Source: Clostridia bacterium (GTDB lineage: Bacteria > Bacillota > Clostridia > Christensenellales > Borkfalkiaceae). From it: 47,031 bases of DNA. Shown in pieces: positions 1 through 47,031 of the stretch (position 1 is the stretch's first letter; each line of letters opens with the position of its first letter). A program made the translations under genes and the position numbers. Below the pieces are notes generated by a model, which was given only the letters and a program-made list of their open reading frames with translations, did no database searches and was not told the origin of the DNA. The DNA lies in the NCBI GenBank assembly GCA_017886895.1, contig JAGHJD010000003.1, positions 1 to 47,031 on the forward strand, given 5' to 3'.

Positions 1-3191
<3,191 letters not shown>

Positions 3192-3228
3192 TTACCTTCT
3201 GCAGGCTGCGCGCCACGGTTCAGCCATT

Positions 3229-3257
3229 ATTATAATGTTTTTTAGGACAATAGTCAA
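3229..3257 (-). promoter_or_regulatory. Sigma-A promoter of nifJ
   Basis: Read on the minus strand: TTGACT (3257-3252), a 17-bp spacer and a perfect TATAAT (3234-3229). It points at nifJ and leaves an untranslated leader of about 80 nt. Confidence 0.85.
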
Positions 3258-3327
3258 TCCAAATGCGGAAATTTTGTTAAATTTTATGTGCGGACCCGCA
3301 AATCGGGCGAAAGCGGGGAAAAACTCG

Positions 3328-3356
3328 TTGCCAATTTTTCGCCGTTTTGCTATAAT
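3328..3356 (+). promoter_or_regulatory. Sigma-A promoter of the ecfA1 operon
   Basis: TTGCCA (3328-3333), a 17-bp spacer and TATAAT (3351-3356). The predicted start point (about 3363) falls within 2-3 nt of the ecfA1 ATG at 3365, so the transcript would be essentially leaderless. Confidence 0.75.
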
Positions 3357-3364
3357 GTGTTCCT

Positions 3365-4279
3365 ATGGAGACCGAACAGCTTGCAAACGCGCCCGCGGAA
3401 ACCCTTCCGCAGGACGGGACGGAGGCGCCCGCAGCGCCCCTCCCCGCCGTTTGCTTTGAAAACGTAAAATATTCGTACGACGAGGAGGAGGGCGGCGAAT
3501 TTGCCGTCAACGGCGTCTCCCTCACCATTGCGGAGGGGGAGTTCGTCGCCGTGCTCGGCAGGAACGGCAGCGGCAAATCCACGCTCGCCAAGCTCATCAA
3601 CGCCCTTCTGCGCCCCACCGAGGGGAAAGTCACCGTGTTCGGGCTGGACACCGCCGACACCAAAAAGGCGTTCGACATCCGCAAGAGCGCGGGCATGGTC
3701 TTTCAGAACCCCGACAACCAGACGGTCGCCTCCGTCGTGGAGGACGACGTCGCGTTCGGCCCCGAGAATATCGGGCTGCCGCGCGAGGAGATCGGGCGGC
3801 GCATCGAATACGCGCTGGACGCCGTCGGCATGACGCAGTTCCGCAGCGCCACGCCCTCCCGCCTCTCGGGCGGGCAGAAACAGCGCATCGCCATCGCGGG
3901 CGTGCTCGCCATTCAGCCGAAGATCATGATTCTGGACGAATCCACCGCCATGCTCGACCCGAAGGGGCGGCGGGAGGTCATGGACGTCGTCAAAAAGCTC
4001 AACCGCGAGCAGGGGATGACGGTCATCCTCATCACGCACTTCATGGAGGAGGCGCTCGAGGCGGGGCGCGCGGTCGTCATGCACCGCGGCGAGATCGTCA
4101 TGGACGGCACGCCCGAGGAGATCTTTGCCCGCGCGGACGAATTGGAGACGTACAACCTGACGCTGCCGCGCGCGGCGTATATCTGCAAACGGCTGCAGCA
4201 GGCGGGCATGCCGCTTAAGAACGCGTTCGACGCGGAGGAGCTTGCGGAGGGAATATGCGCATCGTTGCAAAGGGGCTGA
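3365..4279 (+). CDS. ecfA1: ECF transporter energizing ATPase, EcfA1
   Basis: One of the two ATPases of the group II energy-coupling factor module, which powers vitamin and micronutrient uptake together with EcfA2, EcfT and exchangeable S components. Length is 304 aa. A roughly 28-residue Pro/Ala-rich N-terminal extension precedes the ABC domain, which begins at VCFENVKYSYD. Walker A GRNGSGKST lies at residues 65-73, the Q-loop at FQNPDNQ, the signature LSGGQKQR at about 167-174, and Walker B IMILDE at 187-192. The ATG at 3365 is the only credible start before the ABC core and has no Shine-Dalgarno, which fits leaderless initiation. The end overlaps ecfA2 by 25 nt, so the two are translationally coupled. 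Confidence 0.95.
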   Translation: METEQLANAPAETLPQDGTEAPAAPLPAVCFENVKYSYDEEEGGEFAVNGVSLTIAEGEFVAVLGRNGSGKSTLAKLINALLRPTEGKVTVFGLDTADTKKAFDIRKSAGMVFQNPDNQTVASVVEDDVAFGPENIGLPREEIGRRIEYALDAVGMTQFRSATPSRLSGGQKQRIAIAGVLAIQPKIMILDESTAMLDPKGRREVMDVVKKLNREQGMTVILITHFMEEALEAGRAVVMHRGEIVMDGTPEEIFARADELETYNLTLPRAAYICKRLQQAGMPLKNAFDAEELAEGICASLQRG

Positions 4280-5223
4280 CCTACGTCTACAACCCGAAAT
4301 CCTCCTTCGCCACGCAGGCGCTCAAGGGCGTCGACCTCACCATCGAGGAGGGGGAGTTCTTCGGCATCATCGGGCACACGGGCAGCGGCAAATCCACCTT
4401 CGTGCAGCACCTGAACGCGCTCATCCGCCTCACGGGCGGGGAGCTGAAGGTGGGGGACTACGACCTCGCGGACAAAAAGTGCAAGGTTTTGGAGCTGCGC
4501 GGCAAAGTCGGCATGGTCTTTCAGTACCCAGAGTACCAGCTCTTTGCCGAGACGGTGAAAAAGGACGTCGCGTTCGGGCTGAAAAATTTCAATAAGGGCA
4601 TCTCCGAGGAGGAGACGGACGCCGCCGTGCGCGAGGCGCTCTCCGTCGCGGGGCTGAACTATGACGAGGTCGCCGAAAAGTCTCCCTTCGAGCTTTCGGG
4701 CGGGCAGCGCCGCCGCGTCGCCATCGCGGGCGTCATCGTCACCAAGCCCGAGGTGCTTATCCTCGACGAGCCCGCCGCGGGGCTGGACCCGCTGGGCAAA
4801 AAAGAGCTGATGGAGCTTTTGCACTCCATCCACGGGCGGTGGTGCAGGACGATCGTCATTGTCTCGCATGACATGGACGAGATCGCCGAGAACTGCACGC
4901 GCGCCGCCGTCTTTTCGGAGGGGAAGGTCGCCCTCTGCGGCACGCCGAAGGAGATCTTTTCGCGCGGGGAAGAGCTCGCCGCGATGGGGCTGGACGTGCC
5001 CGTCACGGCGCGGGCTGCGCAGATTTTGCGCGCGCACGGCTATCCCGTGGATACGGACTTCACCTGCGACGACTTCGTAAAGAAGGTGCTCGCGCTGTAT
5101 GGCGGAGCGGGCGCGGAGACTGCCGTGCCGCCCGCGGAAGAGGCTGCGGGGGCTGCCGTGCCGCCCGCAGGAGAGACGGCGGGCGCGGACGGTGCGGAAG
5201 GAGGTGCGGGCGATGCTGAATGA
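4255..5223 (+). CDS. ecfA2: ECF transporter energizing ATPase, EcfA2
   Basis: Second ATPase of the ECF module; it forms the A1/A2 heterodimer under EcfT. Length is 322 aa. Walker A GHTGSGKST is at residues 40-48, Q-loop FQYPEYQLF at about 89-97, signature LSGGQRRR at 147-154, and Walker B VLILDEPAAGLDP from about 167. The FQYPEYQLF sequence around the Q-loop is typical of EcfA2. The last ~40 residues are an Ala/Gly/Pro/Glu-rich low-complexity tail (two copies of a VPPA-type unit) that is not part of the ABC fold; it may be a lineage-specific extension. The start lies inside ecfA1, and the end overlaps ecfT by 11 nt. Confidence 0.95.
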   Translation: MRIVAKGLTYVYNPKSSFATQALKGVDLTIEEGEFFGIIGHTGSGKSTFVQHLNALIRLTGGELKVGDYDLADKKCKVLELRGKVGMVFQYPEYQLFAETVKKDVAFGLKNFNKGISEEETDAAVREALSVAGLNYDEVAEKSPFELSGGQRRRVAIAGVIVTKPEVLILDEPAAGLDPLGKKELMELLHSIHGRWCRTIVIVSHDMDEIAENCTRAAVFSEGKVALCGTPKEIFSRGEELAAMGLDVPVTARAAQILRAHGYPVDTDFTCDDFVKKVLALYGGAGAETAVPPAEEAAGAAVPPAGETAGADGAEGGAGDAE

Positions 5224-6073
5224 CGTCACCTTCGGGCAATACTATCCCGCGAGATCCTTCGTGCACAACATGGACCCGCGCGCGAAACTGCTGCTGGTCA
5301 TCGCCTATATCGTTTCGATCTTCATCGCGAACAACTTTTTCGGATTGATTTTGGTCACGCTGGCGCTCGTGTTCTTCATCCTGCTCTCCCGCGTGCCTTT
5401 CGGAAGAGTTCTGCGCTCGATCAAGATGATCCTCTTCCTCATCATCTTCACGGCGATCCTGAACCTGCTGTTCTATGCGGGCGGGGAGGACGACATCGTG
5501 CTTGCCGAATGGTGGATCATCACCATCTCGTGGCAGTCCATCATCAATACGATCTTCCTTGCGATGCGCCTTCTGCTCCTCGTGCTGGGCACGGCGATCC
5601 TCACGCTGACGACGACGCCCGTCGCCCTGACGGACGGCATCGAGAGCCTTTTGAAGCCCCTCAAATATATCAAGGTGCCCGTGCACGAGCTGGCGCTGGT
5701 CATGAGCATCGCGCTGCGCTTTATCCCCACGCTGATGGAGGAGACCAACCGCATCGTCGCGGCACAGAAGGCGCGCGGCGCGAACTTCGAGACGGGCGGG
5801 CTGATCAGACGCGCGAAAGCGATGATCCCCGTGCTCATCCCGCTGCTCGTCTCCGCCTTCCGCAGGGCGGAGGACCTCGGCGACGCGATGGACGCGCGCT
5901 GTTACAGCGGTGCGAAGGGGCGCACGAAATATAAGAAACTCACCTTCACCTGGCGCGACCTTCTGGGGCTGTTGTTCTTTGCGGCGCTCATCACGGGCAT
6001 CGTGCTGCTGAACACCTACCTTCTCGGCAGGTTCGACATCATCTGGCAGGTGCAGCAGTGGTTCGGGATATGA
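5213..6073 (+). CDS. ecfT: ECF transporter transmembrane scaffold, EcfT
   Basis: Membrane scaffold coupling the EcfA1/A2 ATPases to S components. I start it at the ATG at 5213 (MLNDVTFGQYYP), which has the SD ggaggtg upstream. The open frame extends upstream to 5099, but that stretch is only the out-of-frame 3' part of ecfA2. Length is 286 aa, with several hydrophobic segments (for example LLVIAYIVSIFIANNFFGLI and FLIIFTAILNLLFYAG) and a final C-terminal TM. Two coupling motifs are visible: AQKARGANF (canonical A-R-G) and DAMDARCYSG (second motif as ARC rather than ARG). The TGA stop overlaps the truA ATG as ATGA. Confidence 0.93.
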   Translation: MLNDVTFGQYYPARSFVHNMDPRAKLLLVIAYIVSIFIANNFFGLILVTLALVFFILLSRVPFGRVLRSIKMILFLIIFTAILNLLFYAGGEDDIVLAEWWIITISWQSIINTIFLAMRLLLLVLGTAILTLTTTPVALTDGIESLLKPLKYIKVPVHELALVMSIALRFIPTLMEETNRIVAAQKARGANFETGGLIRRAKAMIPVLIPLLVSAFRRAEDLGDAMDARCYSGAKGRTKYKKLTFTWRDLLGLLFFAALITGIVLLNTYLLGRFDIIWQVQQWFGI

Positions 6074-6849
6074 ACACAGCCCTTCTGGTCGCCTATGACG
6101 GCACCGGCTTTGCGGGCTGGCAGGTGCAGGCGAACGCACCCACCGTGCAGGAGGCGCTGGAGCGCGCACTCGCGGAGGTGTTCGGCGTGCATGCCCGCGT
6201 GACGGGCAGCGGCAGGACGGACGCGGGCGTGCATGCGGCGGGGCAGGTGTGCAGCCTGCTCTTCCCCGAGAGCATCCGCGTTTCGCCCGAACGCATCGCC
6301 GACGCGCTCAACACCCGTCTTCCGCCCGCCGTGCGCGTGCTCGGGAGCGTCCGCGCCCCCGAGGGGTTCGATGCGTGCAGGGCGGCTAAGCGCAAAACGT
6401 ACCGCTACTCCGTGTACGTTTCGCCGCGCGAGCACCCGCTTTTCGAGAGATACGCCGTGCGCGTGCCGCAGATGCCCGACCTTGCCGCCATGCGCGCCTG
6501 CGCATCCCTCCTCGAGGGCGAACACGACTTCGCGGCGTTTTCCGCGGCGGGTTCGTCGGCGCAGACGACGGTGCGCACGCTGTATTCGGTGCGCGTCGCG
6601 GAGGGGGAGGAACTCGGCGTGCCCGTTCTGCACATGGATTTTTGCGGGAACGGATTTTTGTACAACATGGTGCGCATCCTTGCGGGCGCACTGCTCGATG
6701 CGGGCGGCGGCAGGCTCACCCTTTCCGCCGCGGAACAGGCGCTGCGCACGGGGAACAGGGAACTTTTAGGCAAGACGCTTCCCGCGAAGGGGCTGACCCT
6801 TCTCTCCGTCGAATACGGCTTTCCGCTGTTCGAGCGGGAGCGCGGGTAA
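6070..6849 (+). CDS. truA: tRNA pseudouridine(38-40) synthase TruA
   Basis: Converts uridines 38-40 of the tRNA anticodon stem-loop to pseudouridine. Length is 259 aa from ATG 6070 (MNTALLVAYDGTGFAGWQVQ), overlapping the ecfT stop by 4 nt. The catalytic Asp lies in GSGRTDAGVHA (about residues 46-56). Further family motifs are KTYRYSVY, the HDFAAFSAAGSSAQTTVRT segment and FLYNMVRILAGALLDAG near the C terminus. The order ecfA1-ecfA2-ecfT-truA is the usual Firmicute arrangement, but rplM-rpsI, which often follow truA, are absent here. Confidence 0.95.
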   Translation: MNTALLVAYDGTGFAGWQVQANAPTVQEALERALAEVFGVHARVTGSGRTDAGVHAAGQVCSLLFPESIRVSPERIADALNTRLPPAVRVLGSVRAPEGFDACRAAKRKTYRYSVYVSPREHPLFERYAVRVPQMPDLAAMRACASLLEGEHDFAAFSAAGSSAQTTVRTLYSVRVAEGEELGVPVLHMDFCGNGFLYNMVRILAGALLDAGGGRLTLSAAEQALRTGNRELLGKTLPAKGLTLLSVEYGFPLFERERG

Positions 6850-6890
6850 CGGGCGCGAAGTCCGCGCACTGAAGGCGGCTTTCCGCCGCG

Positions 6891-6917
6891 GCTCATCGTG
6901 TGAGCGGCACATTTTTT
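6891..6917 (+). terminator. Weak hairpin with T-run after truA
   Basis: GCTCA (6891-6895) pairs with TGAGC (6901-6905) and is followed within a few bases by a six-T run. The stem is short, so it may only be a partial terminator between truA and the next gene. Confidence 0.25.
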
Positions 6918-6929
6918 GCGAGGTAAATT

Positions 6930-7913
6930 ATGGAATTTTTCTTTGTGCTCTCGATCGCGTTTATTTTCCTCTCTCCGGGTATCAATCAGCTTGGGGAGAT
7001 CTACAACGAGGGGCTCATCTGGATCGCGTTCGTCATCGCGGGCGGGGCGTATCTCATCGTCCACGCGCTGAAAGCCGTCGGGCTGTATAGAATGGCGAAG
7101 AAAAAAGGCATGGGCAAAAAGCTGCTGTGGTGCGCCTTCGTGCCCTTTGCGAACACCTTCCTCATGGGCGAGCTTGGAGGCAAGTTCGGCGCGGGCAAAG
7201 GCATCAAGCACATCGGTCTGTACGTGATGATCGTCGAGATCCTGTACTGCGCCGCGGCAGGGGTGTATTACGGGCTGACGGGCTATGCGCTGATGAACGG
7301 CATGTACGGGCTGGAGACCTACGAGAGCGGACAGTACACCTATTGGCGGCTCGTCTACGAGGTGTCTCTGCAGGCGGAGCGCGTCATGAACGTGTTCTAC
7401 TATCTCGAATATATCTTCTCCTTCCTCAACCTGTTCGCATCCGTCTTCCTGTATATCGTCTTTTTCAGAAAGTATGCGCCCGCGAGCTATATCTGGATGG
7501 TCGTGCTCTGCGCGCTCATCCCGCTGTTCACGGGGCCTCTGGTGTTCGCGTTCAGGAACCGCAGCCCCATTGATTACGACGCATTCATGCGCGCGCGGTA
7601 CGAACAGATCCGCCGCCAGCAGCAGCAATATTACAGCCAGCAGAATCCGTACGGGCAGAATCCGTACGGGCAGAATCCCTACGGGCAGAATCCCTACGGG
7701 CAGAATCCGTACGGGCAGAATCCGTACGGCACGCCTGAAAACGGGCAGCAGGGCGGAACGCAGGGCGACGACGACCCGTTCGGCGAGTTTTCGGGCGGCG
7801 GGAACGGCTCCTCTTCGGGAGACGGCTCTTCGGGGAGCGGTTCGGGCGGCTCGCAGAGCGGGAACGGGCAGGGCGGCTCGGGCGGCTCGTCGGACGACGG
7901 GCTCTTCAACTGA
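6930..7913 (+). CDS. Polytopic membrane protein with C-terminal QNPYG repeats and Gly/Ser tail
   Basis: Unrecognised membrane protein of 327 aa. The first ~215 residues hold about five hydrophobic segments (for example FFFVLSIAFIFLS, GLIWIAFVIAGGAYLIVHAL, and FASVFLYIVFFRKYAP followed by IWMVVLCALIPLFTGPLVF). A short Arg/Gln-rich linker follows, then six tandem QNPYG pentapeptides (about residues 238-267), then a low-complexity Gly/Ser/Asp tail of about 60 residues ending DDGLFN. Tyr/Pro/Gly/Gln repeats and Gly/Ser tails are typical of disordered cytoplasmic tails of bacterial membrane proteins. It sits between truA and mnmE, 15 nt upstream of the latter, with SD gaggt. No function can be assigned. 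Confidence 0.85.
   Translation: MEFFFVLSIAFIFLSPGINQLGEIYNEGLIWIAFVIAGGAYLIVHALKAVGLYRMAKKKGMGKKLLWCAFVPFANTFLMGELGGKFGAGKGIKHIGLYVMIVEILYCAAAGVYYGLTGYALMNGMYGLETYESGQYTYWRLVYEVSLQAERVMNVFYYLEYIFSFLNLFASVFLYIVFFRKYAPASYIWMVVLCALIPLFTGPLVFAFRNRSPIDYDAFMRARYEQIRRQQQQYYSQQNPYGQNPYGQNPYGQNPYGQNPYGQNPYGTPENGQQGGTQGDDDPFGEFSGGGNGSSSGDGSSGSGSGGSQSGNGQGGSGGSSDDGLFN
7641..7730 (+). repeat. Six tandem 15-bp units encoding QNPYG
   Basis: The unit cagaatccNtacggg is repeated six times without interruption (units start at 7641, 7656, 7671, 7686, 7701 and 7716). Units 3 and 4 carry c at N and the rest carry g. The last unit ends ggc. The near identity suggests slippage-driven copy-number change within the gene. 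Confidence 0.95.
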
Positions 7914-7928
7914 GCGGGGCGGCATCGT

Positions 7929-9266
7929 ATGGAGGATGTGATCGCCGCCGTCGCCACGCCCCCCGGGAAGGGCGGCGTCGCGATCGTGCGGGCGAGCGGG
8001 CAGGGCGCGCTCGCCGTCGCCGAAAAAATGTTTTCGCCTGCGGGCGGGGTGCGCGTCGAGGCGTTCGAGCCCTACCGCATGTACCCGGGGCGCATTGACT
8101 GCGGCGGCTTTTCGGATTTCGGGCTGTGCGTGTACTTCAGGGCGCCGCACAGTTTTACGGGCGAGGACGTCGTCGAGTTTCACTGCCACGGCGGCACCGA
8201 GGTCGCGCGCGGCGTTTTGCGGCGGGCGCTCGCCTGCGGTGCGCGGCTCGCCGAAGCGGGCGAGTTCACCAAGCGCGCCTTTCTGAACGGGAAGCTTTCG
8301 CTCTCCGCAGCCGAAGGGCTGGCGGACATGATCAACGGCGAGAGCGAGGCGCAGGTGCGCGCGGGCAGCATGCTCTACGCAGAGCGGCTCGGCGCCGCCG
8401 TGCGCGGCGCGCAGGCGCGGCTCACCGAACTTCTCGCGGAGATCGACGCGGACATCGACTTCCCCGAAGAGGACATCGAGCGCACCGACCTTGCGGGCGC
8501 GGGGGAGCGCATCCGCGCCCTTGCGGAAGAGCTCTCCGCGCTTGCGGGCAGCTACGGCACGGGAAGGAAGATCGGCGGCGGCGTCTCCGTCGTGCTGGCG
8601 GGCGTGCCGAACACGGGAAAAAGCTCGGTGCTGAACGCGCTGCTCGGCTCCGACCGCGCGATCGTCTCCGACCTTGCGGGCACCACGCGCGACGCGGTGG
8701 AGGGCGCGGTCGAGATAGGGGGCGTGCGCTTTGAGCTGTGCGATACGGCGGGGCTGCGCGAGGGCGCGGACGCGCTCGAGCGCGAGGGCGTTGCGCGCGC
8801 GAAACGGCGCATAGAGGGCGCAGACCTCGTGCTGTTCGTGCTGGACGCGTCGCAGCCGCTGCGCGAAGAGGACAGGGAAGCATACGCCGCGCTCGCGGGC
8901 AAGAAGGTGCTCGTCGTGCACAACAAGACGGACCTTCGCGCCGACCTGTGCGAACTTCCCGCCGACGTGCGCGTCTCCGCGCTGACGGGGGAAAATATCC
9001 CGCTTCTGAAACAGAAGATGTTCGACGCCTGCATGGAGGGCTACAATGCGGACGCGCTGTTCGTCACGCAGGAGCGGCACTACGCCGCGCTCTCGCGCGC
9101 GGTCGCGCTTTTGCGCGAGGCGGAGGGGCTGTGCGCCGCCGAACCGCCCGATCTGTGGGGCGTGCCCCTGCGCGAGGCGTGGGAGGCGCTCGGCGAGATC
9201 ACGGGCGAGACGGCGAACGAGCGCATCATCGACGAAATTTTTTCGAAATTCTGCGTCGGCAAATAG
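7929..9266 (+). CDS. mnmE: tRNA modification GTPase MnmE
   Basis: With MnmG it installs the 5-carboxymethylaminomethyl group on the wobble U34 of certain tRNAs. Length is 445 aa. The N-terminal tetrahydrofolate-binding domain begins MEDVIAAVATPPGKGGVAIV and includes FTGEDVVEFHCHGG. A helical domain is split by the G domain, which has G1 GVPNTGKSS, G2 at TTRDAVEG, G3 DTAGLRE and G4 NKTD. The C terminus ends FCVGK, the C-x-G-K motif whose Cys is needed for modification. No mnmG is visible in the window. Confidence 0.96.
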   Translation: MEDVIAAVATPPGKGGVAIVRASGQGALAVAEKMFSPAGGVRVEAFEPYRMYPGRIDCGGFSDFGLCVYFRAPHSFTGEDVVEFHCHGGTEVARGVLRRALACGARLAEAGEFTKRAFLNGKLSLSAAEGLADMINGESEAQVRAGSMLYAERLGAAVRGAQARLTELLAEIDADIDFPEEDIERTDLAGAGERIRALAEELSALAGSYGTGRKIGGGVSVVLAGVPNTGKSSVLNALLGSDRAIVSDLAGTTRDAVEGAVEIGGVRFELCDTAGLREGADALEREGVARAKRRIEGADLVLFVLDASQPLREEDREAYAALAGKKVLVVHNKTDLRADLCELPADVRVSALTGENIPLLKQKMFDACMEGYNADALFVTQERHYAALSRAVALLREAEGLCAAEPPDLWGVPLREAWEALGEITGETANERIIDEIFSKFCVGK

Positions 9267-9337
9267 AGCAGCGCGAAAAACCGCCCGCGCATACATGAGA
9301 TCGTGCGCGGCGGCATATTCTACGGGAGAGGAGAAGA

Positions 9338-10234
9338 ATGGTCAATTTAGAACTGTACAGGGTCTTTTACATCGTCGCCAAGTGCGGGAGCCTTACGCGG
9401 GCGGCGGACGAGCTGTTCATCAGTCAGCCTGCCGTTTCGCAGGCGATCAAACAGCTCGAGGGGCAGCTCGGCATGCCGCTGTTCAACCGCACGCACCGCG
9501 GCATGGAGCTTTCGGAACAGGGCGGCAAGCAGATCTTTTCCATCGTCGAACAGGCGCTCGCCGAGCTGGACGGCGCGGAGAACAGGCTGCGCGAGATCAA
9601 TACGACCGCAACGGGCACCATCCGCATCAGCGCGTCGGATACCATCTTCAACTACGTGCTCATCGACAAGATCGCGCAGTATCACGAAAAATATCCGGAG
9701 GTCAAGCTCAATCTCATCAACTGCATCACGACGGAGACGATCGAACTGCTCAAAAACAACAAGTGCGACATCGCCTTTCTGAACCTGCCCGTGGACGACA
9801 AGGACTGCATCCTCTCCAGCGTGGTCATGCCCCTGCACGACACGTTTGTCGCGGGCAGAAAATACGCCGCGCTCGCCGAAGAGGTGCAGCCGCTGCGCTC
9901 CATGCACGACTATCCGCTGCTGATGCTGGACGCGAACACGGTCACGCGCAAGGCGATCATCCAGTTCGCGCACTCCATCGGCGTGCATCTGCACCCCGAG
10001 ATCGAGTGCGGCAGTTTAGAGCTGATGATCAACCTCGCCAAGCACGGCGTGGGCATCGCCTGCGCCCCGCGCGAGTACGTCACCCGCGAGCTGGAGGAGG
10101 GCTCTCTCGTCGAGATCAGGACGGACCCCGCACTGCCCGCGCGCGCCGTCGGCATCGCCTTCCCCAAGGGGCAGCCCGTCTCCTTTGCGGTGCGCGCCTT
10201 CTTCGAACTGTGCAATCCCGAAAAACAGGCGTAA
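9338..10234 (+). CDS. LysR-family transcriptional regulator
   Basis: Length is 298 aa. The N-terminal winged HTH spans about residues 1-60 (LYRVFYIVAKCGSLTRAADE, then LFISQPAVSQAIKQLEGQLG), followed by the linker helix and a periplasmic-binding-like effector domain from about residue 88 (TGTIRISASDTIFNYVLIDK). The SD gggagaggag precedes the ATG. It is downstream of mnmE and followed by a strong terminator, so it is probably its own unit or the last gene of one. The effector and target genes are unknown; no divergent gene exists to suggest them. Confidence 0.93.
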   Translation: MVNLELYRVFYIVAKCGSLTRAADELFISQPAVSQAIKQLEGQLGMPLFNRTHRGMELSEQGGKQIFSIVEQALAELDGAENRLREINTTATGTIRISASDTIFNYVLIDKIAQYHEKYPEVKLNLINCITTETIELLKNNKCDIAFLNLPVDDKDCILSSVVMPLHDTFVAGRKYAALAEEVQPLRSMHDYPLLMLDANTVTRKAIIQFAHSIGVHLHPEIECGSLELMINLAKHGVGIACAPREYVTRELEEGSLVEIRTDPALPARAVGIAFPKGQPVSFAVRAFFELCNPEKQA

Positions 10235-10249
10235 GCGCCCGTATCTCTT

Positions 10250-10285
10250 CCCGCCGCGGCATACATGCCGCGGCGGGCTGTTTTT
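10250..10285 (+). terminator. Rho-independent terminator after the LysR gene
   Basis: A 13-bp perfect inverted repeat (10250-10262 with 10265-10277; arm CCCGCCGCGGCAT) is followed by CTGTTTTT. It separates the LysR gene from the operon beginning with the promoter at 10308. Confidence 0.9.
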
Positions 10286-10307
10286 ACGGCGGAATTTTGC
10301 CGCTTTA

Positions 10308-10336
10308 TTGACAAGGCGGCATGCAGGTGCTATAAT
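10308..10336 (+). promoter_or_regulatory. Consensus sigma-A promoter of locus 1 (SPFH/ESCRT-like/TIR/Vps4-like operon)
   Basis: Perfect TTGACA (10308-10313), a 17-bp spacer and perfect TATAAT (10331-10336). It predicts a ~50-nt leader before the ATG at 10394 and implies strong vegetative expression unless an operator, not visible to me, blocks it. Confidence 0.9.
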
Positions 10337-10393
10337 AGACAACAGAGGGGAACGTTCCCGCGCGGCTTGCGCGGGCGCCCCGCGGAGGGAATC

Positions 10394-11269
10394 ATGGCTA
10401 AAAAAATACAGACGATCGGCTTGAACGAGCTGGAGCTGACGAACAACGATCTGTTTATCCGCAAGACGGTGGACGATCTCAATGCGGACGCGCGCGTCAT
10501 CGTATTCGAGACGCATTCGGCGATCCTTTTGAAGGACGGCGTCCTGCAGGATACGCTTTCGGCGGGCGACTATCCGCTCTTCGACAAGAAGAGGGGGCTG
10601 TTCCGCGACCAGAAGATCGGCTCGTTCACCGTCGAGCTCATCTATGTCTCCAAGACGGCGGAACTGCAGGTGTTCTGGGGCACGCCCACGCCCTTCGACG
10701 TGCGCGACCCCGTGACGGACATCCCGTTCCGCATCGGCGCGAGCGGCGAGTTCGGCGTGCGCGTGGAGAACCCGCGCAAGTTCTATTTGAAGCTCATCGG
10801 CGCGGACGCGCATTACACCGTGGATATGCTCAAACAGCGGCTGCGCGGCAGGATGCTCGCGGAGATCGAGCCCGCGCTCGCCCGCGCGGTCAAAGAGCAG
10901 AAGCTCTCGTACAGCGAGCTCTCCGAACACAAGCGGGAGCTTGCCGCGGGGCTGCTGCCCGCCGTGCGCAAACTCTTTTCGGAGAATTACGGGCTGGAAG
11001 TGACCTACTTCCTCGTCGGGAACATCATCGTCAACGAGGGGGCGAAATACAGGATCGACGCCGAGCGCGCCCGCCTGCGCGCGCTCAAGGAGAAGGGTGA
11101 GGCAAAGCGCTTCTGCCCGCAGTGCGGCGCACCCGCTTCGGCGGGCGACGCGTTCTGCGCCAAGTGCGGCGCGCGCCTCGCGGAGGAGAAACGCGTCTGC
11201 CCCGCATGCGGCAAGGAGAACGCGGCAGGCAGCGCGTTCTGTACGGGCTGCGGCAAAAAACTGAGCTGA
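10394..11269 (+). CDS. SPFH-domain protein with two C-terminal zinc ribbons (YdjI-like)
   Basis: Length is 291 aa from ATG 10394 (MAKKIQTIGLNELELTNNDL), with SD ggaggga. The open frame runs upstream to 10265, but that segment overlaps the promoter and terminator. Residues ~25-235 form an SPFH/prohibitin-like domain of the 'virion core protein/YdjI' type. The last ~52 residues hold four CxxC pairs (CPQC, CAKC, CPAC, CTGC), i.e. two zinc ribbons. In Bacillus subtilis, YdjI of this family helps recruit the ESCRT-III-superfamily protein PspA to stressed membrane (known family context). Here it heads an operon with two ESCRT-III-like proteins and a Vps4-like ATPase, so a membrane-scaffold role is a reasonable inference. 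Confidence 0.88.
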   Translation: MAKKIQTIGLNELELTNNDLFIRKTVDDLNADARVIVFETHSAILLKDGVLQDTLSAGDYPLFDKKRGLFRDQKIGSFTVELIYVSKTAELQVFWGTPTPFDVRDPVTDIPFRIGASGEFGVRVENPRKFYLKLIGADAHYTVDMLKQRLRGRMLAEIEPALARAVKEQKLSYSELSEHKRELAAGLLPAVRKLFSENYGLEVTYFLVGNIIVNEGAKYRIDAERARLRALKEKGEAKRFCPQCGAPASAGDAFCAKCGARLAEEKRVCPACGKENAAGSAFCTGCGKKLS

Positions 11270-11288
11270 ACGGACGGGAGAGAGAAAG

Positions 11289-11828
11289 ATGAAATACGAT
11301 CTGTTGGCGTCCGTCGCGGATTCCGTGACGGATACGGTAAACGATATAGCGGACAACACGGGGCTGCCCCCGTGGGCGATCGCGGTCATCGCGGTCGCTG
11401 CGGTCGTCATCGCGGCGGTGATCGTCATCGTCGTCATCGCGGCGCTGCGCTCGCGCGCAAAGCGCGCCAAGGCAGACCGTGCGGGCGCCTCCCGCTGGGA
11501 GGCGAAGAATACGCACGCGGCGCTCGTCGGGCAGAGCCGCGAGGAGGTCGCGCGCAACGCGAAAGCGGCGCAGTCGCTCATCGACCTGTACGGCGACAGG
11601 ATGAGCGCGGAGCTGCGGGAGGAGGTCGCCGCGCTCGCGGATAAGCTGACCTATCTCTCGCCCTACGATTCGCAGGAGGTCGCGGACTGCGACAAGGAGA
11701 TCGCCGATCTTCTGGACGACTGCCGCGTGTACCTCACCAAGCGCACGCCGGACGAGGCGAGCGTGCGCGGCGCGCTGCGCGAAATCGGCGAGCAGCTCGC
11801 CGAACGCGAGCGGGAGGCGGGTCTGTAA
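11289..11828 (+). CDS. Single-pass membrane protein with cytoplasmic helical domain (locus 1)
   Basis: Length is 179 aa. A short N-terminal segment is followed by one strongly hydrophobic helix at about residues 28-53 (Ala/Val/Ile only), a basic stop-transfer stretch (RSRAKRAKADR), and ~120 residues of charged helical sequence rich in Ala, Glu and Asp. No enzymatic motif is visible. SD gggagagaga precedes the ATG, and the TAA stop shares its last base with the next ATG (TAATG), so translation is coupled to the ESCRT-like gene. It may anchor the downstream polymer proteins to the membrane (inference). Homologs unknown to me. Confidence 0.8.
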   Translation: MKYDLLASVADSVTDTVNDIADNTGLPPWAIAVIAVAAVVIAAVIVIVVIAALRSRAKRAKADRAGASRWEAKNTHAALVGQSREEVARNAKAAQSLIDLYGDRMSAELREEVAALADKLTYLSPYDSQEVADCDKEIADLLDDCRVYLTKRTPDEASVRGALREIGEQLAEREREAGL

Positions 11829-12457
11829 TGGGACTGATCGCAAAGATAAGATCCCTCTTCAAAGGGAAGTACGACCGCATCAAGCGCGAGGAAGTGGTGG
11901 ATGCGATCGTGAAACTGCAGAGCGAAGAGGCGCAGGTCGAGGAGCGCGTCCGCGACGCGCGCGCGCAGATCGAGGCGCTTATGGCACAGGGCAGGGAGGA
12001 GAAGGACATGCAGATGCGCCTCTTCCTCGCCAAGAAGATCAACTACCTCAAAGAGGAGCAGAAGCAGAACATGCAGCGGGCGACCTACCTGCTGTACAAC
12101 GTGCAGCTTCTGAACAGGCTGAAATCCGCGATAGACGACAAGCAGTTCTTTTCAAACAGCATGGGCGCGCCGCTCAATTCGCTGCTTGCCGACCAGCGCG
12201 CCTTGGCGCAGTTTCTGAATAAGGCGCTGAACACACGCGTTGCGGCGGAGAACGTGCTCACCGAGGCGGACGAGACCTTCAACGACGTGCTCTCCGCCTA
12301 CGAGGAGAACGAGAAGATCTACGGCGTGAACAAGAGCGACGACGAGCTGCTCGCCGTGTTCGAGACGGGCGACGCGCTCGCGGCGGAGGGCGCCGCCGCA
12401 CCCGAAAAGCAGAGCGCGCCCGCAGCGGAGGAGAAAGATGGGACTGTTCAAGAGTAA
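11828..12457 (+). CDS. Coiled-coil protein with ESCRT-III/PspA-like layout, copy A (locus 1)
   Basis: Length is 209 aa. The N terminus (MGLIAKIRSLFKGKYDRIKR) could form a basic amphipathic helix, as in membrane-binding ESCRT-III and PspA proteins. Two long helices follow (about 20-55 and 57-105, with RLFLAKKINYLKEEQKQ), then shorter helices to ~165 and an acidic Ala/Glu tail. A basic N-terminal half, an acidic C-terminal tail and a length of about 200 residues match the ESCRT-III pattern. The assignment rests on architecture and neighbours, not on a firm motif. It overlaps the next gene by 20 nt. Confidence 0.75.
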   Translation: MGLIAKIRSLFKGKYDRIKREEVVDAIVKLQSEEAQVEERVRDARAQIEALMAQGREEKDMQMRLFLAKKINYLKEEQKQNMQRATYLLYNVQLLNRLKSAIDDKQFFSNSMGAPLNSLLADQRALAQFLNKALNTRVAAENVLTEADETFNDVLSAYEENEKIYGVNKSDDELLAVFETGDALAAEGAAAPEKQSAPAAEEKDGTVQE

Positions 12458-13025
12458 GGGCGACAAAGAGATCGAAAAGAAGATGCTCATCCGCCGCACG
12501 ATCAACTCCATGAACAAGCAGATCGCAAAGCTCGAAGAGCAGAAGAAGATGTTCGTGGACAAGGCGGTGCAGGCGAAAAAGAGCGGGCTGGACGCGCAGT
12601 ACGAGCTGGCGCTGACCGGTTACAAGATGACCCTTTTGCAGCAGAAACGCGCACAGGAAATGCTTTTGAACTTCGAGATCACCTCGCAGATGAAGGACAT
12701 GACCATGATGACGCGCGAATTTCTCGGCGGCATGAGCGTTCTGAGCAAGGAGATGGCAAAGCTCGCCGACGAAAAGGAGTTCTACGAGGTGCAGAAACAG
12801 TTCGAGACCGCGATGGGCAAGGCGGAGCGCCAGGCGGAGCAGATGGAGCTGTTCATGGACATGAGTTCGGACACCTTCAAGACCGCCGCAGGCAATACTG
12901 CTGCCATCGACGATGCGGAGCTGCGCGGGATGATCGAGCGCGACGCGGGCAAGGACGCCTTTTCGGACGATGCGATCGACAAGGAGCTGCAGGAGCTGCG
13001 CAAGAAACTGGACAGCGAGGTCTGA
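12438..13025 (+). CDS. Snf7/CHMP-like (ESCRT-III-like) protein, copy B (locus 1)
   Basis: Length is 195 aa; the best ESCRT-III candidate in locus 1. A short basic N terminus (MGLFKSKGDKEIEKKM) resembles CHMP proteins. Helix 1 spans ~17-48, and a long helix 2 spans ~51-95, with the characteristic K/Q-rich heptads and L-x-N-F-E turn (MTLLQQKRAQEMLLNFEITS). Then come helices like the 'MSVLSKEMAKLADEKEF' segment and an acidic tail. The last residues, DKELQELRKKLDSEV (181-195), resemble a MIM1 peptide, the element that binds MIT domains of Vps4. An MIT-like Vps4 homolog is encoded two genes downstream. Eukaryotic-type function is inference; the helical pattern is directly visible. SD ggaggag precedes the ATG. 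Confidence 0.8.
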   Translation: MGLFKSKGDKEIEKKMLIRRTINSMNKQIAKLEEQKKMFVDKAVQAKKSGLDAQYELALTGYKMTLLQQKRAQEMLLNFEITSQMKDMTMMTREFLGGMSVLSKEMAKLADEKEFYEVQKQFETAMGKAERQAEQMELFMDMSSDTFKTAAGNTAAIDDAELRGMIERDAGKDAFSDDAIDKELQELRKKLDSEV

Positions 13026-13040
13026 CCGCGGGAGGGGCGT

Positions 13041-14615
13041 ATGCGCAAGAACTATCGCCTGCACTGCGAGACGTGCGGCGGTTCGCTCGACTACGCGGCG
13101 GACGGCAGGAGCGCCGTCTGCCCGTACTGCGGAAACGAATATCATTTCAGGGAGAGCAGGGGCGACGCGCTCGTGCTCTCTTTGAACCGCGCGCATGCGC
13201 TCCGGCAGAACAACGATTTCGACGGCGCGGCGACGGAGTATAAGCTGGTCGCCGAGAGCGACCCGCAGTGCGCCGAGGCGTGGTGGGGGCTGGCGCTGTG
13301 CACCTACGGTGTGGAGTACATAGAGGACCCGCGCACGCACAGGCGGGTGCCCGTCTGCCGCCGCACGGTGAAGAAGAGCATTTTAGAGGACGAAAACTAC
13401 CTGAACGCGCTGCGCACCGCCGCCGAGGAGCAGTGCGAGGCGTACCGCACCCGCGCCGCCGCGATCGACGCATTGCAGAACGGCATCAAGCGGCGGCTGG
13501 AGGAAGAGGAGGACTATGACGTGTTCCTCTGTTTCCGCGCCGAGGACGACGCGGGCACGCCCACGCGCGAGCGCGCCGTGGCGCTGGAACTGTACGGGGC
13601 GCTCTCTTCGCGCGGCATCCGCACCTTCTGTTCGGAGGTCACGCTGCGCGGCAGGCTGGGGGAAGACTATGAGCCGCTCATCTACAAGGCGCTGTACTCG
13701 TGCAGAGTGTTCATCCTCATCGCGATGCGCGAAGAGAATATCGGGAGTGCCTGGGTGCGCAGCGAATGGTCGCGGTTCCGCGACAGGGTGTACGAGGAGC
13801 GGCTGACGGGCGCGTGCTTTGCGGTGTTCGACGGCATTTCCCCCGCGTCGCTGCCCTCCTTCCTGCGCGCGCAGGGGGTCGACCTCTCCAAATATCCGCA
13901 GGGCGGGTATGCGGAGGAGATCGCGGACAGCCTCGCGCGAAAGCTGGGGAAGGTGACCGAAGAGGCCGCTCTCTCTTCGGCGGCAGGGGCTGGCGCGGAA
14001 GGTGCTGAGGAGAGCGGCGGGCAGGCGGCGGGTGCGCTCGCGGCGCTCCTCGCCGAGGGGAAGCGTGCGCTGCGCGCGGGTGACTTCGTGTGCGCGGCGG
14101 CGGCATTCAGCCGCGCGATCGAGGAGGACGCGGAGAGCGCCGACGCGTGGCTGGGCGCCTTCCTCGCCGATATAGAAGTGTGCGGATTGGGCAGGGGCAC
14201 GGCGTTTGCGCGCACGGTGTGCGACCGCCTGTACTCGTACGGCGCGACGGCGGCGGAGTGCAGGGAACGGCTCGCGCGCAACGAGCGGCAGACGGCGGCG
14301 GTCAGTTCGCCCTATTACAAAAACGCGCTGCGCCTTGCGCACGGCAGGGTCATGGACCAGCTCGTCGCGGGAAAACAGCAGATCATGGACGAATCCGCGG
14401 CGTGCAACGCCGCGCTGCGCGACTGTCTGCGCCGCTGCGAGCGGGAGGAGGCAGCGCGCCCCGAAAACACGCGCCCGCCGCAGAACGGAGGCGTTTCCGC
14501 GGGTACGGTTGCAGGGACTGCCGCCGCGGCGGGGCTGTTCGGCTGGATGCTGGGCAGGAGCCGCCGCCCGCGCCCGCCCCGTCCGCCCCGCCGCCCGCCG
14601 CGCGGGAGATGGTGA
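13041..14615 (+). CDS. Zinc-ribbon / TPR-like / TIR-domain protein with C-terminal membrane segment
   Basis: Length is 524 aa. The N-terminal zinc ribbon has Cys 9, 12, 27 and 30. A helical TPR-like region follows (~45-150), then a TIR domain from ~158 (YDVFLCFRAEDD) with the αC segment SAWVRSEWSRF. Glu242 there is the likely catalytic position of NAD-hydrolysing TIR domains. A second TPR-like repeat region spans ~340-460. Near the C terminus a Gly/Ala hydrophobic stretch (TVAGTAAAAGLFGWML) precedes an Arg/Pro tail. Bacterial TIR domains commonly act as NADases in anti-phage defence; whether this one is enzymatic or only a scaffold is not known. It lies between ESCRT-III-like and Vps4-like genes in one operon. 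Confidence 0.88.
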   Translation: MRKNYRLHCETCGGSLDYAADGRSAVCPYCGNEYHFRESRGDALVLSLNRAHALRQNNDFDGAATEYKLVAESDPQCAEAWWGLALCTYGVEYIEDPRTHRRVPVCRRTVKKSILEDENYLNALRTAAEEQCEAYRTRAAAIDALQNGIKRRLEEEEDYDVFLCFRAEDDAGTPTRERAVALELYGALSSRGIRTFCSEVTLRGRLGEDYEPLIYKALYSCRVFILIAMREENIGSAWVRSEWSRFRDRVYEERLTGACFAVFDGISPASLPSFLRAQGVDLSKYPQGGYAEEIADSLARKLGKVTEEAALSSAAGAGAEGAEESGGQAAGALAALLAEGKRALRAGDFVCAAAAFSRAIEEDAESADAWLGAFLADIEVCGLGRGTAFARTVCDRLYSYGATAAECRERLARNERQTAAVSSPYYKNALRLAHGRVMDQLVAGKQQIMDESAACNAALRDCLRRCEREEAARPENTRPPQNGGVSAGTVAGTAAAAGLFGWMLGRSRRPRPPRPPRRPPRGRW

Positions 14616-14630
14616 GAGAGGAGGTGCACC

Positions 14631-15743
14631 ATGAGCGACATGCAGCTCAGCCTTTTGAACGATACATTCAACCTCTACTATGCCGCGGCGCAGAAGGCGT
14701 ACCGCGAGAAGAACGGCGCGGCGGCAAAGCGCAACTACCTGCTCGCCGCGGAGACCATGCTGAAAATGGCAAAGCTCTCCTCGCCGCAGCTCAAAAAGGC
14801 GCGCATCGAGCGCGCAAAGCGGCTTGCGGAGCTTGCCGACGGCATCGACCCCGCCCGCCCGCGCTTTGAGAGCGCCCCCGCCGAGGGAGAAAGGGAGAAA
14901 GAGGAAGACGGCGGCACGCAGTGGGCTGCTGCCGCCGTGCCCGACGTGCATTTTTCGGACATCGCGGGGCTGGAGGACGTCAAGCGCGCGATCACGACGC
15001 GCATGATCAACCCCGTCCGCTATCCCGAGAAATACGCCGCATACAAGAAGAAATCGGGCGGCGGGCTGCTCCTGTACGGACCGCCCGGAACGGGCAAAAC
15101 GATGATCGCTCGCGCTATCGCCTGCGAAGTCGGCGCGACCTTCTATGCCGTGAAGGGCTCGGACGTCGTGAGCAAGTGGGTGGGCGAATCGGAGCGCAAC
15201 ATACATTCGCTGTTCGAGACGGCGCGCAAACAGAAACTTGCGATCATCTTCATCGACGAGATGGATTCGCTGATCGGTTCGCGCGGCGAGGACGTGCACA
15301 ACGACCGCCGCGTCAACGAATTTTTGCAGCAGATAGACGGGTTTGCGGGCAGCAGCCCCAATCTCCTGCTTCTGGGCGCGACCAACCGCCCGTGGGACAT
15401 CGACTCCGCCGCCCTGCGCTCGGGCAGGTTTTCGCAGAAGATCTACGTCCCGCTGCCCGATGCACCCGCGCGGAAGTTCCTGTTTGAAAAGGCGATCAAA
15501 GGCGTGCCGCTCGCGGAGGACGTCTCCGTGGACGAGCTCGTCTCGCTGAGCGAGGGCTACAGCGGCGCGGACATCGAGGAGGTGTGCGACCGCGCGAAGG
15601 AGTTCCCCCTCCTCGAGGCGATCCGCACGGACAGCCTTGTCGATCTTTCCCGCGCGGACTTTCTGCGCGCGCTCGGTGAGGTAAAACCGACCGTCACGGC
15701 GGAGGAAGTGCGGAGATTCGAGGAATACGCGAACATGCGGTAG
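14631..15743 (+). CDS. Vps4-like AAA ATPase with N-terminal MIT-like domain (locus 1)
   Basis: Length is 370 aa. Residues 1-~73 form a MIT-like three-helix domain (FNLYYAAAQKAYREKNG, RNYLLAAETMLKMAKL, LKKARIERAKRLAELADGI). A charged linker follows, then a meiotic-clade AAA domain. Walker A GPPGTGKT is at 150-157. Pore loop 1 is SKWVGESER, nearly identical to Vps4 SKWMGESE. Walker B FIDE is at 207-210. The second region of homology is GATNRPWDIDSAALRSGRF with arginines 263 and 266. The C-terminal EEVRRFEEYANMR resembles the last helix of Vps4/katanin. In eukaryotes and archaea Vps4 disassembles ESCRT-III polymers; that substrate is encoded upstream here. It is the last gene of the operon, with SD gaggaggtg. 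Confidence 0.93.
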   Translation: MSDMQLSLLNDTFNLYYAAAQKAYREKNGAAAKRNYLLAAETMLKMAKLSSPQLKKARIERAKRLAELADGIDPARPRFESAPAEGEREKEEDGGTQWAAAAVPDVHFSDIAGLEDVKRAITTRMINPVRYPEKYAAYKKKSGGGLLLYGPPGTGKTMIARAIACEVGATFYAVKGSDVVSKWVGESERNIHSLFETARKQKLAIIFIDEMDSLIGSRGEDVHNDRRVNEFLQQIDGFAGSSPNLLLLGATNRPWDIDSAALRSGRFSQKIYVPLPDAPARKFLFEKAIKGVPLAEDVSVDELVSLSEGYSGADIEEVCDRAKEFPLLEAIRTDSLVDLSRADFLRALGEVKPTVTAEEVRRFEEYANMR

Positions 15744-15769
15744 CGCGGCGAAAAGACCGGACGGAAACG

Positions 15770-15797
15770 GCGCCGCTCCGAAAGGAGCGGCGCTTTT
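15770..15797 (+). terminator. Terminator of the locus 1 operon
   Basis: A 10-bp perfect stem (GCGCCGCTCC 15770-15779 / GGAGCGGCGC 15784-15793) with a GAAA tetraloop and a following TTTT, 27 nt after the Vps4-like stop codon. Confidence 0.88.
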
Positions 15798-15805
15798 GCA
15801 TGCCG

Positions 15806-15873
15806 CCGCGCCGTTTTCGCGCGGTCTGCTTTCCGCCCGCCGCACTGTTTTCGCGCGGTCTGCTTTCCGCCCG
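15806..15873 (+). repeat. Two tandem 34-bp units with an exact 27-bp core
   Basis: The 27 bases at 15813-15839 recur exactly at 15847-15873 (core begins gttttcgcgcggtctgcttt). They lie in the 264-bp non-coding gap before the P-type ATPase. Only two copies exist, with no associated gene; it looks like a local duplication. Confidence 0.85.
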
Positions 15874-16007
15874 ACGCACCGCAGGATGCGGCGCGGCGGG
15901 CGGGTCTCTTTTGCTGCGCGCGGCTTTTTCTCCTGCGGCGGGCGGCGCGCATAACGCGGCGGGGAGGGGAATACAATAGCATGTAATTCTCTTGCTGCGA
16001 GGTGTCT

Positions 16008-18734
16008 ATGCGCGCAAAAGCTGCCAAAGATCATATGCCCGCCCTGCCCTTCCACGACTGCACGGCGGAGGAGGCGCTCGCACGCCTCGGTTCGGGTCCT
16101 TACGGGCTGACGGAGGAAGAGGCGGCGCGGCGTGCGGAGGCGTGCGGCGCGAACGCGCTGCCATCCAAAAAGAGGGGTGGCGCGCTGCGGCTCTTCTTTG
16201 CGCAGTTCAAGGACTTCATGACCATCCTCCTGCTCTGCGCGGCGGCGGTCTCTGCGGTGATCGCCTATGTTACGGAGGACGTGCACGAGCTCGCCGACAC
16301 GGGCATCCTGCTCCTCATCATCCTGCTGAACACTTTCGTCGGGTTTTTGCAGCAGTACCGTGCGGACAGCGCGATCGAAAAGCTGAAAAAGCTCTCCGTC
16401 TGCTCGGTCAAGACGCTGCGCGGCGGCAAGGACCTGCTTTTAGACAGCGAACGGCTCGTCCCCGGGGACGTCATCCTGCTCGAGGAGGGGGACATGGTCC
16501 CCGCGGACTGCCGCATCCTGACCTGCGAGCGGCTGCGCGCGGACGAATCCGCGCTCACGGGCGAATCGGCGGGCGTCTCCAAGCGTGCGGCGGCGGACGG
16601 CGCGGAGACGCCCGTGTTCGACCGCAGGTGCATGCTCTATTCCTCCTCCTTCGTGGTGGGCGGGCAGGCGAAGGCGGTCGTTGTCCGCACGGGCGCGGAG
16701 ACGGAGATCGGGCGTATCGCCGACCTTCTGGATAAGACGGACGCGGCAAAGACGCCGCTGGAAAAGACGCTCGCCCTCCTCGGCAGGATCATCACGGCGT
16801 TCGTCGTCTCGGTGGCGGCGGTCATCTTCGTGTTCGGCATTTTTTTCAAGGACAGCACGGTGCTGGGCAACTTCATGTCCTCCGTCGCGATCGCGGTCGC
16901 GGCGATCCCCGAGGGCATGCCCGCCGTCGTCACTGTCATCATGGCGATGGGCGTACAGAAGATGAGCCGTTCCCGCGCCATCGTGCGCCGCCTGCACGCG
17001 GTGGAGACGCTGGGCGCCTGCAGTTGTATCTGCTCGGATAAGACGGGCACGCTGACCGAAAACCGCATGACGGTGGAGGAGGTCGTGCTCGACTTTTCCT
17101 CTTGCGCGCGGGCGGAGGAGCCCGAGAAGGACGCGGGCGGGCGCATGCTGCTTGCGTGCATGGCGGTGTGCCATACGGTGAAGGAGCGCGGCGGCAGGCA
17201 CGCGGGGGATGCGACAGAGGTCGCGCTCGTGAATTTTGCCTCCTCGCGCGGGTTCGCGCCGCAGGGGCGGGAACTCGCCGTCATCCCCTTCGACTCCGAG
17301 CGCAAGATGATGACCGTCGCCGCGGAGACGGAGCGGGGCTCTTACTGTTTCTGCAAGGGTGCGGCGGACGTGCTGCTGCAGAAGTGCGACCGCATCGACG
17401 AGCACGGGCGGGTGCGCCCGCTCACGGACGGCGACAGGGCGCGCATCCTCGCCGCGACGGAGGAGATGGCGTCCCGCGCGCTGCGCGTGCTGGGGTTCGC
17501 CTACGCCGAATGGCGGGGCGAGGCGCGGGAGGAGGCGCTCGTCTTTACGGGCATCTGCGGCATGATCGACCCGCCGAAGAAGGGGGTGAAGGAGGCGGTC
17601 GCCGCGTGCAAAGGCGCGGGCATCACGCCCGTGATGATCACGGGCGACCACAGGGCGACGGCGCTCGCGATCGCGCGGCGCCTCGGCATTGCCGAGGGGG
17701 AGGACGAACTCATCACGGGCGCGGAGCTGGACGCGCTCGGCGAAGAGGAGCGGGAGGCGCGCATCGCGCGCAGCCGCGTATTCGCGCGCGTCACGCCGCG
17801 GCACAAGCGCATGATCGTGGAGCGGTTCCAGGCGGCGGGCAACGTCGTCGCCATGACGGGGGACGGCATCAACGACGCGCCCGGCATACGCAAGGCGGAC
17901 ATCGGAATCGCGATGGGCTCGGGCACGGATGTAACGAAGAGCGCCGCCGACATGGTCATCGCCGACGACAATTTTTCCACCATCGTCACGGCGGTGGAGG
18001 AGGGGCGGCACGTCTTTTCCAACGTCAAAAAGACCATCCTCTTCTTCCTTGCGACCAACCTTGCCGAAGTGCTTTGCATCCTCTTCGTCACCCTCGCGCT
18101 GTGGCGGCTGGACTTCCTCACCTCGACGCAGCTTCTGTGGATCAACCTCATCACAGACAGCCTTCCCGTGCTCTCGCTGGGCGCGGAGCGCGCCGAACGG
18201 GACGTGATGCGCCGCCCGCCCTCGCGCGCGGCGGACCTCTTTTCGCGCGCGTCCATGAGCGGCGTGCTCTTCTACGGGCTGGTGCAGACGGCGCTGTGCG
18301 TGGGCGTGTTCGTGCTGTGCGTGAACCTGTACGGCAACGCCGTCGCCGTCAGCGCGACCTTTTTCACTCTCTCCTTTTTAGAGCTGTTCCACTCCTTCAA
18401 CATCCGCTCCGAGCGCGGCTCGGCGTTCGGCAGGGGCTTTTTCTCCAACAAAATGCTCTTTCTGACGGTCTTTATCGGCGTGGCGGTGAACCTGCTCCTC
18501 TGCGTGTTCCCGCCCGTGCGCGCCGCCTTCGGCATCGTGCCCCTCGCGCCCGCGCAGTGGGCGCTCGTGTTCGGCGCCTCCCTTGCCGTCATCCCCGCGG
18601 CGGAGGGGTACAAGGCGGTCTGCCGCCTCCTCGAAAGGCGGAAGGGGCGTGCGCCCCGTGCCTCCCGTGCGCCGCGCTCTGTCCGTACGCCCCGCCCTGC
18701 GGGCAGGGGTGAGGCGGTGAGAGAGCGCCGCTGA
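16008..18734 (+). CDS. P-type cation-transporting ATPase, Ca2+-ATPase (P2A) type
   Basis: Membrane pump of about 908 aa, probably exporting Ca2+. I prefer ATG 16008 (MRAKAAKDHMPALPF) over the in-frame GTG at 16002 because gaggt at 15999-16003 is then correctly spaced. Family marks are all present: the actuator TGES; the M4 motif AIPEGMPAVVT (PEGL-type, with Met); the phosphorylation site CSDKTGTLTENRM; the nucleotide-binding FCKGAADVLL; hinge AMTGDGINDAPGIRKADIGI; the M6 motif LWINLITDSLPVLSLG, typical of Ca2+ pumps; and C-terminal TM helices M7-M10 followed by an Arg/Pro-rich tail. It stands alone, with its own SD, after the terminated locus 1. Confidence 0.93.
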   Translation: MRAKAAKDHMPALPFHDCTAEEALARLGSGPYGLTEEEAARRAEACGANALPSKKRGGALRLFFAQFKDFMTILLLCAAAVSAVIAYVTEDVHELADTGILLLIILLNTFVGFLQQYRADSAIEKLKKLSVCSVKTLRGGKDLLLDSERLVPGDVILLEEGDMVPADCRILTCERLRADESALTGESAGVSKRAAADGAETPVFDRRCMLYSSSFVVGGQAKAVVVRTGAETEIGRIADLLDKTDAAKTPLEKTLALLGRIITAFVVSVAAVIFVFGIFFKDSTVLGNFMSSVAIAVAAIPEGMPAVVTVIMAMGVQKMSRSRAIVRRLHAVETLGACSCICSDKTGTLTENRMTVEEVVLDFSSCARAEEPEKDAGGRMLLACMAVCHTVKERGGRHAGDATEVALVNFASSRGFAPQGRELAVIPFDSERKMMTVAAETERGSYCFCKGAADVLLQKCDRIDEHGRVRPLTDGDRARILAATEEMASRALRVLGFAYAEWRGEAREEALVFTGICGMIDPPKKGVKEAVAACKGAGITPVMITGDHRATALAIARRLGIAEGEDELITGAELDALGEEEREARIARSRVFARVTPRHKRMIVERFQAAGNVVAMTGDGINDAPGIRKADIGIAMGSGTDVTKSAADMVIADDNFSTIVTAVEEGRHVFSNVKKTILFFLATNLAEVLCILFVTLALWRLDFLTSTQLLWINLITDSLPVLSLGAERAERDVMRRPPSRAADLFSRASMSGVLFYGLVQTALCVGVFVLCVNLYGNAVAVSATFFTLSFLELFHSFNIRSERGSAFGRGFFSNKMLFLTVFIGVAVNLLLCVFPPVRAAFGIVPLAPAQWALVFGASLAVIPAAEGYKAVCRLLERRKGRAPRASRAPRSVRTPRPAGRGEAVRERR

Positions 18735-18827
18735 ATGCCGCGTAAAACCGGCAAATTATACCATTAAGATTTGTTTGTACTAAATCTATCCTATCTGTTG
18801 CACTTATCCTGACAATTCATCAAACCG

Positions 18828-18884
18828 AAAAATGCCGCCCCGCCGTTTCGCTTGCGAAACGGCGGGGCGGCATCGGTTATTTTT
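18828..18884. terminator. Bidirectional terminator between the P-type ATPase and rplI
   Basis: A 20-bp perfect inverted repeat (18832-18851 / 18854-18873, arm starting ATGCCGCCCCGCCG) is flanked by a T-rich tract on the plus side (18877-18884) and by AAAAA (18828-18832), which gives a T-run on the minus strand. It serves both convergent genes. Confidence 0.9.
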
Positions 18885-18891
18885 GCCGAAC

Positions 18892-19335
18892 TTATTCGGG
18901 TTTGACGATCACGGTGATCTTGCAGGAGACGCCCTCCATAAAGCGGATCTCCACGTTGTATTCGCCCGCCTGTTTGATGGGCTCTTTCAAGAGGATCTTC
19001 TTTTTGTCGACCTCGTAGCCGCTCTCCGCAAGGCGGGCGGCGATCTCCTTGGAGGTGACGCTGCCGAACACCTTCCCGTTCTCGCCGCAGCGGATGGGCA
19101 CGGTCACCGTCGCCTTGTCCATCTTCTTCGCGTTCTCGCGGATGGCGGCGATCTCTTCGGCGCGCCTGCGCGCCTCCGCCTCCTTCTGCATGGTCAGCAC
19201 GTTGACCGCAGTGGAGGAGGCGGGCTCCGCCAGCCCCTTCTTGAACAGGAAGTTTTTGGCGAACCCGTCGCTCACGTCGAGGATCTCGCCCTTTTTGCCC
19301 GTTCCCTTCACGTCCTGTTTTAAAATGACTTTCAT
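18892..19335 (-). CDS. rplI: 50S ribosomal protein bL9
   Basis: Length is 147 aa from the minus-strand ATG at 19335 (MKVILKQDVKGTGKKGEILD, the hallmark bL9 N terminus). The open frame extends upstream to 19395, but the extra residues would overlap the promoter. The N-terminal rRNA-binding domain with the conserved GFAKNFLFKKGLA segment is joined by the long Ala/Arg/Glu helix to the C-terminal domain (FGSVTSKEIAARL; KKKILLKEPIKQAGEYNVEI). It is monocistronic here, not next to dnaB or rpsR. Confidence 0.97.
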   Translation of the reverse strand: MKVILKQDVKGTGKKGEILDVSDGFAKNFLFKKGLAEPASSTAVNVLTMQKEAEARRRAEEIAAIRENAKKMDKATVTVPIRCGENGKVFGSVTSKEIAARLAESGYEVDKKKILLKEPIKQAGEYNVEIRFMEGVSCKITVIVKPE

Positions 19336-19366
19336 GCGCAGTCCCTCGCTTTTGTTCGTTTTGCCT

Positions 19367-19395
19367 ATTGTACACCATAACGGGAGAAAAGTCAA
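19367..19395 (-). promoter_or_regulatory. Sigma-A promoter of rplI
   Basis: On the minus strand: TTGACT (19395-19390), a 17-bp spacer, TACAAT (19372-19367), 32 nt upstream of the rplI ATG. Confidence 0.8.
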
Positions 19396-19446
19396 CCGCT
19401 CATAAAAAAAGGAAAGGGGCGCATACTGTCTTGCGGAGGTGAAAAA

Positions 19447-19596
19447 ATGGAGAAAGTGAATTGCGCCATCGGCTGCGAAGTTTCCGAATGCGTTTTCAAC
19501 AGCGAGGGCAAGAACTGCACGCTGGACAGGATCGTCGTCGGCTGCGGCTGCAACGAGGAGAACTGCACCTGCTGCGAAAATTACCGCAGCAGATAA
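19447..19596 (+). CDS. DUF1540-like cysteine-rich small protein
   Basis: A 49-aa product with ten cysteines, translated from ATG 19447 with an excellent SD (gcggaggtg, 6 nt spacing). It reads MEKVNCAIGCEVSECVFN, then a Gly-Lys-x-Cys turn, an aliphatic RIVVGCGC segment and a terminal CTCCENY. The spacing C-x3-C-x4-C...C...(I/V)-x-V...C matches DUF1540 domains, small proteins common in spore-forming Clostridia and probably metal-binding; their function is not established. It lies divergent to rplI with about 110 bp between start codons. Confidence 0.85.
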   Translation: MEKVNCAIGCEVSECVFNSEGKNCTLDRIVVGCGCNEENCTCCENYRSR

Positions 19597-19617
19597 TGCT
19601 CTCTGCGGCAGAAAAGG

Positions 19618-19663
19618 GTAAACGGAAAGCGGCTGCGCTTTGGCGCAGCCGCTTTCCGTTTAC
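19618..19663 (+). terminator. Perfect 21-bp inverted repeat after the DUF1540 gene
   Basis: Arms 19618-19638 and 19643-19663 (GTAAACGGAAAGCGGCTGCGC and its complement) with a TTTG loop, 22 nt past the stop. No T-run follows, so it may stabilise the mRNA 3' end or terminate without a classic U-tract. Confidence 0.6.
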
Positions 19664-20133
19664 ATGCCGCTCTCTTGACGACGGAGCGGCGGTCCGACCG
19701 GTTTTGCCGGTGAACGGGCGGTCCTGCCTCTGCCGCGGGAAGCGCGCGGCATGGCGTTTTTTGAAGAAAAGGGCTCTCAGGACGGGCGCCGTTCGGCGCA
19801 AAAGTGCACGAAATAAGGCGCGGCAAAAGGGGCGTTCGTTCGGGAAAAGGATGCTGATCCCGATTTTAACATTTTTTGATCTATTTTTGAAAAAATATTG
19901 ATTTTTAATTTATTCTGAGTTAAAATAAATACGGAATCATCTACAAAAAACTGCATAATACTCGGGGCCCCGCCAAGATCTGCGGCGGCGGGCGGCTGCC
20001 GCGGCGGCGAGGGGTTCGGGCGCAGCCGCCGCGGGGAGCTGCGCGCCCTTTGCGCGGAACGGGCGGGCGTTTCGTCATAAGTTGGCAGGATCCGACATAG
20101 AATGTATCATCGCCGGAAGGGGGATGATGCAGA
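19664..20133 (+). other. 470-bp non-coding stretch upstream of spoIIID
   Basis: No convincing gene was found on either strand. It shifts from GC-rich (to ~19850) to a markedly AT-rich block (19860-19960). The AT-rich block contains a possible sigma-A site, TTGATT (19898-19903), 17 bp, TAAAAT (19921-19926). A GC-rich hairpin follows (CCGCGGCGGC 19999-20008 with its complement 20025-20034, 16-nt loop), then the sigma-E-like promoter reported separately. Confidence 0.5.
20075..20103 (+). promoter_or_regulatory. Candidate mother-cell (sigma-E-type) promoter of spoIIID
   Basis: TCATAA (20075-20080), 15 bp, CATAGAAT (20096-20103), close to the sigma-E/K -10 consensus CATAnnnT. In Bacillus and Clostridium spoIIID is transcribed by sigma-E, so the position fits. 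The match is by eye only. Confidence 0.4.
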
Positions 20134-20385
20134 GTGTGGGAGTATATGGAGCGCCGCGCGCGGAGCGCGGCGGAGTACATACTGGAGACGAACGCCACGG
20201 TGCGCGCCTGCGCCGAACACTTCGGCACGAGCAAATCGACGGTGCACAAGGACGTGACCGAGCGTCTTGCGGAGCTCGACCCCGGGCTGTATGCCGCCGT
20301 ACGCGCCGTGCTGGATAAAAACCTACGCGAACGGCACCTGCGCGGCGGGGAATCCACCCGCCGCAAATTTCTGGAGAGGCGGTAA
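20134..20385 (+). CDS. spoIIID: Sporulation transcriptional regulator SpoIIID
   Basis: Length is 83 aa; a mother-cell DNA-binding protein that tunes the sigma-E regulon. The HTH and flanks match the family closely: Y-I-L-E-T-N-A-TVRACAEHFGTSKSTVHKDV, then TERLAELDPGLYAAVRAVLD and the C-terminal RERHLRGGESTRRKF, equivalent to the HLRGGEATKLKY tail of SpoIIID. Initiation is at GTG 20134, with SD gaaggggg 10 nt upstream; the two ATGs nearer the SD are out of frame. This is the clearest evidence in the window that the organism forms endospores. Confidence 0.95.
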   Translation: MWEYMERRARSAAEYILETNATVRACAEHFGTSKSTVHKDVTERLAELDPGLYAAVRAVLDKNLRERHLRGGESTRRKFLERR

Positions 20386-20470
20386 ATTTTGCCCGCCCGC
20401 GTCCCGTTTTTCCCGCCGTAATTGTAAACCCGCTTTACGAAAATCCGGCATATGCGGAAAAAGTGAGAAA

Positions 20471-20494
20471 AAGCGGCGGCGCAGCCGCATTTTA
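20471..20494 (+). terminator. Possible weak terminator after spoIIID
   Basis: GCGGC...GCCGC, a 5-bp stem with a six-base loop, followed by ATTTTA. Short, and so only a modest candidate. Confidence 0.3.
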
Positions 20495-20508
20495 CCGCCG
20501 ATACATTC

Positions 20509-20537
20509 TTGAATTTTCCCTCCGATTGTGTTATAAT
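20509..20537 (+). promoter_or_regulatory. Sigma-A promoter of the dehydratase-activase pair
   Basis: TTGAAT (20509-20514), a 17-bp spacer and TATAAT (20532-20537), about 65 bp before the start codon. Confidence 0.8.
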
Positions 20538-20601
20538 ACCTCAAACGGTTTACTTGCGCCGCGTGTTCCGCGCGCGGCGCTTCCGATAGCGGGTGAAAGA
20601 C

Positions 20602-23565
20602 ATGACACTGCGGATGGGGATAGACGTCGGTTCGACGACCGTGAAGGTGTGCGTGCTGGCGGAGGATCAGAGCGAAATACTGTATACGAGTTACGAGCGG
20701 CACTTCGCGCGCGTCAAGGAGTGCGTGCTGGCGCAGCTTGCCGCCGTCAGGGAGAAATTCGGCGGCGGCGATTTTACCGTCTGCATCACGGGTTCGGCGG
20801 GGCTGGGGCTTGCCGAGCGCAGCGGCGTGCCCTTCGTGCAGGAGGTGCAGGCGGCGTTCAAGGCGATCCGCAAGTACTACCCCGACGCGGACGCGGCGGT
20901 GGAGCTGGGCGGCGAGGACGCGAAGATCATCTTCATCACGGGCGGCACCGAACAGCGCATGAACGGAAGCTGCGCGGGCGGCACGGGCGCGTTCATCGAC
21001 CAGATGGCGACCCTTCTGAATATCTCCGTTTCCGAGATGGACGAGCTGTCGCTGAAAGCGGAAAAGGTGTACCCGATCGCCTCCCGCTGCGGCGTGTTCG
21101 CGAAGTCGGACATACAGCCCCTGCTCAACCAGGGCGCGCGCAAGGAGGACATAGCCGCGAGCATCTTTCAGGCGGTCGTCGACCAGACGGTCTCGGGGCT
21201 GGCGCAGGGCAGGCGCATCAAGGGGAAAGTGCTCTTCCTCGGCGGCCCGCTGCACTTCATCAAGGGGCTGGGGCGCGCCTTCAAAGAGACGCTGCGCCTC
21301 GACGACGAACACGCCGTATTCCCTGAAAACGCGCCCTGTTTCATGGGCATCGGCGCGGCGCTCGCCTCCTGTGCGGAACAGCCGCTCTCCCTCGCGGAGC
21401 TGACGGCGCGCATCGCGGGCGCGAAGGGCAGCGACGACATCGTGACGGGCGAACCGCTCTTTAAAGACCGCGCCGAGTACGAGGCGTTCGTCGCGCGGCA
21501 CAGCAAGAACGACCTCGCGTTCGAGGACATCGCCGCCTATGCTGGCGACGCCTATCTGGGCATCGACAGCGGCTCGACGACGACCAAACTCGTGCTCATC
21601 ACCCCCGAGGGGAAACTTTTGTACCAGCACTATCAGTCCAACAACGGGCAGCCGCTGGACATCGTTCTGGAGCGCCTGCGCGAGATCTATGCGCTTGCGG
21701 GCGGGCGCATCCGCATCCGCGGCGCAGCGGTCACGGGCTACGGAGAGGACATGATGAAGGCGGCGATCAAGGCGGATTTCGGCATCGTCGAGACGGTCGC
21801 GCACTTCAAAGCCGCGCTGTATTTTGACCCGAAGGTCGACTTCATCATCGACATCGGCGGGCAGGACATCAAGTGCTTTAAGATCAAGAACGGCGCGATC
21901 GACTCGATCATGCTCAACGAGGCGTGCTCCTCGGGGTGCGGCTCCTTCATCCAGACCTTCGCCAGGGCGATGGGCATGGAGATCGACGAATTTTCCAAGC
22001 TCGGGCTGTTCGCGAAACACCCCGTGGAGCTGGGCAGCCGCTGCACGGTGTTCATGAACAGCTCCGTCAAACAGGCGCAGAAGGAGGGCGCGTCCGTGGA
22101 GGACATCTCCGCGGGGCTCTCCTCGTCCATCGTCAAAAACGCGATCTACAAGGTCATCCGCGCCAAGACGCCCGACGAGCTGGGCGAACACATCCTCGTG
22201 CAGGGTGGCACCTTCTTGAACGACGCGGTGCTGCGCTCCTTCGAGCTGGAGACGGGCAAACAGGTCGTCCGCCCCGGCATCGCGGGGCTGATGGGCGCGT
22301 TCGGCGCCGCGCTGTACGCCAAGGAGAACGTGCGCGGCGAAAGCACGATCATAGGTGAGGCGGAACTCAGATACTTTGCCTACCGTTCGGCGGGCAGGGT
22401 GTGCCGCGGGTGCACCTCCAACTGCAACGTGAACGTGCTCACCTTTTCGGACGGGCGCAAGTTCATTTCGGGCAACAAGTGCGAGCGCGGCGCGGGGCGC
22501 AAGCCTGCCTCCGACGAGCTGGACATCTACGCCTACAAATACAAGCGCCTGCTCGCGTCCGCGCACGAAGATACGCCGGCAAAGCGGAAAAAGCCGCGCG
22601 GCAAGGTCGGTCTGCCGCTCGCGCTCGGCTTTTACGAGCAGCTCCCGCTGTGGGCGGGGTTCTTCGAGGCGTGCGGGTTCGAGGTCGTGCTCAGCGAGGA
22701 GTCCTCGCGGCAGCTCTATTTCAAAGGGCAGCACACCGTCGCGAGCGACACGGTCTGCTACCCCGCCAAGCTCACGCACGGGCATATCGAGAGCCTGCTC
22801 GACGCGGGCGTGGATTTCATCTTCTTCCCCTGCGAGAGCTACAACCTCGACGAGGGCAATTCGGACAACCATTACAACTGCCCCGTCGTGGCGTACTACC
22901 CCGAACTCCTGCGCGCGAACAACGAGCGGCTGGACGGGAAGAATTTCATCGCCCCGTACATAGACCCGAACAACGAAAAGACGACGGTGCGCGCGCTGAA
23001 AAAAGCGCTCGCGGCGTACAGGCTCTCCGCGCGGGAGATCGGGCGCGGGCTGCGCGCGGGGTTCGCGCGGCTGGAGCGCTACCGCGAGGACGTGCGCGCG
23101 GCGGGGGACAGGATCCTGCATGCGGCGCGCAAAGAGAGGAAGCACATCGTCGTCCTTGCGGGGCGGCCGTACCACATCGACCCCGAGATCAACCACGGCA
23201 TCGGCAAGCTGCTCACTTCGCTGGGCGTTGCGGTGCTGTCGGAGGATGCGGTGTACTTCCGCGGCGAACGGGTGCGCGTCAACGTGCTCAACCAGTGGAC
23301 GTACCATGCGCGGCTGTACCGCGCCGCCGAGTACGCGACGCGGCATGCGGACACCGACCTCGTGCAGCTCGTCTCCTTCGGCTGCGGCATCGACGCGATC
23401 ACGACGGACGAGGTGCGCAGCATCCTCGAAAAGCGCGGCAAGCTGTACACGCAGATCAAAATAGACGAGATCAACAACCTCGGCGTCGTGAAAATACGCC
23501 TTCGCAGCATGCTCGCTGCGATAGAGGAACAGAAGAGGCATGCAGATGAGCAAGAAACAGCATAG
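20602..23565 (+). CDS. 2-hydroxyacyl-CoA dehydratase activator-like protein: two BcrAD/BadFG ATPase domains plus DUF2229 (CoA_E_activ)
   Basis: About 987 aa from ATG 20602 (MTLRMGIDVGSTTVKVCVLA); a GTG at 20593 is an alternative. It has two tandem ASKHA-fold ATPase domains, the first starting MGIDVGSTTVK and the second, at about residue 316, GIDSGSTTTKLVL. Each contains the cysteines that hold the bridging [4Fe-4S] cluster in HgdC-type activators: SCAGGTGAFIDQM with SRCGVFAKSD, and ACSSGCGSFIQTF with SRCTVFMNSS. The C-terminal ~400 residues form the DUF2229 region with further Cys motifs (CRGCTSNCNVN; CYPAKLTHGH). The physiological substrate of this subfamily is not established. In many Clostridia this protein and the next are one polypeptide of about 1,400 aa; here they are split with a 20-nt overlap. 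Confidence 0.9.
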   Translation: MTLRMGIDVGSTTVKVCVLAEDQSEILYTSYERHFARVKECVLAQLAAVREKFGGGDFTVCITGSAGLGLAERSGVPFVQEVQAAFKAIRKYYPDADAAVELGGEDAKIIFITGGTEQRMNGSCAGGTGAFIDQMATLLNISVSEMDELSLKAEKVYPIASRCGVFAKSDIQPLLNQGARKEDIAASIFQAVVDQTVSGLAQGRRIKGKVLFLGGPLHFIKGLGRAFKETLRLDDEHAVFPENAPCFMGIGAALASCAEQPLSLAELTARIAGAKGSDDIVTGEPLFKDRAEYEAFVARHSKNDLAFEDIAAYAGDAYLGIDSGSTTTKLVLITPEGKLLYQHYQSNNGQPLDIVLERLREIYALAGGRIRIRGAAVTGYGEDMMKAAIKADFGIVETVAHFKAALYFDPKVDFIIDIGGQDIKCFKIKNGAIDSIMLNEACSSGCGSFIQTFARAMGMEIDEFSKLGLFAKHPVELGSRCTVFMNSSVKQAQKEGASVEDISAGLSSSIVKNAIYKVIRAKTPDELGEHILVQGGTFLNDAVLRSFELETGKQVVRPGIAGLMGAFGAALYAKENVRGESTIIGEAELRYFAYRSAGRVCRGCTSNCNVNVLTFSDGRKFISGNKCERGAGRKPASDELDIYAYKYKRLLASAHEDTPAKRKKPRGKVGLPLALGFYEQLPLWAGFFEACGFEVVLSEESSRQLYFKGQHTVASDTVCYPAKLTHGHIESLLDAGVDFIFFPCESYNLDEGNSDNHYNCPVVAYYPELLRANNERLDGKNFIAPYIDPNNEKTTVRALKKALAAYRLSAREIGRGLRAGFARLERYREDVRAAGDRILHAARKERKHIVVLAGRPYHIDPEINHGIGKLLTSLGVAVLSEDAVYFRGERVRVNVLNQWTYHARLYRAAEYATRHADTDLVQLVSFGCGIDAITTDEVRSILEKRGKLYTQIKIDEINNLGVVKIRLRSMLAAIEEQKRHADEQETA

Positions 23566-24844
23566 GGACGAGGCGCCCGCCGTCGATTTCCGTGACGAAT
23601 ACCCGCGCTTTACGCCCGACATGAAATATACGCACAAACTGCTCGTCCCCGATATGCTGCCCGTCCATTTCGGCATCATTCTGAACATTCTGCGCCGCGA
23701 CGGGTGGGACGTGGAACTTCTGACCAACGACGCCCGCGCCGTCATCGACGAGGGGCTCAAGCACGTGCACAACGACACCTGCTTCCCCGCGCTGTGCGTG
23801 ACGGGGCAGTTCGTGGATGCGCTCAAGAGCGGGAAATACGACCCCGACCGCACGGCGCTGCTCATCACGCAGTCGGGCGGCGGGTGCCGCGCGTCCAACT
23901 ATATCCCGCTCATCCGCAAGGCGATCAGGGCGGAGTTCCCGAACGTGCCCGTCGTCTCCTTCAACTTCGCGGGGCTGGAGAAGGACAGCGGCTTCCCCAT
24001 GGACTTAAAGACCATTTTAAAGCTCGCGTATGCCGTGTTCTACGGTGACACGCTGCTGTCGCTGTACAACCAGTGCAAGCCGTACGAGCGGGAGAAGGGC
24101 GCGGCGGACGCCGTGCGCGACGGGTGCGTGCGGTATATCGACGAGGCGTTCGAGAAGGGGACGTTCCGCAAGTACAAGAAGATCACGCGGGAGCTGCTCT
24201 CCCGCTTTGCGGCGCTCCCGCGCACGGGCGAAAAGAAGGTGAAGGTCGGCATCGTCGGCGAGATCTACGTCAAGTATTCGCCGCTCGGCAATTCGCGGCT
24301 GGAGGAGTTCCTGCTCGCCGAGGGGTGCGAGCCCGTCGTGCCGGGGCTGATGGACTACGTCATGTACTGCGCCGTCAACAACGTCAACGACGCGAAATTT
24401 TACGGCATGAAGAGGGGCAGCGCGTTCGTGTTCGGGCTGGCGTATAAGTTCCTGCTGCGCATGCAGCGGAAGATCAACGCGATCACGGAAAAGAGCGGGT
24501 TTGCGCCGCTGCACGACTTCGAGCACCTGCGCAGGTGTGCGGACAAGGTGCTCAACCAAGGCGTGAAGATGGGCGAGGGCTGGCTCATCCCCGCCGAAAT
24601 GGCGGCGCTTGCCGAAACGGGAACGGACAACATCGTCTGCGCGCAGCCCTTCGGGTGCCTGCCCAACCACATTGCGGGCAAGGGGACTATCCGCACCCTC
24701 AAACGCATGTACGAGCACGAGAACATCGTCGCCGTCGACTACGATCCGTCCGCGACCAAGGTCAACCAGGAGAACCGCATCAAACTCATGCTCGCCACCG
24801 CGAGGGAGAATATGGTTTCGGTGAAAGCCTCGAAAGAACGATAA
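23546..24844 (+). CDS. 2-hydroxyacyl-CoA dehydratase (HgdB)-like protein
   Basis: Length is 432 aa from ATG 23546; the ATG at 23540 is only ~2 nt from the SD aagagg and so less likely. Conserved features are the cysteines of this group: CFPALCVTGQF, SGGGCRASNYIPLIRKA and, near the end, CAQPFGCLPNHIAGKGTIR. The last is typical of the C-terminal part of the fused DUF2229 proteins. It is probably the electron-accepting partner or C-terminal half of the upstream activase, whose 3' end it overlaps. It ends before a clear terminator at 24893. Confidence 0.88.
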   Translation: MSKKQHRDEAPAVDFRDEYPRFTPDMKYTHKLLVPDMLPVHFGIILNILRRDGWDVELLTNDARAVIDEGLKHVHNDTCFPALCVTGQFVDALKSGKYDPDRTALLITQSGGGCRASNYIPLIRKAIRAEFPNVPVVSFNFAGLEKDSGFPMDLKTILKLAYAVFYGDTLLSLYNQCKPYEREKGAADAVRDGCVRYIDEAFEKGTFRKYKKITRELLSRFAALPRTGEKKVKVGIVGEIYVKYSPLGNSRLEEFLLAEGCEPVVPGLMDYVMYCAVNNVNDAKFYGMKRGSAFVFGLAYKFLLRMQRKINAITEKSGFAPLHDFEHLRRCADKVLNQGVKMGEGWLIPAEMAALAETGTDNIVCAQPFGCLPNHIAGKGTIRTLKRMYEHENIVAVDYDPSATKVNQENRIKLMLATARENMVSVKASKER

Positions 24845-24892
24845 CGGTTTTTATATAAATATAATTGTACGGTAAATTTATTTTTAAAGAGT

Positions 24893-24931
24893 AAAGTCTG
24901 CGGCAGATATAAGATTCGCCGCAGGCTTTTT
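24893..24931 (+). terminator. Terminator of the dehydratase-activase operon
   Basis: AGTCTGCGGC (24895-24904) pairs with GCCGCAGGCT (24918-24927, one G-T wobble) and is followed by TTTT. The remaining ~120 bp up to the next promoter are AT-rich and show no gene. Confidence 0.85.
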
Positions 24932-25053
24932 ATGTGTAAAATTATTCCAATTAAATTTATTTTGAAAGCATATAATTTCACGGGATGTTTTTACAAAATT
25001 ATCAAATAGCTTTCACAATATAAAAAAATTAAACATTTTTTTCACACATTTTA

Positions 25054-25082
25054 TTGTCAGCGGCGGGAATGTATGTTATAAT
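25054..25082 (+). promoter_or_regulatory. Sigma-A promoter of locus 2
   Basis: TTGTCA (25054-25059), 17 bp, TATAAT (25077-25082). It predicts a leader of about 140 nt before the first gene at 25228; no ORF was recognised in the leader. Confidence 0.8.
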
Positions 25083-25160
25083 AAAAAAGTCAGAGTATGG
25101 AGTATCTTGGGGAATTTTACCCTTTTGTAAACAGTGTTATATACAGCGATCTGTCCTAAA

Positions 25161-25177
25161 GTTGATTTCCAATCAAC
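25161..25177 (+). promoter_or_regulatory. Small perfect hairpin in the locus 2 leader
   Basis: GTTGATT (25161-25167), TCC loop, AATCAAC (25171-25177). As DNA it is also a dyad that could be an operator; the last gene of the operon encodes an HTH protein. The role is unproven. Confidence 0.4.
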
Positions 25178-25227
25178 CCACGGGATTGAAAATTTTGTTA
25201 TTATAGAAAAAACAGGAGGAGGTTTCT

Positions 25228-25848
25228 ATGGCAAAACGGCAAAAGACGATCCGCTCCCATCGGGAGAGGGTCCGACGGGCGAATTATGTGCTGAAGGAGG
25301 ACCCATATTTCAAAAAAGAGCGGCTCTCGATCCTGGACAGGGAAGCTCTGGTTGAATTCTATCTGGTCGAGGATATTCTTCAGCTGTATCAAAAACGATT
25401 GGCATCTGAGCAGGCGTACGAACCTCATGGGCGTGCCGCTGAAAAGGCAAAGGCCTTGAATATAAAAAAATTTACGGCGATCATTAACGTTTTGGATGCG
25501 GCAATCGGCGTGGCGCGGGCGGCTATCAAGGCCGGCGACTATACCAAAGTCCGTCGTGCGATCCATGAGGGCGCCCTGATGGCTGCGGCAAACAGCGTCA
25601 AAAATCTCCCCAAACTGAGAGAGTTGGCGATTGAACTGCTGCGCGACCTTTCAGCCGATACGCTGGCTGCAGAGAGCGAAAGTCTGGCAATTGATGAAGA
25701 TCTAGATGATCTGGAATCCCATGAAGAGAACGTCCGCAAAGTAAAAGGGATGGCTCCCTCTGTCGATCAGATCGAAGAGATCATCCGTGCGGCTGAAGAG
25801 GCTATTCCCGATAAAATCACAAAGAGCAAACTGAACACCAACATTTGA
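25228..25848 (+). CDS. Helical, basic-to-acidic protein, ESCRT-III-like candidate, copy A (locus 2)
   Basis: Length is 206 aa, first gene of locus 2, with SD aggaggagg. The N terminus is strongly basic (MAKRQKTIRSHRERVRRANY). Long Ala-rich helices follow, including FTAIINVLDAAIGVARAAIK and a K-N-L-P-K-L-R-E-L segment. Then come an acidic stretch (SLAIDEDLDDLESHEEN, ~150-167) and a C-terminal helix with IEEIIRAAEEAIP. Size, charge polarity, helicity and position before a Vps4-like ATPase suggest an ESCRT-III-like filament subunit, but sequence similarity is weaker than for the next gene. It could be an unrelated helical adaptor. Confidence 0.65.
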   Translation: MAKRQKTIRSHRERVRRANYVLKEDPYFKKERLSILDREALVEFYLVEDILQLYQKRLASEQAYEPHGRAAEKAKALNIKKFTAIINVLDAAIGVARAAIKAGDYTKVRRAIHEGALMAAANSVKNLPKLRELAIELLRDLSADTLAAESESLAIDEDLDDLESHEENVRKVKGMAPSVDQIEEIIRAAEEAIPDKITKSKLNTNI

Positions 25849-25956
25849 CGCACCTGCGGGTGCTTGCGGGCACTGTTTTAGCGGAGCTGTTTCGCTGTAT
25901 CGTATCAGAAAATTCAGGTGCATGCCTGAAAATATAAAATTTCGGAGGAAAAAATC

Positions 25957-26565
25957 ATGGCAAAAAAGCAGACGAACGAGGAGAGGATCGTGGCGGCAAT
26001 GGACGCATTGGACAAATCCGTGCGCAACCTTCAGAAATTCGGCATCTGCTACAACGACTACATTGACGAGGCTGCGCTGCGCGGAGACGACGGGAGAGCG
26101 AAACAGCTCATCAAACAGAAAATGCGCGTCTGCGCTCTGGCAGAGCAGTTGAAAACGTTGAAGAGCAACCTTGAACTCGGTGCTTACACTTCACAGGCTA
26201 TCTCAGACCTCGGCAAGCTTCCCGCCGCGATCGCGGGGTGCAAGGGGCTTCTGGCTGAATCGCCTGACTTCTCCAAGTTGGGGAAGAGCATTACTGCGAT
26301 CTTCAGGGATATCTCCTCGTCCGAAGCGGAGCTTGCAAAGCTGAACGAGATCCTTGATCCCAAACCCGCGGTGAGGCTGGGCAGTGCGCTGGACAGTATT
26401 CCTGAGGAGGAACAGACCGATGCCTTCAAAGCGGAATATGCGGCGATGTGGGAGCGCATTAAGCCGCGGCTTTCCCCGGAAACGGTCGCAAAACCCGATG
26501 CAGCGGTTGAGCCAACAGGCAATATCGACTATGCCGGTATCATTGCCGAAGAGAATAGGAAGTAG
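25957..26565 (+). CDS. ESCRT-III/CHMP-like protein, copy B (locus 2)
   Basis: Length is 202 aa, with SD cggagga. The helical pattern follows Vps2/CHMP proteins well. Helix 1 ends near ICYNDYIDEAAL. A G-D-x-x-x-AKQLIKQKMRV helix 2 start is followed by LAEQLKTLKSNLELGAYTSQ, like the '...L.nLE.....A' of ESCRT-III. Then come ISDLGKLPAAIAGCKGLL, DFSKLGKSITAIFRDI and SSSEAELAKLNEIL. The tail is Pro/Ala/Glu-rich and ends in a short conserved-looking peptide (NIDYAGIIAEENRK) that may be the ligand for the MIT-like domains encoded next. The 108-nt gap before it contains a TTCAGG/CCTGAA hairpin (25913-25930). Function is inferred from architecture and neighbours. Confidence 0.75.
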   Translation: MAKKQTNEERIVAAMDALDKSVRNLQKFGICYNDYIDEAALRGDDGRAKQLIKQKMRVCALAEQLKTLKSNLELGAYTSQAISDLGKLPAAIAGCKGLLAESPDFSKLGKSITAIFRDISSSEAELAKLNEILDPKPAVRLGSALDSIPEEEQTDAFKAEYAAMWERIKPRLSPETVAKPDAAVEPTGNIDYAGIIAEENRK

Positions 26566-26573
26566 GGTGAATC

Positions 26574-27734
26574 ATGGCAGCGGCGAACATGGTGAGCGTT
26601 TTCAATGGGAAGGTGGCGCGATTCAATGAGGCAGTCCGTGTGAAGGATGCAGACGCGATCGCAGAAATCGGCGCCGAGATGCTGCGCATTGCTTTGGAAC
26701 AATGCGCAAACCCCAATCTCAGTACTACGGTGAAACAGACGTACCGCAAGCAGTGCGCTGCCGTAATCGATCATCTCGTCAGCTATGTGAAACAGCCGCC
26801 CGTGGCGGTCAGGAGCGCGGGCGGCGGCGAAGAGGAGAGCGACCCGTACTATACGGAGAGGGATTGGTTTTCCGACGACGTTCCCAAACTCAACTTCAAA
26901 GACATTATCGGCGTTCAGGAAGTGAAAGACGCCTTCATGGTCGACGTGGTCGCTCCGCTGAGACCGGAGTTCAAAGAGGTCTACCATAAATTCCGCGGCG
27001 ATCAGCTCGGGACGCAGGTTCTGCTCTACGGCCCTCCCGGAACAGGGAAAACCCATGTCGTAAAGTGCCTTGCGGGAGCCTTGAACTGTAAAATCGCTGT
27101 CGTGCAGACGAGTGAGCTTTTGGCGAGCGTCGTGGGCGTGGCAGAAAAGAACACGCGCGACATTTTCGCGCAGGCTGCTGAGCTGGAGCGGTGCATCATC
27201 TTCCTCGACGAGATCGACAGCATCTGCTCGGACCGGAGCAGCGAAGATTCCCGGCATACGCGGTCCGTTCTTACGACGATGCTCACCTGCATGGACGGCT
27301 TTATCAAGACGAAAAAGCCTGGGCAGCTCAGGATCGTTGTGGCGGCGACCAATCTGCCGTGGAAACTCGATCCCGCTTTGAAACGCGGGGGGAGGTTCGA
27401 GACGCAGATCTACGTTCCTCTCCCCGATTGGGAGGCAAGGAAGGTCTTCGTGGCGCAAGGGCTTGAAAAAGTGCCGCACGCGGCGGACGTCACGGTGGAC
27501 TACCTGGCACAGCGTTTGGACGGCTATGCGGGTGCGGATATCAGGGCGGTGCTCAAACAGATCGCCAACGAGCCTTTGCGCCGCGAGATCCTCAATATTA
27601 TCAAAAATAAAAAAGAGAGCGGAGAGTTCATAACCGTTGCCGACTGTGAAAAAGTTTTACAGTCCTATATCAACAGTGTGACGCCCGAAATGTTAAAACG
27701 CTTTCAGGCCTATGACAGGGGAATCCCCTATTAG
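26574..27734 (+). CDS. Vps4-like AAA ATPase with N-terminal MIT-like domain (locus 2)
   Basis: Length is 386 aa. Residues ~5-75 are a MIT-like helical domain (VSVFNGKVARFNEAVRVKD, AEIGAEMLRIALEQ, YRKQCAAVIDHLVSYV), followed by a Gly/Glu linker. The AAA core has Walker A GPPGTGKT at 153-160 and Walker B FLDEID from about 210. It carries AATNLPWKLDPALKRGGRF and the Vps4-like VPLPDWEARK and GYAGADIRAVLKQ. Its C terminus is VTPEMLKRFQAYDRGIPY, like the Vps4 end. Pore loop 1 reads LLASVVGVAEK and so lacks the aromatic KW seen in Vps4 and in the locus 1 paralog. The ATG follows gggtga, 8 nt after the previous stop. Probably remodels the ESCRT-III-like proteins encoded upstream. Confidence 0.9.
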   Translation: MAAANMVSVFNGKVARFNEAVRVKDADAIAEIGAEMLRIALEQCANPNLSTTVKQTYRKQCAAVIDHLVSYVKQPPVAVRSAGGGEEESDPYYTERDWFSDDVPKLNFKDIIGVQEVKDAFMVDVVAPLRPEFKEVYHKFRGDQLGTQVLLYGPPGTGKTHVVKCLAGALNCKIAVVQTSELLASVVGVAEKNTRDIFAQAAELERCIIFLDEIDSICSDRSSEDSRHTRSVLTTMLTCMDGFIKTKKPGQLRIVVAATNLPWKLDPALKRGGRFETQIYVPLPDWEARKVFVAQGLEKVPHAADVTVDYLAQRLDGYAGADIRAVLKQIANEPLRREILNIIKNKKESGEFITVADCEKVLQSYINSVTPEMLKRFQAYDRGIPY

Positions 27735-27763
27735 GCGTTGTGTGTGGGCTCAAAGGAGTGAGT

Positions 27764-28783
27764 ATGGAAAGTAAAGACCGGATCGCAACCTACTATGCCA
27801 ATGCACGGGAATTTGTCAAGCAGGACAGACCGCGGGAGGCGAGGGCTTACGTGCTCGCCATTCTGAACAACGCGCTCGAAAGCTATAAAAGAGCAACTTC
27901 GATCCTGTTGCAGGCAAAGACGGCTGCATTTATGGATCGGTGGATCGCCGTTTCCCGCGACCTCTATGAAAAAGGGGTGACCGATTACGTTCTGCAATGT
28001 TTCGGACTGCCGACGAGTGCGGAGCGAGACCTGCCGAAAGTGCGGCGCGGTCCCGCCAAACCGCGTGCGGCGGAGCCCGATGCCCCGCAGCCCGTTGACC
28101 CGGAACAGGAAGGCGGAGTAATCGATATCAGCGGGTTAATCGCTGAATCGGCAAAGATGCAGGGTTGGTGTGCGGAAATTTTTGAAAAGAGCAGGGCGGC
28201 GGTCGTTGAAATAACTGTTTCCGGTCCCGACGGATCGGCAAGCGGAACAGGTTTTGTGATCTCGAAAAACGGTTACATTCTCACGAACGATCATGTCGTC
28301 TATTGTGAGACCGCGGAGGGATATTATCCAAAAGCAAAAATTTCCTTTTCCGGGGACAAGAAGAGCTACGATCTGCAGATCTTGTTTTCCGATAAAAAGG
28401 CGGACGTCGCTCTGTGCAAGTTCGATCCCGAAAAAGTTGGCAGTTTTTCCGTGATCAAACGGGTGAGGGAGTATTCGCAGGTCTTGCAGGGGGCTGATTG
28501 CCTCATTATCGGCAACGCCTTTGGCATGGGGCTTGCGCCGTTTACAGGCGTTGTCCGCTTTACGAAGAACGATAACGGTGACCTCGTGTACACTGCGCCC
28601 TCCAACCCCGGCGATTCGGGCGGACCCGTTTTGAACCGAAACGGCGAGTGCATCGGGATCAATAAATCCAAGACGCTGACCGTGAACAATCAGTCGGCAG
28701 ACGGATACGCGAATGCGACCCCGATGGATACGATCGACGCGCTGCTGAAAAAGTGGTGCGAGAGTAACCAAATTCAGTTGTGA
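27764..28783 (+). CDS. Trypsin-like serine protease with N-terminal MIT-like domain
   Basis: Length is 339 aa from ATG 27764, which has SD aaaggag; the frame also opens at GTG 27740, but that lies before the SD. Residues ~1-82 are a MIT-like helical domain (RIATYYANAREFVKQ, ARAYVLAILNNALESYKRAT, a third helix around DLYEKGV). A Pro/Ala linker follows, then a chymotrypsin-fold domain with an intact triad: His177 in TNDHVV, Asp214 in KKADVALCKF, Ser285 in NPGDSGGPV. There is no signal peptide, TM helix or PDZ domain, so it is cytosolic and unlike HtrA/DegP. It is probably recruited to the filament or its targets by the MIT-like domain; the substrate is unknown. Confidence 0.88.
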   Translation: MESKDRIATYYANAREFVKQDRPREARAYVLAILNNALESYKRATSILLQAKTAAFMDRWIAVSRDLYEKGVTDYVLQCFGLPTSAERDLPKVRRGPAKPRAAEPDAPQPVDPEQEGGVIDISGLIAESAKMQGWCAEIFEKSRAAVVEITVSGPDGSASGTGFVISKNGYILTNDHVVYCETAEGYYPKAKISFSGDKKSYDLQILFSDKKADVALCKFDPEKVGSFSVIKRVREYSQVLQGADCLIIGNAFGMGLAPFTGVVRFTKNDNGDLVYTAPSNPGDSGGPVLNRNGECIGINKSKTLTVNNQSADGYANATPMDTIDALLKKWCESNQIQL

Positions 28784-28792
28784 GGTATTTTT

Positions 28793-30349
28793 ATGACTTT
28801 TGCGGATAAGTTCAGGGAACGCTACAGGACCGCGTTGCACGCGGCAAGGGCAAACGACCAAGATGCGACGCTTACAGGGCTTGCGGAGCTGTACCGGCTC
28901 TTTGCGGAACAGTATTCGCTGCAAAACGGCGACAGCATCGTGACCAAGGCACAGCTTTCGTACTGGCAGGATGTCTTCGGCGGCTACATTGATCTGATCC
29001 GCAAAAACGGTTTGCAGGACAGGCGTGTGCGGAAATTTTTCGGGCTGATCGAGGACGATTCGGCGCCCTCCTTTTCGGATATTTTGCGCGGCGATGCCCT
29101 GCCTGCGGCGGAGGCGGGGTCGGGCAGCGCGCTTGGAGCGGGCGACGGCCTCGGCGGCTTTTCTGATGTTCAGTCCCCGACGGAGCCGCCCTTTGGCGCA
29201 AAGCGCGCTGTGGGCGATGATGCAGGCGACCCTTCGGGGGGAGATACGGAGGAGATCATCCCTGTTGTTCCGCCCGCAACAGAGGGACTTGTACCGGATC
29301 TCCCGCCTGAGACGGGGATACAGAGCCCTGTTGCGCCCGTCGGGTCTGTCGGCGGCACAGGCGGCGGCGAGGACAAGCCCATCTTCGATCCGGATACGTT
29401 GGACGGTTTCATCGGGCAGCAGCATATCGTGAAAGTTCTGAAAAAGGAGATCGCGATCGCGAACGCGGAGGGCAGAAGATACCTCGATAACATTCTGCTT
29501 TTCGGAAATCCGGGGCTGGGCAAGTCGACGCTCATGCGGCTTGTGGCAAAGGCGCTCGGCGTTCGGTTTGAGTGGATGGATTGCTCGCAGTACCGCAACA
29601 GCAAGCAGTCGCTGAAGGCACTGCAGAACTTTCTTTTGAAAGTGGCGAGGGAGAATGAACCTGTCGTGATCGCCTTCGATGAGATCCACATGCTCACGGA
29701 AGATCTGCAATCCAGTCTGCTGACCTTGCTCAACAGCCGCGTCTATGTCTCGCCGCCCGACATCAACGGAGTAGTCAAGCGGATCCCGATCGAGCAGTTC
29801 ACGTTCATTGGTGCGACGACCGACGACGACAAAGTGATCGGGACGCTCAAGGACAGGTGCCTGCGCCTGACGTTCCAGATGAAGGATTACACGCAGGAGG
29901 AGTTGAAACGTATCTATCGGAATAAAGTTGCGTCCAAGGGGCTTACGATCACCGACGATGCGATCGAAACGTGCATTCCGCGCAGCCGCGGCTCGATCCG
30001 CTATGTGAACGCTTTCGTCGAGGGGTTGGATAAAGCGCTGTACGACGATGAGGGGCACCGTGTGTCTACGAATATCGATCTGGACGTCGCGAAACGGTAT
30101 TTTGCAGAGAAGGGCATCGATGAGATCGGGCTGAGCGAGAAAGATCTCGAGATCCTGCGTGAGATCCCCGCCGAGGAGAACGGTGCGATCAGCGCGGAGT
30201 CTCTTGCCGCGCGCGTCGGGCTGGACCCTAAAAAATACCTCTCCGAGTACGAGCCGTATTTGGATAAGATCAAGTTTCTCACCAAGAGCAACCGCGGCAG
30301 ATCTCTTACAGAAGCCGCCATCAATTACCTGAAGAGCAAGGAGGAATAA
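28793..30349 (+). CDS. RuvB-like AAA ATPase with N-terminal MIT-like domain
   Basis: Length is 518 aa. The N-terminal ~85 residues are a helical MIT-like domain (FADKFRERYRTALHAARAND, AELYRLFAEQYSL, WQDVFGGYIDLIRKNGL). A long Gly/Pro/Ala/Glu linker spans ~90-195. A RuvB-type motor follows: FIGQQHIVKVL, Walker A GNPGLGKST (238-246), Walker B AFDEIH, sensor FIGATT and arginine finger LKDRC. The C terminus has the RuvB winged-helix pattern (EILREIPAEENG...; YEPYLDKIKFLTKSNRGR). It is not the housekeeping Holliday-junction helicase: there is no ruvA neighbour and it has an extra domain. It starts 10 nt after the protease gene with gaggt. Function unknown; the MIT-like domain suggests recruitment to the ESCRT-III-like polymer. 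Confidence 0.88.
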   Translation: MTFADKFRERYRTALHAARANDQDATLTGLAELYRLFAEQYSLQNGDSIVTKAQLSYWQDVFGGYIDLIRKNGLQDRRVRKFFGLIEDDSAPSFSDILRGDALPAAEAGSGSALGAGDGLGGFSDVQSPTEPPFGAKRAVGDDAGDPSGGDTEEIIPVVPPATEGLVPDLPPETGIQSPVAPVGSVGGTGGGEDKPIFDPDTLDGFIGQQHIVKVLKKEIAIANAEGRRYLDNILLFGNPGLGKSTLMRLVAKALGVRFEWMDCSQYRNSKQSLKALQNFLLKVARENEPVVIAFDEIHMLTEDLQSSLLTLLNSRVYVSPPDINGVVKRIPIEQFTFIGATTDDDKVIGTLKDRCLRLTFQMKDYTQEELKRIYRNKVASKGLTITDDAIETCIPRSRGSIRYVNAFVEGLDKALYDDEGHRVSTNIDLDVAKRYFAEKGIDEIGLSEKDLEILREIPAEENGAISAESLAARVGLDPKKYLSEYEPYLDKIKFLTKSNRGRSLTEAAINYLKSKEE

Positions 30350-30378
30350 GGAGGAATGAGGAATAAGGAGGAATGAGG
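30345..30378 (+). repeat. Tandem 17-bp duplication carrying Shine-Dalgarno sequences
   Basis: aataaggaggaatgagg occurs twice back to back (30345-30361, 30362-30378), spanning the stop of the RuvB-like gene and the SD of the next. Each copy carries an aaggagg core; the copy nearest ATG 30381 supplies the ribosome site. Confidence 0.85.
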
Positions 30379-30380
30379 AG

Positions 30381-31574
30381 ATGACTTTAGGCGAAGCGAT
30401 TGAGTTTTTGCAAGGAGTACAGGAGAAAGTAAGCACAAATACCGATCTAAACAGTGCAATTGAGTCTTTAAAGAATGCGGCTGACATTGTCGAAGATGAG
30501 TACTCTCTAAGAGAGCAGATTGCTACTGCAAAAGAGCTTGATAAATGTATTCAGACAGGCAAGGACCGTGCATATAATTCTACCGCATCTGAAAAAGGGA
30601 AGAAGTTTAATAGATGGGCACAGACGTTGTATGGGTGTGTTATAAACTTTCATAATGCGCTGAGAGAAGCAGCAACAAGGGATATTTCTGGAAATTGCAA
30701 TAACAAAGAGAGTTGTAGTATACTAGATCAAAGAAAAGATGTAAAACAAATATGGGAAGGGGATGGGGAAACTTTTACACACTGGACGGAGGTTGTTGTC
30801 GCTCTTTTTGTGATGGTGCTCCTCATTTTTCTTGTGTTTTCACCATCAATATTCAAGACAGATAGCGGCGATGTAAATTATGATAAATTTTCATTTTATG
30901 TACAGATAGGAGAGGCGGTTATTATTCTTGCTATAGAGATTGTATTTTTATATGTTAATCATTTTCGAAAAAAGAATTCTGCGCGCATGAGGTTGGTTCC
31001 AGCAGTAGCAATGCCTGATGAATCAGTGGATTTGTCACAAGTAGAGAGCGTCTGTTTGTTCTGTGGAGAGAAAAATAGTGTGAACGCAGAGGATAAAAAG
31101 TCCCATAAGTGCACGCGCTGCGGTAATCCCATTTATGTAACGGCTGACGACCAAGAAAAGGATGTTCAAGAGTGGAGAGAAACTCATACGGCAACTTTAG
31201 AGCGACTATCCTCATCAAAATATGAGGCACCATATAATATTTACTTACCGAGTGACACAAGTAACGGGATATTGTTTATTCCGAAAGTGGCGAATAAATC
31301 TAAGAAAATAGAAAAAATAGGATGGATTAGGTTTTATGAAAACAGCAAGTTGACTCAGAAGAATGTCAGCAATGATCAGTCTAATCAAGATGTTAACAAC
31401 ATGCTCTCGAAATTAAAATATATTTATGTGCCTGAAGACATTGAGTTAACTGATGAATTTTATAATATTTTCAAAGATAAAGGGTGGGGATGTGAAATTG
31501 TAAAATTTAAGTCCGATGAAAATGGAAAAATAAAATTGCAAGAAAGTCAAGAGGTTGGCAATGATAAAAAATAA
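30381..31574 (+). CDS. Two-TM protein with cytoplasmic zinc ribbon (locus 2)
   Basis: Length is 397 aa, notably AT-rich. An N-terminal ~130-residue helical domain (AIEFLQGVQEKVST; LNSAIESLKNAADIV) precedes two TM helices (VVVALFVMVLLIFLVFSPSI and QIGEAVIILAIEIVFLYV). A zinc ribbon follows (CLFC and CTRC, about residues 229-252), then a ~145-residue C-terminal domain with no motif I recognise. The two TMs form a hairpin that leaves both large domains on the same, probably cytoplasmic, side. Its end overlaps the next start by 14 nt. It may tether the machinery to the membrane (inference). Confidence 0.8.
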   Translation: MTLGEAIEFLQGVQEKVSTNTDLNSAIESLKNAADIVEDEYSLREQIATAKELDKCIQTGKDRAYNSTASEKGKKFNRWAQTLYGCVINFHNALREAATRDISGNCNNKESCSILDQRKDVKQIWEGDGETFTHWTEVVVALFVMVLLIFLVFSPSIFKTDSGDVNYDKFSFYVQIGEAVIILAIEIVFLYVNHFRKKNSARMRLVPAVAMPDESVDLSQVESVCLFCGEKNSVNAEDKKSHKCTRCGNPIYVTADDQEKDVQEWRETHTATLERLSSSKYEAPYNIYLPSDTSNGILFIPKVANKSKKIEKIGWIRFYENSKLTQKNVSNDQSNQDVNNMLSKLKYIYVPEDIELTDEFYNIFKDKGWGCEIVKFKSDENGKIKLQESQEVGNDKK

Positions 31575-33600
31575 AAAACTGCTGCTTTTTCTGTTCCTCA
31601 TTCTCTTGTTCACTGCTATGGCAGCGCTTTTGGGGATGTCGGGGTTTTTTGCATATGCCGCCGAGGGCGAGGATACCGCAAGGTCCTTCGTTGAGGTGAG
31701 CGGCGAAGGGATCACGGAGGAAAATACCTATTATCTGGAGTGGTCCTCTTTGGAGGTGACGTATGACGGGGAGCCGCATGCGCCCTCTGCCGTGCTGAAA
31801 TGTCAGGAAGATGCGGCGTTTGAACTGCAAGCCGCTATATCCGTTTCAAAAGAAGGCGAACCCGTGACTGCTGTAGCTGCCGACGACTATGTAGCAGTTG
31901 CAAGTTGTGAAGGCGTAACTTTCACAAGCGGGAACGAAAACACTTTCACGATTTCGCCCCGTCAGGTGGTTGTGCAGTGGAATATTGCGGAGACCTATAT
32001 CTATGACGGGTCAATGCAGGGTCCCACGGCAAGTTATATAAATGTACGGGATGAGACTGTCACCCTCAATAGTACAGGGGCGGCATCGAATGCGGGGGTG
32101 CATACCGCGAGCGTAGCTGCAGATGCCGCGGGCAGCAATTATATTTTAACAATTCTGACATGCGAGTACACGATCTTGCCGCTGCAGGTCACGGTGCAGT
32201 GGAACACGGCAGCGCAGTATACCTTTAACGGATCATCGCAAGGTCCTGTTGCAAGATATTCTAATATTTACGGCGAAAACATTGTCCTCAATGCGGACGG
32301 ATATGCAGCGGACGCAGGAGAGCATATTGCGAGTGTCGCCTCAAATGCTGCGGGCAGCAATTATCTGCTGACGAATCTGACGTGCGAATATACGCTCGCG
32401 CCTTTACAGACGGCCGTGCAGTGGAGCGTAGCAGAGAGTTACACTTTTAACGGTTCGCCGCAAGGCCCTGCAGCGAGCTATCAGAATATAGATCATGATG
32501 CGGTCCTTCTCCCTGTAAGCGGGCGGGGAACGGATGCGGGGACATATACCGTAAGCGTTGCCGCGGACGCCGCGGGCGGCAACTATGAGCTGACAAATCT
32601 GACGCAGGAATATTCGATCGGCAAACTGAGCGCAGCGGTGCAGTGGGTGACGTTTGATTTTGTGGAAAACGGCGAGGTGCAGGCACCGCGGGCGTTTGTC
32701 GCGGGGCTGGGCGGAGAAATCATCGAACTGCCTGTCGTTGCCTCGGGGAGAAGTGCGGGCGACTATACGGCGCGGGTCGATGCGGATGCTGCGGATACAA
32801 ATTTTGTTTTGAGCGGGGAGCTTTCTGCCGCCTATACGATAGCTCCAAAGGCGGCTTTCGGCACGGCGGGGACCATATTTTGCATTATCCTTGGCGTTTG
32901 TTTTGCCGTGGCGATTGTTTGGATCGTTTTGTTGCTGTTGAAAAACAAGACTGCGAATCCTGTGGCTCGGGCTCGTCGCGAGTCCGAGCAGGGTGCTCGG
33001 TTCAAAAAACAGATGCAGGAGAAAGATGCTGTTCATCGTCAATTGCAAGAGCGCGTGAAAAAGATAGAGGCAGCTTATAGCCAAGAGCAAACAAAAGCGC
33101 AAAAAACAGAGGTCGCTTACCGTCAATTGCAAGAGCTTATGAAAAAGGCGAAGGCGGAGAATCGTCAATTGCAAGAGCACGCGGCAAAGGCGGAGGCGGA
33201 TTACGGAAAATTGCAAGAAAATTTGCAGGAGACAGGGGCTGCCTGTCTGCATTTTGAAAAACGCAGCGAGCAACTGACCGCCGAAAAGGGACAGCTTGAA
33301 GGACTTGTTACGGAATTAACCGCCGAAAAGGAACAGTTTGAAGAACGTATTGCCAAATCCGATGCCGAAAAAGAAAAGCTTGTTGAGGAGAGGGACGATC
33401 TGCAGAAGGCGTTGCGCCTTGTATCCGGAAGCGGCTATCCGCTTGAAGTTTACTTGCCGGAGATCAAAGCAGCCCTTGAAGAGGCGGAGACCATAAAATA
33501 TGACGGCAGTTCGCCGGAATTCAGTTTTCAATTGCAGAGGCAGCAGTTCAGCAAGCTTGCAAGAATTTTAAGCAGATATAAAAACCAAAGAGGAGAATAA
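31561..33600 (+). CDS. Surface-repeat protein with one TM and long cytoplasmic coiled coil
   Basis: About 679 aa from ATG 31561 (MIKNKKLLLFLFLILLFTAM); an in-frame TTG at 31555 is possible. It begins with a signal peptide, cleaved probably after FFAYA. Four or more tandem ~80-residue β-rich repeats follow, with the recurring pattern VQW...YTFNGSxQGPxA...N...AGxHTASVAADAAGSNY...L, resembling MBG/YDG-type extracellular bacterial repeats. A TM helix is at about 440-462 (FCIILGVCFAVAIVWIVLLL). About 170 residues of Glu/Lys/Gln heptad coiled coil (RQLQE recurs several times) and a short C-terminal domain follow. It could sense or bind something outside and transmit it to cytoplasmic coiled-coil partners (inference). 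Confidence 0.82.
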   Translation: MIKNKKLLLFLFLILLFTAMAALLGMSGFFAYAAEGEDTARSFVEVSGEGITEENTYYLEWSSLEVTYDGEPHAPSAVLKCQEDAAFELQAAISVSKEGEPVTAVAADDYVAVASCEGVTFTSGNENTFTISPRQVVVQWNIAETYIYDGSMQGPTASYINVRDETVTLNSTGAASNAGVHTASVAADAAGSNYILTILTCEYTILPLQVTVQWNTAAQYTFNGSSQGPVARYSNIYGENIVLNADGYAADAGEHIASVASNAAGSNYLLTNLTCEYTLAPLQTAVQWSVAESYTFNGSPQGPAASYQNIDHDAVLLPVSGRGTDAGTYTVSVAADAAGGNYELTNLTQEYSIGKLSAAVQWVTFDFVENGEVQAPRAFVAGLGGEIIELPVVASGRSAGDYTARVDADAADTNFVLSGELSAAYTIAPKAAFGTAGTIFCIILGVCFAVAIVWIVLLLLKNKTANPVARARRESEQGARFKKQMQEKDAVHRQLQERVKKIEAAYSQEQTKAQKTEVAYRQLQELMKKAKAENRQLQEHAAKAEADYGKLQENLQETGAACLHFEKRSEQLTAEKGQLEGLVTELTAEKEQFEERIAKSDAEKEKLVEERDDLQKALRLVSGSGYPLEVYLPEIKAALEEAETIKYDGSSPEFSFQLQRQQFSKLARILSRYKNQRGE

Positions 33601-33604
33601 AGGC

Positions 33605-35488
33605 ATGGAAGAGAGTAAAGGCATAGATGAAGGATGGTATCTCGGGATAGATTTCGGGACAAGCAATACATATCTCGTCGGCTATTATTCTTGGGGTAGT
33701 GGGAAGGGGAAACTCTATCCGACGGAACTTATGCATTCGAATATCGCCGATGTAGATAGGGGAATTCCGACGGTCATTACGCGGTTAAATAAGGTGAAAC
33801 TCCTCGGAAGAAATGAGGTGATATATTATATCGGGAAAGAAGCGATAGAGAAAGCGACGAAGAATAAATTAAATAAGTGTGTGGATCTGAAACAAAAGGC
33901 GAGAAAACTAGATCCGTGCAGCGATACGTTGAACGAGTCGATCGTTTTTAAGAAAGGTGAGAAAGGTGTCTCGCGGGATGAGGTTTTGCAAGCGTTTTTT
34001 TCAGTTTTGATCCAAAAAGCGAACGAAGAAATAAGTAAGAAAAATGAACCTGGTTATGATCCGTTACCGCTACCGCAAATTACGGAGACAACAATAAAGA
34101 GTATCGTGATTGGATGTCCGAATTCAGAAGGGAAGGCAATCGAATTAAATGATAGTGGTTCTGGGGGAAAAGTGACGGTCGACTATGGTTCTGTTCTTCA
34201 AAATGCGCTTGCGGCGTGTATTACAGAGGAGGCAAATAAAGAAGCCCTGAAGAGGAAAATTAAGGTTGTTCCGGAAGCTGTGCTTGCGGGCATTGCTTAT
34301 TTATATAACAGCAAGAAGGATGATGTGGTTTTGGTGGTGGATTCCGGCGGCGGGACTACCGATTTTGCACTGCTTTATTGGAAAGGGGATGAGATTCAAA
34401 ATGATTTTATTGGTGAGGGTTGTGATTTTGCGGGAAATGAAATTGATAGGACAATATATAAAAAATTATTTTTAGAAGAGGGAACTTCCAATGACAAGGG
34501 CGAAGACAGTGAAATGATGGATAAGGTGCGTGAGGCAAAAGAACATATCTTTCGGGATGATAAGGGCGACCCCAGAGAGGGTGAAGAGTTGGGGAAAGCC
34601 AGTCATTTATTTGAAATTAATAATGCTAAACGCGTTCTTCATTACAACAAAGATGAGAAGAGACTATATGAACAATCAAATGATCAAGAAGAGATTGTAA
34701 GAATTGGCGAGGAAGAGGTTTATAAAAAAATTTGTGAGAAGTTATCTGAAGATCTAAAACTGATAAAGGCTACGATCAATACTATATTTTTTGTGGGCGG
34801 AACGTCATATATTTTGCCGCTGCGTTTGGAAATTTCCTCCTTGGTGCAGAGTCAGCAGGGAGAAGAAAAAGATAAGTCCTCAAAGAAGTTCTCAAATAAG
34901 GTAAGTGTGAGAACGCCTTTTGGTACGTATACACCGATTTCCATTTCCTCTTTTGTGCAAAATACGAAAAGAGAAGAAACGGGGAATAGGATATTTTTTG
35001 ACCGGGAGCATAAAATTACTTGTTTTAATGCTGTGGCAATCGGTGCGTGTATTCGGGCACTCGGAACAAAGATAGTTTCCTGCCCTAAAATTGAGCTTGC
35101 GTGTGAAACAGATGAAGAGCCGGCATGGGTGACGATCTACGATCCGCAACAGGAGAGCGTGCGTACAGCACTCGTGGATACGGTAGATGTCTGTGCAGCG
35201 TTTGCAAATAAAAATGATATATCCTTATATTATCGTTCGGATATACCAATGAAATTTCGTATTCGCATCAATGGGAAACTTATGGAGGATGTTATCCGGG
35301 TCAATAAAAAGGTGATGAAAGACATATTGTCTGATAGCGGAAAAGACCTTGTTATAAATTTTTCGTTGACGGGAAGTGGTACATTAGTTTGTACAACAGG
35401 TATGGGGACGATAGAGAAAGAGCGAAAAGGGTATTATGTAAAAGATAAGATAAAGACGTTTGGTTCTCCGTTAGAAGTTAAGTTGTAG
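33605..35488 (+). CDS. Hsp70-like (DnaK-family) ATPase, divergent
   Basis: Length is 627 aa, cytoplasmic, AT-rich. The actin/Hsp70 ATPase fold is clear: phosphate-1 YLGIDFGTSNTYLVGYY at residue ~13, phosphate-2 VVLVVDSGGGTTDFALLYW at ~240, the GEGCDFAGNEIDRTIYKKLF segment, and the adenosine motif INTIFFVGGTSYILPLRLEI. The C-terminal ~220 residues are β-rich and do not show a canonical DnaK substrate-binding domain or EEVD-like tail. No DnaJ or GrpE gene is nearby. It is 5 nt downstream of the surface/coiled-coil gene. It is likely an operon-specific chaperone or a filament-type ASKHA protein. Confidence 0.87.
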   Translation: MEESKGIDEGWYLGIDFGTSNTYLVGYYSWGSGKGKLYPTELMHSNIADVDRGIPTVITRLNKVKLLGRNEVIYYIGKEAIEKATKNKLNKCVDLKQKARKLDPCSDTLNESIVFKKGEKGVSRDEVLQAFFSVLIQKANEEISKKNEPGYDPLPLPQITETTIKSIVIGCPNSEGKAIELNDSGSGGKVTVDYGSVLQNALAACITEEANKEALKRKIKVVPEAVLAGIAYLYNSKKDDVVLVVDSGGGTTDFALLYWKGDEIQNDFIGEGCDFAGNEIDRTIYKKLFLEEGTSNDKGEDSEMMDKVREAKEHIFRDDKGDPREGEELGKASHLFEINNAKRVLHYNKDEKRLYEQSNDQEEIVRIGEEEVYKKICEKLSEDLKLIKATINTIFFVGGTSYILPLRLEISSLVQSQQGEEKDKSSKKFSNKVSVRTPFGTYTPISISSFVQNTKREETGNRIFFDREHKITCFNAVAIGACIRALGTKIVSCPKIELACETDEEPAWVTIYDPQQESVRTALVDTVDVCAAFANKNDISLYYRSDIPMKFRIRINGKLMEDVIRVNKKVMKDILSDSGKDLVINFSLTGSGTLVCTTGMGTIEKERKGYYVKDKIKTFGSPLEVKL

Positions 35489-35540
35489 ACTAATTGTGTT
35501 GTGAGTAACCAGCACTTAAAGAAATCCGGGAGAAAGTAAA

Positions 35541-36482
35541 ATGAAAGCAATAAGGTTACCCAAGAATCCAAAGGTATATATAAAAGAGATAGATACTCTA
35601 CAAAAGGAAAATAAAACCTTAGAAAACGAAAGTGCAACGTTAACAGAAGATAATGAACGGCTAAAGGGACTAGAAAAGACGATTGAGACATTAAAGAGCG
35701 AAAATCGGATGCTAAAAAGTGGAAATATACTACAAAGAGAAAAAATATTACAGGAAGTAGCCGCTACAGACCCTGTGCAAAACGAGAGAAATGCAAAGCT
35801 AAAAGAGGAAAACGTCGGTCTAAAAAAAGAAAATACAGAGCTGAAAGCGGAAAATAACAGTCTAAAAAAAGCAAATGAAGAGCAGAAAAAAGGAATGGCG
35901 GAAAAAGCTGATAGAGCAGATCTCGTTGCTTTAAGGCTCAGACTTGAAAACCTGCAAAGATTTGCCGAAAGCGGTGAGTTTGAAACCAAAACAAGTTATA
36001 TTACTAAATATCATAACTTTAGTACCTGTTTGTTTCTCTGTGCTATATTGCTCTTCAATATTTTTGCGATTTGGTTTATCGCCTGCAAACCTGCTGTCTC
36101 CGGGGCAACGGGGATAAGAGAACTGCCGTGGATGTTTTTGCTGTTTCTATGCGCGACCCTTGCTGTAAATATAGTGTGGGCGATCATTGTGTCATATCGG
36201 GCTGTTCGTGCCGGAAAACAGCGGGCATGGGTCGGTATCAGCGCGGCAATTGTCTTACTTGTGCTCAACATGGTTGCAGTTTGGCTGTTTGCGTTCCACC
36301 CTGTAGAATTAACGGCGGCAGTATATGCTTTGCTGGTCTTTCTGATGGTGGCAAACATAGCGGAGGGCGCAGCGGCGATCTTTTACAGTTATGGCAATGA
36401 GAACGGATATGTCCCGAGCATATTTACTTTTATTGCGTTGCTTCCTGTCCTGATTATTTTTATCGGCTGGATCAGGGCGTGA
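35541..36482 (+). CDS. Coiled coil plus five-TM membrane protein, copy A
   Basis: Length is 313 aa. The first ~145 residues are a long heptad coiled coil rich in Glu, Lys, Asn and Leu (DTLQKENKTLENESATL; LKEENVGLKKENTELK). Five TM helices follow, from LFLCAILLFNIFAIWFIA to FIALLPVLIIFIGWI. The TM part is paralogous to the next gene (compare CAILLFNIFAIWFI with CAIFLFNILALFFI, and LPWMFLLFL with LSWTFLLPL). The coiled coil may pair with that of the upstream surface protein. No enzymatic motif. SD gggagaaag. Confidence 0.8.
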   Translation: MKAIRLPKNPKVYIKEIDTLQKENKTLENESATLTEDNERLKGLEKTIETLKSENRMLKSGNILQREKILQEVAATDPVQNERNAKLKEENVGLKKENTELKAENNSLKKANEEQKKGMAEKADRADLVALRLRLENLQRFAESGEFETKTSYITKYHNFSTCLFLCAILLFNIFAIWFIACKPAVSGATGIRELPWMFLLFLCATLAVNIVWAIIVSYRAVRAGKQRAWVGISAAIVLLVLNMVAVWLFAFHPVELTAAVYALLVFLMVANIAEGAAAIFYSYGNENGYVPSIFTFIALLPVLIIFIGWIRA

Positions 36483-36519
36483 TAAAATTTTTGTGTAAGG
36501 GAAACACGAGAGGTGAGGT

Positions 36520-37131
36520 ATGGAGAAAGGAATCGAAAGTGAATTGTCAAACAAAGCAGATATCGAAGAGCTTAAGAGATTGGAAACTGAAATCGAAAAG
36601 CTGGAAAAAGCGTTGCCGTCAAGTATTGAAGAAACATATTGTAGTATCGGTAAAGCACTGTATGAAGATGAAACGAGTCAAAAACTCAATGTCTATCTGA
36701 TCATCTGTGCGATTTTTCTTTTTAATATATTGGCATTGTTTTTTATTGTGTTGAGTCCGGTACTCTCTGCACCGCGTGACCTTGAAACATTGTCATGGAC
36801 GTTTTTACTCCCTCTGCTTGTTATTATGATCGTAAACATAGGCTCTACGATCGTGTTCTGCTATCAGACGTTTGATAAGGATGGAATGGGCAGAACGATC
36901 TTCTCGCATTGTGCCGCTGTTATTTTGCTGATCGCCGATACGATCGGCATATGGTTCGCCTCGATCTATGACAATCAATTTTTTGTAACATGTTTAGCAG
37001 CAGGATATTTGGGAATACTTGTAGATATTTTGAATTATGAAGTTGAAGAGGAACACAGTGTTTTATTTAATATTCTTATTTTAGTTTCAGCGGCAATGTA
37101 TTTCGTGGATTTAGCAATATTTGGTGTGTAA
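36520..37131 (+). CDS. Short coiled coil plus five-TM membrane protein, copy B
   Basis: Length is 203 aa. A ~45-residue charged N-terminal helix (ELKRLETEIEKLEKALPSSI) precedes five TM segments (LIICAIFLFNILALFFIVL through ILVSAAMYFVDLAIFG). The membrane part is a diverged duplicate of the previous gene's, but the coiled coil is far shorter. SD gagaggtgagg sits directly before the ATG. Probably arose by tandem duplication and works with its neighbour in the membrane. Confidence 0.78.
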   Translation: MEKGIESELSNKADIEELKRLETEIEKLEKALPSSIEETYCSIGKALYEDETSQKLNVYLIICAIFLFNILALFFIVLSPVLSAPRDLETLSWTFLLPLLVIMIVNIGSTIVFCYQTFDKDGMGRTIFSHCAAVILLIADTIGIWFASIYDNQFFVTCLAAGYLGILVDILNYEVEEEHSVLFNILILVSAAMYFVDLAIFGV

Positions 37132-37136
37132 AGTCT

Positions 37137-38033
37137 ATGGAAATTTTCATTACGGACAAGTTGGCGGGAAATGTTTCGGCAGAGGCGCTCTGCGTTTTGA
37201 AAAAGGCAGAGGACGATAGCCTGATGTTCACCGTACAGCGCTTACGGGGTGACGGCAAAGAGCAAACAGCCATCAATGTATGCGGAGAGGATGCGGCGGA
37301 GCAGGCGGCACTGGCATTGGCAGCGTATTGTGCGGATAAACAGGTGCACGTTCTCGCGCTTGACGTTCCCTCTTTTTCCGGTATGTTTTGCGCCTTTTCT
37401 TACTTATGCAGTTGCGTCTGCGATGCTTTGGTTGAGCAGGAGTTTGTTGAGCGCATTTTCTTTGCCGGCATTCCGGTAAATCCTGATTTAACGGCAAGGC
37501 TTGAGAAACATCTTGCGCGCCCGATAATTGTAACAGTAAGGCTTGAGAAACATCTTGCGCGCCCGATAATTGTAACAGAAAATCATGTATTTGGGGATCT
37601 CGGGAACGAACTGAAAGAAAAGTTTGAAAGGTTTGCGGCAGCGAACAGCGGGCAGCCGTTTAACCAGTATCTTGTTCAACTGATGTATCAGAAAGGATGT
37701 GTCGATTCTCCGTCGGTATATAAGGCTGCGGGCATTTCAAAATATACTTTTTCTAAAATAATGAATTATAAACGCAATCATAAGCCATCAAAGGAAACGG
37801 TGGCGGCGCTGACGATTGGTTTAAAGTTGAACATTAAAGAGGCGGAAGAATTGTATCATGCGGCGGGGTATCATTTGGGAACAGGTGATTTCGTTGATAA
37901 AGTCATACGCTTTTTTATCAGCGAAAAGCTCTATGATATCGATGAAGTAAATATATGCCTCAGTCAATACGGGCATCCGCCGTTGGGTGAGAAGTTACGG
38001 GATACAAAAATTACAATGGATATGGATGAATAA
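37137..38033 (+). CDS. HTH protein with the C-terminal module found on Firmicute macro-domain proteins
   Basis: Length is 298 aa. The N-terminal ~115 residues form an α/β domain I do not recognise. The C-terminal ~120 residues (SGQPFNQYLVQLMYQKG; AAGISKYTFSKIMNYKRNHK; PSKETVAALTIGLKL; AAGYHLGTGDFVDKVI; FFISEKLYDIDEVN) match the helical, Xre-like module that in many Firmicutes follows a macro (ADP-ribose-binding) domain. The N-terminal part may therefore be a diverged macro-like or replaced domain. An in-frame 42-bp tandem duplication doubles VRLEKHLARPIIVT near residue 125. Last gene before the locus 2 terminator; candidate autoregulator (inference). Confidence 0.78.
   Translation: MEIFITDKLAGNVSAEALCVLKKAEDDSLMFTVQRLRGDGKEQTAINVCGEDAAEQAALALAAYCADKQVHVLALDVPSFSGMFCAFSYLCSCVCDALVEQEFVERIFFAGIPVNPDLTARLEKHLARPIIVTVRLEKHLARPIIVTENHVFGDLGNELKEKFERFAAANSGQPFNQYLVQLMYQKGCVDSPSVYKAAGISKYTFSKIMNYKRNHKPSKETVAALTIGLKLNIKEAEELYHAAGYHLGTGDFVDKVIRFFISEKLYDIDEVNICLSQYGHPPLGEKLRDTKITMDMDE
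37496..37579 (+). repeat. In-frame 42-bp tandem duplication
   Basis: 37496-37537 and 37538-37579 are identical at 41 of 42 positions, adding exactly 14 codons to the HTH-protein gene without a frameshift. The near identity indicates a recent event. Confidence 0.95.
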
Positions 38034-38080
38034 GCAGGTGGCTTTGCAAAGTTGATTGCAAAGCCACCTGCTTATTTTAT
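38029..38080 (+). terminator. Terminator of locus 2
   Basis: A perfect 21-bp stem (38029-38049 / 38056-38076, arm AATAAGCAGGTGGCTTTGCAA) with a six-base loop, followed by TTATT. The stop codon of the HTH gene lies inside the 5' arm, so the operon ends sharply here. Confidence 0.92.
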
Positions 38081-38188
38081 TGTAGCAGTATAATGCTTAT
38101 ATACATAATCGGCTGTTTATCTTGTAGTTTATAAGCACTGAAAAGTCTGCTATAAAACAGGAGAGTAACGGAACGCGAGGAGAAAAAT

Positions 38189-38503
38189 ATGGTATCCAAA
38201 ACGGAAAGGAAAAGAAGCAAAAACGATCTTATGGATTTACTGTTTTGCGAGGACACTGCCGGGTTCGTTCTTGTAAATGAAAAAGGGCAGGAACTTGCTT
38301 TCAGGCAGGTCTATGCTACGATAAAAGACGGCACTGTCTATTGTATATTAGTGCCTGCCGAAAAAATATATTCGCTGCCTCACGACGGAGCGTTGCCGTT
38401 CGTGCTTTCAAAGGAACAAACTTTGACTGTGGTGCAGGACAGGCAACTCGCCGGGCAGATCTTTGCGGAATACTATCGCAAAGTAAAAAGAGAGGGTGAA
38501 TAG
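38189..38503 (+). CDS. Small DUF1292-like protein
   Basis: Length is 104 aa. A charged N terminus (MVSKTERKRSKNDLM) precedes an all-β-looking core (GFVLVNEKGQELAFRQVYAT; DGTVYCILVPAEK) resembling DUF1292 proteins, whose function is unknown, and a C-terminal helix (AGQIFAEYYRKVKRE). It lies 2 nt upstream of the large ClpB/FtsH-like fusion with SD cgaggag, so the two are co-translated and may interact. The 155-bp gap before it holds a TATAAT at 38089 without a convincing -35. Confidence 0.7.
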   Translation: MVSKTERKRSKNDLMDLLFCEDTAGFVLVNEKGQELAFRQVYATIKDGTVYCILVPAEKIYSLPHDGALPFVLSKEQTLTVVQDRQLAGQIFAEYYRKVKREGE

Positions 38504-38505
38504 GT

Positions 38506-41382
38506 ATGAATGAAAGAGAGGTTTTAAAAGGGAAAACTTTGTATAAAAACGGGCTTGAAGTGGTGCAGCCCGAGTTTACGGATGCTAAATTACAGGAAGA
38601 TCTGAAATTTTTATCAGCTCTCGATAAAAGTTTTTCGGAATTAGAAGGGCAGGACTATGCCTGTCAGGCCGTAAAAGAATACCTCTTCGGGAATTTGCGG
38701 AAAGCCAATAAAGACGGTCCTGCCGCGGTACTTTTGTTTGTTGGACCGCCTGCGGTCGGAAAAACTTTGCTTGCAAAAAAAATTGCGGAGGCATTGGGGC
38801 GCCCTTTTGAGCGTTTCGACATGTCATCCTACTCGGACAGGGAGGCGACTTTCAGTTTGTTCGGGCTGAACAGAAGTTACAGAGCTGCAGAGCCGGGGCG
38901 GCTAACGAAGTTTCTCAAAGAGCATCCTGTATCGGTATTGTTGTTTGATGAAATAGAAAAAGCGCATGCAACGGTTCATAATAATCTGCTGCAAATGCTG
39001 GACCGGGGATGCGTGCGGGATTTGTTTTATGAAAGAGATTTCAGTGTGCGCGATTGTATTCTGATATTTACTTCAAATGTGGGTTCAAATGTTTACAATA
39101 CCGGCAATCCGTACAATCTTTCGGTCACACCGATCGCGACTGTTATAAAGGCTCTGGAGGAGGAACGGAGCCCGATTACCCTTGAACCGTATTTTCCGCG
39201 TGAACTTGTCTCCAGGTTTGCCTCGGGGAAGATCATTGTTTTTAACAGATTGCGCCCTGAAGTACTGCATCGCATTGCGGTCAGGCACATAGAGGCTTGG
39301 TGTCGTTATTATTATACAGAATATAATATAAGCTGCAGGCTCGATGCCGATGTGCTTGCGGATATAATTTTATTTTCACAGGGCGGTAATGCCGATGTGC
39401 GTATGGTAGTGCGGGCGGTACAGGAATTGTTTCTGAAAAATTTTGAAAGAGTAGTGCGCACAGTGAATGATATGGGCGGCGGCGGCAAAATCTGTGGCAT
39501 TCGTTATAATATTGAGCTTGCATCCGCTGCGGCGAATGCAGCCGAAATTTGGGGGGATAACGGTTCGGAACGGATCCTTGTCTTTGGCGAAAGTATCGCA
39601 TGCGGCATCCCGAAAAAGGATGATGCGCATACGGAAATTATTACAGTTAACGAAAGCCTGAGCAGCCGCGCTATCAAAAAACTTGACCCGGCAATCGCTT
39701 TGATCGGGGTAGATAAGAAAAACGAGTCGCGGGCAAAGGATCTGTTTGACGCATTGATTGCGGTCGGCGTTCCTACATACGTCTATACGGGAAAGGATGC
39801 GGTTCCCCTCATCTACTTTGCCGAGAACGGTGCTGTGGATTGTTATGCGCCCGGCATGAAAACGAGGGATTTTCGTAATTGGCTCAGCGGTGTGGTGCGC
39901 GGCATAAATTTGAGCAGGGTTACGGAGAAACTTTTCCGTACAAACAAAATTATAAGTTATGTCACTTCCTATACATACAAGAAACGCACTTGTGTGGCGG
40001 AAGTCACCCTTTCCGGTTTTACTCTGCAAATTGCATACGGGAACGGGGAAAGTACACTGTTTGCAGGGGCTGCGTCTATCCCCGATGTGACGTTTGAAGC
40101 GATAATAGGTGCCGACGAAGCAAAGCGTGAATTCGAGCCCGTTATCAGGCAACTTAAAAATTATGCAAGCTATAAGCGGAACGGGATACGTATCCCGCGC
40201 GGCATAATACTTGATGGCCCTCCCGGATGCGGAAAAACAACTTTGGCTAAGGCAGTGGCAAATGCCGCAGAATTGCCGTTCATCTCTCTCAATGCCACGG
40301 AATTTCTATCCAAATGGGTGGGAGAGGGTGAGCGGAAGATACGGGATATCTTTGCCGCTGCCAGAAGGTATGCCCCGTCAATCATATTTATCGACGAGAT
40401 AGACTGTATCGTAAAGGACAGAACGGGCTCGGCAGCCATGTCGGCGCATACCGATAGCTTGACGAATGCGTTGCTCTCCGAACTGGACGGGTTCTCTACG
40501 GAAAATTCCGCGCCTGTATTTGTGATCGCGGCGACCAACTTTGATGTGCAGGATAGTGAAACAAAACTCGATAAGGCGTTTTTGCGCCGTTTTGACAAGA
40601 AAATTCATATAGATCTCCCTAAAGAGGCGGACAGGGAACGGTATCTTTCGCGCGAACTTGGAAAGTTTGATTTTTGTGCGGTAAGTCAAAGGACAATCGA
40701 GAATATTGCCAAGAGATCGGTGGGGTGGTCACTTGCAGATCTTGAACTTGTAGTACAGAATGCAGTGCGGCACAGTGAAAGTGACGGGGCTTTTTTACTG
40801 ACCGATCAGATTTTGGAAGAGGCTTTTGCAAGTTTTGCCGGCGGCGGCAGAAAAATCTATGATGAGCAAGTGATACGAAAGACGGCGTATCACGAGGCAG
40901 GGCATGCGGTAGTTGCGGCGCTGCTCGGGTTAAAACCCGCGTATGCTACAATAGCTGCGCGCAACGGTTATGGCGGGTATGTGCAGTACGGCGAGGAAGA
41001 TAAGTTTGATCTTTCCCGTGAAGAGTGTTTGAACAGGATATGCGCTGCTATGGCGGGGCGAGCAGGGGAAGTGTGCTTTTATGGCGATGGCGGCGTGACT
41101 ACGGGGGCGATCGGAGATATCCGCGCGGCAACCGAAATGGCAAGACGTATGGTCTGCTCATACGGCATGGAGCGTGATATGCTTTGCTATATTGAACAGG
41201 ACGAAGCGGCAGAGAAGGCACACGTCGGTATGCGGGTGCAGGAAATACTTGCGGAGCAGTATGAGCGTGCCCTGCGGCTTGTCCGCGACAATACCTGTAA
41301 GATAGAGGCTGTTGCAAAAGCTCTGCTCGAAAGAGAAAACCTAACCGATAGAGAGCTTTCAGAAATACTTTCCGATAGGTAA
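38506..41382 (+). CDS. ClpB-type AAA + FtsH-type AAA + M41 zinc protease fusion (soluble)
   Basis: Length is 958 aa. Residues ~30-310 are a ClpB/ClpA D2-type AAA module (GPPAVGKT, RFDMSSYSDREATFSLFG, VLLFDEIEKAH, LIFTSNVGSN). Residues ~340-520 are an α/β spacer I do not recognise. Residues ~530-780 are an FtsH-type AAA (GPPGCGKTTLAKA, SKWVGEGERKIRDIF, IIFIDEIDCI, ATNFD, LRRFDKKIHI). The end is an M41 peptidase with HEAGH and the third zinc-ligand Asp in TGAIGDIRAATEMARRMV. There is no TM helix, unlike FtsH. It probably unfolds and degrades cytoplasmic substrates with two chained motors. It is separate from the cell's housekeeping ClpB and FtsH. Last steps of locus 2 output are possible, but a terminator separates them. 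Confidence 0.9.
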   Translation: MNEREVLKGKTLYKNGLEVVQPEFTDAKLQEDLKFLSALDKSFSELEGQDYACQAVKEYLFGNLRKANKDGPAAVLLFVGPPAVGKTLLAKKIAEALGRPFERFDMSSYSDREATFSLFGLNRSYRAAEPGRLTKFLKEHPVSVLLFDEIEKAHATVHNNLLQMLDRGCVRDLFYERDFSVRDCILIFTSNVGSNVYNTGNPYNLSVTPIATVIKALEEERSPITLEPYFPRELVSRFASGKIIVFNRLRPEVLHRIAVRHIEAWCRYYYTEYNISCRLDADVLADIILFSQGGNADVRMVVRAVQELFLKNFERVVRTVNDMGGGGKICGIRYNIELASAAANAAEIWGDNGSERILVFGESIACGIPKKDDAHTEIITVNESLSSRAIKKLDPAIALIGVDKKNESRAKDLFDALIAVGVPTYVYTGKDAVPLIYFAENGAVDCYAPGMKTRDFRNWLSGVVRGINLSRVTEKLFRTNKIISYVTSYTYKKRTCVAEVTLSGFTLQIAYGNGESTLFAGAASIPDVTFEAIIGADEAKREFEPVIRQLKNYASYKRNGIRIPRGIILDGPPGCGKTTLAKAVANAAELPFISLNATEFLSKWVGEGERKIRDIFAAARRYAPSIIFIDEIDCIVKDRTGSAAMSAHTDSLTNALLSELDGFSTENSAPVFVIAATNFDVQDSETKLDKAFLRRFDKKIHIDLPKEADRERYLSRELGKFDFCAVSQRTIENIAKRSVGWSLADLELVVQNAVRHSESDGAFLLTDQILEEAFASFAGGGRKIYDEQVIRKTAYHEAGHAVVAALLGLKPAYATIAARNGYGGYVQYGEEDKFDLSREECLNRICAAMAGRAGEVCFYGDGGVTTGAIGDIRAATEMARRMVCSYGMERDMLCYIEQDEAAEKAHVGMRVQEILAEQYERALRLVRDNTCKIEAVAKALLERENLTDRELSEILSDR

Positions 41383-41392
41383 GGAGGTCGGT

Positions 41393-42688
41393 ATGGATAA
41401 CATAACCGTTGGATTGCTGTTAACAAAACTGAACATGGGGATACATCGCTTTGCGCTCTCCGAACTTTCAGAATTTGAAGACGACTCGTCCTCTTACAAC
41501 GCAAAGCGCGAAGTGGCGGAACTTTTGCGTGAGGGGTTTATCTATGCCGACGGACATAAGAGCTATATCATTGACGTTGACCTCTACACGCTCCGTAAGC
41601 ATTATTTGCGCAGCTTTTCAAAGGAGAGAGAGCCTGCGGATGTGGATATAAAGTGCCGCTTTGACAGATGCGATATTATAAATTCGGTGTGGCACGTCAA
41701 AGACGTATCCGCAATGACTGAGGACGATAGAGATGTATTTGAGAGTGTGGAAGAAACCGATTGTTGCTCGCGGGAGTATTTAGACAGACGGCGGCGTTGG
41801 GTCCGGCAATATTCGCCAAAAACTGATGATGACGACGATGATGAAGATGACAATGAGGAGGATGAGGATAGTGATTTGAATCGTCGCCGTCGGGAATATC
41901 TGGAGAAAAGAAGACGCGAACTGATAGCCGAACTGCAGGAGAAGGCAAACACGGAAAATGAAACCGATGAAGAGGATGAGGATGATGAGGATGATACCGA
42001 GAGCGGGGACGGCGAAAACAGTGAATATGACGGGTTGGACGGAGAGCTGTATATGGACGAAACATCTGAGACGGAGGAGAGCGGGGAAGAGTTGCGTAAA
42101 AGGCTGTGTGCTCTTCTTTGTGAAGGCGGGATCAGGGGTGAAACGATGGTTCCCGCACTGCAGCTATGTGCAAGTAAGGGATACGTTTCATCACAGCTAT
42201 TACAGAGCAATATGAATATCAAAGGTTATTTTGCCGATTATGTATGTTTTTGGCTATGGAAAAATCACTTCACGAAGAGGGATGTGCGGGATGACGAAAA
42301 ATACGTTTTGAATATGCCTGTAAGTCAATTTTTATCTTGTTGCCGTGAAACGGAAGAACGTAAGAAATCCATTGAGAGTCTTGCCATTGTTCTGAAAAAT
42401 ATTGGCGCGAAAAAGGAGAGAGGGGAGGAGCGAAAGCAGACGATACTACAGCGGTATGCGGAAGATTTCAGATATGGAAAAATCGTGCGGGAAAAAATTT
42501 TAAAACTTTTGCGCGATGAGCCGACGATGACCAGAACAAAAGCGATAGCCAAGGCGGAAGGTTGCCTGTTTGCAGCTCGTGAAATGGACAGGGCAATTAC
42601 GGCAGAGACTTATGAAAAGGTGATTTCGGCATTAAAAGGGATGAGTAATTATAAATTTAATCGTCTCAAAGGTGAAGTGAAAGAATGA
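41393..42688 (+). CDS. Highly acidic multidomain protein, unknown function
   Basis: Length is 431 aa, 10 nt after the protease gene with SD aaggaggt. An N-terminal ~110 residues resemble a winged-helix-like fold (LLTKLNMGIHRFALSELSEF). Two polyacidic runs at about residues 143-163 and 190-215 flank a basic coil (LNRRRREYLEKRRRELIAEL). At ~255-290, MVPALQLCASKGYVSSQLLQ resembles the FtsK gamma/winged-helix type of DNA-binding segment. The C-terminal helical region has a repeated Arg/Lys-rich pattern. The acidic runs could serve as a disordered linker or nucleic-acid mimic. Not recognised as a family; neighbours suggest it is a partner or substrate adaptor of the protease. Confidence 0.75.
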   Translation: MDNITVGLLLTKLNMGIHRFALSELSEFEDDSSSYNAKREVAELLREGFIYADGHKSYIIDVDLYTLRKHYLRSFSKEREPADVDIKCRFDRCDIINSVWHVKDVSAMTEDDRDVFESVEETDCCSREYLDRRRRWVRQYSPKTDDDDDDEDDNEEDEDSDLNRRRREYLEKRRRELIAELQEKANTENETDEEDEDDEDDTESGDGENSEYDGLDGELYMDETSETEESGEELRKRLCALLCEGGIRGETMVPALQLCASKGYVSSQLLQSNMNIKGYFADYVCFWLWKNHFTKRDVRDDEKYVLNMPVSQFLSCCRETEERKKSIESLAIVLKNIGAKKERGEERKQTILQRYAEDFRYGKIVREKILKLLRDEPTMTRTKAIAKAEGCLFAAREMDRAITAETYEKVISALKGMSNYKFNRLKGEVKE

Positions 42689-42704
42689 AGGTGGGGGGAT
42701 CTTT

Positions 42705-42733
42705 TTGAATATATTTAAAAAATGTGATATCCT
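42705..42733 (+). promoter_or_regulatory. Candidate promoter of the ASCH/phosphoesterase pair
   Basis: TTGAAT (42705-42710), 17 bp, TATCCT (42728-42733). The -10 is imperfect, but the position, in the only 72-nt gap of this gene cluster, is suitable. Confidence 0.5.
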
Positions 42734-42760
42734 GTAAGAGCAATAACGAGGGGGGTAGCA

Positions 42761-43516
42761 ATGAATCTTTTCAAGGTTATCGGCTGGACGGATTATGGCT
42801 GTACGGAATATCCGACCAACAGAGGATCGCGTGCGGCTGACCGTGCAGTAGAAGATTGTATCCGTGTAAACGGATACAGGTTTGGCGGAGATTCGCATCA
42901 GGACAGGGAGGGGTGCTGTCCCGTCCTGAATGACGGGACAAAGATGTGCTATTCTATGCGCGGGTGGGGCGGAATAATGGCAAGGGCGCTCAAACTTGAC
43001 GACAGTGACGGCTATGCTTATATGGAGTGGTATATGGATGGTTGGTCGCGCGAAGGGATGCCGGGGCTCGATTGTCCGCCGCGCGAGACGGTGTATCCGT
43101 CCAAAGGCGTTGATCGGTCAATGATAGACAGAGCGCTCTGCGGAAAAGTGATCCATGAGATGCGTCTTGCGGATGAACCCTTCTCTATGATCGCCTGTGG
43201 CGAAAAAACAGTTGAGGTGCGGCTCAACGATGAAAAACGCAGGTCGATTTCAAAGGGGGATATCATACTCTTTCACAGGCAAGGGGATATATCTGAAATG
43301 TACGCGGCGGAAGTTGTGGGATTAAGGCGCTTTCAAAGTTTTTCAGAGGTGTTTTCTTCCGACTTATTTGCAGGAACGGGCTGTAAAGGGGTAACGACCA
43401 TGCAGGCGGCAGAAAGAATGTATCGGTATTACACGGCAACACAAGAGAAAAAGTATGGAGTTCTTGCGATAGAAATAAAATTGATAGGGGATCGATATGA
43501 TTTATGTGACCGGTGA
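42761..43516 (+). CDS. ASCH-like domain protein with Cys/Trp-rich N-terminal region
   Basis: Length is 251 aa, with SD gaggggggt. The N-terminal ~120 residues are rich in Cys, Trp, Gly and Met (YGCTEYPTNRGSRAADRAVE; DREGCCPVLNDG; AYMEWYMDGWSREGMPG) and match no family I know. Residues ~131-245 look like an ASCH/PUA-type fold (IACGEKTVEVRLNDEKRRSI, then KGDIILFHRQGD and AAEVVGLRRFQSF). ASCH domains are usually RNA- or modified-base-binding. It overlaps the next gene by 20 nt. Confidence 0.72.
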   Translation: MNLFKVIGWTDYGCTEYPTNRGSRAADRAVEDCIRVNGYRFGGDSHQDREGCCPVLNDGTKMCYSMRGWGGIMARALKLDDSDGYAYMEWYMDGWSREGMPGLDCPPRETVYPSKGVDRSMIDRALCGKVIHEMRLADEPFSMIACGEKTVEVRLNDEKRRSISKGDIILFHRQGDISEMYAAEVVGLRRFQSFSEVFSSDLFAGTGCKGVTTMQAAERMYRYYTATQEKKYGVLAIEIKLIGDRYDLCDR

Positions 43517-44192
43517 CACGCACGGGCTGCATGACTTTGCGAAATTGTTGGATTTTGCGGAAAATAATCCGCAGCTTACAAAGGACGACTATGTTATCAT
43601 TGCAGGCGATTTCGGCGGCGTATGGTGGAAACCTACGCTCGGGGCGGATCTCGAACCGTATCATGATTTACCGTTTACGATACTCTTTATAGATGGTAAT
43701 CATGAAAATTTTGATCTGCTCAATGCCTATCCTGTCGATGAGTGGAAGGGCGGTAAGGTGCATGTTATTTTGCCGGATATCCTTCATCTTATGCGCGGAC
43801 AGGTATTTGAACTGGAAGGCAATACTATTTTTACGTTCGGCGGCGCGACGTCGATCGATAAATACATGCGCAAAGAGGGCGTCTCGTGGTGGAAAGAGGA
43901 GCTCCCCACCTTTGAAGAACTTGATGAGGGAATTGCCAACCTGAGGAGACATGGCAACAAGGTTGATTATATCATTACACATGCGTGTGGCGAGCGTGCG
44001 CTGATGTATCCGCCGTTGCGTACCCGTTGGCGGCAGATGCAGCGCTACCCTGAAAATCAGATGCTGGCATATTTTGAGGATATCGCAGACTATAAACATT
44101 GGTACTTTTCGCATTACCACCTCGATGGCAACTTGCGGCAGGGATTGACCGTCCTATACCAAAAGATTGTGAAATTGGGGGATAGTATTTGA
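43497..44192 (+). CDS. Calcineurin-like metallophosphoesterase
   Basis: Length is 231 aa, with SD aggggat. All metal-binding signatures of the family are present: GDTHG (Asp7, His9), IIAGDFGG, FIDGNHENFD, ITHACGER and the C-terminal FSHYHLDG. These enzymes hydrolyse phosphomono- or diesters using two metal ions; the substrate cannot be read from sequence. Cytosolic, no signal peptide. Co-translated with the ASCH-like protein and followed by a strong terminator. It may act in nucleotide or RNA repair/turnover (inference). Confidence 0.88.
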   Translation: MIYVTGDTHGLHDFAKLLDFAENNPQLTKDDYVIIAGDFGGVWWKPTLGADLEPYHDLPFTILFIDGNHENFDLLNAYPVDEWKGGKVHVILPDILHLMRGQVFELEGNTIFTFGGATSIDKYMRKEGVSWWKEELPTFEELDEGIANLRRHGNKVDYIITHACGERALMYPPLRTRWRQMQRYPENQMLAYFEDIADYKHWYFSHYHLDGNLRQGLTVLYQKIVKLGDSI

Positions 44193-44198
44193 CTGCAT

Positions 44199-44232
44199 AA
44201 AAAGAGCACGGGGATTCCCGTGCTCTTTTTTT
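44199..44232. terminator. Bidirectional terminator after the phosphoesterase gene
   Basis: AAAAAGAGCACGGG GATT CCCGTGCTCTTTTTTT. The A-run on one side and T-run on the other let it act for the plus-strand operon and for the minus-strand pseudogene at 44247. Confidence 0.92.
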
Positions 44233-44246
44233 GTAACGGTGTTGAT

Positions 44247-44467
44247 TCAGCAATTCAAAAGGCGCCAGATGCTGCCGTTGAGGATCATCAGAACAAGGTC
44301 GATGACCCATACGAGCCAAAACCCGAGGAAGATGCGCAGGATGGCGGCAACGATCCTGCCTTCTGAAATACGGGTGATGATGCCGCAGATTCATGCGGTC
44401 GGCGGAATGATCGCAAGGATCAGGCTCACGAGATAACTCAACCCGAAATAGTCTTTTTCAGTGCCAT
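44247..44467 (-). pseudogene. Decayed small membrane-protein gene (frameshift plus in-frame TGA)
   Basis: On the minus strand an ATG at 44467 with SD ggagggg begins MALKK, then hits a one-base deletion in the following A-run. In the shifted frame the sequence continues FGLSYLVSLILAIIPPTA, a TGA stop (probably replacing Trp), then ICGIITRISEGRIVAAILRI and FLGFWLVWVIDLVLMILN, ending RLLNC-stop at 44247. Total length is 221 nt, one short of 74 codons. The intact product would be a ~73-aa two-TM protein of a type common but uncharacterised in Clostridia. Its promoter and SD are intact, so the damage looks recent. TGA as Trp is not suggested elsewhere in the window. Confidence 0.75.
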
Positions 44468-44501
44468 TTTCAAACCCCTCCGAAATGAATTTCTTAACTA
44501 T

Positions 44502-44531
44502 ATTATAGTTTCGGAGAAAGCGGAAAGTCAA
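44502..44531 (-). promoter_or_regulatory. Promoter of the decayed membrane-protein gene
   Basis: Minus strand: TTGACT (44531-44526), 18-bp spacer, TATAAT (44507-44502), 34 nt upstream of the ATG. Confidence 0.7.
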
Positions 44532-44630
44532 TACTTTTGTGAAAAAAGTTTTGCTTTTTCGCGATTTTTCTTTTCACGGCGTTTATACCGTCCATAAATT
44601 TTAATGATGATATGATTTTGTTAATTTCAT

Positions 44631-44659
44631 TTGACAATTCGGCGGCGGGGGAATATAAT
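44631..44659 (+). promoter_or_regulatory. Sigma-A promoter of glnA
   Basis: Perfect TTGACA (44631-44636), 17 bp, TATAAT (44654-44659). It gives a ~110-nt leader before ATG 44778. The rest of the ~310-bp gap (44468-44777) holds only the divergent promoter and the leader structure. Confidence 0.9.
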
Positions 44660-44680
44660 TTAACACGAAAACAGCAAGGG

Positions 44681-44756
44681 CGCTGCGGACAGAGAGAGCA
44701 TAGAAAAATGCTTTTCTGCCGCGGCGTTTTTTTGTTGAATAATGAGAGGGCCGCAG
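44681..44756 (+). promoter_or_regulatory. glnA leader with terminator-like hairpin and competing stem
   Basis: CGCTGCGG (44681-44688) pairs with CCGCGGCG (44719-44726, one G-T wobble), enclosing a small AGCAT/ATGCT hairpin; TTTTTTT (44727-44733) follows directly, giving a terminator in the 5' leader. CTGCGG of the same 5' arm can instead pair with CCGCAG at 44751-44756, further downstream. This is the layout of an attenuator. In Clostridia some glnA genes are controlled by ANTAR-type antiterminators, but I do not see the A1/G4 hexaloops of that system, so the trigger is unknown. Confidence 0.55.
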
Positions 44757-44777
44757 AGGCAAAAAGGAGAAGTTGCT

Positions 44778-46859
44778 ATGACAGTACCCGAAATGTTCGG
44801 CGAGAACGTGTTCAACCTTGACGTGATGCGCGAGAAGCTCCCCAAGGACGTGTTCAAATCGCTGAAGAAGACCATCGACGAGGGTAAGCCGCTCGACAAC
44901 AGCATCGCAGGCGCGGTCGCCCATGCGATGAAGGAGTGGGCGATCTCGAAGGGCGCCACGCATTATACGCACTGGTTCCAGCCCATGACAGGCGTCACCG
45001 CCGAAAAGCACGACAGTTTCATCTCGCCCACGCAGGACGGCAAGGTCATCATGGAGTTCTCGGGCAAGGAGCTCGTCGTCGGCGAGCCGGACGCCTCGAG
45101 CTTCCCCAGCGGCGGCGTGCGCGCGACGTTCGAAGCGCGCGGCTACACCGCGTGGGACCCGACCTCGTATGCGTTCATCAAGGAGGGCACGCTGTGCATC
45201 CCCACCGCGTTCTACTCCTACACGGGCGAGGTGCTCGATAAAAAGGCGCCGCTTTTGAAGAGCATGGAGGCGCTGAACAAGCAGGCGCTGCGCATCCTGC
45301 GCCTCTTCGGCAATACGACGGCTAAGCGCGTCGTTCCCACGGTCGGGCCCGAACAGGAGTACTTCCTCATCGACCGCAAGATGTTCGATGCGCGCAAAGA
45401 CCTCGTCTATACGGGCAGGACGTTGTTCGGCGCGAAGCCGCCGAAAGGGCAGGAGCTTGAGGACCATTACTTCGGCGCGATCAAGACGCGCGTGAGCGGA
45501 TTCATGCACGATCTCGATCAGGAGCTGTGGAAACTCGGCATCCTCGCCAAGACCAAGCACAACGAGGTCGCGCCCGCCCAGCACGAGCTTGCGCCTATCT
45601 TCTCCGTCACGAACGTCGCGTGCGATCACAACCAGCTCATGATGGAGACGATGAAGAAAGTTGCGGCAAGGCACGGCATGTACTGCCTGCTGCACGAAAA
45701 GCCCTTTGCGGGCATCAACGGCTCGGGCAAGCACAACAACTGGTCGATGAGTACGGACACGGGTCTGAATCTCCTCGACCCCGGTTCCACCCCCGCGGAG
45801 AACGGACAGTTCATGCTCTTCCTCACGGCGGTCATCAAGGCGGTGGACGAGTACCAGGATCTGCTGCGTCTCTCCGTCGCGAGCGCGGGCAACGACCACA
45901 GGCTGGGCGCGAACGAGGCGCCTCCCGCGATCGTCTCCGTGTTCCTCGGCGAAGAGCTCTCCGAAGTGCTGGACGCGCTCGATCACGACGTGAAGTACCA
46001 GGGCAAGGGCAAGCAGCTCATGAAGCTGGGCGTGGATACGCTGCCCGACCTGCCGAAGGATACGACCGACCGCAACCGCACCTCGCCGTTCGCCTTCACG
46101 GGCAACAAGTTCGAGTTCCGCATGCTCGGTTCTACGTTCTCCATCGCCGGCCCGAACATCATCATCAACACCATCGTCGCGGACGCGCTGCGCGAGTTCG
46201 CGGATACGCTCGAAAAGGCGAAGGACTTCAACGCGGCGCTGCACGATCTGGTCGTGGAGACCTACCGCAAGCACAAGCGCATCATCTTCAACGGCAACAA
46301 CTATACGGACGAGTGGAAGGAAGAGGCGGCAAAACGCGGGCTCCTGAACCTCAAGAACTCCGCAGAGGCGCTGCCGCACTTCTCGGACAAGAAGAATATC
46401 GCCCTCTTCGAGCGCAACGCCGTGTTCACCGAGCGCGAAGTCACTTCCCGTACCGAGATCATGCTCGACAACTATGCGAAGGTGCTCGCCATCGAAGGAC
46501 TCACGATGATCGAGATGGCGAAAGAGGACATCTATCCTTCCGTCAACGCGTATATCTCCGATCTGTGCGACCTGATCGAGAAGAAGAGCAAGCTCGGCGT
46601 CTCCGCCGCAGCGGAGGAGGAGCTGGTCAAAAAGCTCTCCGCCGCCAACGAAGCGATGTACTTCAAGGCGAACGAGATCGACAAGCTGCTCATCGAGGCG
46701 AAGGAGAGCGCGGGCGCGGAGGCTGCGGCGAAGTTCTTTGCGGAGAAGGTCATCCCCGTCATGCAGGAGCTGCGCGCCTATGCGGACGAGATGGAGCTCT
46801 CCACCGCGAAGAAGTACTGGCCGTTCCCGACCTACGGCGAGATCCTGTTCAGCATCTGA
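44778..46859 (+). CDS. glnA: Glutamine synthetase type III
   Basis: ATP-dependent synthesis of glutamine from glutamate and ammonia. Length is 693 aa from ATG 44778, with SD aaaggaga; the frame opens earlier at 44742, inside the leader. This is the long GSIII (GlnN) class, known from Bacteroides, cyanobacteria and Firmicutes, not GSI. Its typical N terminus reads [13 protein letters not shown]. The GSIII signature [20 protein letters not shown] is present. Catalytic-core motifs are [43 protein letters not shown] and [18 protein letters not shown]. The C-terminal part carries the GSIII-specific helical extension. It is monocistronic, followed by two hairpins. It probably provides the main ammonia assimilation route. 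Confidence 0.97.
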
Positions 46860-46935
46860 CCGTAAAAACGGAAAGTGCGCCCGCAGGCATGCGGGAATTG
46901 CGAAGAGAAAAAAACAGAGGCAAAAGCGTTTTGCC

Positions 46936-46963
46936 CCGCACGGGGAGGGAAATCCCCGTGCGG
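46936..46963 (+). other. Strong hairpin in the glnA 3' region, no T-run
   Basis: An 11-bp perfect stem, CCGCACGGGGA / TCCCCGTGCGG, with a GGGAAA loop. It precedes the terminator at 46979 and may protect the mRNA 3' end. Confidence 0.5.
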
Positions 46964-46978
46964 CGCGGCGCGGATGCT

Positions 46979-47012
46979 CACAGGAAAATGAGCTGTTTTT
47001 GCCTGTGTTTTT
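46979..47012 (+). terminator. Terminator after glnA
   Basis: CACAGG (46979-46984) pairs with CCTGTG (47002-47007), extended by an A/T stem with one bulge, and is followed by TTTTTATATTTT. Confidence 0.75.
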
Positions 47013-47031
47013 ATATTTTGCTTTCTTAATA

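Follow-up and report, generated by a model that had tools for sequence, protein, structure and literature searches.

An ESCRT-III-family and Vps4-like gene core with a trypsin-like protease and a RuvB-like motor, patchily distributed among bacteria

We describe a bacterial gene core in which a subunit of the ESCRT-III/Snf7 family and a Vps4-like ATPase are encoded together with a trypsin-like protease and a RuvB-like motor. All five genes, A1-A2-B (Vps4-like)-C (trypsin-like)-D (RuvB-like), are present in this order in 26 of the 35 loci compared, which come from Clostridia, Bacilli and Mollicutes-type MAGs and include the locus in the window (the whole 47,031-nucleotide stretch of DNA analysed), counted as complete. 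New here are a docking domain common to C and D, matches of the B and C N-domains to the Vps4 of a further locus in the window (locus 1, 10265-15743), a peptide shared by A2 and C and a fusion of ESCRT-III to the RuvB-like motor. We give about an even chance to the reading that an ESCRT-III scaffold here recruits a protease and motors, as part of a mobile system of the membrane-surveillance or defence type. A search of the open-licence PMC literature found no paper describing this locus.

A conserved core on a low-GC island

The first-pass annotation had proposed a multi-gene ESCRT-III/Vps4 system with protease and RuvB-like motor, distinct from locus 1, and such a system is conserved as a unit. 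Its features in the window are as follows.

24845..44600, no strand: low-GC island holding the system (right edge approximate)
25054..25082, + strand: promoter-like site TTGTCA-17-TATAAT, extended -10, 11 of 12 consensus bases
25228..25848, + strand: A1, first core gene; helical protein whose C-terminal helix is conserved
25957..26565, + strand: A2, ESCRT-III/Snf7-family subunit (Pfam Snf7 in relatives, Foldseek of the predicted model)
26524..26550, + strand: tail peptide IDYAGIIAE in A2 (window copy)
26574..27734, + strand: B, Vps4-like AAA ATPase with MIT-like N-domain (Pfam AAA 1.2e-36)
27740..28783, + strand: C, trypsin-like serine protease with N-terminal docking domain (Pfam Trypsin_2 2.1e-19); likely start ATG at 27764
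28121..28147, + strand: linker peptide IDISGLIAE in C (window copy)
28793..30349, + strand: D, RuvB-family AAA motor with N-terminal docking domain as in C (Pfam RuvB_N 1.6e-16, RuvB_C 1.1e-12)
30381..31574, + strand: E, accessory cassette; protein with two TM segments and, judged from its sequence, zinc-ribbon-like cysteines
31555..33600, + strand: F, N-terminal hydrophobic segment, extracellular-type repeats (by eye), one TM and coiled coil, accessory cassette
33605..35488, + strand: G, Hsp70-like ATPase, accessory cassette (Pfam HSP70 6.5e-5)
35541..36482, + strand: H, coiled coil and five hydrophobic segments, accessory cassette
36520..37131, + strand: I, H-like membrane protein with five hydrophobic segments, accessory cassette
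37137..38033, + strand: J, conserved putative HTH regulator
38029..38076, + strand: intrinsic terminator-like stem of 20 pairs
38189..38503, + strand: K, small protein, first of a downstream module
38506..41382, + strand: L, AAA_2 (ClpA-like), AAA and M41 peptidase (FtsH-like) domains (Pfam AAA 2.1e-50, AAA_2 1e-33, Peptidase_M41 3.5e-30)
41393..42688, + strand: M, where the relative L068 has an FtsK-family gene (position analogy only)

Nine loci have an incomplete core: four run into contig ends, one is a matter of threshold, and four are genuine exceptions, wholly or in part (C is missing in L074, A1 in L107 and both in L110, and L097 has B as its only core gene). The core is under purifying selection, with dN/dS of 0.036-0.175 in 27 comparisons, in many of which dS exceeds 1; six further comparisons are saturated. 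On the question of whether the genes are scattered or individually replaceable, the outcome is split: the core holds in those 26 loci, and most relatives have other genes in place of E to I. The earlier picture of all eleven genes as one fixed complex is not supported. E to I are swappable cassettes, and across relatives the cassettes comprise TIR/LRR, DO-GTPase, Hsp70 and surface proteins. F-like and H-like genes are present in L101 and L070, one L070 gene matching H as well as I, and Hsp70-like genes are also found in other loci. No GAP1 partner of the DO-GTPases was detected by Pfam among ten proteins examined.

Pfam supports the classical AAA domain of B, the protease, the RuvB-like ATPase and the Hsp70-like ATPase, and a hydropathy scan gives two TM segments for E, an N-terminal hydrophobic segment and a single TM for F and five segments each for H and I. 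The HTH call on J finds no Pfam match; J belongs to a conserved family, present in 11 of the 35 loci including the window.

The eleven same-strand ORFs (25228 to 38033) do have a strong promoter-like site and a 20-bp stem at their ends, as first annotated. The promoter-like site, in which TG precedes the second hexamer, ranks first among 41 matches on both strands of 24800-42800 (shuffle mean 23.3). The stem is the longest of 15 terminator-like matches, a count that is not above chance given a shuffle mean of 17.5. Since low GC extends to genes past the terminator and K- and L-like genes recur adjoining the core in relatives, the unit is probably larger than the eleven genes. In L068, L069 and L071 a K-like gene separates J from a ClpP or FtsH-like gene; L068 has a close relative of L adjoining the core, and ClpP stands in place of L in 8/35 loci. 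M has no Pfam match.

GC is 0.39-0.58 at 25.5-45 kb versus 0.60-0.69 in the left flank of the island. The gene preceding its left edge is retained by 37 of 40 genomes of the genus. Protease C is present in 1 of 40 genus genomes, and of 396 genomes of the order 10, counting the window's own, have a clear D orthologue. Twenty genus stretches yielded no clean empty site: other genes follow the left-hand gene in them, none matching K, M or the glutamine synthetase and only one stretch giving a distant AAA match, but four of the stretches stop within about 1.2 kb of that gene. The island's right-hand neighbour is on other contigs or elsewhere in the genomes checked. Phage-type integrase genes are found in 8/35 loci, in seven of them upstream of A1, and T4CP-like and FtsK-like genes in 8/35 and 5/35, respectively. 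The T4CP/VirD4-like or FtsK-like pump module may flank the core to the left or to the right, and many of the stretches examined lack it; neither integrase nor pump was found in window positions 20001-47031. Among the matches listed from phage, plasmid and IMG/VR collections, there were only AAA matches, at no more than 36.3% identity.

Protein families, docking domains and a shared peptide

By sequence and predicted fold, A2 belongs to the ESCRT-III/Snf7 family. Pfam Snf7 matches 22 of 33 A2 relatives (E up to 1, best 1.3e-7), and two of ten scored members pass the curated cut-off of 27.3 bits (L087, 31.8; L101, 28.2). The match of the window's A2 is weak and below this cut-off (E 8.5e-3, 16.2 bits), and four type-II members scanned had no Snf7 match at 0.05. 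The A2 model is a long helical hairpin whose best 18 Foldseek PDB matches are all ESCRT-III/CdvB/PspA chains, at E 0.05-0.44 (best 0.054) and with several chains from the same PDB entries. Similarity of A2 to the two ESCRT-like families of locus 1 is weak by hhalign (0.029 and 0.18), as is that of those families to each other (0.11).

Of the two proteins first called ESCRT-III-like, A2 thus keeps that assignment and A1 is left without clear support. The A1 model is confident and helical (pLDDT 84.6), with no ESCRT-III chain among its top 50 Foldseek PDB matches. Snf7 is not among the best 25 of 70 Pfam families for A1 relatives in VIA-align family scans, where an unlisted family may still be present, and hhalign comparisons of A1 with the ESCRT-like families of locus 1 and with A2 were negative (0.59, 0.33, 0.33). 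Profile searches of A1 and A2 against PDB sequences gave no ESCRT-III match, and the PspA model is absent from the Pfam matches of both (E up to 1). Two A1-like genes occur in each of 5/34 related loci.

Among 34 relatives of B, Walker A and RGGRF are present in all and Walker B in 33. In the 60 PDB matches listed for B, two-ATPase proteins such as p97/Cdc48 lead and Vps4 (5uie, 3.2e-47) comes last; B and the locus-1 Vps4 are 36% identical. Vps4_C, which the locus-1 Vps4 matches at 3e-5, is not among the best 25 of 33 Pfam families for B. The B N-domain profile matches the MIT-like N-domain of the locus-1 Vps4 (hhalign E 1.9e-5). Pfam MIT is not among 22 families listed for 25 B members, and is weakly matched (0.025) by one locus-1 relative.

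The catalytic His/Asp/Ser pattern is present in 22/22 type-I relatives of C, and the GDSGAP variants retain the catalytic serine. The N-terminal docking domains of C and D, which Pfam does not recognise, are homologous as judged by profile alignment (hhalign E 1.9e-15), and that of C also matches the MIT-like N-domain of the locus-1 Vps4 (E 9.1e-6); helical controls for the N-domain comparisons gave 0.53, 0.23 and 0.59. When the N-domains of C and B were searched as profiles against PDB, the matches were designed, TPR or other helical proteins.

The peptide IDxxG[LI][IV]xE, in a loosened form, is found in 21/22 A2 tails, 22/22 C linkers and 9/19 D linkers of type I and is absent from type II. 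Its strict form is present in 0/126 non-core proteins downstream of B. It fits no MIM known to us. In L076, an ESCRT-III domain is fused to a RuvB-like motor.

Possible functions

If A2 is a scaffold, how would the protease and motors reach it? We infer that A2, probably with A1, polymerises at the membrane to form a recruitment platform that B would take apart or remodel. C and D could be brought to it by their shared MIT-like docking domain and by the short peptide common to the A2 tail, C and about half of type-I D. The interchangeable membrane, TIR, LRR, DO-GTPase or Hsp70 cassettes might sense or execute, with regulator J and the AAA-protease/DNA-pump module joining in part of the loci. 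Polymer assembly would concentrate and switch on protease and motor, most likely in a threshold-gated membrane surveillance of the defence or conflict type. The first-pass annotation had suggested a membrane-damage response, possibly defensive; either role may apply, and the patchiness, mobility and TIR and DO-GTPase cassettes speak for a possible link to defence or conflict. A bolder version, to which we give somewhat less than an even chance, is a mobile bacterial counterpart of the eukaryotic ESCRT-III/MIT interactome logic: a single membrane polymer would collect the disassembly ATPase, the protease and the second AAA motor through tail peptide and docking domains, and would serve as an immune signalling platform with swapped sensors and effectors (TIR, LRR, DO-GTPase, Hsp70).

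It is also possible, if unlikely, that the system is a PSP-like one for envelope stress and membrane repair, in which A2 and B patch the membrane, the protease, Hsp70, ClpP/FtsH and RuvB-like motor clear damaged proteins, and the cassettes are stress sensors, not immune effectors. ESCRT-III and PspA are membrane-repair proteins (available text of PMC8281802), PSP loci with AAA+ ATPases and Band-7 proteins have been published (available text of PMC11237479), and Hsp70-like genes and Clp/FtsH proteases adjoin the core in part of the loci. However, such a role fits poorly with the strong patchiness (1/40 genus genomes), with the TIR and DO-GTPase cassettes and with the lack of a PspA model in the Pfam scan of A1 and A2. 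The integrase, T4CP-like and FtsK-like genes raise the possibility that the platform is part of an integrative element, handling DNA or protein transfer with the neighbouring pump, SLR and ClpP genes while the RuvB-like motor acts on DNA. We consider this improbable, since the Pfam scans run name no conjugation gene besides the coupling protein, the pump changes sides or is missing from many stretches, and neither pump nor integrase was found in window positions 20001-47031. Cell division in archaea involves ESCRT-III and Vps4 (available text of PMC10017037), which might suggest a variably present, housekeeping-like device for intracellular membranes or division in certain gut bacteria, but absence from nearly all close relatives searched, the low-GC island location and the swapped cassettes make this very improbable.

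Should the surveillance reading hold, ESCRT-III/Vps4 would also be central to a mobile platform of several enzymes in gut Clostridia, Bacilli and Mollicutes-type bacteria, a role beyond archaeal and eukaryotic division, budding and repair and beyond the bacterial PspA-type stress protein, and this would bear on the origin and spread of ESCRT recruitment logic. The tail peptide, docking domains and fusion would then provide a directly testable interaction set and a bacterial counterpart to MIT-domain enzymes.

Related systems

PADLOC found no complete known system; ten proteins, seven from the window, gave generic or weak matches only. IetAS, reportedly an anti-phage system, likewise pairs an AAA ATPase with a serine protease, and B matches IetA models via its AAA domain (best 3.3e-34), but C has no IetS model among the PADLOC matches. 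IetAS is not known to contain ESCRT-III, RuvB or docking domains.

In eukaryotes, MIT-type domains on a protease and further AAA motors are recruited by ESCRT-III tails (available text of PMC9477494). The island system resembles eukaryotic and Asgard ESCRT-III with Vps4 and MIT-domain enzymes (SPASTIN, KATNA1, CAPN7) in combining an ESCRT-III subunit and Vps4-like ATPase with what appear to be MIT-like domains on a protease and further AAA motors. Unlike them, it is bacterial, patchy and island-borne, its protease is trypsin-like and not a calpain, its second AAA protein is of the RuvB family, and its C/D docking domain, not called MIT by Pfam, is a candidate binding domain.

PSP (PspA/Snf7) systems share the protein superfamily and AAA+ partners (available text of PMC11237479). 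However, A1 and A2 match no PspA model in Pfam, and a core of Vps4, trypsin-like protease and RuvB-like motor was not found in PSP as published there, the available part of the article containing the word "trypsin" 0 times. DO-GTPases belong to conflict systems (Kaur 2020, PMC7159879, available text), and the DO-GTPase-GAP1 and MoxR-vWA systems described there similarly have swappable effector cassettes and TM/zinc-ribbon, Hsp70 and DO-GTPase-like partners. No MoxR-vWA core was recognised here, GAP1 was not detected by Pfam, and ESCRT, Snf7, Vps4 and RuvB have 0 mentions in the available main text of that paper.

Locus 1 encodes an SPFH protein, a TM protein, two ESCRT-III-like proteins, TIR-TPR and Vps4, often with a trypsin-like protease. 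Like the island system it has ESCRT-III-like genes (called by eye, with no Pfam Snf7 match at E 0.1), a Vps4 with MIT-like N-domain and TIR; it differs in its SPFH protein and in that no RuvB-like motor was seen. Within the stretch examined, a trypsin-like gene is present in 9/15 Vps4-like loci of this kind outside the window. Vps4-like matches at E 1e-40 or better are present in 16/121 family genomes, own included, and L076 is a hybrid of the locus-1 kind and the island kind.

The gene run and its borders

The first-pass annotation had described locus 2 (25054–38080) as an eleven-gene run reaching from a promoter to a terminator, and this description holds: all eleven open reading frames lie on the same strand in our reading of the window, the best of the promoter-like sites in the region scanned heads the run, and a 20-pair terminator-like stem closes it. 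The genes of the run and of the module downstream are:

25228..25848, A1: helical core protein of unassigned fold
25957..26565, A2: ESCRT-III/Snf7-family protein
26574..27734, B: Vps4-like ATPase
27740..28783, C: trypsin-like protease
28793..30349, D: RuvB-like motor
30381..37131, E to I: accessory cassettes (E zinc-ribbon-like, two-TM; F surface-type repeats; G Hsp70-like; H and I membrane proteins)
37137..38033, J: conserved putative HTH regulator
38189..38503, K; 38506..41382, L (ClpA/FtsH-like); 41393..42688, M: downstream module

Most likely, the run is part of an acquired island that extends beyond the terminator and includes 38189–42688, because GC content drops from 0.60–0.69 left of the run to 0.39–0.58 at about 25.5–45 kb, 37 of the 40 genus genomes, among them the source genome, keep the left neighbour gene (23540–24844), whereas protease C occurs in one of the 40 (the source genome itself, E 1e-45), and other genes follow the left neighbour in 20 genus stretches (four stretches stop at most about 1.2 kb beyond it). 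The window is contig 48 of the source genome, a 1.63-Mb draft that is 81% complete. An ASCH-domain protein and a metallophosphatase are encoded at 42761–44192, on the right-hand end of the low-GC island.

Relatives, core and cassettes

The distribution of the system is patchy. When D was searched against the order, clear orthologues (E 2.1e-77 or better) were found in 10 of 396 genomes, own included (G000, G276, G482, G466, G260, G138, G336, G326, G238 and G125), with the hybrid G314 as a further match. Some D match was present in 250 of the 396, and the matches listed below the clear orthologues look like ordinary RuvB, at ~30% identity over the RuvB part only. A survey using two peptide patterns from B, with one genome per species, kept 80 loci of 114 relatives; B identity was 44–78% in at least 34 loci (L100 and L103 being from one MAG) and 34% or less in the remaining loci kept. 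Type I comprises 23 loci plus the window (B identity 62–78%; support 100/100 in a tree of B) and type II 11 loci (44–48%). Record titles of the relatives name Clostridia, Bacilli, Mollicutes, Anaeroplasma, Acholeplasmatales, Oscillospiraceae, Ca. Alloclostridium and one bin labelled Alphaproteobacteria.

Of the gene set initially proposed as a single complex, the part that stood across relatives is the co-inherited core A1-A2-B-C-D, complete in 26 of 35 loci (25 by script plus the window; nine loci were also read in longer stretches), while E to I proved to form swapped cassettes. Of the nine incomplete loci, four coincide with stretch borders: L080, L081 and L089 stop before D, and L095 starts within the core. 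A1 was found in L103 at a looser cut-off only and is absent from L107; L074/L108, a single locus, lacks C; and L110 lacks A1 and C, its D possibly lying beyond the stretch end. In L097 (1–7742), B is the sole core gene, flanked by TIR/LRR genes on one side and by J and an FtsK-like gene on the other; this is possibly a decayed or minimal locus.

Inserted cassettes often separate D from the rest of the core. They contain TIR and BspA-type LRR proteins, small TM proteins, DO-GTPase-like proteins, Hsp70s or the window-type E-F-G-H, which is seen again as F-G-H in L101 and L070. LRR_5 occurs with TIR_2 in L067 and L070 proteins (Pfam 0.00077 and 0.00027, under the curated score), and DO-GTPase2 in L073 (Pfam 5.3e-6, slightly under its cut-off), with DO-GTPase-like genes also in L091 and L092 (phmmer). 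In some loci a second module of K, ClpP or FtsH/Clp-like, SLR, T4CP or FtsK genes lies near the core (ClpP 8, T4CP 8, FtsK 5, Clp/FtsH-like 3 and K 5 per 35 loci, some stretches being too short to reach it). Phage-type integrase genes are present in 8/35 loci, upstream of A1 in seven of these. The type II locus L107 carries a Clp/FtsH-like AAA gene (12248–15235) downstream of the core and an Hsp70-like gene (477–1907) upstream. Close to one type I core, L098:16148–19237 encodes a 1029-aa ResIII/DEAD helicase, possibly a neighbouring defence gene.

Proposed docking elements and a fused relative

As judged from sequence, the core proteins may act as one machine, for which the strongest evidence is a fusion in L076, a common domain and a common peptide. 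The fusion (L076:8966–10633, minus strand) is a single ORF joining an ESCRT-III-like domain to a RuvB-like motor. In one-sequence comparisons, residues 2–185 resemble e2, an ESCRT-III-like protein of locus 1 (32% identity, E 4e-26), and residues 183–548 match the motor (36% identity, E 2e-63). Its neighbours encode SPFH-like, second ESCRT-III-like, AAA (N terminus MIT-like by eye) and trypsin-like protease proteins. Genes of the locus-1 and locus-2 kinds are mixed at this locus.

C and D both begin with a domain of ~90 residues from a single family (hhalign E 1.9e-15, probability 98.5). The N-domains of C (E 9.1e-6, probability 83) and B (E 1.9e-5, probability 78) each align with that of the locus-1 Vps4; one relative of this Vps4 matches Pfam MIT weakly (0.025) and others match TPR models. 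Direct comparisons were weak (B-C 0.0086, B-D 0.0055, D-locus 1 0.0062), and control comparisons with unrelated helical families gave 0.53, 0.23 and 0.59.

The end of A2 and the linker of C both carry a nine-residue peptide, IDxxG[LI][IV]xE. Its strict form was found in 20/33 A2 and 20/32 C proteins (shuffle means 0.015 and 0) and in 2/29 D, and in none of 35 A1, 34 B or 126 non-core proteins downstream of B. A looser form occurs in type I in 21/22 A2, 22/22 C and 9/19 D linkers (shuffle mean 0.49 over all D linkers), and in no type II locus. The window has the peptide in A2 and C and none in D.

Proposed mechanism and possible roles

How might such a machine work? We suggest that A2, with A1, would polymerize at the membrane, that B would take the polymer apart, and that C and D would be concentrated on it, with C activated through crowding or through remodelling by D or B; the cassettes may provide sensing and execution. 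There are published parallels: in humans, ESCRT-III recruits MIT enzymes, among them AAA motors and a protease, CAPN7 (PMC9477494), and bacterial antiviral systems repeatedly pair a trypsin-like protease with a nuclease (PMC12799240). Defence has roughly an even chance of being the function, judged by the patchiness and mobility of the system and by the kinds of cassette. A role in repair, toward which ESCRT-III/PspA and chaperone biology points, we regard as rather unlikely.

The superfamilies are already known, and a survey of PSP reports bacterial Vps4-like AAA genes with snf7 displaced (PMC11237479). No description of the locus-2 system was found in the open-licence PMC literature and, as far as searches of that literature reach, the proposed combination of these superfamilies into a platform with docked protease and motor and exchangeable cassettes is undescribed.

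Locus 1 (10265–15743) encodes Vps4 together with SPFH, TM and TIR-TPR proteins and two proteins that look ESCRT-III-like by eye. The family has related loci throughout, and a trypsin-like gene is present in 9/15 non-window Vps4-like loci within the stretches examined. Since a relative of J (37137) at L024:1915–2715 adjoins a locus-1-type Vps4 gene, this regulator family is common to both systems.
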